Assembly: GCA_963693285.1 (NCBI GenBank)
Contig: OY848917.1
Location: 20,007,745 to 20,071,744, forward strand
DNA length: 64,000 bases
Direction: 5' to 3'
Source of the DNA: Xestospongia muta
Lineage: Eukaryota > Porifera > Demospongiae > Haplosclerida > Petrosiidae
Shown here: positions 1 to 64,000 of the stretch, in pieces
Numbering within the stretch: position 1 is the first letter of the stretch
How the letters are laid out: every line of letters starts with the position of its first letter
Translations under genes and position numbers: made by a program
Notes under the pieces: generated by a model
Seen by the model: the letters and a program-made list of their open reading frames with translations, nothing else
What the model was told of the DNA's origin: nothing
The model's database searches: none

Positions 1-99
1 TTACACAGTGGCTACATGCACACCTATAATTAACATATATATATATATATATATATATTACAAACGTTATTCCTCATCTATTTTCATACCAATTAAATT

Positions 100-385
100 T
101 TAAAAGTCTTTCTAAGGACAGTTCCGAGTCTCTTCACTACTACTACTATTACTGGATGCTTGGCTATCACTTGGTTCATATAAATAACGTAAAACAATAC
201 CAGCAAAAGTATCTTCATCTTGAATATTCATCCTGCATTGGCCTTGAATATTGTTCAGATCCACTAGTTTCTTCATTAGCAAGCACATCCATCTCTATAA
301 CAGGTGTGAAAGTATCGATTTGCATATGTTCAACTGTTCATCGTTCATCTTGTGATGTCATAATGCGTTTTGCCGATTTTGCTGC
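100..385 (-). other. Possible coding debris, acidic/serine-rich
   Basis: On the minus strand one frame reads IQDEDTFAGIVLRYLYEPSD followed by a run of serines and acidic residues, then a stop. Other frames here are interrupted. The style (aromatic-E-P followed by D/S/E-rich sequence) resembles the acidic leader of some transposon-associated zinc-finger proteins, but the match is too weak to name. No splice sites or start codon were found that build a gene. It may be an exon of a gene running off the left edge or old transposon debris. Confidence 0.2.
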
Positions 386-1061
386 TTAAACAGGAAGAAG
401 ATGGCTGACTTGTGATCGAGCAAGTTTTGACTTTGTTTTATTTCAAAAGAAAGTTCCATTTCAAGAAAACGAGTAAGGTTTACATGTTATCATATTATTA
501 TTTAACGAATAACCAAGTTTCAAAAATTTCAAAATACGCATTTCAGTTACCCTTTAAAGGATGTGGAAATCACAGAACAATGAAACATTGTATTTATTTT
601 TTGGGGCTGACAATTCCAGACTCTTATTAAAAACATGAAGATTTAAGTGGAATCTCCAAGTTAATTTTTCTTTCAGTAAACTTCATTGTTTATTACTCAT
701 GAACTGGAGTAATACATGATAACTGATAAGACTTAATACCTGAACTTTATTGATAACTATGTAATATAATATCTATAATTGCATGTCTATTTAACCTCAA
801 TTTCAAAAATTGTTTTATTTCATTTTCCAATTATCATTTTAAAAAGTACAGAGCAGATAACTCTGGTACATTGTCTTATTTCTTGTGCTAAACATTATGG
901 TATGTTTTATAAGATTAAAGGCAAAATTTTTATTGCAAATATATAATTAATAAGATTTTTACAAAAATGGCAGCAAAATATTCTACAAAAATCTTATAAA
1001 AAGGGAGTCCTAAGCAGCACTTTAATAGTCACATACCATGCCATCGATGGAGATGTGTGGA

Positions 1062-1434
1062 TTAGATAGCTTGCACTGCAATATAAACAGGTCGCAATGG
1101 CTCATAGAGATCCAAATCTCCCTGGTAGTAATTAAGGCAAATATCATTCTTATCTGATCCAACACAAATCATTGCATGGCAGCATTTAGTTTCACTTGTC
1201 TGGATCTATACAAACAAATAGATAATATTAATAAGAATAGACGATTATAGTAGTTTCAGAAGAAAGTTAGTTCCAACAGATACATCTTGAGTACGAACAA
1301 GGATAGGAGTAAACATATCAAACCTCCCCAACTTGGTTTCCAACTCAGCTCTATGCAATTGACAAGCAGTGCAAAAAATTAGCGTAAGTTGATCTACAAT
1401 CACATACGTACATGCTACACACACACACACACAC

Positions 1435-1484
<50 letters not shown>

Positions 1485-1560
1485 CTGATTCTGTAAATTG
1501 AGCCAAGTCTTTGTTCATTAACAGAGGACCATATGGACCACCAATGCTAGGAATAGCCAT
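1062..1560 (-). CDS. Cystatin (stefin)-like cysteine protease inhibitor, possibly broken
   Basis: Three pieces can be read. Exon 1 (1560 to 1486, ATG at 1558-1560) begins MAIPSIGGPYGP, like the N-terminal glycine segment of stefins. The second piece (about 1343 to 1254) gives LETKLGRF and then QDVSVGTN, matching the QxVxG inhibitory loop and the following GTN of stefins. The third (1205 to 1062) has an acceptor TATAG and runs through NYYQ to a TAA stop. In the family, the N-terminal glycine, QxVxG loop and second hairpin plug the active cleft of papain-like proteases in the cytosol. The total, about 100 residues, fits stefins. Odd points: no GT donor is visible after the QxVxG piece (the frame meets TAA a few bases on), and the exon 1 to 2 junction is uncertain. 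Either splicing is unusual or the gene is damaged. An ATTAAA-type signal lies just past the stop. Confidence 0.6.
1414..1480. repeat. Compound (CA)n-(TA)n microsatellite
   Basis: About 22 bases of CA repeat run straight into about 45 bases of TA repeat. It lies inside the first intron of the cystatin-like gene, between the exon 1 donor and the second coding piece. Confidence 0.95.
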
Positions 1561-1687
1561 GTCTTTGCAGTCGTATAATTGACAAAACGAGGGAGAACTG
1601 CTATGTGAGATGATTGCAGTCTAGCAGAGCTTTATATGGCACCCACATCCGTTAAAAATGGATTCAGTGCTCGAACGTTAGCCATTA

Positions 1688-1722
1688 GCGCATGCGCATA
1701 GTAAAATTTCACAGCATGCGCA
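1688..1722. promoter_or_regulatory. Two NRF1-type sites upstream of the cystatin-like gene
   Basis: The sequence gcgcatgcgca (1688-1698) is the palindromic core bound by NRF1 in animals, and gcatgcgca follows at 1714-1722. They lie about 130-160 bases upstream of the minus-strand ATG at 1560, where a core promoter would be expected. In AT-rich DNA such GC palindromes stand out. Binding is inferred from the motif only. Confidence 0.45.
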
Positions 1723-2900
1723 AGGCCGTCCCTAAACGCTAAATAACTCTGTAAGCAAAAGATTTGCTATCACTTTTACAGATGCAGCACAATCTGAAAC
1801 GAATTATCCGCTTTTTGCATGTCACATTTTGAGCACTTTAGAAATCAAGATAGTAATGTCAGCAGCAATATTTAATCGTCTCTCAGATCTACGCCATTTT
1901 CATATGACGTAAAGGAAAGTCACAACTATGATGTGATTTACAATTATATCTAGATTATTTTCCTGTTTCATGTTGAAAGTTGATTTGGTTTATTAACGAT
2001 GCTGGCTAAGTTATATACACCATTTTCAGATGACATAAAGAAAAGCTACAACTATGATGTAGTATTTCAAATATAAGGAATCCATTCATCGTCTGTTTGA
2101 TTGCCTGTCTCTTGTTTACTGATTTACGATTGTATCTAGACTATTTTCCTGCTTCTTCATGAAAGATGATTTTGATTTATTAACCCTGCTGGCTAAGCTG
2201 TACTGCAGAGTTAGTGACCTATTAATATAATAGTGTTATTGATCATCATAGAATCTAGCAGATTTTAATATCATTACAACTCTCTTATTGTATTCTGGAG
2301 GACCTCCTTGTTGTCTAGAACTCATGATGCAATTCCCAGCTAATTTCCTGCTATCACTTGAGCATTAATTATTATTTCTTCCATCATTACATAACTTCAA
2401 AGCCACATAATTATGCAGGCTTTTTAAGTTCTGATTCTGTCATAAAGAGGTATGCTCAAGTTCACTGTAAAAATTAATATTTTAACAACCAATTTGTAGT
2501 TTACATGGATGGATTGTAATGGAATCTTTTTTTTGTAACGCAAATGTTTCCCTATATCTCCAGTATAGACCGCCTAATATACTGTATAGTATGGCTATAT
2601 TATAAGATACTTGTACAGTTAGTTAGTATGCTTTGAGCAGTGGTTAATACTCACTATCTTAATATCCACTATTGCTATTTATTATGTGAACAATTTTGTA
2701 TGAGTCCTGAATAAATTACAAACTTTATATATTATATTTATAATTGATCATACAGAGCAGCTGATGATATAGGTCTACACTCTAGGTGAAATTTAATTAT
2801 TATTAAAACATATTGAAATATTGACAATAATAACTGCATTTCAGTGAACAACCCTGCATGATTAAGTGCATTAATGTAATATTAAATGGTTTATTTCATT
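1723..2900. other. Intergenic, nothing recognised
   Basis: AT-rich sequence with frequent stops in all frames. Two stretches near 1895-2000 and 2015-2170 resemble each other (cgccattttcatatgacgta and caccattttcagatgacata, each followed by a match around gatttacaattatatctaga), suggesting a diverged tandem duplication. No exon with convincing splice sites was found. Confidence 0.5.
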
Positions 2901-2903
2901 CAC

Positions 2904-2977
2904 CTTTGTCACCACACACGTAAAGCTTTTCTTCCTCACTGACATTTATTGACTGCTTTGTAGCACTAACTGAAAAC
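2904..2977 (-). CDS. Orphan exon, unknown protein
   Basis: A 74-base segment is flanked on the minus strand by an acceptor (tttctttaaag) and a donor (GTGAATG). It translates without stops to a peptide containing KQSINVSEEEKLYVCGDK. The composition looks coding. No neighbouring exon could be attached with confidence, so it may be a relic or part of a gene whose other exons were missed. The product is not recognised. Confidence 0.3.
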
Positions 2978-3169
2978 CTTTAAAGAAATATGTAGTGATA
3001 TTATCTTGTTAGTTTGATAAAATATTAATTAACACAGACGGCAAGAAATACGTCAAAGAAATGTATAGTAGAGTATGTGTTAAAGAGATAAGGTTTTATT
3101 CTAGAAAATCTCTCTGTCTTTTCAGGCTCTGATTTAGTTATAAGTTATCCTAATGAAATGTAACATTTA

Positions 3170-3572
3170 GAACAATATCAAGTGATAGCTGACTATGCAT
3201 GTCAAGACAGTCATCAAGTTGATCTAAAAGCTAGTGAAATTGTACATGTCATTGAAAAACATGATACAGATACAAAAGTCACATGTGTTCTGAAACAATG
3301 TGTTATGTATGCACTGCATAGTGAGTGGAAAGAATATATATTAAGAGGAAACCATTCTTGATTTCAATTGTGTGAGAATAGTATTCTATGACTGTTACAC
3401 ATAGAAAGGTTTAATAGATAGTTCATTGATCACTGTATTGATGTGATCATTACTAATTCTATCAAGATGGTGAATGTTAGTCACTGAAGGGGAACAAGGC
3501 TATGCTCCAGCTGCTCATTTAGGAGCTGTTGGTAAGACATTTGACTCTCTGGAACTGGAATGTTCTTCTAAG
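3170..3572 (+). pseudogene. SH3-domain fragment (p47phox/SH3PXD2-like)
   Basis: The first piece (3170 to about 3290) reads EQYQVIADYACQDSHQVDLK followed by SEIVHVIEK, the typical SH3 start (ALYDY-like motif, acidic RT loop). The second (3481-3572), with acceptor GTTAG and donor GTATGT, reads EGEQGYAPAAHLGAV and ends in CSSK, matching the SH3 end (EEGWVPASYLE-type) and the linker seen in PX/SH3 adaptor proteins. SH3 domains bind proline-rich partners; PX/SH3 adaptors of this kind organise NADPH oxidases and podosomes. The central WW ligand-binding pair is missing and no clean junction joins the pieces. A TAA lies in frame just upstream. The sequence stops at about 3890, where the IP3-receptor-like copy begins. 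Probably a fragment left by rearrangement. Confidence 0.6.
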
Positions 3573-3892
3573 GTATGTGTAATTTTGGCATGACTGATGT
3601 AGTTGTACATGTGTCACGACATAATGTGTGTTTGGCATATTTAGAGATTTTAACATTCCGTATTTTTGTATGTACCATTATGTAGTATATTAAGACTATT
3701 ATGTTGTGTTATCTATGCATTGTAATTATTTGTAATATTTTGTGATGTCATTGTGACGTGTCTTTCTCTCTCTATATATGTGTGTTTTGTTTTATCGACA
3801 GTCAGTCGTTGTTGAGATTAAGATATTAATTTAGTAAATACTAGAAGTAGTCGTGCTAGAAGGATCATCACAATATATACCAATGCTGATTG

Positions 3893-6395
3893 AAGAAGAG
3901 GATGGATATCAGAGCTGTTTATACAAATCAGTGCCTTTTCAAAACTAACAAACTTCCACTTTTCACAAATTACTTCAATGGCTTTGATGTTTACTCCCTA
4001 TTGAAGTATTTATGTTTTTCATATAAAATATGGATTTGCATTAGAATACAAAATTAACAAATTAATGTTTAAACTGAGTGACACATTGTAATCATTTAGG
4101 ATAGCCATAATATAATTATATACTTTGCAGACTCCACTAAATAGTTTAAGTTGAGCAATGAAGCATTTTAGTACCCTTTCATCATAACTATTCTTCAATT
4201 AATGAATAGGATGGAAATATATAAGTACATGTACTTTGGAATAATAATTAGTGACAGGTCCTTTGATTACTTCTGGAGATGAAAAAGATAATTGGCCATT
4301 TTCATCTTTTCAGTCTGAAAAAATATATCCTAAGACAAATGAGAGACACAGTTAATTTGAAACCAGTACTGTGTAGTAGTTAAAGTCTAGAATGTTAGCT
4401 GTAAATAATAGTTGTTAATATTACATTAGTTACCAGCAGTTTTAACACAATCCTACAGAAATTAAATATACTCACTTTGATGATTTTAAGATTGAGCAAT
4501 ACACACAAATGTATTGTGTGATACAGTGACATTGCTTCTTACATTGAAGATGTCTGGATGGTTTACCAGCAGCGAAGCACAAAATGCTTAAAAAATCAAG
4601 TGTGGATGAGACAACCAGTAATTATTATTAAAATTAAATTACTGTATATGAGACTTTTTTCAATTATTTGACTTTGCAATGACACATGACAATAATTACC
4701 TTTCCTTCACCAGTGTACTCAAAACTTGTTCTATACCAATATCCTCACCAATCTATAGTCAGATCAAACACTAGTCACTGCAATTATCTTCAGGTAATTT
4801 TAATCTGAATTTAGTATATTCTACAAACTTGACATACCTTATAAATTAAAATGTCTAAAAATCTGTCTTGAGCAAGATAAAGTTGAGATGTCTTGTTTAC
4901 AGAGTCAATATAACACTGAAGTATGTTTGACACTTCTTTATTTAAAGATAATGATGAGCTACATAATTATACATCAGGATTTATTGAAGTAAAGACAGCA
5001 GTGAGTCAGTTTAACTGCATGTGTACTTACTTTTGTTCAATATCAATATTGAGACTCAAAATTTCTAAAAGAAGATCGGCATCCTTTTAAAGAAATTGTT
5101 AAAAAGCATTCAAAGTATTTAGATACCATGTTACCTGAGCAATTCTCATCATATTAGCTCTATTTGTTTTCTCAAGTAGCCAGTTATAAACAACTTGTAG
5201 AACATCAACAACATCTTGTAACACAACACTAGATGTTTTCAACTACATGTAAATAACAAAAAAGTAAATTGTCATTATATCTTGTAAGATAAGCTTTAAA
5301 CTTTAGTAATCTGTTGTCAAATAATAATCACTTGCAAGTGGTTTCATTCAACAGCATCTCAATCAACATTTTAATTGAAGCCATATATATCGGTTTCCAT
5401 TCACTGCACTTAATTGATACTCTGTAATATTGCATATGGGAAATATTTGGCAAGATTCTTGACTTGCCACCACACTCTCAATTATTGGATTCACTTCTTG
5501 ACAAGAATTCATAAATCTCCAAAGTTTTAGTAGGTTTTAAATCTATGTTATTTTTGAAACAATTTACCAAAAAATTTTGTGAGCAAAAACAAAGTGATTT
5601 ATATTTTGTAATACCTCTTAAGTCTAAATTCTCTACATTGGAACTTGCTGGTTGTTAAAGAAATCATAATTGACACCACATTAGGAAGCTAAATAATTAT
5701 GGAATTGTAGCATTTCAATTTAAAAGTTAGTTAAAATCAACATAATATGCTTGTTATTTACAGTCCATTACATACTCCACATTGTATAGCAATATAATAT
5801 ATTTTATATACATACATACATACATATATACATGTGTGTATGTATGTGTATATAAAACAGTAGGTTTTAGAACTCTATTATTATTAGCATGGTTAACATC
5901 ATTTTATGCATTCTTGGCTTTTAATTGTAGTCTAGATAGATTCTCACCTTTCCATGTGTTCACTCAATATAGCTATTGTTCTGACATGTAATAATAGTCG
6001 TGTACCATATTAGCAGTAACCTATACTATTATAAATTTTAATTTGAAGTGGACATAAATGTGTCTACATTATACCTCATCAACATAAAGTATGGGTGACT
6101 ATCCTGCTTAGTATTTGCAAGTCCAAGCTAAATGAATGAATAAACAATGCTGAACTGTGATGATTAAATTTCACAGTAAATTATTAGCATGCAGGGACTC
6201 ACCGTGTACCATTTACTTAGTCCTGAATGATCACCTTTGACATCAAAGAGAGCCTTGTCTTCTTTAGAAAATAAAATAATTGTTAATTTTCAATTTGTTT
6301 TTAGAAGACACCCACCATGAACTACCAAATTTTTATTAAAGTTGACATGTGTTAGATCAACATATGTTCTCTTTTCTATCAAGTCAGTTCTCTAA
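3893..6395 (-). pseudogene. Partial decayed copy of the IP3-receptor-like gene
   Basis: Colinear with about 21,340-26,390 of the large gene, exon by exon and with introns kept, so a DNA-level duplication. It covers the end of the MIR part and the RIH helical part. Three lesions show decay. (1) The acceptor of the exon near 4560-4610 reads ATTACTG where the intact copy has ATTACAG. (2) The exon near 5945-6010 is 73 bases instead of 75 and hits a TAG. (3) The exon near 6070-6128 is 53 bases instead of 54. Other exons stay open, such as RTYVDLTHVNFNKNLVVH at about 6330-6390, so loss is fairly recent. It lacks the roughly 3 kb insertion present in an intron of the intact copy (22.95-25.90 kb). 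The left edge abuts the SH3 fragment and the right edge abuts a repeat. Confidence 0.85.
5805..5850. repeat. (CATA/TGTA)n microsatellite
   Basis: An imperfect tetranucleotide run, catacatacatacatat followed by tgtgtatgtatgtgta, within an intron of the decayed IP3-receptor-like copy. Short open frames across it are a by-product of the repeat. Confidence 0.85.
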
Positions 6396-6442
6396 AATGA
6401 AATGTAAATAATATCTTGACATAAATATTAACAAGATTATAA

Positions 6443-7160
6443 TGTTTGGGATCCAAGCACACATAAAGATATCAATAACATTGAATGTGTCCAAAAGCAT
6501 GCCAATTCTTTTAGATCACCAACTTTAGTTGAACCTTACTGTTGCACAATGCATGTCATAACTCATTTATCCCACTGGTTGTTATACATTGAATCTATTG
6601 ACTACAGGTAGATCACAAAGAAATCAACCTACAGTAAATTCAATCTAATTAATTAACTGTATTATATACAACAAATTAAGCATACTCTTTTCTGTCCTTC
6701 TTAGCTAAGACATTTCATCATGTTCATGTTCTTGCTACGTAAATTACTGTTTTTATTATTATTAAGCACGAATCTTCATTTAAAAAATATACAATAAGCA
6801 CAAATGAGCATGCGCAGAGTTCAGGGACTTGAAGGTACGAAAGGTGCGCCGATACAGTGATTGCTTTATTGATCGCGAAATTAATACGCAATTGCACAAA
6901 ATTTAATTAATTACATATTTATTACCTTAGCTGCACCCGCTATAGAACTATACCTAAATTTTAGAGAAGTATGAAAAGATAATTGCTACTTCTCAAACTC
7001 ACTCAGAATAGTTTGCACCATCTGGTAAAATTTGGAAACATGCACCTGTAAAATAATACTTTTGCCTCTTACAACGTACATTTGGAAAATGCAAATAATC
7101 CTGAACTATCACAATGGAATGATTCTGTCTTTCCAAATGTACACTGTAAGTTAATATAAC
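6443..7160. repeat. Dispersed repeat, inverted partner at 43.68-40.56 kb
   Basis: The first part (about 6443-6745, starting tttgggatccaagcacac) is nearly the reverse complement of 43,675-43,370. The second part (about 6890-7110, containing tattaccttagctgcac) is the reverse complement of 40,795-40,575. The order is the same in both places, but the right-hand copy is split by a 2.5 kb retrotransposon. A further gcatgcgca NRF1-type motif lies between the two parts near 6808. Confidence 0.8.
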
Positions 7161-7820
7161 TCTTATTTTCTTTCGCGAATGCCTGAGTACCGAAAGCCCT
7201 TTGTGTCATAAATTAGGAAATGTCACACGTGATAAAAATAATTACATGCGTCACATCAAAAATTACACGCTTATAATTAAAATTTCACACGTCATAATTA
7301 AAATCACATGTGAGAGTTAGATGACACACCTTAAACATAAAAAGCATATCTATAAATGAAACTGAGTTTTTTTGTTTAAAAAAGGACAAGAGAGCTGAAA
7401 AATATAGGAAATAGTACAATTATAATTAGACATAACATGCTAATAAAAAGCATCCATTACCACATGATACATATTGTGAAATTTAAGAAGTAAGGATCAT
7501 TGAAAAGCAAAAATGGTGTTATAGCATTATATTTAGATATAAATTATATTATGCACTCCTTTTTATTCTCTAATAATATTCATGGACAATCATTAAAGTA
7601 GCATCCTATGGTAAAAATTATTACTTTGAGTATATTCATAGCAAATTCTTGCAACCACACCTTACAAAACTATACCTAATGCTTTATTGACTTTACTGTC
7701 TCTTGATTAAAAGGGTGTGTCTATGAATAATAAATAGATTAATTTTTATTAAGTTTGAAATTTTTGCCGCATCCGAAGCGCGCTGTCTGTGCACCCCATA
7801 TACACTCTGATCCGACAGTA
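7161..7820. other. Intergenic with short degenerate repeats
   Basis: Between 7215 and 7330 the phrase t(c)acacgt(c/g)ataa recurs four or five times with spacing of about 30 bases. The rest is AT-rich with no supported exon. Confidence 0.4.
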
Positions 7821-8442
7821 TATTTCATGCACAATATGTCATCTTTCAAATTTACTTGATAAAAACAACAGAGGTTGGTGCACTAAGAGGAACCTCTAAT
7901 ATATAATTTTAACAAATTTCAGAAGGACAGCAATACATTTCTAATTGATTGAACTTTACTCTTATACTAGTGGATTAACTGACAAAAAGTACAACAAGAT
8001 TGGCAAACAAAAGAATCAACAAATAAGATTAATAAGTTATTGACTTCGATTCCTGCAACTTCTTTAGACATGGTTTAATGGGTTAAATGGACAACATTAT
8101 CTCACCCCAACTTTACAGGTGAAAACCTCTGACAACTGGTCATAAAATAAAATATCAGCTTTGGCATTCTTGTATATCTCCTTAATTGATGATACTAATC
8201 ATAAGAATAGTAGACTCAGCTCTTTAAGCTGAGACCATGCATAGAGTAGGTGCTGGTATTATAAGACAGGTGATATTATGGGACACAAACTGGAATTCTC
8301 ATTCTATCATTTAGAAAATAATATAACCTTTTAAACTAGTGCTATCGAGTGAATTACAGATAAATGCACCTGTGAAAGCCACTGAGTGTATAGTAGCGAT
8401 AGTATTGTATCTTTAACCCCTTAAGTTCAGATACCAAACAAC

Positions 8443-10314
8443 ATGGCGAGTAGCAACACGAGGCGTAAGCGTTGGTCTCAGACCTCTATCATGGTGGGAG
8501 CTGTCAATGCGGTGAAGGAGGGCTTGGGTCTTAGAGAAGCAGCCAAGTCCTATAATGTTCCTGTGGAGACGTTAAGAAGACGAGTTATTGCAGTTGTCCC
8601 CTTACAGTGCCGTCCAGGTCCTAAAACTATCATGACTGAAACAGAAGAGAATATGCTACGTGACTATGTCATCAAGATGGCTGATATGGGATATGGATTA
8701 AGTAAAGATGATATTTTAAGGACTGCCTTTCAAATACTTGAGAAGTCAAAGAGGCCACACCCCTTTAAAGATGGTTTAGCTGGGAAGTCTTGGTTGCAGG
8801 GTTTTCTGAATCGCCACAGTTTAACATTCCGTTCTCCTCGTCCATTGTCCCATGCAAGAGCCCGAAGTGCAACTGATCAAGTTGTTAATGATTTTTTTGA
8901 GAAGTTGGGTGGTATATTTGCACGATTAAATTTACTATCGAAACCAATGCAGATATATAATATTGATGAAACGGGCATTAATGTAGTTCATAAAACGGGC
9001 AAGATAGTGGCTTAAATAGGTCGTTGAAAAGTTTGGTCAGTCACTTCAGCAGAATGAGGAAGGACACACACCGTACTAACATGTGTTAATGCATCAGGTC
9101 AGAGTATTCCGTCCATGATCATTTTTCCGAGAAAATGGATGAAAGAGGATTTGAAAAATGGTGCTCTTCCTGGAACAATGTTTACTTGTTCAGAAAGTGG
9201 TTGGATTAATCTGTCTTTATTTCTGGATTGGTTCAAGTTTTTTATTGCAAGTATTCTGCCAGCTCGACCTGTTCTTACCATTGAGGATGGTCATTCATCT
9301 CATATATCATTAGAAGTGATCAAACTGGCAAGAGAAAATGACATCTATCTACTTTGTCTTCCATCACACTGTACACATATATTACAACTGTTAGATGTTG
9401 GAGTTTTCAAGAGTTTAAAGGCACATTTCAACAAAGTATGTAAAGATTTTCTCTTCGCTCATCCTGGGCAAAGTATTCGCTCTGAAGGTCTAGCTCACCT
9501 TCTTTCTCTTGCCTAGCCTAAGGCACTAACTCCAGTCAATGTAATGAAAAGATTCAAACAAAGTGGCATTTACCCACTTATCCTGGGGTTATATCAGATA
9601 GGCTTTTGGCTTTATCAAAGGTGTTTTCTCCTGAACCAGAATGTGATGAAACACCTGAAGCAGCTAGTTCTTGTGACCTAAGAAATATTTCAACAGATAT
9701 TTCTGATATTCTTTCACTGCCTAAACTTCAGTCTTTACAGAGTGTGCGATCGTTAAATAGTGATAGTGCAAGATGTATTACTAATGATTCATTTATTGCT
9801 GAGAAGGAAGAAGAAGAGAAAAGGAAAGAGGAAGAGAAGAGAAAGAAGGAAGAAAAAAAGAAGAAAAAAGAAGAAGAGAAGAGAAAGAAGGAGGAAAAAA
9901 AGAAGAGAAAAGAAGATGAAAAGAAGTGTAAGGAAGACGAGAGGCAGAAAAAAGTAGAGGAGAAGAGATGAATCCAAGAGGAAAAAAAGAAAAAGAAGGA
10001 GGAAGGAAAGGGAAAAAAAGAATTGGAAAAGGAAGAAGAAAAGAGAAAGAAAGCAGGTGATAGAGTAGTTAGTAAGATTCCAGCACAAACAAAAAAGAGG
10101 TGTGGTCCTGTTCAAGGTACTGGAAGACCCATAAAACGGTGTAAAAAAGAAAACATGGACACAATGTCATGCCCCACTTGTTCTGATTCTTACGATGACA
10201 TTGATGTATCTCATACATGGGTTTGTTGTGAAGGATGTGAACGCTGGTGGTACTTAGAATGCTTAAGTTTCACATTAAATGAACTATCAGATTAATATTG
10301 TAATGAATGTCTGT
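8443..10314 (+). pseudogene. Pogo-like DDE transposase with C-terminal PHD finger, broken
   Basis: Start ATG at 8443. Order: an N-terminal helix-turn-helix (KSYNVPVETLRRRV), a CENP-B-type DNA-binding part (SWLQGFLNRH), then the DDE_1 catalytic core with first Asp in YNIDETGINVVHK and second in IEDGHSSH; the third acidic residue is in LLDVGVFKSLK. A run of lysine and glutamate (about 9795-10060) follows, then a PHD-like finger: CPTC, VCCEGCERWWYLEC, and CNEC beyond a stop. Lesions: TAA at 9013-9015 with frame loss just after, TAG near 9514, an altered frame around 9580-9605, TGA near 9969, TAA near 10,293. Such proteins cut and paste their own element in the nucleus. In the PHD motif the usual zinc-binding His (WYHxxC) is Tyr. 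Multiple stops mean no active enzyme. Confidence 0.9.
9795..10060 (+). repeat. Purine-only tract coding for Lys/Glu repeats
   Basis: Nearly uninterrupted purines (gaagaa, gagaaa, aaggaa units) for about 260 bases inside the transposase pseudogene. It would encode a charged single helix or coiled coil. Long frames on the opposite strand here (poly-Phe/Leu/Ser) are composition artefacts. Confidence 0.85.
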
Positions 10315-11129
10315 AGACCTATTGTTTTTCTCTTTGAAGCATTTTTATGCTTGTGTTTCATGATACATTTAAACTGTCTCATAATAGATATACTGTCTCA
10401 GGAAGTCAATAAATTGTGTGTGCATTTTGCATTTAGAATTCATTTGCAAAGTTTCTTGTAATCATAAAACCTGAGGTACCTAGTACTCTCAAATAGTACT
10501 AAAAGATTCCTCTAAGAATCATTCCTGTAAAAAAGGAAAGATTAGTTTCTTAATTGTCTCATAATTAGGGCGTGTGCTCTAATCTGTCTTAATTCAAAGG
10601 CTTTGTAGAAACAATAACAACCACAAAAACTACTGTTTTGTAGTATTACTTTCTCTAATAAAATTGTCATGGTAAATAGAGAGTGATAATTCTTTCTAAA
10701 AAATTGACTATCTGACATAATATTGTTGACTTTACAGAATACTGAGCCAGTCATTTAGCTAAAATCATAGTAAAAACTTGTACAAGCAAAGTAGGAGTAG
10801 GTTGTGCTTCAAAAAATTTTTAGGAGTGAGCTTTAACTGGAATTAAATACTAGTACTATCAAACCTGTTGACCACATTCTTAGTAAACTACCTGGAACAA
10901 CAATCCTATTGAACTAAAATGTTGGCACATAACAAGTTAAAGAATTTAAGCACTAAATAACTGCAACAGGAATACCATCACTTACCACATTTCATTTCTG
11001 AAATAGTCATGATGACTTCTAACTGAGATGGGATCATCTAATATATTGTAACATGATTGGGCTAACCTTCAGATTTAGCATGCTGACAATGCTCACTAGC
11101 TTTTTTCTTTGCCTATATTTCAAGCATTC

Positions 11130-11520
11130 TATAGTTATGGTCTTCTATAGACATTGCTGTTAATTACATAATCTTTGTAACTCTAGTCAATGTTTCACTG
11201 TGAAGTCAATATCGTTCAAATCAATTATAGGATAATAATTTCAATTATAATCTTTTTATTTGAATGATAATAAACGATTTCATTATTGTATTCATTTTTA
11301 AGATAGTATATGATATTGGTATGAACAACATCCACTGTGTACTACTGAATATAATATTTTTCATCTTATATAGGTCCTTGAACAAATGTTAAGAAAGCAG
11401 ATAGCCGTCCCTAATTTATTGACTCGTGTAGATGAATTAACTGGACATATTTATATTCATGACAACTATAAAACTCTTATTATGTCTTTCCTTAGATCAC
11501 TAGGTTACTAACAAAATCAT
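11130..11520 (+). pseudogene. Inverted duplicate of the last mL49 exon
   Basis: The sequence is the reverse complement of about 45,170-44,780, including intron flank, so it was copied as DNA and not through mRNA. The exon (11,374-11,511) keeps the acceptor TATATAG, the same 138-base length and an open frame to TAA. It reads [18 protein letters not shown] then [15 protein letters not shown], differing from the real exon at only a few residues (His to Tyr, Gly to Asp, Lys to Arg). No mL49 upstream exons lie nearby. It sits about 400 bases beyond the stop of the IP3-receptor-like gene, on the opposite strand. Confidence 0.85.
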
Positions 11521-11717
11521 CTTTGTTTGTTAAGTTTAATCTGTCAAATAATAATATCTAGCCTCTTGAATTAACAGTGGCGTAATTAAAGGTGGTATTA
11601 TAAGAGTAAAATTACAGTGATTCCAAGCTAGGTTAAACATTTAGATTTAATTAGATTTACTAGAAACAGTGTTTTTTCTGTGATACGTATGATGTGACAA
11701 CTGGAGTATATAGCTTT

Positions 11718-11723
11718 TTTATT
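11718..11723 (-). terminator. Candidate poly(A) signal of the IP3-receptor-like gene
   Basis: AATAAA on the minus strand, 184 bases past the stop codon at 11,907-11,909. It is the first canonical signal noticed; the 3' end is not otherwise defined. Confidence 0.4.
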
Positions 11724-11906
11724 TAATATAAGCAAAAGATATGTCAAAAATAATAGAGAATCACTCAGCAGTAAATCTAAAAATAATGCAGCTTTAATAA
11801 TGTTACTCTTAAGTTACAACAGTCAGCTATATACTTACTTAATTATTTAAGTTCAGCTTTTAAGTTCAGATCAGTTTAGCTTCCAGACATGTTTTCAATT
11901 GACTCT

Positions 11907-12325
11907 TTAAGTGTAACCAATTGTTTTCACAACATCCTGGTTCTCTTGTACTACAGATTGACTAAGATCTTTGGAGACCTTTCTACCTAGTACTTTAGCC
12001 ATATGCAATGGAAAGAAGCGCTTCTCATTTTTTTTTAGCTATAGAGAAATGCATGTAGACTAGGCAAACAAATGTAAGCTTACATTCTCATACACATATT
12101 TCTCCAAAGCATTATGATTATTAGGATCTATAGTGTCCAAATGTAGAGCAAAATATATATAGTTCCACATGTTATGATCATTTTTTACATGATCGTCAAA
12201 ACCCTAGATAGTATGTTAAATATCTATAAATACAGTATGTCTGCTGTTACTTTGGCTTGTTCAAATTCATCGTTTTCAATTCCACAAATAAAGCAATACT
12301 CTTTTTCATCTTTCTGAAATCTGTC
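11907..12325 (-). CDS. IP3R-like gene: C-terminal linker and tail exons
   Basis: Three exons in frame. 12,325-12,251 reads YCFICGIENDEFEQAK, 12,203-12,084 reads DDHVKNDHNMWNYIYF, and 12,038-11,907 ends VVKTIGYT-stop. These match the CFICG...HIK.EHNMW cytosolic zinc-finger-like linker just after the last pore helix in all IP3 receptors and RyRs, which couples the cytosolic domain to the gate. Both CxxC cysteines and both histidines (DDHVKNDH) are kept. The tail past this point is short (about 60 residues) and lacks the long coiled coil of vertebrate receptors. Confidence 0.93.
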
Positions 12326-15300
12326 CTGTATAAAATATAACAATATTAAATTAACATTAATAGTAATCTTACCCATTCACTTCTCAGTTCAGAAAACCGA
12401 TCCACTAAGATAGCTATCACAAGGTGAAGACCCAATATTGTTACAATGATAAAAAAAGTAAGATCAAAAATGGTCCGTGTCCAGAACACTGTAAATGATG
12501 GACCAGATTGACCTACATATGTCACTGGAAGAGCCTGTGTTAAATTAGAGGTGTTATTATAGGAGCTTATATATATGTAATAATATTCACATGCAACAAA
12601 CTGCATGATATATACATTCAACTACATGTGATGTTTTTAAGAGGTCATTGAGTGACCTCTGAAATAAAATATGTTTACTTACAGCTCCCAATGTGTCCAA
12701 CAATCCCACTCTAATAACAGTGATGTAACACTCTAGTAAAGTGTTACAATATAGGTCTGCATTACGATCATAAAAGTTGTGTAGAAAAACAAATGAGAAG
12801 ACTGCATACATAAATAGAACTGCCAGTACAAGAAATGCCACAGAGATCAATTGGATAGCTAGACCAAATTTGTGTAAGGTAATAGTAAATATATTGCTGA
12901 CAAACCTACCACTTCGTCGTAAAGCGATTAAAATTTGCTCCAATGTGCTGCTCTTCAAAAAAACATAGAGAATACAACAGCAATAAAAATAACCTGATGT
13001 TCTCAAAGCCAATAGTGAAAAGATCATAAAGAAGATACGGTACCAAGGGGTAAAACTGTGAATATAGATCTTAAACGGTTTCAACTCCTTGTGTTTCTCA
13101 ATGTTTTGTTTATTAAACTTTCTGTTTAATTTTTTTTGACTCTTTTGAGAACAACACCAAATTTGTCCATGACAACATTTGATAATCCTACTCCAAAATG
13201 TATACCTTAACAATAATAGTATGGAGCTTACAATGTTCTTTTTACTCTAGCCAAAATTGCTCTTGGTCTTGGTAACGAAATGTTTTGCCACTCCAATATA
13301 AAGTATTCAGCTACCATCCATATAGCCAATATAAAGTGGATAATACCCCAAATATAGAGGAGACCATATGAATACCATATAGGTATGTCAGGAAATAAGA
13401 TAATAGTAAATGAACCATTACTGTCATCAACAAGTGTGGAACTGTTATAAAAATATAGTATCAATTATCAAATTAATCATGATATTTTCTCATACATAAC
13501 TGGTCACACAACACTCAACAAACAACAAGGCTACATTTATTATAAGCATTATCTTTGTATCATACATACTATCAATACTAAATCTACATGTACTAATTAT
13601 CATTGAGAAATAAACAACGTGTATAAATCTTAACAATTACTTCGTGTCTCTCCCTTGGTGTTGTGGAAGTTTAAAAACAGCTAACATGAGCAAATTCAGC
13701 AATAAAGTCAAAATTATTAAAGTCCATTCTCGCAATGGTCTGTATTAGAGAAAAGAGTTCCATAGAGTCTAGTTCTACTGTATTGTTGCTATGGCAATAC
13801 TTAGTCTTGCTTAGATCATGTGTCACTAATTACAACTTACGAGGCTATTTGAGACCACCGAAGATACCACTTGCTTTTTATTGTTTTCTATAAATATAGT
13901 AATAATATTGTAACTTCTTAAAATAATAATCTCTATTCATCTTAACTATCTATAATGGACTTATTTTGAAAAATGATTATCAAACCTTGTGTTTGTTATT
14001 CTTTTTAATCGAACCTATCCACTTCATTAGACCATTGACTTTGTCCTCTGGTGAATCACGTTTGATTTTTTTTCTCAAAATTTGTTTATGTTCCTCAAGA
14101 AGCTCATCCTACAAATAAAGAGAATAGTTATAAAAATTATGGAGCAATTAACAGAAAACACACAGATGAATAAAATGGAAAATAGACCCTTGTTAATATC
14201 TCTTTCTTGTCATTCTCATTCACATAGTTAACTTCAATACTGCGAGAGAATCCACTAACATAGTTCCACATTGCTTTCATTTCAGATCGATCATTAATTT
14301 TGACTACAAATAACAAGAGCTAATTAATTAATTGTGTCATTTTAAATTACCATATTCATTCACTGATATACCAACATAATCAGCTATTCTCTTCAAGACA
14401 TGAAAAACTCTATTTGACAGATAGAGAAAGGCACATTATTGTACCTCTTAATACTTTTTAAATACTTTTACCTGAACATTCCCTTTTCTCTATCAGTAGT
14501 ACTATCAAATGTTTTCTAAACATACATATTTGACATTATATTAATTATTAATTGTTATTCTAATATTCTTACATATAAATTTTTCATAGTTGTCATGAGA
14601 GCATCAATGTCAAGATCTCTAGATATTTTCACAGCAAGTTCCTTGCTTTTACTGTCAGTCTCCTCTAACATTATTTCCAGTAATTCAATAGCTGATATAT
14701 GAAGATATGTTATTTTATCAGACTATCATTGAGAATGTATATGCTATCAAAACATTCCATAGGATACCTTATAATTTAAAATATTATTTATTGATTCCAC
14801 TACTTGACTATTAAAGGCTATCTCTTGGTTGCTGTAGTTACCAGCACAAATATTTATAATAGCCTGTTGATAAAGTAAATTGATTTATATAATATTATAA
14901 GATAATAAATTGTTAACCTGGATGTTCATTTGTATAAGTTGAAAAGTGTCTTCATTTAAATCATCAGTAAATGTTTGTAGAAGTGAAATTATTTCAACAA
15001 GAAGATTGATGTTCTATTGGTAAATATAAAGTGTTTGTCATCATAGTTTCTTTTGTTAAACTAACGGCAAAATTTTGATCTTGTTTTCTAAAGAGATCTT
15101 GCATTTCCTTGTTCTGTCCATCACACATTGATGCAACAACTTCAAGAACTACACTGGCCCTCTTTTTAGCTTCATCCTTACTAATTTCCTATATCAGTAG
15201 CAATATAAAACTTTACTAAACAGTAAAGATAATCAAAACACACTAGTTGACCAGCAACTGCCTGTCCATCAGGCATGTCTACATTGGTGCCACTAATGAA

Positions 15301-18300
15301 GCATTTCGTAACTGAAATGTCTACATCTTTAGTAGATAAGGACACTTCAGGTTGTGATTGATGTATAAGAACATCTTGTGTAGTGTCCCATAATTATTTA
15401 TAATAGAACTACAAAAGTAACTACATTTCCTTACTAAAGTCATATATGGTCCAGCATCTTCTAAGGGATCATTTGGATCTGTTATCACCTACATACAAAG
15501 TATGACACTAAATACTTACAGTAGAGAAATGACATCTATACATACATTGTTAGGTCTATCTATTGGTGGAGGTGCCTCATGAGATGAATGCTTTCCAATC
15601 TCTTTCCTAGGGAAGGTGTGGTTGTGTGATAAATCTGCTATGTGTAATAATATACCAGAGCTATGCATGCATTCTGTAAGTTTCTCACCAAGGTTGAGAT
15701 TTGCCAAAACTGGAAACAACACTTTCTAATAACTTGCTTATACGTTTAAAAAAGGGAACATCTTTGCTACTAGTTACACTTCTTCCTATACTCAATACAA
15801 AATGTTTTTAGAGTGTAAACAATGAATGGAATCCAACTAACCTATTTTTTTCTGAGCATTCCTATTACCTTGATACAGGAGAACATCAAGAAAACCCAAT
15901 ACTTGTAAGGCTATATCATCTTTAGGATGACCAAGGAGAAGGAAGACCTGTGATAGTAATTTCAAGTCTCAAATATTATATTCTTTATAATATATCAATG
16001 TAAAATGAAGAATGAATTGTTTCTGAAATGCAATAATTGAGTCTAATCTAAATTATTTAAAACTATCTATCTCTCTACCCTATATAATAACAGTTAGTAA
16101 TAATAATTTATAATACCCTATATACCTAGATAGATAAAATCTACCATTTCTCAACCTAGTTGGTATTCTTCTGTTAATACCTGCTCATGTGATTGTGCAT
16201 CAACTAGTGCTTTTTGTAATGGCTCAACAGTCTCCATGTATAGTCTGAGTTTGAAAATAAACATAGTATTAAATCATGTTTACAACTTACTGTATAAAAG
16301 TTTCTGGATTGTTTTTTCTAAGGTCTGGATTAATATTAACAATATCCGCAATTTTTGTAAGTACAACTCCTGAAATGACTTGTAGTGTAGTTTGTAGAAG
16401 ACCATCTAAATCTGCTCTCTCTTTACTTGTAATTGCTTGTTGTAGACGTTGATAAATAATCCTAAAGACCAGACTATTATAGTAATACAATATATATAAC
16501 TTACTTTACTAATGTCAGAAGTTGACTAACATTGCCAAGTTCACAATTTCTTAATACCTCATCAGACATTGGTCCACTATATTTGGTTCATATGTTCCAT
16601 ATTAACATTGTCAACATCAGTTCTTACCTATAATTAATACCTTCAGCAAAGTAATGTACCATTGCTATGAAGCTAGCTCCAGTTGGTAATATATTATTCA
16701 CATTATGTACAGGGTTACTAGAGTAGCCAGCTGTCTCAATTATGTCACTACAGTCATCTGTCATCCTTTGATTAGCTCTTCCTTCATATGTAATTTTAAA
16801 ATTTGTAACAAAGCATTGAAATTGTTTGTTAAGCTCTTGCTCATTCCTCCAAGTCTGTTCAAAATTGTCATGACTGGTTGATCTTCTGATTAATCCTGAG
16901 TCCCTAAACTAAAAAATTTAAAATGAGAATAAGTGTTTCCTATATTGTGTTAGTAGATATTTTGTAGAGAATGACAGCAACTACTGCTGTTCAATATATT
17001 GAATAAATTTTTAAGTTGATAACAATAATCCTATTTGTCTATTTATTACCTCATTTTGTGACATCTTCACATCAGCAGACAATATAAAATTAAGCATCTC
17101 AAAGAAGATATTCCAGAGAAGCATTTGTTCCTTTGTTGTCTTAAAAACTGCAAGATGTGTATCAACTAGTTTCTATACAAAATGCAAAATGTAGTTATTA
17201 TTTATGAATGAATAGATATATGATGGATGGATGGATGGATGGATAAACTCTTGATAGATAAAATTTTAGTGGATGAAGCCACTTTTGTATGTTCACTTGG
17301 ACACTTGTATTAATAACTGCCTTTCATATCCTAGTCCCCAGCATTGGTTGATATGGAGTGTTTGTTACTTATCTTAAGCTTACTATTAATTATGTCAACT
17401 AAATTGAGAAATTTTAACTAAAATAGCTCAATTTATTAATAACTTCAGATTCATCATGTACTAATTTAAGCAATTTTATCGTTTTAAATTAATTTTATTT
17501 ATATAATATAACTTTTAACATCTACAAATTTGGCAATTATTGCAGAATTCACTACATTTGCTAAAACTAGTACATACAATTGATAGTAGGCATAAATCTT
17601 TACGGCAATACAGTACGGCAATGTCAACCAATACTTACACAAATTGAAGTCCTTAAGAGGCTGTAGCATGCAAAGAGTACCAGAATTAAATTTGCTGAAT
17701 GTGGCATCCAGACATTGACAATATTGGTTGTTCCTTTGGTATCAGTGCTATTCCAACATTTTGTTAAGACTAGTCTAAATTTTGGTTCCTTAATTAAATC
17801 CAAAAGTTATATATTTTTAACATTATTCATCTGAGGATTTAGATTAATGATCTTGTGGCTTGACGACTCTATCTCAATTTATCTATCCAGAATTAATCTA
17901 ACGATACAACAATCAAGTTACTTACAGCTGCTGCATCATTAATAGACTTTAAAACTGATACTATTTGAGGTGTAAGTAAACTTGTATAAGACTTAGTCGT
18001 AAGACTAGATAATTGAGTACAGAATGTAGTTACTAATGGTATTATGCCATCAACTAAATAGAACAGAAATGAATTCAGAGGTACTCCATCATCATCTTCA
18101 CTAGACTTCAGTAAAATAGCTAAGTCAGTTGTCTTCTTTTTCCAGGCCTGGAAAGCATTTAAAAGATATTATAAATGGTAACAATAATCACCTCATGTAG
18201 GTGTACAACACTTATACTTACAGTTATAGTCATGTGATGGGAAAACAAGAATCTTAGTTTTTGTTCAATCTCTTCCTTTTTAATCCCATGTAATGTGGTA

Positions 18301-21300
18301 GTCAATGATGCCATCAACACTGAACATTTTTCCATGTGTGTCCAAAATAATCTAAATTAGTATATATAAAAATTATAGCATTAATAGTAGTATAAAATGA
18401 CTTACTCATTACTACATAAATCAGAAATAGAGACAAGAGAATCACGTTCAGTGTTTAAATAAGCTTGAGTAAGCAGTCTACTAAATGGTTTCTTCCTCTC
18501 AAATGACACAACTGGATCACTGATAATACTGTAGTTGATATAAATAAATACTATGAAAATGATCTGTAATCTAACCTTACTAATTCTTCTAAAGTAAATA
18601 TCTTCTGACAAATAGTTACAGCATCTTTACATTGTCCTTCAGCACATGTACTTAACATATCTGTAACACTAAGTAATTGTAGCAATTCAATTGAACCATC
18701 TTGTGACTATAAAAAGGATTAAAAGGAATACAGAAATTTATTTTGAATTTAGAGTACCTTTTGTAAAATATCCAGTCTTTTTTGGCAGTTTTTGACATGC
18801 TCCTTACTTCTTTGATTAAACAAATGAACAATCAGTTTTTGATGCTTCTTTAAAAAAACTGGTTTATCATGAGGTGACTTGTAAGGCTAAGAGTGTATGT
18901 GATTATCATTAAATACAATAAAACATTATACTAATACCTTCATAATAGTTTGTAGGGTAGAATAGAAGTCACAATATTCTAAATTAGTATCAGTTGTAGC
19001 TAGTGAGTAGATCTGTCTGATATCACCCTCAGAGAGATTACAACAAAGATCAGGATTATCACAGAGTGACTACAGTGAAAAAACAATATTATGAAGAAGG
19101 TCACAAGCTCTAAGCAACTGTTAGAATATCAACATTCGATATTAAAATCTACCTCAGTCAAAACATGTGCCACTGATGAAATAGCAAGTCTGACCTCTAA
19201 AAAATCCACAAAGTTGTCAAGAATCCTTCTTTGTGCCTATAAAAATAAGGTATTGATGTGATGGTGTTTATTATATAAGCTTCATTACTTGATCATTTTT
19301 ATAAATAATTCGTTGTAATGCCCAACAAGTAACATTTAGTAATCCCTCTTGCTCTTCATGATCAGTGCCACAATACGTTATTGCGTAAGTCACTAAAGCT
19401 TTGAATACTCCTAAAGAATAAAGTGCCCATTGTTAAGTATACATTTTATGATATGAACTGTATGAGTAATTACTAAAATGAAATAATTGAGTTTATTTGC
19501 TGCTGTGTAAGACTGTCAGCTGTCAGTTGATATAGTAAACATGACTCATATAGTAAAACTAACTTTGATCATGTAAGAAGCTAACATATTTGATTGCGTG
19601 TACTGATAAGTAATAACTCATATTTATTTACCTGAAGTAATAGTAATCATTTGATGACAATAATGAGGCTGAGTTTCATCATTATCAAGAGTACACATCT
19701 CACCAACATAATTTAAAAACTTTTCTGCCAGTTTGCAAATGGTACCTAAAGAAAGTCTGTCTGGTTTTAGAAGTAAAAATAGATGTTTTACATGACTGAG
19801 GTTGATGTTCATCAAGATTGGTTAACAACACATTTGAATCACTACAAAGGTCACCTAAAGAACATAATCGATAGTAGATGCATTGCATAAATATATGTAG
19901 AAAATTATAACAATAAATTATATGCATTGCATGTACAAAATCACATTGTTTGAATCTTCTAAGATCTATGTAAAACTTATGTGTTTAACATAACTCAACA
20001 ACTAACCTAAAATAGCTGTTCCTTGAATCATACGAAGCAAACACTTGTCTGATGTCTTGGAGAAACATCCAAATTTTATCATAATTTCATGGACATTATT
20101 AAAAGATTCTGTTTCAAGATATGAAATGCTAGCTTCATGAAAAATCAGGTTCTCTTCCTAATAAATTGCATTTATAAAATGAAGACATGAGTCAACTTAC
20201 ATTAAATATATCAAAAAGTAGCAATGCACTACTAATTCTTAGTTCATCATTGTCATATTTCATCAAGTCTACAAGGATCTTTATTAAACGTTGACCCTCC
20301 TCTTTAGTCCTGTCAAAACATTGAAATCCTGATTCAGCAAGTAGATACCGAAGTTGATCACGAGCTAATTTAATGATCCTGTAAAATAACAATTTTAGCT
20401 GCTACAGCTTACTTCAACTAAACTACTTACTGAGTGGGCTGATCATTTAACTGATAACTTTCATTCAGTAGCACTCTAAGGGACTCATTAATTGGTGTGT
20501 AGTCATCTGGTACATCCCCACCACTGATCTTAAGATGCAGGTACTTAAAGTCATAGATCAGTTTCTAAGGTAGGTTCATAGTCAATTTCATAAATTAAAA
20601 TACTAACCATCATACACATGTTACATAGCTGTTTAAGAAAGAAATGAAGAACACGTATGGCCCTGAACAATGATATGAGTAATATATCATTATTATTATA
20701 TACTTACTTAATTTTGATCTTGAAGATTTCATTGTTTCCAGGGACATTTTTATCATATCCCCCTTTTTCTGAGTATTGTTGATTTTGCTGATCATTGCCA
20801 TCTACATAACATAGGTATATGTTACTCAATCATTAATGAATCTTTGATTAACTTTGTTCATGTTTGTCAGTTTCACCATCTAAAATGTCAATTGTAACTC
20901 CAATAATTTCTCTGACATCTTCATCTTTCCAGTAGAAACCATATGACACTAGTGGTTCCATTACAGAAAACATTTGTTCCATCAATTTATTGTGACATTC
21001 AACTTCTTGTGCACATAATACCTTCAAAAAAATTAAATGACAAATTTACTATAACATAAGTAATAATAATATTACCTTGTTTTGTTTAAGAAATTCTCTG
21101 ATAGTTTTCTGCAAATCTTGCATTTCTTGAGCATCAGGAACAATAGCAAATATATCTAAAAGCCTCATTGCCATGGTTGGATCAGGGCATATGCTACTCC
21201 ATTTCTATAAACATTAACATAATATGTAAGATATATCTATTTACTTACATAACAATGCCAGATATTATCAATATCTATTCCACTTTCTTCCACATTCAGA

Positions 21301-24300
21301 TCAACATAAGTTGAACAAATATAGTCAAGGTATGCAGATTTAAGAAGAGGATGAATTTCAAGATCTTTAATACAAATCAGTGCGTCTTCAAAAGTAATAA
21401 ACTTCCACTCTTTACGAAATAAGTCAATGGAACGCATATTTACTCCCTATAGAAATATTAATATGTGTTATACATTAAATTATAAATCACAATACACAAT
21501 TTGCAACTAAAGTGCTATAAATTCAAGTAATTGAAATTATATGAGTGTGTCATGTATATATTATACCTTGCAGACTCCGCTAAACAGTTTAAGTTGAGCA
21601 ATAAAGAATTTGCATTTTTCTTCCACCGTACTATTCTTTAGTAATGAAAAACATAGAAATAACAAGTATATCAATATTTATTACATGCATACTTTGGAAC
21701 AGTACTTAAGGACAGGTCCTTTGAATTCTTCTGGAGATAAAAAACATATTGTTTTTTTCCCATCGTTTTCAACAATTTCAGTCTGCACAAAAGTATCCTA
21801 ATACAAAAGATAAACTTAGTCAATGTGAAACCACTTCTGTGTGGTAGTGTAGAGGTTTTAAGTTTTCAAAGTCAGTCATAATAATTGTTATAATAACATT
21901 AGTTACCAGCAATTTTAACACAAATTTTAGAATATTCAATATACTAACTTTTTTTGGGGTAATAAAATTCTCAAGAATCAGCGCTAAGCAAAAAGTAGTA
22001 TATAATACAATGGTATTGTTCCTTACATTGAAGATGTCTGGATGGTTTACCAGCAATAAAGCTCAAAGTCCTTAAAAAATCAAGTGTGGATGGTACAGTC
22101 TGTAATTATCAACAAACAGTGATTAAATTATCTCAATTAATAAGAACTAAGCTTACAAGTTTTGACATGATGTATTTTTTATATTCAGAGTTACTTAAAA
22201 TTTTTTGGGTGATAGCACTAATTTATAGAAACAATAAAACATTAAAAATACTCTTAATTAGCAAATGTATTAGGTTTTTTAAGTGAATGATACCAGTAGC
22301 AATGTAGCCATACCTTTCATCTCTTACTAATCTACTTAGAACTTGCTCTATACCAATATCATAACCAACCTAAAAACCAATAACAAACAAGTTATTACAA
22401 CATATAGGTCATATTTAAAAAATACCATCAATGTTGTAAAATTGTAAATATTCTTATGACTTACTTTATAAACCAAAACATCTAAAAATCTGTCAAGAGC
22501 AAGATAGAGCTGAAACTTCTTATTTTCATAGTCAATATAACAATGAAGTACTTTTGATACTTTTTTACATAGAGACCTACACATAATACTGTGAAATTGA
22601 GGGCATAACACAGTATATGGTAATGAACTTACTGATCAATTTTTAGAAGTATATATGCAACAAGAATATCAACTCCCTATAATGTATGAATCAAAATTGT
22701 GAATAAATATTCATTAATGAAATGATAAGATAAAATGAGTATATTATATATTATGTTACCTGAGCAATTCTCAACATATTAGGTCTATTCCTCTTTTGAG
22801 GTATCCATTCACAAAGATCTTGAAGAAGATTATCACATTCTTGACGCATAACATCAGATTGTGATTGCTCACATTTCTCAGTCAACTGTAACTATATGGT
22901 TGAGAATATTTATGTAATACAAGTTAAAGTATAATTAGCACAATATAACTTATAAAATACACTTATAGAATATTACAATTGTTTAGAAATACATTAAAAG
23001 TTTAAACAGCATAATATACAAGTAAATAAAAACATCTTCTATATAAAAAAGTAAATGTAGGGATGGCATATTGCACTCCTTTACAAAGAATGTAAACCAG
23101 ATAATAGGGATGGCAGTTGCATCGTCACTACATAATAGCACAAAAATAGAATTGAACAATATTACTGACTATTAAGTTCATTTTTCATCTTGTTTTTAAA
23201 CATCTAATTGTTTGTGTGACCTGGGAGGGAAGGTAAAAGGATTGCTGGGAGAAAAAGGAGAGAAATTATTGTGAGAGGGAGAGAGAGAACCATTTGTTGT
23301 GATTGGAGTAGTGGTTGAACTTAAAGTGAGCCTCAAAGAAAAAGAGACAGCAAAGCAGGTGAATGAGATAAGGGTGTTTTGCCAAGCTGGCAGAAAATGC
23401 TTGGTTGTTAAAGAGAAAATCTACATCCTTGTTAATGGCTGCTGCAGCAACCATGAGAAGAGGCTTTTTTGCTGCTATTAATGGATTGCCATGACAAAGG
23501 CCACTGAAACCATTTAAATAAGCTCTGCTGGAAGCCTCCACCGCCTCAGGAGCCTGATGCATCCAAGATCATTATAAGTCTACATGGTAGGCTTGGAAGG
23601 AATGACACCCTTCTACATTCTTTTACAATCAGGGACCACCATATGATGTCAGATCTGCATTTCACATTAGGGTATACATGGTCCAATGGTCCTGGGGATC
23701 ATCTAAATAGTAAATGACACTATTGATGCAATTCTTATTAAAGCCCTGGGTCCAGTTTTGTGTAGAACTAGCATTTATTGGCAACAGTTAAATCATCATG
23801 GTATAATGATGTAGAGACAAAGTCTGAGAACTTAACAATCAATATCCTACAAAATAATTTAAAAAGACATTTCACTTGCTGAAACAACAATGTCAATACC
23901 TATATCATCCAGACAAATTTGTGGACACTGTTTTACTGAAAAGAATGGTACATTCTTAAAACTATTAAATAAGCAAGACACTCTATTTCTGTAAAGTAAT
24001 TTCATATAGTGAATTAATATTATTTTTTTGGCTGAAAAATAGGATGTAATATTAAAAACTTGTTTCCTTGTTAATGTTACTTTGTATTATTACTACATCA
24101 CATGATTTTGTTAATGAAGCACATAACTTCCATCTTTTGTAAGAGATCTCAAAATTGTCTAAAAATGAACTTGTGGTTATTATAATCAGCTGTGATGCTA
24201 TGGTGATAGGGTGGCTAAGGTCATTAAATGAGATATTAACCAAAGAGGAGACTGGGTGGTGTGACATGGTGGTAACACATTAGTGACTAGGCAGGCAGTG

Positions 24301-27300
24301 AGAAAATCTGTATCTAGGTGGGGGTCTGGACTATGGCCAAGTTGGGTGTTAGCTTGTGGTGTGGTTTCTTTGTGACTTGTGGGTGGTTGGGTGGCCTGGT
24401 GGGCCACAAGAGAAGTTAGTGAGCCGTGGTTAGTGACCCATGAGTGGTAGAGGTGACCCAGTGACACTGTGGTGAGACTCAGGTGGTAGGAGTGTCCGTG
24501 AAGGAGGCCAGAAGCAACCATGGTACAGGCCATGAGAAAGTATATTAAGTACACTCACCAAGTTCTGAGTCCATTATTATTGATGTAAGGGAAGGTGACT
24601 TGACTGAGCCTGGTTTATTTTAGGAATTATTCTGACGAATTCAGGACAATTCCTCCTGAATTGTTCAGAAAATTGTTCCAAGGAGGGCTTCCACAAACAG
24701 GACAGTTGGTCTGAGGTGTTATCAGTGCCTGACACAGATGGAAGTGTGGCAATTTCATCCATAGCAGTGTGCATGTATAGTGAGAGCTCAGAGAAAAGAC
24801 TTCGAGTACTAGACAAGTGAGGGACATTTTTAACCAAAGATAACTCTAAGGGTGAAAACCTGGACAAAGTCTGCCAAATGTGAGGTACTCCTCAGGATTG
24901 CACATGTTTTCAGTTGCTATTAAACTCATCTAAGGCTACACCCAAAATCTCATTATATAAGTGTAACTTAAAACAATTGCAATTCTCAAATTTATTCGTA
25001 TGTCACATCCTGTTCTGTGAAAGTGGCCTGGATGTAAGAGGCGAACCAAATAACATTGTCAAAATGACTACTTTACTAACTCGAGCACTCAAGATGTTGC
25101 TTGCAAAAATGGGTAACACACATATGTTTTAAACTGTGTTACCTCAGTAAATTGGTGATTAATGTTTTTGGTTTTGTAATTATTGTGTAATACAATGAAG
25201 TGGCAGTAGCATAAGTGGAAAAAAGATTTTCACTATTTAGTAACTTTTTAATGTGATACTTGCAAACAATCTCTGAACTTGTGACTAAGTCATTACTTAG
25301 GTACTGTTGTAGAAAGAAGCACTATGGAGTATTGAGAACTTATGATCAGCTTTAATTGATGAAAATGTTTCACATTTTCCCTAACACAATGGTTGTTTAA
25401 TTGCTAGTGCAGCAGATTATTACATGATCACATAACACCTTCATAAACCTATCTAGATTAATCAAATGCTTACAGGGTCTGACAAGAGACAGAATTATAT
25501 ACAAGATAGGAATGAATCTAGGGGTGCCTGTGATGCACGTGTACCCTTTTACTCTATAATGAAATTCATACTTTCAATTGAACAATCTAGGTCATCCTTA
25601 ATAGGTGTTGCTACCTTATGCTAATAAAATGTAACATAAGCCTTATGACATAGACATGCTCATTAAACTTATGTCATTGGATATTTAGCTGCAAAAATTA
25701 AAATTAAAATCAATATTATATAAATCATAGTGGAAATCTGTACAGCATAGGAAGTGCATACTCCAAGCAAACTTAATACAGTTAGGTTCTAATGTGTTTA
25801 GGGTTATAGGTCTAGGGTATAGTAATATTTTTGGATGCATGTACTTCCTGTGGCATACAAACAGTCACTGCCTATACAAATCAATAACTAACTACAATGT
25901 TTACCTTCATCAAGTGTTTACTTAATACAGTTGTTACTCCAGACACATAATAATAATCGTGTACTAAGTCCACATCAACCTATACAATAATTAATACATA
26001 TATGCCTACCAAATCAATAGTACCTCATCAATACGAAAATGGTGCGGTAAACTGTCATCAGTGGATTCAAGTCCAAGCTAAACAAAATTAATGAAAGTGG
26101 TATCAAATTCTTCACTATCTATTTTATTAAGTGTGTAGTTTAAATAATGTCATTTTGTGAATACTTACATTGAACCATCTACTCTCTGATGAAGGATCAA
26201 CTTTAACATTTGACAGTGCTTTGGGTACAAATGATGACTCTAATATGAATTATAAGTGTAGTCTATATTAAAGTTAGACAACTACCTTTGACAGCCAGAT
26301 TTTTGACAGAATTAACATGTCGTAGTTGAACATATGATCCCTTCGCTATTACTTTATTTTCCTATAATAGGTATGACAGATATATATATATGTGGTTGTT
26401 TTTACTACACAAATAAATAAATACTTTTATGTTTGCTGACTGTTCAATTGATACAAGACTGAATGTTACTTGAGGATCAGAAGGTTGTCCAGGTTCTAAC
26501 TTCTTTAAGGAAATCTAAACAATAAATTGTTGAAGATGTTAATTAATGGCAAGCCACTAACTAAAGATTGTTGTCCTTCTTCTTGTGGTATCACAGCCAA
26601 GTATTGCTGACTTGGCAAGTGTTTAATGCGACATTTTTCATTGATTTTAAGATGATCACCTACAATAAAATGAAAATAAAATCAATTCATATAGTCTAGC
26701 TATTGATTACATTATGATAACAGCTGAACACAAACCTAAGAATGGTGTTTCAACTTTTTCAAGTTGCCAGAAACAATCTCCTGAAAAAGGTGGAGCTTTG
26801 TGTATTCCTTGGAAACTCCCTCTCTGCAGAGCACCCACTAAATTAATTAGACAAGATTTTACATAAAATTATTTTAATGGTTCATGGGCATCGGAAGTCA
26901 ATTAAGAATAGTAGGGCAAGGAAAAAAACACAAGGTAGACCAGAACTTTGGTATCTAATTATTCCGTATGGTTAATAATTATACATCAAATAAAGCAGTG
27001 AATTAAAAGACCTTTGCAACTTTGAAGATGAGAATTTGTCCGAGGATTTTATATGTTTAACCATGACACCAAGAATGTTATTTGAGCCATTGCAATAACA
27101 CTTGCAAAGGTTGTGAAGGCAATTATTCATTGCAAACAGTAACCAATTGTTAATATTCCAAAATTATTACCTGTCCTACTGCTCATAATCCCTATGGCTG
27201 TTATTGCTATCTATAGTTAAGTTTATAACTGATGAGTCAGCAGAAGCTATCAAAGATGATTTCTTGAGCTACAGAACTCAGAAGCTTCAATCAATCAAAC

Positions 27301-27431
27301 CCAATTCAAGTGCTCACAGTAGAAGTCATTGGTTGCTATGTGTGTGTGAGTGCTTAGTGTATCTGGGTAATTTTCATTCATTGCTCTCAAACGATGCATA
27401 CAACAATAGATTAAAATGTGAAATAGACATA

Positions 27432-27467
<36 letters not shown>

Positions 27468-29760
27468 GTACACATATGTGGTCAAACAATCTTAGGCCTA
27501 CCTAGTACATTGCACATGTACATGACAGGACAAAAATGCAACTATATATCAAAATTAAGATGCATACATAGGTTAATAAGTCTTCATTTGTTTATAATAT
27601 TTATATATACTCTAGGGATTTGGTAAATGAATATATTAAATGTGTAAGATGCTTGACTAGCAACTTTTATCCTCATTAGTTCTACTGAATGCATAAGATC
27701 TATAGATTTACTGCCACTAAATTATGTGATGACTTTCTTATGAATATTGGATCTCATATTAGATGATGATTCTGTATCTACTGTCACCTTCATTAATTGT
27801 TTCATCTTGCTTTATATGATCAGATACATGCTCTAGTGAAGCACATCCAGCAAGATATGCTTCACGCTTCATATCAAATAACATAACTACACCACATCCC
27901 TATTAGTATAAATATATGACATCAAATACATATTTTGTGAGTTCACTTACTCTAAGTGCTTTGTCATTGATCTTACATGCCCTTGTCTGACAGTAGATAG
28001 CAAAGGTTGAGTCAGTAACAGCCATCTTCAATTCATACCTAAATAATGACACAACAAATATTTAGTCCAATTAGATTTTCATTTACAAAACAACATCATA
28101 GCTAGTCCATACTTGAAATAATGCTACAATTTAGTAAGACATTATCATTTAATTATAGTACTAGTTTTTAACTAAGATAAGTAATGTTAGACAAATAGAA
28201 TGTTGAATTATAATAAATACAACATCATAGATGCTATAGTGATCTTTCAGAAAAACGTATGTATGTGAAAACAAAAGAATATTGTAGACCTGTCTGTAAG
28301 AGGATTCTTTATAAACAATGCGTGATGCTCTTTCCTAGAAACGGAAGCTAGTTTGACTTTGTCTTTTGGTAATATCTAGAGGAAATACATGAGGATTGAC
28401 TGTTCACCTTTAAAATATCTTACTTTATCTCCTTTTTGTTTCTCTGATTGAGCAGGTAAAATTCTAAAGACACAAGCTTCTTTATCAAATTTATCAACTG
28501 GTACCAGTGTAGCCTAACAAAGAGAAAAGTTCAAAGTTAGTTGAAAACTGTAATAACCAATATATCAAATTGTAGAGGTCAATCTAACCTTTTCAATGTT
28601 TGAAATAATGTTAATGGAAAATTTATTGTAACAGTATAAACTAACTTACAATGGGATTAAGTGATCCTTTCTCATTGACAGATGGCAGTGACAAATATTT
28701 GTTGGAAGAAACATGCAAAAGCTAGAATAATTAACATATTTATGTTTACAGTGAGGGTATCACAAAGTTCAATAATTACTTTAATCTTACGTCCATAGAC
28801 TAGATCACAATGACGAGCTTGAACCTGACACAAAAGACTCAATCATTATGTCATAATACATTTTTCATACATATACACATTATAGCTGTGACAAATTTGA
28901 TTTTTGAGAGATAGGGCCAAGATTAATTGGAAGATGGTAATAATAACACAGATAATTTTTTTTTAATAAGATCTTGGAACAATGTGAACTTAAATAGTAT
29001 ACTAGATACACAAAATGACTTGAAATACATACAAACAGATTTTAGTGTAATTTTATACCTGTAGTAATAGATATAATTATATAAGACATCATCTTTAACA
29101 ATGCAAATTACTATTGTTTTTAAGATATAGTTTACCTTTGGAATTTCCAATGGAGATGTTGACCTGCAAAGAATAAGTAAACTAAAAGCTAACATTCATT
29201 AACATAACCTATTAAAGCATGCAAAGCAAAATACTAGACACTCCAAAATAATGTTATAGTCCAGTCTTCATTACAGAAGCCCACAGTAAATTGTATCTGT
29301 AATACAGCTCTTGCATTTGGACTATATATATAACTTATATCAGGAGCATAATAGATCTAATAGTAACACACAATGGCATATATCTAGTGACATGAGTTTT
29401 GAGTTTCTTAGTATTCTATAAATGTAACCTACTAATTAGTTGGTTAAAATAAGTTTTCAGTGAATGAAACCAATTAATAAATACTTATTGTGCACTTACT
29501 TGGTATCAGGTATAACTTGAAAACAAGCAACTAAAGAGATAATAGCAAAAGATATATGATGAGAAAGTACAATTAACTTAATTAAATTTGTAACTTTTTT
29601 TCAATAGTACATAAATCATTGAGGTCAACTATAGCATTAATAGTAATAATAATAATGATAATATAACAATAAATCTTACTAGACAGTCTTTTGATTACAT
29701 ATTCACATTAAACAATCAATTATTTTGGCTTCGTCTTCATGGTAGTGTTTTATTGCAAGG

Positions 29761-29808
<48 letters not shown>

Positions 29809-32800
29809 CATGCATATATGTACGTGTGCATGTATGTATGTATGCATGTATGTATGTATGCATGTATGTATGTATGCATGTATGTATGTATGTATGTATG
29901 TATGTATGTATGTATGTATGTATGTATGTATGTATATGATTGGTTTCAACTATTCAAAACAGTACATAAATCATTGAGGTCAACTATAGCATTAATAGTA
30001 ACAATAATAATGATAATATAGCAATAAATCCTACTAGACAGTCTTTTGATTACATATTCATATTAAACAATCAATTATTTTGGCTTCGTCTTCATGGTAG
30101 TGTTTTATTGCAAAGTATATATATATATATATATGCATGCATGTATGTATGTATGCATGCATGCATGCATGCATGTATGTATGTATGTATGCATGCATGT
30201 ATGTATGTATGTATATGATTGGTTTCTACTATTCAAAACAGTATCATTAGGTCAACTATAGCATTAATAGTAATAATAATAATGATGATATAACAATAAA
30301 TCTTACTAGACAGTCTTTTGAACACATATTCACATTAAACAATCAATTATTTTGGCTTTGTCTTCATGGTAGTGTTTTATTGCAAGGTATATATATATAT
30401 ATTTATATGCATATGATTGGTTTCAACTATTCAAAATTTCACAATATTAAACAATAATAATTGTGGTATTTTATATTTAGCAATGCTTAATAAACAGGTC
30501 AGCAATATCAAAATTTACAGAAGTAAAAAATGATTCAATGTCTTGTGTATTGAAAACAATACTCTTGAAAGAGTCAAACAAGCAAAGACCGGGACTTAAA
30601 AGATTAATTCGCTGAATACCATCATGATACTGATGGAAAATTGTTTCAATGGTTCGATTACCTATTGATAAAAACTTTTCTGTCAGACACCATCGTTAAT
30701 TTTGGAGGGTAAATCTCTGTTTGCAAAACCTTTGCTATCACTGAATATTAAAGTAAGGAGTGGGGCTAGTGACTAGACTCAGAGTATGAAGCAGAATATT
30801 CAAGTTCTTTATTGAGCATAGTCAGCCAGACCAAACTCAAAGTGGGAAAGGACTTGATGATGAAGAGACAGAGGTATGTAGCATGCAAGATTACTTTAAA
30901 ATAAATTGGATTTTAAATAAAGAATATCAGAAGAAAGTTTCACAAGTATATCATTGCTACAAAAGCCCATGAAATAGAAGCAAGTTGGCACTATAATACT
31001 TAATCCTTTAGAAAGATATTAATAACAAAGGACAAGTGTTGATACAAATGTTGCTATATACAAAATGGCACAACCATTATAAGAAGATTTATCATTGAAA
31101 ATTTGCACCCATTGTTGCATACAAAATTTGAGGCTTAGCATGATCATGTTACACTATATCAGATGGTCCTATATTTGTTAAAGGAAGTCGTCATGACTAT
31201 TTCAGAAATTAAATGTGGTAAGTGATGGTATCCTGTTGCAGTTTGCTTAGTGCTTAAATTCTTTAATTTGTTATGTGCCAACATCTTAGTTCAATAGGAT
31301 TGCTGTTCCAAGTATTTTTCCAAGAATGTGGCCCATAAGTTTGATAGTACTAGTACCTAGCTCTAGTTAAACCTTATCTCCTGATAATCATGGAGGCATA
31401 ACCTACCCCTATGTTGTCCTTTCTGCTAACTCACTCACTAATTTACATATAAAGTTTAATCAATTAGAAATATACTGCTGTTCTTTCAAAATTTGCTAAA
31501 ATTATATTTTAGAGGTTCCTCCTAGTGTACCAACCTCTACTATTTTTAAGGAACCATCAAATTAATTTGAAATATGATGTTATTGAGCATGAAATATAGG
31601 AGATCTATGATAGGTGCATATTCAATTTAGGTGACCTCTAAATTGAGGGTTATAAGCTTGGTCAAAGATGAACTTAATGTGTCAATATGTTGATTATATG
31701 CTGATTCAGGGCAAATTATTGCTCCAAAAAGTGCCAATGATTCTTGGGTCTTTACACTTACATATGGCAATGTCTCATATTGATGAAATAGATATTAAAG
31801 AAATGAACAAGAAACTGTAATCATCCTTTTTGGACAAATGGTTCAGGGACTTATCCAGACCTATTGTGAAGTCATATTTTCAACTGGCTACTAAACTTTT
31901 GCCAGACTCATAATCTTTTATCTGACCCTCAGTTCAGCTTTAGATCTGGTCATTCACAGAGTCCGCTTCCATTAACTCATGGTTTACTCAGCTGGATAAA
32001 GGGTACTCTATCTGTGCAACATTTTTTGATCTAACTAAAGCATTTGACACAATTCCACATCAACCACTTCTTGATGTCCTCTTTTCACTTGATATCCCTC
32101 ATCACCTTATGGTTTGGCTTCAAAGCTATCTCACTCTTCAATCTCAGCAGGTTGTTGTTGATGGCTGTTCCTCTTCTAAGTCCACCGTCCTATTTGGTGT
32201 TCCTCAAGGCTCGATTCTTGGACCAATTCTCTTTTATATGTGAATGACATATTCCAGTGACCTTTCTCCTCAACTTCATCCATCATCTTATATGCTGACG
32301 ACATCCTTCTATCGTGCCCCTTCAAATCATCCTTCGAATTTTCACTTGCACAATCTAACGTTAATATTCTCTCTTCCTGGGTTAAATCTAAACACTTAAC
32401 GATTAATCACTCAAAAATCAAATACATGATTATTTCCAGAAAGTCTCCTACATCTTTTACTACTCTTCCTTCTCTTTTCCATGATGGATCACCTCTTGAA
32501 TTAGTCTCTTCATTTAAGTACCTAAGTGTTACTCTAACCTCTAACCTCTCCTGGTCTACTCATATCATTGAAACCTGTTCTAAGGCCAAGAAACTGCTTG
32601 GCTACATCTATCGTCAATTTTACCATAACTCTTCTTCTTCTGTTCTTATTAAATTGTACTTGACATTAATCCTCCCCATCCTTATGTACAGCTCCTTTGT
32701 TTGGGATCCATATTCCATTCCTAACATCAACAAATTGGAAAACGTTCAGCATTTTGCCCTAAATCTCTGAAGTAAAATTGGACCTCTGATTACGCTCTAC

Positions 32801-33955
32801 TTCTACAACTTTCAATCTACCTTCTCTATCCTCCTGTAGAACAACATCCATGGTTGTCCTTTTATACAAGTTCATCTTTAGTAAGCTCTACATTCCTGCT
32901 GGCTCTTTTTCATTTCAAAACCAGTCCTCTTATAATTTATGTTCTTTTCACCCATTAAACCTGAATCAGCAGATCTTCTGGTACCCTCAACTCCTTCCTT
33001 CCCAGTGCTATTTCCCTGTGGAGTTCACTTCCACATCATTCAAAGATCTCAACTCTGCAAGGCAGTTCAAGCAAAATATTTCTTATTTACTTTAAAATCA
33101 TATCAGGAATATAGTGTATATATTGTTCATATTTATTCATTCATTCACCTGTTCATATTTATTCATTAATATCATCACTTATCATAAATCCTTCACCTCC
33201 TATTTTATTATATTCTATTGTTTTTGATGCTCTTCATATTAGCTTTGCTATTGAGTGTCTTTTGTGTTTTAATAAAAAAAAAGTCACAGACGGACATTCC
33301 AATTCCTAATTCCTATATCTTCCACGCACCTTTGCGTATTAAAAAAATCCAACTAACAACCCAGTTGATGAGTTCCAATTTCTTATTCCATTTTGGCACT
33401 AGCGCCATTTCTAGGCTTTTTGTTATACTTAATAAATCGCGGAGCGAGAGTACCACGAGACATCTCTAAGGATCGAGCGTCAGCGAGATGTTTCCAGTTG
33501 GGTGTGTTCCTGATTTCGGTTGTATATTCGAATTGGAACCCATCAACTGTATCTTTAATTAGAATATAATGTGCGCGGAAGAAATAGGAATAGGAATGTT
33601 CGTCTGCGCTTCCGTATATTATTAATGTGATTGTTCAAAATGTCAGTTCGTAGTCTACTACGCTTGCGTGTTGATGCACCTACAGCTCTTGTGTATAAAA
33701 CACTTATCTACTTACAGTGTACATTTGGGAAGACAGGGTCATTCCACTGTGCTAGTTCAGGGTTACTTGCAGGAAAAAGAGTAACAAGTCTATTAATAAG
33801 AGAGTATAAATTTTATTTATAAAATTAAGCACAATGCAGTATGACATTATGCCAAAAGCAACTAGTTACCTGGAGTACTGTGAATAAACATATCCTTTTG
33901 CTTCAGCACAGTACAAAAGAATAGTGTCACCTTCAGAAATGTGTCCACTATCCAT
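11907..33955 (-). CDS. IP3-receptor-like channel protein, divergent paralogue
   Basis: A minus-strand gene of many short exons separated by mostly 40-80 base introns. ATG at 33,953-33,955 and TAA at 11,907-11,909 bound roughly the 2,700 residues usual for IP3 receptors. Domain order follows the family: N-terminal beta-trefoil/MIR, RIH armadillo helices, long helical middle, RIH-associated domain, membrane channel, then a C-terminal CFIC...HNMW zinc-finger-like linker. Canonical IP3 receptors release Ca2+ from the ER on IP3 binding. Here the filter GGGVGD is replaced, RTTGR is absent and Y-R-K of the ligand pocket reads Y-E-N, so a normal IP3-gated Ca2+ channel is doubtful. Exons checked join in frame. 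One gap remains: exon 1 leaves two bases while the next recognised exon (29,530) needs one, so at least one exon is unseen in the transposon-filled first coding intron. RyR is excluded by size and lack of SPRY repeats. Confidence 0.92.
12373..13741 (-). CDS. IP3R-like gene: membrane channel domain
   Basis: Exons: about 13,741-13,650 (TM1, LREWTLIILTLLLNLLMLAV), 13,441-13,232 (IWGIIHFILAIWMVAEYFIL), 13,205-12,683 (several TM segments, including ISVAFLVLAVLFMYAVFSFV) and 12,534-12,373 (last helix, FFIIVTILGLHLVIAILVDR then FSELRSEW). The exon starting ALRRSGRFV matches the ...SVTRNGRSI... S4-S5 region of IP3 receptors, and CNTLLECYITVI matches the pore-helix CDTLLMCIVTVM. Directly after it, where the family has GLRNGGGVGD, this protein has GLLDTLGA joined by splicing to ALPVTYVGQSG. 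The filter glycines and the acidic residue are gone, and the splice junction (GGAGCT/GTAAGT to CACAG/GCTCTT) is clean, so the loss is not a modelling error. The gate helix itself is well kept. Confidence 0.92.
13980..15200 (-). CDS. IP3R-like gene: RIH-associated region
   Basis: Short exons read LLQTFTDDLNEDTFQLIQMN, IINICAGNYSNQEIAFNSQV, SINNILNYK and LLEIMLEETDSKSKELAVKI. They align with the RIH-associated segment of IP3 receptors (LESLTEYCQGPCHENQN..., then [20 protein letters not shown]). Downstream exons (14,295-14,214 and 14,108-13,987) carry NYVNENDKKEILTR and a basic stretch KQILRKKIKRDSPEDKVNGL, leading into the first membrane helix. This part forms the helical layer linking the ligand end to the pore. 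Identity is low but order and length agree. Confidence 0.75.
15420..21450 (-). CDS. IP3R-like gene: central helical (armadillo) region
   Basis: About 25-30 small exons, mostly 70-180 bases, with open frames between GT-AG sites. Examples: 15,722 to about 15,550 (LANLNLGEKLTECMHSSGIL), about 15,950-15,843 (LGHPKDDIALQVLGFLDVLL), about 16,465-16,290 (KERADLDGLLQTTLQVISGV) and 21,437-21,240 (FRKEWKFITFEDALICIKDL). The peptides are leucine-rich amphipathic helices, as in the ARM2/ARM3 solenoid of IP3 receptors. LLYQGNRNAQKKI matches the family phrase LLYHGNTTVQDSF. Other parts are too diverged to align by eye, and not every exon boundary was fixed. A (GATG)n microsatellite lies in an intron at 17,220-17,243. 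Confidence 0.75.
21820..22900 (-). CDS. IP3R-like gene: RIH domain (alpha half of the ligand core)
   Basis: Exons read LLQDLCEWIPQKRNRPNMLR (about 22,890-22,757), SLCKKVSKVLHCYIDYENKK then FQLYLALDRFLDVLVYK (about 22,577-22,463), GYDIGIEQVLSRLVRDER (about 22,368-22,315) and PSTLDFLRTLSFIAGKPSRH (22,095-22,025). They align in order with the rat IP3R1 segment holding NRERQKLMR, the RVLRHSQQDYRKNQEYI helix, IGYDVLAEDTI and RFLDYLSDLCVSMNKS. In that protein R504, K508, R511, Y567, R568 and K569 hold IP3. Here the Arg of the NR pair and the Arg of MLR may be kept, but the DYRK position reads DYEN, putting an acidic residue where R568 binds phosphate. Confidence 0.88.
22950..25900. mobile_element. 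About 3 kb insertion in an IP3R-like intron
   Basis: This intron is about 3 kb, whereas the matching interval of the decayed copy (5,260-5,940) is under 0.7 kb. The extra DNA contains a segment (23,050-23,150) resembling part of the 36-37 kb satellite, a moderately GC-rich block with long open but unrecognised frames (23,220-23,780), and a G-rich plus-strand tract (24,230-24,540) of GTGG-type phrases. No reverse transcriptase or transposase motif was recognised. It is probably one or more insertions of unknown type. Confidence 0.5.
25905..26400 (-). CDS. IP3R-like gene: exons linking MIR and RIH parts
   Basis: Exons: about 25,979-25,905 (VHDYYYVSGVTTVLSKH), about 26,077-26,024 (LGLESTDDSLPHHFRIDE), about 26,240-26,167 (VPKALSNVKVDPSSESRW) and about 26,365-26,285 (KVIAKGSYVQLRHVNSVKNL). 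The last matches NSYVRLRHLCTNTWVHST of the MIR fold in IP3 receptors. All four have counterparts in the decayed copy at 5,945-6,390, where two carry frame-shifting deletions. That contrast is good evidence that this copy is under constraint. Confidence 0.85.
26570..29530 (-). CDS. IP3R-like gene: N-terminal beta-trefoil and MIR domains
   Basis: Exons joined in frame: 29,530-29,500, 29,163-29,136, 28,824-28,780, 28,721-28,650, 28,513-28,424, 28,375-28,290, 28,038-27,951, about 27,899-27,825, then about 26,838-26,575. Peptides LLHVSSNKYLSLPSV, CGVVMLFDMKREAYLAGC, DCFWQLEKVETPFL and CRIKHLPSQQYLAVIPQ match in order IQLLHLKSNKYLTV, GGDVVRLFHAEQEKFLTC, KALWEVEVVQHD and FRFKHLATGHYLA of IP3 receptors. 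Both beta-trefoils of the suppressor and ligand core are therefore present. The RTTGR loop that contacts the IP3 phosphates should follow the EAYLAGC strand; instead the sequence is LEHVSDHIKQDE, acidic and unrelated. Confidence 0.88.
27060..27820. other. Intron content, (TA)n microsatellite
   Basis: A long intron of the IP3-receptor-like gene between the 27.9-27.8 kb and 26.84 kb exons. It contains a perfect (TA)n run at about 27,436-27,463. Open frames of 60-90 codons here show no family resemblance and no splice context. Confidence 0.5.
29600..30430. repeat. Three tandem units with expanded (ATGT)n
   Basis: A unit beginning near gaggtcaactatagcatta and ending attgcaaggtatatata occurs at about 29,600-29,770, 29,955-30,130 and 30,235-30,400. 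Units one and two are each followed by long ATGT/ATGC tetranucleotide arrays (29,783-29,935 and 30,134-30,215), while the third has almost none. Spacing is about 355 and 272 bases. The open frames of Tyr-Val-Cys-Met or Ile-His-Thr over this region are repeat artefacts. It lies in the first coding intron of the IP3-receptor-like gene. Confidence 0.9.
30477..30695 (-). other. Unrecognised open stretch in an intron
   Basis: A minus-strand frame of about 70 codons contains FHQYHDGIQRINLLSPGLCL and IESFFTSVNFDIADLFIK, then TAA. The composition is protein-like. An acceptor-like CAATAG lies just inside its start. It does not match the IP3-receptor segment expected here. It could be transposon debris or an unrelated nested exon. 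Confidence 0.25.
31110..33200 (+). mobile_element. CR1/jockey-like LINE, truncated and frame-shifted
   Basis: Reverse transcriptase blocks appear in order but in different frames: IKCGKSDGIP (31,205-31,235, like the KSPGPDGIP block), FFDLTKAFDTIPHQPLL (about 32,020-32,075), FGVPQGSILGPILFYM (about 32,192-32,240), YADDILLSC (about 32,291-32,316), then FKYLSVTLTSNLSWSTHI and KKLLGYIYRQFYH (32,515-32,630). The aspartates of FFDL and YADD are those that bind catalytic metals in this enzyme family. Stops and shifts separate the blocks, so it is dead. It sits antisense in the first coding intron of the IP3-receptor-like gene. A minus-oriented fragment of the same family lies at 7.8-11.1 kb. Confidence 0.85.
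33287..33606. mobile_element. Fold-back MITE of about 320 bases
   Basis: The left end, cagacggacattccaattcc, is matched in reverse complement by the right end ...ggaatgttcgtctg. The pairing continues inward (cttccacgcacc with ggtgcg-like cgcggaag; ccagttgatgagttccaatt near 33,361 with aattggaacccatcaactg near 33,522). No coding capacity. It lies about 350 bases from the ATG of the IP3-receptor-like gene, within the first coding intron. Confidence 0.75.
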
Positions 33956-34009
33956 TCTACAGTAAAATGTAGATGCAGTTATAGTGAAGAATGAAAAGGT
34001 GTTCTTACC
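33870..34009 (-). CDS. IP3R-like gene: first coding exon and 5' leader junction
   Basis: The coding exon 33,955-33,870 begins MDSGHISEGDTILLYCAEAK and continues GYVYSQYS, matching the family start [23 protein letters not shown]. The donor is CCAG/GTAACT. Immediately upstream an acceptor (TACTGTAG) precedes A-ATG, and a donor GTAAGA lies at 34,008-34,003, so a short 47-base intron separates a non-coding leader exon ending at 34,009. That fixes the start codon and places the promoter above 34,010. No NRF1, E-box or TATA motif was recognised there. Confidence 0.85.
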
Positions 34010-34440
34010 TATTAGCCTTATATGAGAAAAGGCTTCTTGGTTTCTTTAACAGCTAATTCAGGTTTTTAAGAGTAGATGTTTTTATAATACTTTATTTCTA
34101 AATTTTGAATGAAAGAGAGGCTAATAAAATAAAGAATAGCACAAAAACCAGAAACTTATATAGAAATCTTAAACATATTCATAGAAATAAACGAATCAAT
34201 AACATGAATCAAAATTAAAACTTAAAACTTAGAATAGCATGAGAACCAAAGTACTAAACATTTGCATCACATATAGTGTAAAACTTTCAAACTTGGCATA
34301 ACAGTTGTTCTAGAATAGCACAGCTTCAGCAGAGTTTTGAAGTTGAATGCATAGCCATTCTACTAAGGTAAATTAAATTGTGAAGAAAGTGTTAATAACT
34401 AATTAAACTAAGTTTGAATGATTAGTCTGTAATTTTTTAG

Positions 34441-34512
34441 CCTGGAACATTGTTGGCATATCCACTTGTCTTAGGTTCGAATTCAGATGATACACTGACA
34501 GTCTCTTCAAAG
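34441..34512 (+). CDS. Orphan exon, unknown; faint resemblance to the SH3 linker exon
   Basis: Seventy-two bases between an acceptor (tttttag) and a donor (GTAAAGTC), open in one frame: AYPLVLGSNSDDTLTVSSK near its end. The second SH3 piece at 3481-3572 also ends ...SSK at a GT donor and has a similar A-x-x-L-G-x-x-x-D-x-L pattern, so the two may be related relics. No partner exons were found within a kilobase on either side. Confidence 0.3.
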
Positions 34513-35764
34513 GTAAAGTCTATTTTTTTAAATGTACTTATCAATGAAACCATGATTACAGGTTACATGTAATTGTGTTAATATTGTGGTTGTGACCATG
34601 CAGCTGTGGCAATGCTGTGTGTCTGTCTTCTCATTAGGTAAAAGGTATCACTCACTGTTTGATATAGCCAAATTTGACTTTCTTGCCAGTTTTATTACAT
34701 ATATATATCCATGACTCATGATGTCATTAGGAAAAGTAACTGTTTGTATATAATATGATGATGACATTTAACCCAAGTTAACTAGTCTTGTGGGCAGAAA
34801 TATGTGAGTGTGTCCTTAATTTATTATTAATAGTTATTTACTGTCACTTTATCTCATAGACAATTTCAATCTCTGATAAGCCTAGTAGTGATATGTTGTT
34901 TGTCAGTATTGCCTGGTTAGCAATTCTAATAGATAGATAATATTGTATTGTATTGAAAATGTTGTCTGGTTACACTTTTATTAGCTGGTTCATTACTATT
35001 AAAAGATCATTGTTGTTCATTAGCATTAATTACACCAATTATGGCATCTCAACGACTGTAATGTAACTTCTGAACAGGTAGCCATCTTTTATGTTATAGA
35101 GTGAATAGTAAATATAATCAGTGAAAAGGTTGCCATTGTTAACATTTCCATTTTTAATATGACACAAGTAAATTACAAATCTCAAAAAAATTTTAAATAT
35201 GGTGGTAAACGCTTTTTATACAAGATCAGAATAGAAATGACAGTATAAATAAAATACAAATAGCCACAAAATCAAGGACATAATTTTTTTCAAAAACGTA
35301 TCATTTGCATGCATTCTTCCAAAGTGTAGTAAATGAAACAATCATTAGAAAACCATATATATTTTTATACTATGATATTATTATTTTATTTTATACCCCT
35401 ACAATTTTAAACTTTTTTGAAATCTATTTGTATAATTTATTTACAAACACAATAACAAATGACAATGTTGACAGACCTAACAGAGATGGGAAAATGAGAT
35501 GCCATCAAAACTGAATATGTTGCAACAATATTCATGGAATATGCAGATTGTTTGACACAGGGGAATCAAGCTTTTGTGGTTATAGTACACAAGCTGGAGG
35601 TGACCTCTTCTACTGTTGAAGGTTCCTCTAATTCTATTTGAATCCTAAAGGTTACATGGGATGCTAAAGATCATTAATATTATACTAAAGGAAAAGATAA
35701 ACTGATGTTTCTCCTTGGGAGGCCTTGCTTAAGTAATTAACACATAGATTTTGTTATTAGACTA
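34513..35764. other. Intergenic, nothing recognised
   Basis: AT-rich DNA with no exon that has both splice signals and coding character. A 69-codon plus-strand frame at 35,305 is rich in Ile/Tyr/Asn, as expected from composition alone. Confidence 0.5.
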
Positions 35765-38190
35765 GTTTATTCATTAACTTGTTATTTTAACCTAATAGTA
35801 TTTATATTTTGCTTAAACTTTTGTTGATTTGTTTATATCTTTGAATATGTTCAAGCAGAATTTGTAAAGAAATCTAAAACAACCTATATTCAAAGAAATA
35901 AACAAATCAACAAAAGGTTTAAGCAAAACATGAATACTATTGACTTGATATGACTTCACATCCAATAAATATTATTGTGCTTTTATACACTACGCTGAGT
36001 GTTTCAAATTTATGTTACTTACATCCCTGACCCACTACTAGACAGGGAACTTCCAAATGTTCAATTCAGCAAAATGTTGAATTCAATACAAGCCACGCCA
36101 ATGCAGAGCAAAATAGCAGTTATTAAAATGAATCAGCAACTTGATTGTTGCTTTTAAAACGTTTACCACTAATACATCCTTTACATTTTAAGATGTCCTA
36201 ATTCTACTTGGATTTTCACTTTTTTGTTAGGGCCTAGAATTTCTAAACATTAATGTTATTTATTTTTACATAATTATTATTCTATCTAAGTGAGAGAGTG
36301 TCACCATTTATCATTAATAATATATTATAAGTATTCAGCTTGCTTTTTATATTAACAGCTTATATACAGTAATGTCCACTGATGTTGGCCTTATTAGCAA
36401 GTAAAAGAAAACATTTTCTAAAAATTGAAGTAAATGTGGGGATTATTACTACCAGTCCAATACAAAGAATGCGACAATTCCATCACCCTACATAATACCA
36501 CAGGCACAGAAAGCAACAACACATCATTGATATTATTTAACTGCTTTAGATAGTTGGTTAATTGTTTGTACCACATTGTGTAGGGATGATGATGAAATTG
36601 CCATCTTTACTATCTTGATTGTATTCTTTGTATTGTACTGATATTACTCATCGATATGTTTACTACATTTATAGAAAATGTTTTTATTTGTTTGCTTATT
36701 TTTCTTAAACTTTAAATGTTTTTTATTCATAACTTGTTGTTGCTTTTTACCTAATAGTATTTATGTTTTGCTTAAACTTTTGTTGATTTGTTTATATCAT
36801 TGAATATGTTAAAGAAGAACATGAGTAAAAACCTTAAACATACTGTATTCATAGAAATAAACAAATCAACAAAAGTATAGCCAAAACATGAATACTAGTC
36901 TATTGAGTGGATATGACTTCACATCCCATAAACGTTAATTGTGTATTTTTTACACTTCAGTGAGTGTTTCAAATTTATGTTACTTACATCCCTGACCCAA
37001 TACTAGTCAGGGAACTTCCAAATGTTCAATTCAGCAAAATGTTGAATTCAACGCAAGCCATGCCAATGCATAGCAAAATAGCAGTCATCAAAACGAATCA
37101 ACAATTTGATTTTTTGCTTTAAAAATATTTTGCCACTAATGCATCCTTTACATTTTAAGATGTCTTGATTCTACTGATATTTTCACTTTTTGTTAGGGCC
37201 TAGAATTCCTTAACATTAGTGTTATTTATTTTTACATAATTATTATTCTATCTAAGTGAGAGAGTGTCAGCATTTATCATTAATAATATATTATAAGTAT
37301 TCAGCTTGCTTTTCTATATTAACAGCTTATATACAGTAATCTCCACTGATGTTGGCCTTATTAGCAAGTAAATAAAAATATTTTCTAAAAAATTGAAGTA
37401 AATGTGGGGATTATTAATACCAGTCCACTACAAAGAATGCAAACAATTCCTTCACCCTACATAATACCACAGGCACGAAAAGCAACGACATATCATTGAT
37501 ATTATTTAACTGCTTTAGATAGTATGTGAATATCCTTAATTGTTTGTACCACATTGTAGGGATGATGATGTAATTGCCATCTCTACTATCCTTATAGTAT
37601 TCTTTGTATTGCAATGATATTACCCATTGATATGTTTACTATATGTTTATAAAAAATGTTTTTATTTATTTGTTTGCTTATTTTTTTAAACCTTCAAGTT
37701 TTTTATTCATTAACTTGTCATTGCTTTTTACCTAATAGTATCTATGTTTTGCTTAAACGTTTGTTGATATGTTTATATTATTGAATATGTTAAAGTGGAA
37801 CTTGAGTAAAAACCCTAAACATACTGTATTCATAGAAATAAACAAATCAACAAAAGTATAACCAAAACATGAATACTATTGAGTTGATATGACTTCACAT
37901 CCAATAAAAGTTAATTGTGTATTTTTTACACTTCAGTGGGTGTTTTAAATTTATGTTACTTACATCTACTATAATACATCCTTTATATTTTAAGAAGCCA
38001 GATTCTGCTGTGACTTTCACCTTTTTTGTTACAGTCTATAATTTCTAAACATTATTATAATTTATTTTTACATAATTATTATTCTGTCTAAGTGAGGGAA
38101 TGTCATCCTTTTTCATTAATAATATGTTATGAGTATTCATTGATTTTGTTATATTAACAGCATATATACTTATAATACAGTAATGTCCAG
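35765..38190. repeat. Tandem satellite, about 960-980 base unit, with internal palindrome
   Basis: The phrase gcttaaac(t)ttttgttgat recurs at 35,811, 36,770 and 37,751, and other landmarks (agtgagagagtgtca at about 36,290 and 37,256; cctgacccactactag and its variant at about 36,027 and 36,990) repeat with the same period. Two full units and one shorter third unit are present. Each unit contains an inverted repeat: gcttaaacttttgttgattt is followed within about 100 bases by its reverse complement aaatcaacaaaaggtttaagc, able to form a hairpin. No coding frame is preserved between units. Confidence 0.9.
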
Positions 38191-40550
38191 TGACATTGGT
38201 CTTTATTAATAAAACAAGAAGATGAAGTGCTGATCCATCAGATTTATTTGTTCTTTATTGGTGATAGATATAAACACGCAGTGTCAACAATGATATTGCT
38301 ATTTTCTTTATATGCTATTTATAAATGAAAATTGAAGGTCTTTACATAACGTTTTGTAAAGAGGGTACATGAATTAAAATAATTTAGCCTAATTAATTAT
38401 TATAAACCCACTACATATATGAATTTAATTAAGCTTTAGCAATGGTCTGATTAACCAAATTTGGTTGTTCCTGGTCTGTAATAGTGTTACATGTATCATA
38501 TAATATCATGCAAATTAACCCATCTCACCAGTGCACAAGCAAAGGCTAGCTTTGGGTATGTGCATGTGTGTGACATTTCCTTTGGATCAACACCTTTTTA
38601 CATTGTTTGATCAACACAACCAGTGCTTTTTATTAACAGCTATGGATTTCTTAATTGGGCTATGAATTTAGAAGGTGTTTTAAAACTATTAAAATATCCA
38701 AACAAAAATGGTAAGCTACTATTTGATACTTTGTATGTTCTTATTCTCACTTCATCTACTCTCATTTAAAGTTTTATTCCAAACTTGGATGGAGGATACA
38801 AACCATCAGAGCATATTATATTTAGTACCAATATAAAACCTAAACTTTTGAGGGAAAATATTATTTAATGATGCTAACAATATTGTCCAATTATATGTTT
38901 TATTATTTTATTGCTAAATAATGAACAGGTATCTTATTATATTTTAATGGTTTGTCAGTAAAAGACTTTCTTGTTATGATGTGGTTTGATAAACTCCAAT
39001 TTTTCTATTTTTGGGCCACTTCAGTAATAATAATACCATTAGCATTCAAATTTATCTAAAATCTATGTCCAGATCTACACCCACTCTTAGCTAATGTATG
39101 GAGTGAGGCATAGGTGGAATGTGTCATCATCACTCATTCAGACAGTCTGATTGGCTGATGAGGTCACTTTCATTTGTCCATTGATAGAATGATGTCTCTT
39201 CTGTACGAAAAATATGATCTTGCTAAAACTGTTTTAAAAATACAGTTAAAGTACTGGTTAGGATGCTATAATTATCTCATTGAAACCCAGCTTTCTTTGG
39301 ATTTGGTATATTCATTATTAGTTGGTAGTATAATATGTATGTTGATATTTATTTATGGATGTACTCTTTGATTAAAGATGAATGAACTTAAAGACTACTT
39401 TTAGACTACATGGTCTGTAAACCTGAGTGCAAGATCTACCAATACAATCTACTAAACTGTGAACATGGAACAAAAACCACTGCATGGGTTTTGATTGAAA
39501 AAAATCAATATTGAAATGAGCATTAATGATACTCATGTTAAATACAGCAATCTTATTTATGGTAGATTGTAGTGCTATGTCAATCAATTAAATAAGAAGA
39601 ATGGCAAAGAGCACAATTGAAATACTAGTTGTTGTACACTGCGTGCATGGATCTCATGATTAATTAAGTTTTCAATAATTATACAACTTGTGTTGCCTAC
39701 AAGTAACATTATTCATAGGAACTTTAGAGTTCATTATGACTATGAATGTTATTATATCGTTGTTATAGTTACTATTGAGTGATACATTAGGCTCTGTGAT
39801 ATCCTACTAAGATATTGAATACACTTTAAGACCTAAACTTGCAGAAGAAGCATTAGTTAATAATTAATTTAATAATTAATTTCTTAATTTTAAGAAATCG
39901 TGCTTGCATTATTATAGAATTTGTGTCATAAGTTAATTACCTACAATAATACCTTTTCTACACTGTTATCATTTTCTAGTATCACATTTCAGTTCTGCAA
40001 TGTTTCAAGAACTTAATCACATACTAGCAGTGCTTATAATTTCAATTAGAAGTAATTTATTATGCAAATATTATTTAGCTTTAAGTGAGGAAATTAAAAT
40101 GATAAAAAGGATACTGCATGTTTAAATCTTTATTACTGTCATTTCATTTTTTAATAATAATTGGTTAAATTTAAATTTATCCACAGACACAAGACACTAA
40201 ATAACATATTAATATTCTGCTTAAAATTCAAATTTAATGACGTACAGTTAGGTGTTATCATAGATATTAACATTCCAAACTAAGAGAACGCATGTTAATT
40301 AGGTGATAACTATTGAGTTTCCAATCCCTCTACTCTAATATCTATGGTGTTATATTCCTATGACGTCACGGTGAATGATTTTCGAGCTTCCTCGTATATG
40401 TATAAATAAGAAGATTATCATACGTAAGTATCATTAGTTTATTACACACAAACACCAAATCACAAACACAGACCCATACAAATGCACAAAATCTCTTGTA
40501 TAGCAATTTTGTAACTTATTTTAATCCACAGTAATGTTACCCTCTTCTCA
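38191..40550. other. Intergenic, nothing recognised
   Basis: A long AT-rich stretch. Open frames at 39,174-39,371 (plus) and 39,372-39,587 (minus) are hydrophobic or mixed and without family resemblance, splice signals or starts in good context. No repeats shared with the rest of the window were noticed. Confidence 0.45.
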
Positions 40551-40554
40551 GCGG

Positions 40555-40800
40555 AACCATACAAATAGAATGACCTCATTTTTCTAAATGTGCATTGTAA
40601 GAAGCATCTTTTGACTCGTTATAATACAAGTAAAGTATTATTTTACTAGTGCATGTTTCCAAATTTTAGCTGATGGTGAAAGTTTTCTGCGTGAGTTGAG
40701 AAGTATCAATACCTTACTATCTTTTCACATTTCTCTAATACTTAGCCTTAGGTATAATTTTCTAGCAGATGCAGCTAAGGTAATAAATATGTAATTAGTT
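40555..40800. repeat. Right-hand inverted copy, part two
   Basis: The reverse complement of about 6,890-7,110, sharing tattaccttagctgcat(c/a)...ctataccta. It lies directly beyond the left edge of the retrotransposon at 40.88 kb, which separates it from the first part at 43.37-43.68 kb. Confidence 0.75.
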
Positions 40801-40879
40801 ACTTCTTAAACACAAATTTAGAATAATATATTAGGGAGTAGGTGCAGAGTTAAAACAGACAAAAAATAACAACAATAAT

Positions 40880-43370
40880 AAAGAAGGTTGTGTAGCTTAG
40901 GGGCTCCAGTGATTTTCAGAATGGATCAAGTCAACAGGAGAAAAGGAGTCTGAATGGACTGGGAGATCTCAGGCTGACCGAGCTTCCTGGACACATTGGA
41001 TGGATGACTTCAGTGGAGAAAAGCCAAGAGAGACTCTCAACCAGTTAAGAGTTACACTATAGGGTTAATCCCACTTCTCACAGAGTGGGAGGCCAGCCTT
41101 TTGTAAAAGACAGTTGCTTCCTTGGCCATTCAACCAGTAAGAGAAAACATTAATGGGGAGAAGGAACTGTGTTCTACTTCAATGACTCTTTGATTATATT
41201 AACTCTTTTTCTCATTCTCATGCTTGTGGCAGACAAATGCCAATGAAGATTTTCTGTTGGCAGGGGCAAAAGGATTAAAAACCCAAAAATCTAAGTAGTT
41301 TCTTGCTCTTCCAGGGCCCCAAAAGCCATCTGCAGCGATGTCCAAGTGAGCCTCATTTTCCTTGTTGGCAGTGTTACCCCTGAGGACTTCACCGTTCAGT
41401 TGTTGAAGCTCAGGTTGTGTGACAACATTTGAACAGACCTCCATCAGCAAGGAGGCTGTCAGATCACTAATTTCATTGTGGTGTAGAGTTGGAAAGCCCC
41501 TCTAGTATACAAGAGGGCATGTTCAACAGAGAAATTTTTGCCACATGCACATTCTGATGGGATATCCAAGGGGAGCCACCTATAACAAAGAGCAAGAGCA
41601 TCACAAAAGCCCCCTTATAAAGGGCATGTCCATGTTCCAAAATGGAAAGGGACATTAGCCAACTGGAAGCACCATTCTCCTTAGCCAGAAAAATGGCATA
41701 CTTAAGCTCATCAGATAGGTCAGGTGTCAAAGAATCAACCTCAGTTTTAAGGTGAAGCTCTCCCATCTGTCGTATGGAGGACCTGGCTTCCTCCTGACTG
41801 AGCAGTGTTTCAAAAGATTGCTGAGATGATTGGTCTAAAATAAGTGAGGTTAAAGGTGAGGTCAAGAATACAGATACTTCGTATTCCCAAGAGAGAGAGA
41901 GAGGGGAGATATAATGTTCAGGACGCCTAGTCTCACTGGTAGGCCCAACAGTTTACACTCTAATTTGTTGGGCAGAGCACAGCCAGTAAGTGTGGGAATG
42001 AATTTGACTCTGATGATTTCTTCCAGAGGTTCTAGCAGATGGTGTGCATTAAGGATAGTTTTACATAAAAACAGCCACAAGTTAGATAGGCCATGAGTAA
42101 AAGCAGCATAAGCTGCATGAGGTTGAGAGGAACCTATGTCGGGGAGAGAGAGGATAGCCTTCTTCAACATGTCAAGTTTGGACCATACAAACCCCTCAAC
42201 ATACTGTTGAGAGTCAAGTGGAGCACCCAAATATGGTCGTCCTTCAATAGTGATGTTAACATCTGTGCCCCTGTAACAGACTCGAATGATCCTTGACTAG
42301 CAGCCAAGTCTTCTTGCCACTTGCCATGTAGCAATATGAGGGGCCCCAAATGGTCAGAGTGTCTTATTATTGCCGGATGCTGGAGATCTTCCCTAAGTGG
42401 CAGAGTCATCAGTGAGTAGTGGTATAGTAAAGTTCCCTGATAAGGGGGACTGTGGCTAGCCCATAAACCAGCATGGCCAAGGGTTACCCTGTGTGGTCCC
42501 TTCTCGTGATTTGAGAGAAATTCTTCCAACAAATAAGTCAACCAATTCTCTATAACAGTTTATAACAATAGTGGCGAGGGCAGGGCAAAGGTGACAGATA
42601 TTGAGAAGAGCTGCATTGCGGTTCAAGGAGTTAAATGCATTTGTGGCATCTACTAGAAGGACTCCTTCAGTTGACTTGTCATTGAAGCATGATCTGACAG
42701 CATGGATACTAGCCTCCACACCAGCTATCTGTCCAGCACACAACTGGAGGGAACAGGAGGCTTCAAGTATATCCAGATGGGTAATGGACATGACAGACTT
42801 AGCTATAATGCGTCTTATGGTCTAACTCCAAGTTTTTTGTCCAAAGCGACTAGGCAACAGGCTAAAAATGACGACAGACAGGTGGAGTCAACAAGTACTG
42901 AGCAGAGTTTCTTAGCAACAAAAAAAAAGGATGACACAAGTCATTAGATGAACTCTTAAATGTAGTGCATAGTCTTCTCCAACAATGAGCATCAGTACCC
43001 AAGGAACCTCTAGCACAAAATGTATGGAGTGCAGCTGTCTTTATGCAGTGTCCATCTATTCTTTTGTAAATGATACTGTGGGAGGGTCTAGCACTGGTGA
43101 CACAAGCGAGTCCTTGGTACAAGGTTGAGAGGGAGGATGTTTGCCCCTTAGTGCACAAGCACTGTTGGAGAGTCAACGGACCCAGGAGAGATGGGGTCAT
43201 TCAGTTGCACACCTGACTCCTGTCACTATTTGTCAGGAGGCAGATGGTTGCTGTTGTTTTCCCCTGAAACATGAGGTTGGTAAATGATCGGGCTAACTGT
43301 GAACTCTCTGGTGGCTTGCGTCTCTGAGAATATAACATCTGTTGGATGGCTCTACTTTCAGCTAAGAGAT
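40880..43370 (-). mobile_element. Non-LTR retrotransposon with possible restriction-like endonuclease, decayed
   Basis: Read on the minus strand. ARSFTNLMFQGKT (about 43,300) precedes the polymerase. Then LQLCAGQIAGVEASIHAVRS and the palm motif VLLVDATNAFNSLNRNAAL (about 42,650-42,600) hold a catalytic Asp, followed by SREGTTQGNP. Further on are QPHAAYAAFTHGLSNLWLF, CACGKNFSVEHALL (about 41,540; a C-x-C...H knuckle whose last Cys is Tyr), then LDIAADGFWG and FWVFNPFAPANR (about 41,345-41,255), resembling the core of a PD-(D/E)xK nuclease. This order (RT, zinc knuckle, C-terminal nuclease) suggests an R2/NeSL-type element, though the exact clade is uncertain. Several stops and frame changes make it inactive. 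It interrupts a repeat shared with 6.4-7.2 kb. Confidence 0.75.
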
Positions 43371-43675
43371 CCTCAAACATTTAGATAGCAAGAACAAATA
43401 TGATGAAATGCTTTAGATAAAAGGATGGAATAAAGTATAATTAATATAGTACTTGTAATAATACAGTTAATTAATTAGATTGAATTTACTGTAGGTTGAT
43501 TTCTTTGTGATCTACCTGTAGTCAATAGATTCAATGTATAACAACCAGTTGGATAAATGAGTTATGACATGCATTGTGCAACAATAAGGTTCAACTAAAG
43601 TTGGTGATCTAAAAGAATTGGCATGCTTTTGGACACATTCAATGTTATTGATATCTTTATGTGTGCTTGGATCCC
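43370..43675. repeat. Right-hand inverted copy, part one
   Basis: The reverse complement of about 6,443-6,745, ending at tttgggatcc (43,670-43,679 read in reverse). Matches include gcatgccaattcttttagatc and gttgttatacattgaatcta. Identity is high enough to suggest recent dispersal. Confidence 0.85.
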
Positions 43676-43689
43676 AAATGGCACTTCCA

Positions 43690-44225
43690 ATTTTGGCCTG
43701 ACAAATGAAAAATATAGTTGTAGAATTAACCTCCCACTTGTGTGTTGGTAAATTTTAAAGTACATATACTGTGTGCATGTGCTAATGGCTAACTTTGATA
43801 CTGTAAGACTACCATCCGTATCCTAGTCCGCCCAAGGATGCTCTTACGACTATGTTGGTAACCATCTCAGAAGTAATAATGCATTGCAGACACTGGCCCA
43901 CATCACACCTACCCAAGGTTGTTATGTACTGCAGATTCTATGTTCAGGCTCTTGTGGGGCACAACTGTGCATTACTATGAACTTATTAACGATTGCTATG
44001 AATATAATTACCAGCATCGGTGAACAAAAACTAGTTTAAATAATTAAAACTAAAACTATATTTTTAAGGGCCAAGAATAAAACTAGTCCCATTTAAGCAA
44101 ACTAGAAAACACTACTAATTATATATATATTTATTTCTACTTTTATAGCAAATGAATAAATAAAGTAATAAAAAAATAAAAAAATAAAAAATAAATAAAT
44201 AATAGAAGTCAAGTTAATATCTTAA
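43690..44225. other. Intergenic, nothing recognised
   Basis: No supported exon. An A/T-only run (44,140-44,205, aaataaataa units) separates this from the next retroelement fragment and could be an old poly(A)-like tail. Confidence 0.4.
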
Positions 44226-44610
44226 AGTTCCAAGAGAGGAAGGCCTGCACCATCCTCCATACCTATACCACTCCTCCATTTCACTCTAGTACCTTTTAAA
44301 CACAAGTCTGTTGTACAAACTAAAAAGAAAGATAGTCTAGCTCGTATCCAAGCCCATTGGCTCCATATATGATTTATTCCACTTAAAGAACAATCTCTCA
44401 CCTATTCTTTTCAGGATGACATTTACTTCACAGCCTAAAGCAGCATCCACAGAAGTAATAAATGGGTGAAAGACGCATGATGTACTTCTACTGCCTCGGA
44501 ATATTTTCTATTCCTGTTCTGCTGAAGCAGTATGGCTGGCATCCATTGTCCTATTGACGTAAGACTGGGCATCAGTGTCTACAACAAGAATATCCAACAA
44601 TCTCTCAATC
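44226..44610 (-). mobile_element. Retroelement C-terminal fragment
   Basis: Minus-strand frames read NRKYSEAVEVHHASFTHLLL and WIRARLSFFLVCTTDLCLKG then RVKWRSGIGMEDGAGL. The RARLSF...LCLKGTR pattern resembles the C-terminal tail of the element at 40.9-43.4 kb (there RSA...CIRGSR-type), so this looks like the 3' part of a related retrotransposon. It is interrupted by several stops. Confidence 0.45.
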
Positions 44611-44777
44611 TGTGATTACCATAACTCTCTAATGCTCAGATCTGCCATCAGTGCTACAGTACCTCTTGGTTCATTGACTTAAATTTTACTCTATTAATAA
44701 CACCTTTACTAAAGCTGTTAATTATAAGAAACTAGATATTATAAATTGACAGATTAAAATTAACAAAAATGATTTTG

Positions 44778-46851
44778 TTAGTAACCTAGTGATTTAAGGA
44801 AAGACATAATAAGAGTTTTATAGTTGCCATGAATATGAATATGTCCAGTTAGTTCATCTACACGAGTCAATAAATTAGGGACGGCTATCTGCTTTCTTAA
44901 CATCTGTTCAAGGACCTATATAAGATGAAAAATAATATTCAATAGTACACAGTAGACTTTGTCCATACCAATATCATATACTATCTTAAAAATGAATATA
45001 ATGAATAAATGATTTAGTATTAATCAAATAAAAAGATTATGATTGAAAACATCATCCTATAATCGTTTTAGAATATAATGACTACACAGTGAAACATTGA
45101 CTATGGCTACAAAGATTAACAGCAGTGTTTGTACAAGACCATAGTTATAGAATGTTATGTGTGCCAGACAATAAAAATAATATACAAGCAATCACAATCA
45201 TATCATTTATCTTGTAGCTATATAATTTTTAGATAAGACATAGCGATAGCTCTATATAAAGCTAGGAACAAAAAATAAAATTGCAACAATGGCATTCATA
45301 TATAATACTACACTATTCTTAATAAGCACATATGTACATCATACACCTTGATTTCTTTTACATTGTAAACATCGAATATTCTGCTATGAGAGAGACTAAG
45401 TTATATTATTATGTCCTTGCTATAAATACTATCCTTACAATACATAGACTTTTAAAAAAAACAACTTTAATTAGATTTTTACAGCATAAAATTCAAAGAG
45501 TGCCAGGCAACCCTACAATTGATTGGGACCATGTGTTAACTCTAGAGGGATGTTTTGTTTGATACTATTGTTGTATCCATACAACAAAAAAGGCAATGAA
45601 AATCCACAAAAAGCACTGAGGCTATAAATGCTGATATCTCTGACTTATCTCTGTGAAAAAGATTATTAACTAATTTACTGACTACCTGATGCAATATGTA
45701 TCACCAATCTAATGTACACGAGACATACTCTGGCAATTTCTTTCAGATTACTTAAGAATAACAATTTGTTATTAAAATGAAAGAAACTCTTCGTGTACTT
45801 TATCTGGCAAAAAGATAATGTGAAACTCTTACTGATTGAGTCCTATTTGTTTATGTCTGATATTGTGATATGTCATGTAAGGGATAGATTGGTACATGGC
45901 AAGATGAGGCTGAAAGTGGCCAAATAGAACATTTGTATATTTTATATTCATTTGATATTACCATTATACATGTATTTGCATGTGACCATCTTAATATTGC
46001 TAATGCATCTAGCTGTGATTTATTCTAACTGTGAGCACAATTAACAAATTAACATAGTGCTATTTTGTGATGCAAATTTTACAAACAAAAAATTAACCTT
46101 TGTTCATGATATTACATATTTATCATTACTACTATCAATATATTACTGTTTAAGTGAACTGTATATTTTATATTAGGATATTGAAAAGAATAGCACTTGT
46201 GTACAACTTTTCAGAATATTTAAAAGAGAGTAGTGATAACTCACATGAACATCTCCTTCTATTTTTCTGACTATAGTGACAACTCGTGTACGTCCATTCT
46301 TGTAATCCAGATAAACAGGTAAGTTATTTGTATGACTTCTTCGAACAATAAAGGGCACTACAATAGAGAAACCAGGTATATGAACGTTAGAAGTAAATAT
46401 TTGTATAATTTATTGGGAGATATGTTTAGGTAGACTTTGGGAATAGTCAATTGCTTATTGTTATTAGCAGTGTATAATAAGAGTTGTATATGGCACTTCA
46501 CATGTCATTAAAACTAATAAAGTACCTTAAGCCCTCTATTAATAAAGACTGCTCACAGGAGGTCAAAGCATATAGGTATTTGCTGTGGTTCAGTGAAATA
46601 GGTTAGAAGTATTATATTAATTTCCTTAACAGTTTGACCACTTCAGTATTAAAGTTTAATGTCAATTTTAGTATAGAAGAGTCATAATCAACATTTACCC
46701 TAGCAACTATCGATAGGTCAAAGACTATGTTAGTATAGTAGCCTCATCTCTTACTGACCAAGATTGAAATATATATGCCACAGCTCTTAATCAAACAATC
46801 TATTATAATTCATTTTGTCATTACCACAGACCACTTGCAGCCATGCCTATT

Positions 46852-46894
<43 letters not shown>

Positions 46895-49540
46895 TATCAC
46901 ATTGTATACATTTCAACTGTTTCTAAATGTTTTGTTGTACTTGTAGTAGAGAACATGCAGACAACAAAGAAATGATATCAATGATGTTAAGTAACTTTTG
47001 AATGCAAAGAATGTTATTTACTTTATATGAGATTTCTGTTACATTATACTTTCCTGTGAAGGTGATTTAATCAGCAACTATTGACCTAATCTTTGGTTAT
47101 CTAACCATATCAAAATTATTATGTAATGGATAGCAGTTCTCAAAAAGTCCTTGTAATATAATGTTAAGCTGATTTTATGAACAGAGTATATACAAATACC
47201 ATGTGGTCTAAAATAATCTTAGGACTACAGGTCAGGCAGAAAGATGAAGATTACTAATTCATTAATTCAAATTAGCTATCCTCTGAGATAAAACCTACAG
47301 TGTGAATAGACTGGATAAATAACTTTGTAAAACTGAGTAAGGTTACAAGGAATCAGACGTTGATAAAAACATCTATAATTATAAACAAAGGCAAACAAGA
47401 AAGAAAGTAGAAGGATTGAATACAATAGCACAGACTGTTTTATTATTACTGGAATGTTATGTGAATACTGACAACTGCCAAGCATGAAAGTACCAATCAT
47501 TAACTGCATGAGAAACCACACCCATGACCATTCATTAACCTTAGACAATGGTTGCCATGAATTTGTGACATCACTACTTAACAGAAGTCACAGATCTGTG
47601 ACACTGACTTTACGGTAAGTGTTCCTGCCTGTGCCTCTTAAAGTTTTGTCCATATTTTGTTTGTATTGAGTTTAAATGACAGCTTGTGGAATTTCAAATA
47701 GATTCACAAAGAACAAGCATCATCAACGAAACACAAGTGCAGCTTCATTTCTTGAAAGATCTTTGTAAAGATTTTAAAAACATATTTGAGTTGTTTACCT
47801 AATTAGTTGTTATTTTTTTTGCTTTCTAAAACATTTCTATGGTTTCAAAATATTTTTTTGCATTTGCAGAGTACACACAGCTGGACACAGCTAAAAAGTC
47901 CCTGATGTCATGGAACTGAGTCAGGGATCAAACTCAACCTGAACGAGTATACTGAACTTTAGCTTATCAGCATTTGTTGACCTAATCTTTGGCTATCTAT
48001 ACTTTGTCCAAGCATAGAAGAGCCACTTATTAAAAAAGGTGTTGTATACATGGAATGTAAGGTGAGGTATTTCCTCTCCTATTATATGTAATTAGCACTG
48101 AAGTACATTTTAATTTTATTCATTACTTGTTTGCGTGGATGTCAAGCGAACACACACAATTTCTCTCATGTTCGTAAAGATGTCAAAGGAAAAGAAAGAC
48201 TGAGGTCACAAACAAAGGAGGTTGTTGCAAATGTCTATGACTTTTTCGAGGAACTCAGCAGCTGTAAATAGACTCAAGAATCTCTGAAACAAACCTCTGA
48301 TGCCATAGGAGTTTCATGTACCAGCATTAAGAGGGTACAGAAAGAGAAAGTTGACATTAGTGGAGCTGCTTTTTCAACTCCAAGAAAGAGATCAATCTGA
48401 TAGTTCTGATGACAAATATTTTTAGCCATTCTCAGTCTTTCTTCTTTGATAAAAGTTATTTTCAGACACTTGGAGGCTTTATAAGTTTATAGGTGCTTTA
48501 AATCGCAAAGACAATACCCAATCATTATTTTAATAATAACAATTGTTACAATAGAACATCTGTTCACATAATTAGAACTGTAATTTTGAATCGTTAGCTG
48601 ACTTCTTAAGGTGAAAAAAATATTATTTGTTAAATCCTTGAGAGTGCAAACGTTCAAGTATGTCGAAGATATGCCATTGAAAATGTATGGAGCTTTATAG
48701 TTTGCTACTTTCTTGTAGCACTAGAGAGTCAAATTTTATACATAAAATGCATGTTTGCAAGCTGAATTGATTGGTGCAAGTTCTATGTAGATAAGCACGT
48801 AAGACGGCAAAGTTATTTACATGTCTGGGTGGCTTTTCTTGGACAGAGTATAATTAAATATCAAAATTATTATACAATGAACATCAATTCTCTATAAGTC
48901 CTGGTAATATTAAACTGATTTGATGATTGTTTGCATATTTGTGCAATAAAGAAACACCTCCATGTCTGAAAAAATAAGCTTCCAGATTTTACAAGATATT
49001 TATAATTCTATATAAAATAGATCTGAACATCATAAAAGCCAAAAAAAAACTCAGAACTGAAGTCATTTTGATGACTATAATTTAATTAAAGTGGGCCTTG
49101 TCTGCTAAGATTAGCTTCGTAACTTACTGGAAAACAGGAATCAATTGAAAATTGTAACATTAAATAATTTTACACAAGAGTATACTATCTAAATAAATAT
49201 CAAAGTTATATGAAACATATTCATGATGAGGACACACCCAAAATTATTAATAATGAAATAGGCACTATTAACTTGTTTATAAACTAAACGTTGTGTCAAA
49301 AATCAACCTCACACTCTAATAATTCACTAATTACTAGTATATTACTTACATGTGGTAGTTGATGAGTCTTGAGTCAGATCTTCTTGACTGATTGAATAAA
49401 ATCTCTTATTAAGACCAAGTACCACCTCCTGTGTAAAGATCATATTAATCAGTATAAATTACAACAACGTGATAAAACAGGTAGCTATTAGTTTGTCTTA
49501 CATTTCTTCGTAGAATAAAACAACAAATTCGAACAGCCAT
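44778..49540 (-). CDS. MRPL49: Mitochondrial ribosomal protein mL49 (img2 family)
   Basis: Four exons: 49,540-49,502 ([13 protein letters not shown]), 49,428-49,350, 46,357-46,245 and 44,915-44,778, phases 0, 1 and 0, giving 122 residues. The N-terminus is basic and Arg-rich, as expected for mitochondrial import. The third exon reads [20 protein letters not shown] then [15 protein letters not shown], the family core (TxxxNLPVYxDxxxxGTRxxTxIRKIxGD). The fourth reads [20 protein letters not shown] and ends FLKSLGY, matching VNELTGxVxVxGDYxxxIxxFLxxxGF. mL49 is a structural protein of the large mitoribosomal subunit. Introns two and three are large (3.0 and 1.3 kb) and hold repeats. It is transcribed away from the ABCA gene across a 110-base shared promoter. 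The fourth exon has an inverted duplicate at 11.4 kb. Confidence 0.92.
46855..46891. repeat. (CA)n microsatellite
   Basis: About 18 perfect CA units in the second mL49 intron. Confidence 0.95.
47100..48950 (+). mobile_element. DDE_3/IS630-like transposase remnant flanked by direct repeats
   Basis: At about 48,180-48,410 (plus) a frame reads [20 protein letters not shown], then after an in-frame [22 protein letters not shown] and FSTPRKR. This matches the N-terminal helix-turn-helix leader of IS630/Tc-type transposases (LRSQ..EIV..VY.F...., A...GVS..T..RI..E, F.TP.KKR). The DDE core is absent. The phrase atatcaaaattattatRYaatg with its following 80 bases occurs at about 47,106 and again at about 48,856, in direct orientation around the remnant; ttgacctaatctttggYtatct repeats at about 47,080 and 47,978. 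The block lies in the second mL49 intron. Confidence 0.55.
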
Positions 49541-49650
49541 CCTCGAATAATCTACACGTGGTAGTTAGTTAGGGTGTGTCTTCAACGATAGGGAATTCCC
49601 TAAACGCCCACTTTGGCACTCTCATTACTGCAATCTGTATCTATAGAAGA
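49541..49650. promoter_or_regulatory. Bidirectional promoter between mL49 and ABCA, with palindromic kappa-B site and E-box
   Basis: Only 110 bases separate the two start codons (49,540 minus; 49,651 plus). The interval holds cacgtg (49,555-49,560), the E-box bound by USF/MYC-type factors, and gggaattccc (49,591-49,600), a perfect 10-base palindrome fitting the NF-kappa-B consensus GGGRNNYYCC. There is no TATA box. Both genes must start transcription inside or very near this interval, so the sites could serve either. Factor binding is inferred from the motifs. Confidence 0.6.
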
Positions 49651-52600
49651 ATGTCTGCTAAACGTTGTTTCTCTGGCTGCACGTTATTATTTAGACAGTT
49701 TCTATTATTATTGTGGAAGAATTTTCTTCTTCAGGTGAGTGACTTTATTACTGTTCGTATTTTTAAAAAATAACCTATACTTTAGTTTAACGAGGCCTTC
49801 CTTTAAGCAAAGAGGGCTGGTCTCTCCAGACAACCTTCATTACTGTTTCATAAGTCCATTGAATGATTAGTTGGCTAGGCACATATATATATACACACAC
49901 ACATGTTAAATGAAGTTAAACTTACTACTTAGGATGAGGTCTAGGGATAAGTGTATGTACTATAGAAAGGATGGTAATTGCTAAATCTCACAAGAAATCA
50001 TCTTTAGCTGCTAATCTCAAAGTAGTTGTAAACTTGTAATGTGCTAATTTTTCCAAAATTTTAACACAATCTACAAGATAACAATGGATTGTATTGAAGG
50101 AACAGCCCTATCATTTAAAGTTTAATGACCACAGTGACATGACTTACTTAGTATTGTGATTTCGATGTCATGTGAATTTTGATATCATGTGAATGTCGTG
50201 AATTTTGATATCATGTGAATGTTGTTACAGTAGCTGTTTTTATAGTTAGTTATTAATATAATTATAATTGCATATCTCATCAAATATTTTTCTTGTTGTG
50301 ATTTGTTTTATATCTTGGGTTAGATTCGTCGTCCCATTGGAACTTTGTTTGAAATAGCAATTCCTCTAGTTGGTATAGCCCTTCTTGTTGGTTTAAGGTG
50401 AGCCTTATATAAAGGGAAGGTTCATGATATGAATATGAATTGTATTGTTTTACTATGTTTACTAAAGTGTATAAGGATGTGGTTACAGAGTCTTTTGAGT
50501 GGTTAATTTAAGTATATTTGAGAAATTTTATAATTATAAATTGACTTAAATTTTTGGAAAACAGGTAGCATAGTGAAATAACAAAGAACAACAGTTATGG
50601 TATTTCTGGTAAGAATCATTTTATGGCAGTTAAACTCTCTTTTCTATTCAAGCTTAAACATAGGCTTCATTTTGACTATGAAACTCTAGATAATCTAGCT
50701 ATAGTATGATAATTAAATTGCTTATACTACTTGTGTACTGAATAGAAAATGTTTAAGTTGGCATGGCTTATATTACTATAAAATAATAAACAATAAACTA
50801 TATGAGTTGATAGTAGTCAGACTTTTCATTTGGCTCATGTATACTGTAAAATGATAAGATAATATGTCTCCTAAATAGATAGGACTACGTTTCAAATGAA
50901 AAAAGTTATTAAAAGATTGTAGTAAATCATTACTTTGATGATACTGTTGTTGCTTTACTGTGCACGTAATGGACTAGTTTGTTAAGTATGAAGACTGTAG
51001 AGTTGGGAAAATTATAGTGCCTCTCAAAGACATTTCTCAGTATAAGTGAATGATATTATATGTATACAATTATATATATATGTGACCTGATAACAATAGA
51101 CCACTCCTGTGAAAACATTGTGAAAAGGGACAACTGTTAAAACATCTCAATAAACTGTTTGTATATATACAGTTACCATGAGTAGTTGTTTAATATAGCA
51201 ATTGTATGTATACAAAATGTATTTTGAGATGTTTTAAAAGTGGTCCTTTTTCATAATCTGGTCACAAATGTTTTGCCAGATTTGGTTTGTTATTGCAAAT
51301 CAGGTCACATATATGTTATAGTACATGTGAAGAAATTTATTTACTGGACTGTTTGTCTTTTTGTCCCAAAAAACTTATATCAACTCAATTATTAGTTTAT
51401 CATATATTAATCTATAATTTTTTTTCCTTTTACTAAATTAGGCAAGCCTTTAACAGTGCAGACACTAGTAATGAATACTGTTTTACGACATTTGGATCAG
51501 ACTCATTAACAATTCCATATCAGCAACAACAGGATGATAATATAAATGTGTACTATGCTCCTAATACTTCAGAATATGGTAAGATGGTTACATAGTTTAA
51601 TTCATATTATTATAACTGGTCTTATGATTTTGTGATGTTGCGTTATTGACAGTAATAAGTATGAGCAAAATATGGTAGAACTACGTATTCTAAAAACAAT
51701 GCTAAAAATTGTTTTTTTTAAAAGTGTAGAGTGTGTATACAGTTCTTAAAATTATGGGTGTGGCTACCTTTGAATTTGAATCAGACATTTTGAACTGATA
51801 TTAGTTTTTAAGTTAACTTCATGAACAAAGTAATCTCACAAAGCCAATTGACTAAGTCAATTAGTCAAGAGTCCACACTTTGTGAATTTCCTAATATAAT
51901 TAAGATCATACCTATAATTACTATAAATATTTCATAGTAAGTTATAGAACATTGAGGAATCCTTTGTTCTATTAGTTATTTCTTACATAAACAAGTTGTC
52001 TAGAAACATGTATACTTCATTATAATATGAGTTGTTCATTATGTAATCATTGTTGTAGAAATCTTTAATGTGCATTTAAGTAAAATGATCTCTAAATTTT
52101 GTCTATTGATATATTTCTTATAGCACGAAACCTGTCACTCAACTACATTGCCCCAATGTTATTAAAGAGTGGTATAAATCTAGTGGGAGTGGCTACACAA
52201 GATGAATTTAAGCAGTCATCTGATTGGTATTTTGGTTTCTCTGATGGTGCAGGTTTGTAGGGTTAATTTTAGCTAATATAAGTGTTTATTAAAGAAAAAT
52301 AAATGTTTTAGAACCATAGACAACATTTATATTGTTTAAATGTTACAATAATATGATGTAATGTACTACTAGTAATGATGATGTACATTTATTACCAAAA
52401 ATAATATAACTTTAACTTGAACATCATTAACAATAACTAATGGAATTTTTTAGGGATATTCTTTGAGAGTCTTGACAATGATGATGTTAGATACAGTATA
52501 CGACTGAGTAGTATCTTTACTGAGTGGTATACGTCACAAGTAATAGATCCATTTCTACTGCTTGGACCAAGAACCCAGAAGTATATTATCATTGTATATA

Positions 52601-52911
52601 TATTAAGTATATTATATAACTGTTTTTATAGTCCATATATAAGTATGGGATTTATGCAATTAGAGAAGATTATTAATGAAGCAATTATTGAATGGAAAAC
52701 TGGACAAAACGCTAGCATTGATGTTGCTGTCAGGGTAAGTATATGTATATATTTGTGATAAGCAACCACTTTGGGTGAAATATTGTGACCTGATTTGTGA
52801 AAAGGGACCACTATAAAAATATTTAGAAACAGTACATACATACAGTTATATGTACATACAATTGCTATATGTGCACAACTATTCATGGTAACTATGTGTA
52901 TATAATATGTA

Positions 52912-52945
<34 letters not shown>

Positions 52946-53038
52946 GAACTGTTTTTGAGGTGTTTTAACAATGGTCCCCTTTCACAAATCTGGTCACAAA
53001 TGTTTTAACAGAAGTGGTTCCTTATTGCAAATCACGTT

Positions 53039-53095
<57 letters not shown>

Positions 53096-55642
53096 GTGTG
53101 TGTGTGTGTTATAAAATGACTAATAGTTGGTATGGCTACAAACTTTGTTTTTCTATCTTTTATATTAATAAATAATTATTACAACTAACAATTTGTAACT
53201 TAACTATGGAATGCACACTTCACATTTAATTGTTAATAATTTATTTATTTTCTTATTTATTAACCTGTTTCATGTCATCTTTAGCTTATATTTATGGGTT
53301 TGTATTTTTTCCTATAGCAATTTCCATATCCACAATATAAAGATGATTTCTTCTTTTTGTTTACTGGATTTATTCTCCCTATTCTAATTGTTGTCTCATT
53401 TCTTTATTCTGCTGGAGTCTTTGTTAAGGTAAGTCATTTATAAGGGATGATAGGGAATGTAATGCTTATGTATTGTAAGTGTGTACCACGAAGAAATTAG
53501 ATATGACATATTACAAGTAAGATTTTATTACTACTAAATATTTAGATAGATTTTAAATAAATAGATTTATTTTTAGTTATAGTTTTTGTTGCTTCTAAAT
53601 AACTTCTATGTTGGAGTATTTTTTATATTTTAACAGTTATTGATGTTAATTATTATGAGATAATAATTATTATGAAAAGTAAGCTTTGCTTTAAGTAAAA
53701 GAAAGTCTACTTGCCCTGCTCTTTTGTCTATAATTACCTTAACATAATTATCACTGTAGTCATAGTAATTATTATTATTATTAATGACAGGAACTGGTGT
53801 TGGAGAAGGAGACTCGTATTCGTGAGACAATGAAAATGATGGGACTTAGTAACTGGATTCTTTGGACATCATGGTTTACAAAACAGTTACTGTTTTATCT
53901 TTTACCTATCATTATAAATACAATATTACTTAAAGTAAGTGTCAATGTGTCTACTATACTATGTACTATATTATGTAGTATTACATGTGGTATAATATAA
54001 TTTATATATTGTGTTATATATAGTATATATATACTATATTATGTAGTATTACATGTGGTATAGTATAATTTATATATTGTGTTATATATACTATATATGT
54101 ACTATATTATGTTGTATATTATAATTATATCACATATAATTATAGAAATGTGTTTTGTCAGGAATACATAGGCTCACCAAATGGCTGTGGGTTCTTGGCT
54201 GTATAATTATATATTATTATATCTCTGTACAGACATTAGTGATAGTAATGGTATCAACAAGAGTAGGCAATAGAAAGCAACAGATGGTCTACTCTTTCAT
54301 GTTACTACAGTGAAAACATAAGAAAGAAATAGACTACCTACCAATATACCACAGTTGCCCACACATTAGTGATAGTAATAGTATAAACGTGTATAAACAA
54401 TAGAAAGCAACAGATGGTTTAGTCTTTCATGTTACTACAGTGCAAACATAATAAAGAAAATAGAGTACATAGTACATGTAGATTAAGGTGCTATTATCTA
54501 TTGAGAAGTTAAATAGAATATCATAACTCTGACTATCAACTACATGTACATGATTACTCATTAGTACATTAGTAATAAGAACAGAGTGATGTTTGTTGGT
54601 TAAATAAACCAATCTATATTTAATTTGTGTAATAAATATTGTTGCTATCTATTTTCAATTTAGTATGGTGGTATATTTCCAAAGAGCAATGTCTTCCTTA
54701 TTTTTATCTTTTTAATAATGTTTATGATTTCTGGGATTGCTTTTTGTTTCTTCATCAGGTGAGATAATAATAATGTGTTGTATTTACTTTGTAATAGTAT
54801 ATCTAGTATTCTTGATGTTCATAATAATAATTGTTCTTTTTTGTTTTCTAGTGTTTGGTTTAATTCAGCCAGGATTGGTCTGATGGCTGGTTTGGTATCA
54901 TGGTTCTTTACAATTGTGCCATATTTTCCATTTATTGATAACAGTCTCTATCAGAAACTACCGCTGTAAGTCAATCATGATAACTGTTGGTAACATTTAA
55001 CTTTTATAATATTAATAACAATCAAATTATAGTTCACATTACTATAGAATGTAGAACTTATGTGAATTACTTATTGTATAGTTTGTTGGTATGTTAACAC
55101 TATGTATGGGTGGTGGTATAGTAACTACAAAGTAACAAATTATTATATTTCACAAGATTACATTGAGCTTTTTAATGTATTGTTGCCATGGTTAACATAC
55201 TCATTAAAACATTAGTTTTTTATATTGTATACAAATAATATGTTGTTTAATGTTTCTCTTACAGAGGTGGTAAACTTGGTATTTGTTTATTTCCAAACTC
55301 CTGTATTGGTTTTGGAATCAGTATCTTATCAAGGTTAGAATATCGTCAAGAGGGACTTTTATTTTCAAACTTTGCCAAATCACTCTCTCTTAATGACCCA
55401 TTGTCAATGGGATGGATTGTTTTCATGTTAATTGTTGATACAGTCCTTTTTATGATACTTTATTGGTAAGTTAATATAACTATTATTATTATAATGGAAT
55501 AATTGAGTAGTAGTACATATATGCTAAATAATGCATACCTGCTGCCCACACCTACACAAACAGACACACAGACAAACACATACACGGACACACACACACA
55601 CACAAACACATACACCAACACACACACACACAAACACATACC

Positions 55643-55706
<64 letters not shown>

Positions 55707-58700
55707 AACACACACCAACACACACACAGAATGTAACTTATAAATACTATTCTATAATTATTTCATAACAGGTACATTGATGCAGTCAAACCTGGAACTT
55801 ATGGTGTACCAAAACCTTTCTATTTCATTTTCTTACCTTCTTACTGGTGTAGTAGTGTTGCTAGGAGACCTATAAAGGTAGATAATAGATAATATCAGTA
55901 TATATTGTATACTTTGTTGTTAAAGCTTGAAGAGTTAGAGGAGATATCAGATCCATATTATAATCCTGATGCTCACGAGGAAGAACCCACTGATTTACCT
56001 GTTGGAATTGTCGTTACAGATCTTACTAAAATTTATGACAGACATGTGAGTTGTTTGTTGTTTTAGACATAGACTTTAAAGTTTAACATCAACTGACTTG
56101 ACTTTAGTACAGTACCCAGTTTATCTTCAATAAAATTGATATATAATCTTGCATACCTGTGGTTCTAGGTTCTTGTAAAGCAATTATTGCATTCCTAAAC
56201 CTGGCCTAACCACAAGTATATACAGAAAGAGCAAGCTATAATTTTGCTAGACTATTCACACTAAGACATTTGGCACTTAGCCTCGTTTTAATTCATTTAT
56301 TATTAACTGGATATTTTCACAAGCCATGACTTTATATTATTTATTACGAGCATTTAACAAAAAACTTATTTATTAATCATTACATGTTCTTACTAATATA
56401 ATAACAATAATACTGGTGTTAATTTATGTAGAGTCTAAAGAAGAGAAAGTTGGCAGTTGACCGTTTATCATTAAAGATGTATGAAGGTCATATTACTGCT
56501 CTTATTGGTCATAATGGAGCTGGTAAAACAACAACTATGTCAATTCTAACAGGACTCTTTCCACCAACATTTGGTACAGCTTATATTAATGGACAAAGTG
56601 TAGTCAATGATATGGATTTGATAAGACGTAACTTGGGTATATGCCCTCAACATAATGTATTATTTGATCGACTGACTGTCAGAGAACATCTTAATTTTTT
56701 TGGTAAACTCAAGGTATGATTATTATATTAGTTTTGTATATTGTGTGTTATGTAAATAAGATTTGATTTAAGAAAGTAAGGACAAATTATGAGCTAACAA
56801 TTAATAAAATTTATTGTAGTATATAAACTAGTGTGTTTTAAAATGTTTAGTGTAAATTTTAGAATTGACTGTAAAATATATTTAGGTTGTCATTATTTTA
56901 ATTTAATGTCTTTTAAAGTGCTGAGAAATGAAATAGTGTAGGACTGACATGATTGTCTTTAATTAATGTACATAATAGCTACCTATTGTGCTTAGGGTAT
57001 TTTCTGTTCGTATATGTATATAATATATCTTTATTTAGGGATGTCCAGGTCATAAAATCAAAGGAGAAATGAACACTTTGTTAAATGATTTACTTTTAGC
57101 TGACAAAAGGAGCACCAAAGTCCGTCATTTATCAGGTGGGATGAAGAGAAAGCTCAGTGTTGGTATAGCTCTAATTGGTGGTTCAGAGGTTGTGATATTA
57201 GATGAACCAACTAGTGGTATGGATCCTTATGCTAGACGAGCTACATGGGATTTGTTAATAAAATATAAAGAAGGCAGGACCATTTTACTGACAACACATT
57301 TCATGTGAGTATCAGTGATGTATATATTTATATGTGAGAGGACTATCATAAAACAAAACTCATTGTATTAGTGACAGTGATGGGACTATTTATAGTAAAG
57401 GGAACTTTGAGTGACTTTAGTATTCAGAGAAAATTTATTAACTATGTTGTACGTCAATGAGTAACATGTAGTGTTTATTTTTAATCTTCATTAATCACAT
57501 GGAACCATTGAGTAACGATTTTGAAATAGATGTCAACTGTTGTATAATTAATTTCCATATAGTCCATAGCAATTTTAGGACCAACTGTCTCTGGCTTAAA
57601 AAATAATTGTGGTGACATCTAAATATCATTGAAATTAAAATTATAACTACCTCTATGTACTTATGATGTACTGAACTTATAGGGATGAAGCTGACTTTTT
57701 GGGTGATCGGATTGCCATAATGTCTGAAGGAAAACTTCGATGTAGTGGTACTTCATTATTCCTTAAGAGCAGGTAATCCATTAATTAATGACAATTGACT
57801 TGTTAGTATAACCTATGTGGTCAGTCTCAGTTGATGTGATGACATTGAATGTGACAAGTTATAGGAAAAGAGTTTACATAAGTAATTTATTTTGTTCAGA
57901 TATGGTGTAGGTTATCATATGACAATGGTTAAAGAACCTCACTGTAATGCTGCTGCTGTGAGATCATTAGTTCAACAACATGTGACAGGATCAGAACAGG
58001 ACAGCCATTCTGGGACTGAACTTTCCTTTGTATTACCTTCTCAGTCAGCCCATCAATTTCCTGAATTCTTTGATCTTCTAGATGGTATGGGGCAAGCAAC
58101 TAGTACTTGTTAGATATTAACATTTGTCTAGTTAACTATTTCTTGTAGTAACATTCATTACAATACACAACTAATTTACATTATGATATGATTTGTTAAT
58201 TCTATATAGAGCGTAAGGAACAACTTGGTGTATCAAGTTTTGGTATTTCAGTGACTACAATGGAGGAAGTATTTATGAGAGTATCCTCAGGAACAGATGA
58301 TATGTTACTACAAGTACAAAAATCAAGGTAGCTATAAAATGTACATGACATCATCACTGTTTAGTTGTGTAGTTATACTTATGACTAAACAGTAATTCAT
58401 TTTTTTGTCTTATGATGATAACTCTTACCAGTGTTTCATGTAAATTCTTTTAGACCTCAAAGGCAATCATCTCAACTTGATGATGAGTTACTTGTTCATG
58501 ATAAACCTATTGAACAACAAGAACTAGTTAACAGTGAAATTATTAATGAAAGTATGAGCAAAACAATGACTCGAATTGTATACATATATACATATTAACT
58601 ATTATTGTATCATTGTTAGGTGTTGTTAGAGCTCTTCCCCATGATACTCCATTAATAGAATCTGCTAATTCTCCAGTATCTGTTCTGCCAATTACTGAGA

Positions 58701-61700
58701 CTGTTTTGACAAAAGGTAACAGATTATGTAATATATATAATGTATAGTTTGGTGAGAATTTCAACAATTGTATAACAAGAGTATTACAGATCAGAAACTA
58801 AAAGAAAAAACTAAGACTTCTTTTTACTGAGAACAGCTAGCTTAAAGTTCACTTGTTATTAAGAATAGCTTATCAACTACTTTGTATGATTGCATACTTT
58901 GTTAAATTTAGTTCTAAATTCGTTATCATTTTTAAATGATGAAGTCTGACTAAATTCCATTTACTTTGACTTTGATATACTGATTTCAACAAAGTTAATT
59001 TTGATACTATTAGATTCCTCTTATTCTTGTAGTCCTTATGATAGTATTCATGAAGTGATTTGCATTTCTAAGTATTTTTTGGATTACTCTCAATTATAAA
59101 TTCATTAGTATAATCTACCATTAACAATCACCTAGTCAAAACAAACAGAATATATACATGTACTTTGAATATAAATAAATGTTAACAAATATATGGTGTT
59201 ATATAGTTATTATAACATTACAGGTATCAACACTGGTGTGAAATTATGGTTCCAACAGTTTGTGGCTATGTTCATGAAACGTTTTTACAATTCATTTCGA
59301 TATTGGGTGGCCATTTTATGGCAGCTGATTATTCCCGTTTTGTTTGTGGTTTTAGCCCTTGTTGTTGTGAAGGTAATGTCACAGTCTGGTTCATATGACT
59401 CTAATGAACCCAGTCGAGTTTTGACTATTAAAAATTCTGCTCCATCTCACGATATCTCCTTCTTTTGGGCTGACTTTGCTTCATTGGAAAACACTTTTAG
59501 AATTGAGGTATTTTACACTTTCCACTTGTTAATGTGTTCAAACATGTAGTTGTATTACTGAGATATTTTATGTAATCATGAGAAATAACTAGTAACTACT
59601 ATGTTATTTAGTGTGAACTTTTTAGGTGTCATTCAGGTAGACATTAATATACATTAGGAATATAAAATTCCAATTGATATAAGGGGTAATGTTGTTTTCT
59701 TTCTATTTCAGCCACATGATGTTAATGTCTTAGGTTTTACAGACTATGTCAATTATACTGATAATATTGTTGATATAGTTGATTCAGTGACTAATGATAC
59801 TAACATTATTCAATGTTGTAACTATCACCTTCAATTATTGGACAAATATTGTGTTTCCAGGACAACAGTATGTTAACTCATGTACATAGTATTTGTAAAG
59901 CAATATAGTAAACAATGTAGTCTTGTATTTACTGTGATACTATTTGTAGAATGAATTGAAAAGTACTTGTTCAAATTATGACAGTTTTGGCTATAAAGAT
60001 TGTACTGAGTGTTTAAGGTGAGCAGTGTTGTACTATTACTCACACAAAGGGATACAGCAAGGGTTGATATTAATATTGTCTAATTCATAAGGTTAAATTT
60101 TGGTAAACTAACTCATAGTAATGTTTATCCTTTCTCTTTATATGAATGTTTGTGTACATAAAACTATGTTTGATTTGTATTTAGTTCCTAATTTAAGAAT
60201 TATTGTTATCTTTTATTTGACAATTCATATAATTTACTGTAGTATTTTATTAAGCTCATAATAATATTAATTGTTTTGTGTAATTATAGTTTACTATCTG
60301 ATTTACTCCTATTTCTATAGTTGTTGCACTTATCAAACAAATTATGATTATAATGGTAATACATGTCCCTATCCATCAGCTGTATCTATCACTGATCAAA
60401 TTAATGGTGTTCCTAATGGTTCTCTGGACAATATGAATGTATATGTTGCTGAATTGTTATTAAAACATAGTGTTCAGACTGAAACTTATAACTTCTTTTT
60501 ACAATATCAGGTATATTCATTATAGTAATGCACTCTGTGATATTACCGCCTTCTTTTTACAATATTGTTTACATTTAAATAATAACAATTTTTTTGCTCT
60601 TTAAAAATGTTGCATTACAAAGAAAACAGTCTAGTATTTTTAGATTGACTGAAACTTGCAAGTATTCACATTTTTCCAACAATTACCTTCATTTGGTATT
60701 TAACTTATAGATTATTGCATGGTACAGTGTACTTAGTACATTTAAATTTATGAAATGTGATGTTGAGAATTGTTACCACAAATGTATTTATTATCTCTCT
60801 TAACTGCTCTAGCAACAAGTAGATTGATATCATTTTTGTTCTCATAGGCAGGTGTTGTTCTCCAGTCCTCAGAGCCTATGTACTCAGTTTGTAGTTGTAA
60901 TGGCAATTTATCAAATACCACTTCATGTTATTCATCTGGTGAATGTCAATGCAGCAATTCAAATGACTGTCAGTTTGGTAAAACCTCAGGACCAATTACT
61001 TCAGGAAAATTACATGCTACTGTGTGGTACAATAATCAAGTGAGATTATATATCTATTGATAATGTATTATAATAGTAAATATATTATATACCTGCATAT
61101 CAAATTGTATTTTAAGTATAATATTAATGAGATTAATGATCATAGAACATGAACAGATACACTTTCTCTTTTAGCCCTATCACATGGCTCCATCAGTATT
61201 GAACAGTTTTTACAACTTATACTTAAAATCAAAGAACAGTGATGTCACTATCACAGTTACTAATAGTCCATTGCCACAGGATAATAATAACCAGGTAGAG
61301 ATATAATTGGTATTAATTTTATGACATAGTCCTATAAAATAAATATATTATAGTTATTGTTAACTTACAATGTGTTTAGTACTTAGTGTTATTAATTGTG
61401 TGTATTACCACATACCTAATTATGTTTGTACAGTATACATGTTGAAGTTAGGTTGCTATTATGCTAAATTTTTGTGTTAAATTTCTGTGTTTGACCAAAT
61501 TCTATTAACCACAGTGTAGCTGTAATGTTTTCTGTAATAATTATGTATTAAGAAAAGTTTCTCAGATTAAATCTTTTTTTTTCTAAAAAGTGCAAAATTT
61601 CCTCACTGTGACTAATCAATAATTTAATAATATTAGTAAAAATTTATGCATCAACAAAATTATATTAGTGGTTAGGCCATGGCTTAAAAGATTATTGAAT

Positions 61701-64000
61701 TAAATTAGTACATACTAAATCTGAGCAGTTTAAAAAATTAATGAGTATGGACAGTAGTCTTCATGTATTATGGTACAATCTTTCTGTTGTGTATGGTTGC
61801 TGGATTGTTACCTACATTTATTAGATTATAATGTTCTTTAATGTTCCAATATCTTATTAATGTCTTGTTTAGTATATTTATACAGACCAGACTGTGGATG
61901 GTTTCTCAACAGCATCTATTGTAATGTTTGGACTCAGTTTCTTATTTGCCAGTTTTATTGTCTCACCTGTTCAAGAGAATAAATCAAAGGTTAATTTGTC
62001 ATCACTCTAGAAATACAATATAGAAACATGAGAAATATAGAATAATAAATGAATCAGATAATAGTAGTTGAGAATGACACACTATAGCTCTCCTGGTTTA
62101 AGAGTATACATGACTTTAATATATCAACATGGAATTAACATCTATCTAACATATTATTTTTAATGATTTAACTCTATCTCTTGTTCTATAGACAAAACAT
62201 TTACAATTTGTTAGTGGTGTACAATGCAGTTCATACTGGCTAGCTCACTATGCTTGGGACATTATTAATGCTTTTGTCCCGTTAATAATAGCAGTGATAG
62301 TATTTGCCTCATTCCGTATTGATATCTTTAAAGGAAACAATATGGCTGCTATATTTCTGTTATTGGTAAGAGGATTCAGTGTTTTGTGGTTGCATTATTT
62401 TTAATGTCGCCTCTCTCTCTTTCTAGATAATAGGTTGTTGGGCTGCAATTCCTGTAAACTATATATTTTCTTTTCTGTTTTCTAATTCTCTCATAGCCTT
62501 CATTTTAATGTTTCTTTTCTTCTACTTTGGCTTTATAGTAAGTATTAAAATAAGATACAATGAATAATACCAAAGGAATTCATAAATACATTATTGATGG
62601 AATATTTATTTCTTTTTTAGTTATTGAAGGTTATTGTTCTTATTATTCAAGCAACTAATCATGACAGTCTTGCCCAGAAGTTTCACTACATATTACTATT
62701 GCAGCCATCTTATGCGTAAGACAGTCTTGTCTATGTTATATTTTAAACTTTATGTATGTTTCTTTAGAGTTGGCATTGGTTTGACTAAAATCATTGATAA
62801 TGCTGGTGCTAAGAAAAACTGTGAACAAGATGATCCATTGTGAGTTTGTTAATATATTTTCATTTATTGATGTATGTATTGTATATTCAGTAGTGTCTGC
62901 AGTAACTATGCTAATAATGTCTTCCAGTTTTCTGATCCAGGAGTTGGTAATATTTTCCTGTTTGTGATGTTAGAGAGTATATTATTCATCAGTTTGACAA
63001 TTTTAATTGAAGTAAGTTCAGTCAACCAATAGCTATAAATAGTATAAATGAAGTCATTATTTTAATATTGTACATGTAGTGCATTCAAGTGTTTGTATCA
63101 GTTACTCTATATAAGAATTATAATTTACACCTGATCATTCTACAAGGACTATGTCAACAAAGTTCAACTTTGCAGTTATATTGTCCTTGAATATTAGTAA
63201 AACAAATTTTAGTTAATATACAGTGTTGGATAATAATAAAACTGTACTATAATTATTCTTATTCATTAAGTTACAATTATATTTATAATTATTGTTAATA
63301 ATAATAGTAGTTATTGATGTCTTTTTATTCTCATACATGTAGAGACAGTTTTTTGTTCCTGAATTCAAAAGAATCATTCATCACTCTAAACAAACTTCAG
63401 TCAATGACTCAGAAAATAATACAATAACTTACCCTGGGGTAAAAACTATATCAGTTTCTTACAAATATCTTACTAACATTGCATTAACTTATGATTCTAA
63501 CTATTACATAACTTTCATCTTTATATGCTATTACTTCTTTTAAAGCTATAGTTATAAACGTGAATATAAATATATAACCTTTGTTTGTACATAGTTAAAT
63601 ATTTTAACTAATATTATTATATTAATACAGGAGGACAGTGACGTAGCTGCTGAAAGAAGAAGAGTTAACTCTATGACAGCATTCTCTCAGTCAGATGCTG
63701 TTGTTATTAAGAATTTGGTCAAGGTGATAGACAGTCATGATTATCTCTACTCTATTTTCTGTCTTTCTGTATTATTTCTAGAAATGTATTGATTATTCTA
63801 ATTGACTATTGGTAAAGTTATAGATATATTTTCTTGTTCTAATAGGAATATAGACCAATTACAGCTGTCATGTGTCCCTGTTGTCCTAGTTGTCATAACA
63901 GATATAAACTAGCAGTAAATTCAGTCAATCTAATTATTCCAAATGGAGAATGTTTTGGATTACTTGGTGTTAATGGAGCTGGTAAGACGACCATCTTCAA
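49651..64000 (+). CDS. ABCA-family ABC transporter (full transporter, ABCA3-like size), 3' end beyond window
   Basis: Thirty-five exons were traced with GT-AG sites and consistent phases: 49,651-49,734, 50,324-50,397, 51,442-51,578, 52,134-52,252, 52,454-52,580, 52,632-52,734, 53,318-53,428, 53,791-53,934, 54,664-54,758 and on to 63,846-64,000. About 1,570 codons reach the second Walker A motif, implying about 1,800 residues. Order: N-terminal helix with family motif LLLWKNF, short first luminal loop (about 160 residues, with GFMQLEK like GFLQLQ), TMD1, NBD1, linker, TMD2 with large Cys-rich loop, NBD2. ABCA proteins move phospholipids or sterols across or out of membranes; the short first loop favours an ABCA3-type over an ABCA1-type. 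The ATG at 49,651 is chosen because nothing upstream in frame begins with ATG. All catalytic motifs of NBD1 are intact, so the gene looks functional. Confidence 0.96.
51081..51309. mobile_element. Fold-back MITE, copy one, in ABCA intron 2
   Basis: Begins tgtgacctgataacaatag and ends in the reverse complement (...ttgcaaatcaggtcaca). Further internal pairing (acatctcaataaac with ttttgagatgtt) makes most of the element a hairpin. No coding capacity. Confidence 0.7.
52753..53050. mobile_element. Fold-back MITE, copy two, in ABCA intron 6
   Basis: Same family as the 51.1 kb copy: tgtgacctgatttgtgaaaa on the left, with tttcacaaatctggtcaca and ttgcaaatcacgttaca on the right. The loop carries a (TA)n run. 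Confidence 0.7.
53045..53112. repeat. (TA)n-(TG)n microsatellite
   Basis: About 40 bases of TA followed by TG units, immediately beyond the second fold-back MITE. Confidence 0.95.
53980..54470. repeat. Tandem duplications in ABCA intron 8
   Basis: A unit of about 130 bases starting acattagtgatagtaat occurs at 54,232 and 54,363 with shared gcaacagatggt and tctttcatgttactacagtg. Just before it (53,985-54,130) a shorter unit tatgtagtattacatgtggtat occurs twice. Confidence 0.85.
55548..55735. repeat. Long (CA)n array
   Basis: About 180 bases of CA with scattered CAA/ATA interruptions, in ABCA intron 11. Overlapping open frames on both strands (poly Thr-His, Cys-Val) are repeat artefacts. Confidence 0.95.
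56432..57772 (+). CDS. ABCA gene: first nucleotide-binding domain
   Basis: Exons 56,432-56,713, 57,039-57,304 and 57,683-57,772. Walker [12 protein letters not shown]-loop ICPQHN, ABC signature [12 protein letters not shown], Walker [14 protein letters not shown] and H-loop LLTTHFM are all present with the catalytic Glu, so ATP hydrolysis at this site is expected. The next exons (57,900-58,084 and 58,210-58,327) carry the family linker ending [17 protein letters not shown], matching the regulatory subdomain motif (ISSYGISDTTLEEVFLKV) found after ABCA NBD1. Confidence 0.97.
59224..61989 (+). CDS. ABCA gene: TMD2 entry helix and second luminal loop
   Basis: Exon 59,224-59,507 carries the helix [20 protein letters not shown] after [12 protein letters not shown], the usual re-entry. 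Exons 59,712-59,867, 59,950-60,017, 60,321-60,510, 60,848-61,039, 61,175-61,294 and 61,873-61,989 form the loop. It is rich in cysteine, especially [20 protein letters not shown] and CSNSNDCQF, suggesting disulfide-bonded knots. Several N-x-S/T sites (NVTD-type NYTD, NLSN, NTTS) fit a luminal or extracellular location. [14 protein letters not shown] and [12 protein letters not shown] match the VKVWFNNKGWH...FLNVINNAIL segment of ABCA proteins. Confidence 0.9.
62192..63011 (+). CDS. ABCA gene: second transmembrane domain core
   Basis: Exons 62,192-62,365, 62,427-62,537, 62,621-62,715, 62,768-62,839 and 62,891-63,011. [20 protein letters not shown] followed by [16 protein letters not shown] is the strongly conserved KQLQxxSGVSPxxYWxxxxxWD motif of ABCA transporters. 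Further helices include [18 protein letters not shown] and [20 protein letters not shown]. This bundle forms half of the lipid pathway. Confidence 0.95.
63343..64000 (+). CDS. ABCA gene: linker and start of NBD2 with a Cys-rich insertion
   Basis: Exons 63,343-63,438, 63,631-63,723 and 63,846 to the window edge. AVVIKNLVK begins NBD2 and [16 protein letters not shown] is the Walker A. Between the usual A-loop Tyr (EYRP) and LAVNSVNL lies [12 protein letters not shown], about ten residues longer than in typical ABCA proteins and with four cysteines. The window ends within NBD2, so signature and Walker B motifs cannot be checked. Confidence 0.95.

Follow-up and report, generated by a model that had tools for sequence, protein, structure and literature searches.

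An expanded clade of IP3R/RyR-superfamily genes with a replaced selectivity filter in the sponge Xestospongia muta

Metazoan IP3 receptors (IP3Rs) and ryanodine receptors (RyRs) are described as conserving the selectivity filter GGG[VI]GD (PMC3213138, PMC7399828). The closest described departures from this filter lie outside animals. Paramecium has 34 IP3R/RyR-like six-TM genes in six groups, CRC I-VI; the full GGG[VI]GD is reported for three members, most have a partial or altered version and in CRC-VI the filter bears almost no resemblance to it (PMC3213138). Filter variants are also described in IP3R-type or RyR-domain proteins of oomycetes, where ITPR homologues retain GGG (GGGIGD, GGGLG[GS]) and the PKDRR pores are polycystin-type (PMC7399828). 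Because of the Paramecium precedent, expansion together with filter divergence is not unheard of in this superfamily. For animals, no report of a comparable expansion was found in the literature searched, which was mostly open-access and included PMC7016017, PMC5095125 and PMC10280926. The new element is a filter replacement in every member read of an expanded clade, alongside intact IP3R and RyR pores encoded by the same genome. Similar to Paramecium CRC, the sponge genes combine a large lineage expansion with filter divergence. Unlike the diverse groups of the ciliate, they form one clade with the motif in none of 32 loci and an intron in the filter, and a canonical IP3R and RyR occur alongside that clade in the same animal genome.

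The gene studied here lies in the window, the whole stretch of 64,000 nucleotides that was analysed (Table 1). Its exons were derived from a spliced model of the window gene against a paralogue at C1:20.152 Mb, 132 kb away. The raw result comprised 69 exons and 2,737 aa, and three exons were corrected by hand: the 5' end of the pore exon was set to 13187, in agreement with homologues P0001-P0003, one exon end was set to 12084, and the last exon (12038-11907) was added. Across the armadillo region the exon boundaries should be taken as approximate. In the model search, stops were forbidden in the window gene and scoring was codon-aware, which makes the openness of this gene, like its whole-gene dN/dS, a partly circular result. 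Stops in the paralogue were only penalised; it has 3 of them across the 2,713 codons aligned in the model frame, whereas the two shifted frames contain 201 and 312. At 5 of the 69 model exons, the net length and that of the paralogue differ by a number not divisible by three. On its downstream side, the gene is closely followed by open frames (window 8443-9513, plus strand) with Tc5-type DNA-binding and DDE_1 transposase domains, which identify a putative pogo/Tc5-like transposon. Simple-repeat stretches at window ~29750-30215, 52885-53150 and 55550-55750 gave spurious low-complexity protein matches.

Table 1. Coordinates of the window gene and its parts (window positions), and of the main clusters of related pore loci in the genome.
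Feature	Position	Strand	Basis or remark
IP3R/RyR-superfamily gene	11907..33955	-	~70 exons, ~2,800 aa; approximate comparative spliced model
Exon: S4-S5 region, S5, pore helix, first filter half (...CNTLLECYITVIRVGLLDTLGA)	12683..13187	-	sequence; 5' end hand-set
Phase-0 filter intron, 148 nt, GTAAGT...ACACAG	12535..12682	-	position common to paralogues
Exon: luminal loop and S6 gate helix (ALPVTYVG...VIAILVDRFSELRSEW)	12373..12534	-	aligns with RyR2 S6 (solved structures)
Exon with CFICG, first half of CxxC...H..H C-terminal zinc-finger region	12251..12325	-	sequence and structure matches
Exon FDDHVKNDHNMWNYIYF..., His half of zinc finger, C-terminal domain	12084..12203	-	3' end at GTAAGC hand-read
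Last coding exon, LKKNEKRFFPLHMAKVLG...KTIGYT and stop	11907..12038	-	hand-added to spliced model
RIH_assoc domain, several exons	14777..15164	-	Pfam
MIR domain, several exons	26220..26772	-	Pfam
Ins145_P3_rec (N-terminal trefoil), best stretch, several exons and long intron between	28322..33716	-	Pfam
Main pore-locus clusters	C1 20.02-20.21 Mb; C2 13.43-13.77 Mb; C8 4.19-4.61 and 5.51-5.70 Mb; C15 4.71-4.75 Mb

Pfam searches of the uncorrected 2737-aa model detected PF08454 RIH_assoc (47.1 bits, cut-off 28.5), PF08709 Ins145_P3_rec (45.1 bits, cut-off 23) and PF02815 MIR (36.3 bits, cut-off 25.6). These were the only three families up to E 1; the RIH domain PF01365 had no match up to that value in a model that is approximate in the region concerned. 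RyRs are ~5,000 aa long and their specific cytoplasmic domains are SPRY domains and RyR repeats. Unlike them, the window gene encodes ~2,800 aa, gave no RyR-specific Pfam domain up to E 1 and lacks GGGIGD. Against solved structures, its pore matched RyR with up to 62 bits and IP3R with 55-57 bits, and its N-terminus matched the N-terminal regions of IP3R1, IP3R2 and RyR. S6 and the CxxC...H..H C-terminal domain are present and are matched by solved RyR and IP3R chains, the alignments examined being those to RyR2; IP3R chains likewise match the stretch from ALPVTYVG to VIAILVDRFSELRSEW.

Thus, the window gene has an IP3R-type architecture, with trefoil/MIR, RIH_assoc, S5-pore helix-S6 and a CxxC/His C-terminal domain in ~2,800 aa, and its homologous pore combined with RIH_assoc/MIR places it in the broad IP3R/RyR superfamily. 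Unlike IP3Rs, it lacks GGGVGD, PF01365 was not detected, and no RxxGR was seen at the place aligned, with low confidence, to the IP3-contact motif. This arginine motif is RTTGR in mammalian IP3Rs and RQSGR in the IP3R at C11. The likeness to RyRs lies in the slightly better pore match and in a RyR at C5 whose filter is also split by an intron. The earlier note had called the protein IP3-receptor-like, a label that fits the architecture and is only partial for a pore that scores slightly higher with RyR. The full architecture was derived from the window gene as one member of the clade. Pfam searches of the raw genome were run exon by exon and missed even this gene's N-terminal domains, visible only in joined exons; such searches are therefore uninformative on which paralogues lack these domains.

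The replacement itself lies at an exon junction on the minus strand. The exon bearing GLLDTLGA (ending ...CNTLLECYITVIRVGLLDTLGA) stops at 12683 and is followed by the donor GTAAGT (12682-12677), while the ALPVTYVG exon (ALPVTYVGQSGPSFTVFWTRTIFDLTFFIIVTILGLHLVIAILVDRFSELRSEW) begins at 12534, directly after the acceptor ...ACACAG. The join 12683/12534, across 148 nt, is in phase 0. In a gap-free alignment anchored on the common GL, canonical GL-RSGGGVGD stands against GL-LDTLGAAL, so that of four filter glycines a single one survives and the Asp is lost. Neither the GGGVGD of IP3Rs nor the GGGIGD of RyRs is present at this position, which reads GLLDTLGA/ALP instead. A glycine filter is encoded in no frame of the intron. 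Additionally, window 11701-35600 was scanned by regular expression on the minus strand (three frames, strings uninterrupted by introns) and yielded no GGG[VI]GD-like string; the lone exception was a GGGG immediately after a stop near 23545. The earlier note had read GLLDTLGA plus ALPVTYVG in place of GGGVGD, joined by canonical splice sites in the right phase, in a pore that keeps its fold and loses its Ca2+ filter. The minus-strand sequence bears out the swap, the splice sites and phase agree with those of the paralogues, and the pore is still recognisable by structure matches with GGG[VI]GD absent.

Nine protein homologues were found among public records, and all five that extend to the filter carry GLLDTLG. 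P0001, P0004 and P0007 are 97-100% identical, over the matched part, to loci of the same assembly. P0002 and P0003 are 74-76% identical to the window gene; no fetched locus matched them better, and no second locus exceeded 69% over their span among the genome matches listed. These two therefore probably originate from a different individual or species. At the protein level, both continue from GLLDTLGA with VS, the residues expected from reading through a GTnAGn donor. A further protein search, for which a C8-type S5 exon served as query, gave no matches.

A comparison of the window gene's pore protein with all 28 contigs (158 Mb) of the genome gave 118 exon-level matches. These correspond to ~40 paralogous pore loci as counted by eye, some of them fragments and most of them clustered; this count leaves out the receptors at C11 and C5 and one weak C9 match. 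At 35 of the 40 loci the filter could be read, the other five (C1 20.074, 20.097 and 20.124 Mb; C8 3.808 and 3.887 Mb) being degraded or partial S5 pieces only. The three on C1 (L053, L054, L055) are stop-ridden S5 copies that separate the window gene from the nearest open paralogues, and represent gene death inside a tandem array. The locus at C1 20.146 (L056) has no pore-helix exon, leaving 34 loci with both filter exons joinable. In 32 of these no stop interrupts the stretch between pore helix and S6 gate helix, and a GGG filter occurs in none of the 32.

The splice sites at the filter are similarly conserved. Of 35 loci, 34 have a GT donor, which reads GTRAGT in 28 cases; the donor of C2_13.556 was replaced by hand. 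The script found an AG acceptor at 32 of 35 loci and the remaining three were read by hand; that of C15_4.737 is uncertain because it lies within a repeat. The filter introns measured by script are 43-365 nt long and occupy the same position as in the window gene, with a common phase 0 that is partly assumed, since the script examined codon boundaries only. A single-gene oddity or splice error is ruled out, as the paralogues carry both replacement and filter intron. Because the replacement is common to 32 of 32 stop-free paralogues, it is a trait of the clade and not a splicing fault or a quirk of one subunit. Of the earlier interpretation, filter loss in a recognisable pore stands; that the replacement is common to a whole clade goes beyond it. 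Two loci 82 kb apart, L038 and L039 (C8:4.192 and 4.273 Mb), have identical pore peptides and filter-intron lengths and are either a very recent duplication or an assembly haplotype duplicate. Separately, five weak RIH_assoc matches at C4 9.98-10.21 Mb (E 0.05-0.09, below cut-off; open frames of 236-278 aa) had no pore match among the matches listed, and reflect another related family or chance.

The replaced filters follow a pattern. GLLDTLGA is the commonest form (7 of 32), GLLNGFRA occurs at five loci, and most of the 32 members fit the consensus GL[LVMI][DNGI][TSGN][LFIY][GRK]x. Arg or Lys takes the place of the third filter glycine at 7 of 32 loci; this substitution would give the filter of a tetramer a positive ring. 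The loci of this sub-group, with GLLNGFRA, GLLGGFKA and GLLGTFRT, are found at C2 13.43-13.65 Mb and C1 5.389 Mb. Removal of seven near-duplicates from the 32 stop-free loci left 25 representatives, all of which have R-x-G-L ahead of the filter. The order that follows is a hydrophobic residue, D/N/G/I, T/S/G/N, L/F/I/Y and G/R/K. The position two past R-x-G-L is D in 14, N in seven, G in three and I in one representative, and the third-glycine position is G in 19, R in three and K in one (23 rows with a letter; two rows are gapped at the last two positions). The filter columns are more variable than those of S6, which agrees with retuning of the pore and equally with a filter in which the precise chemistry counts for less. 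A possible likeness to Cav or PKD2 filters was dropped because the acidic position of the replaced filter is not invariant.

To assess selection, we calculated dN/dS for 13 pairs chosen by hand from the 25 representative rows. All 13 values were below 1 (0.09-0.81; 76-78 pore codons). Three were closer to neutral (0.61, 0.65 and 0.81), and for two of these dS was very small; the two values obtained with dS ~0.04 have little meaning, and dS above 1 is saturated. For the window gene versus C1:20.152, dN/dS was 0.20 from pore helix to S6 and 0.40 over 2,703 codons of the codon-aware-scored model. Taken as a whole, these ratios indicate that the pore is under purifying selection.

A canonical IP3R elsewhere in the genome, the presence of which the earlier note had proposed to check, lies at C11, and there is a RyR at C5. 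The C11 pore, with GVKSGGGIGDVIRRP and the filter GGGIGD, matched ITPR2 best (E 6.8e-26). The C5 gene reads GLRSGGGI followed by an intron and matched RyR best (E 3.5e-45); of two possible acceptors after this intron, the one giving GGGIAD was used. Because the intron splits its filter, the C5 RyR was missed by a GGG[VI]GD pattern search of the genome, which returned ten matches, of which C11 alone was taken further. The intron within the C5 selectivity filter (L064, C5:8320000-8324000, ~2180-2560) differs in phase by a single base from the filter intron of the clade, and this near-coincidence may weakly hint at a common origin. In a tree, 28 clade rows were separated from five canonical rows by a branch with 100/98 support and a length of ~1. 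The tree has few columns, long branches and a partial ITPR2 row, which makes a placement of the clade nearer IP3R or RyR unreliable.

How should the missing filter be understood? An alternative or unrecognised exon could restore the canonical filter in the mature mRNA, a cassette exon being conceivable in principle where an intron sits inside the filter. This is extremely unlikely: the 148-nt intron has no Gly-rich frame, the paralogue introns measured by script are just 43-365 nt, and the gene-region scan was negative, so the idea, which the earlier note had named as counting against its reading, was rejected. Gene decay would also explain a lost filter. Pore stops do occur in C2_13.518 and C2_13.556, and an open pore does not mean an intact gene, as exemplified by C8_4.538, which has a stop further upstream, and C2_13.645, which enters a simple repeat upstream of the pore helix; moreover, the paralogue at C1:20.152 has three in-frame stops and the window model is stop-free by construction. 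Against decay stand the 32 of 34 joinable pores that are open, dN/dS below 1 in every chosen pair, the conserved splice sites, and a stop count at C1:20.152 far below that of the shifted frames. Filter loss is therefore probably not decay, and we regard a family of pseudogenes as highly improbable.

Two further explanations accept a functional protein. Clade members might join canonical IP3R or RyR subunits in mixed tetramers and alter or dampen their Ca2+ flux, since S6 and the C-terminal domain can be aligned with RyR/IP3R and the genome also encodes canonical partners; the clade is nevertheless distant from both canonical genes and far outnumbers these partners, and we consider this rather unlikely. 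The closest rival to altered permeation is a non-conducting pore, in which members would be IP3R/RyR-shaped scaffolds or poison subunits that serve ligand sensing or the tethering of the ER to other membranes and pass no ions. In mammalian IP3R1, D2550A at the filter Asp is alone sufficient to stop Ca2+ conduction, and the pore-dead receptor still supports store-operated entry (PMC10406432). The absence of both GGG[VI]GD and Asp from all 32 stop-free loci, filter columns that vary beyond those of S6, and Arg or Lys in seven filters would all suit such a scaffold. A disused pore, however, should not need the conservation seen in R-x-G-L, two pore-helix cysteines, much of S6 and the filter pattern. 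We hold this possibility to be a serious one, yet doubtful. The constraint on lead-in, gate helix and patterned filter tips the balance slightly from a silent scaffold towards a gated channel of altered permeation.

The explanation we prefer, with about an even chance of being right, is that a tandemly expanded clade of the IP3R/RyR superfamily assembles and gates without canonical Ca2+ release, its permeation being altered. With a canonical IP3R and RyR covering Ca2+ release, the clade would have been freed to change its pore. Tetrameric assembly and gating would be retained, and the pore would no longer handle Ca2+ as an IP3R does; this change in handling is suggested by the missing filter Asp, the variable acidic position and the Arg/Lys in one sub-group. 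The likeliest outcome would be an endomembrane channel opened by a non-IP3 cue, for which the poorly aligned N-terminus is the sole basis, and with different permeation, either weakly selective or monovalent, or perhaps not cationic in the sub-group with Arg/Lys. A bolder proposal, which on the present sequence comparisons we think unlikely, is that the clade, with its dozens of tandem genes, constitutes a novel functional class of giant IP3R/RyR-shaped channels in an early-branching animal, with a neutral or positive filter, non-Ca2+ permeation and a non-IP3 ligand. If it were true, the Arg/Lys sub-group would pass an anion or osmolyte, and a Ca2+-release scaffold would have been reused for a different ion signal.

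Dozens of loci that keep the scaffold without the filter, under purifying selection, provide a natural test of what this scaffold does beyond Ca2+ release. Additionally, the clade could show how permeation in the superfamily can be rebuilt.
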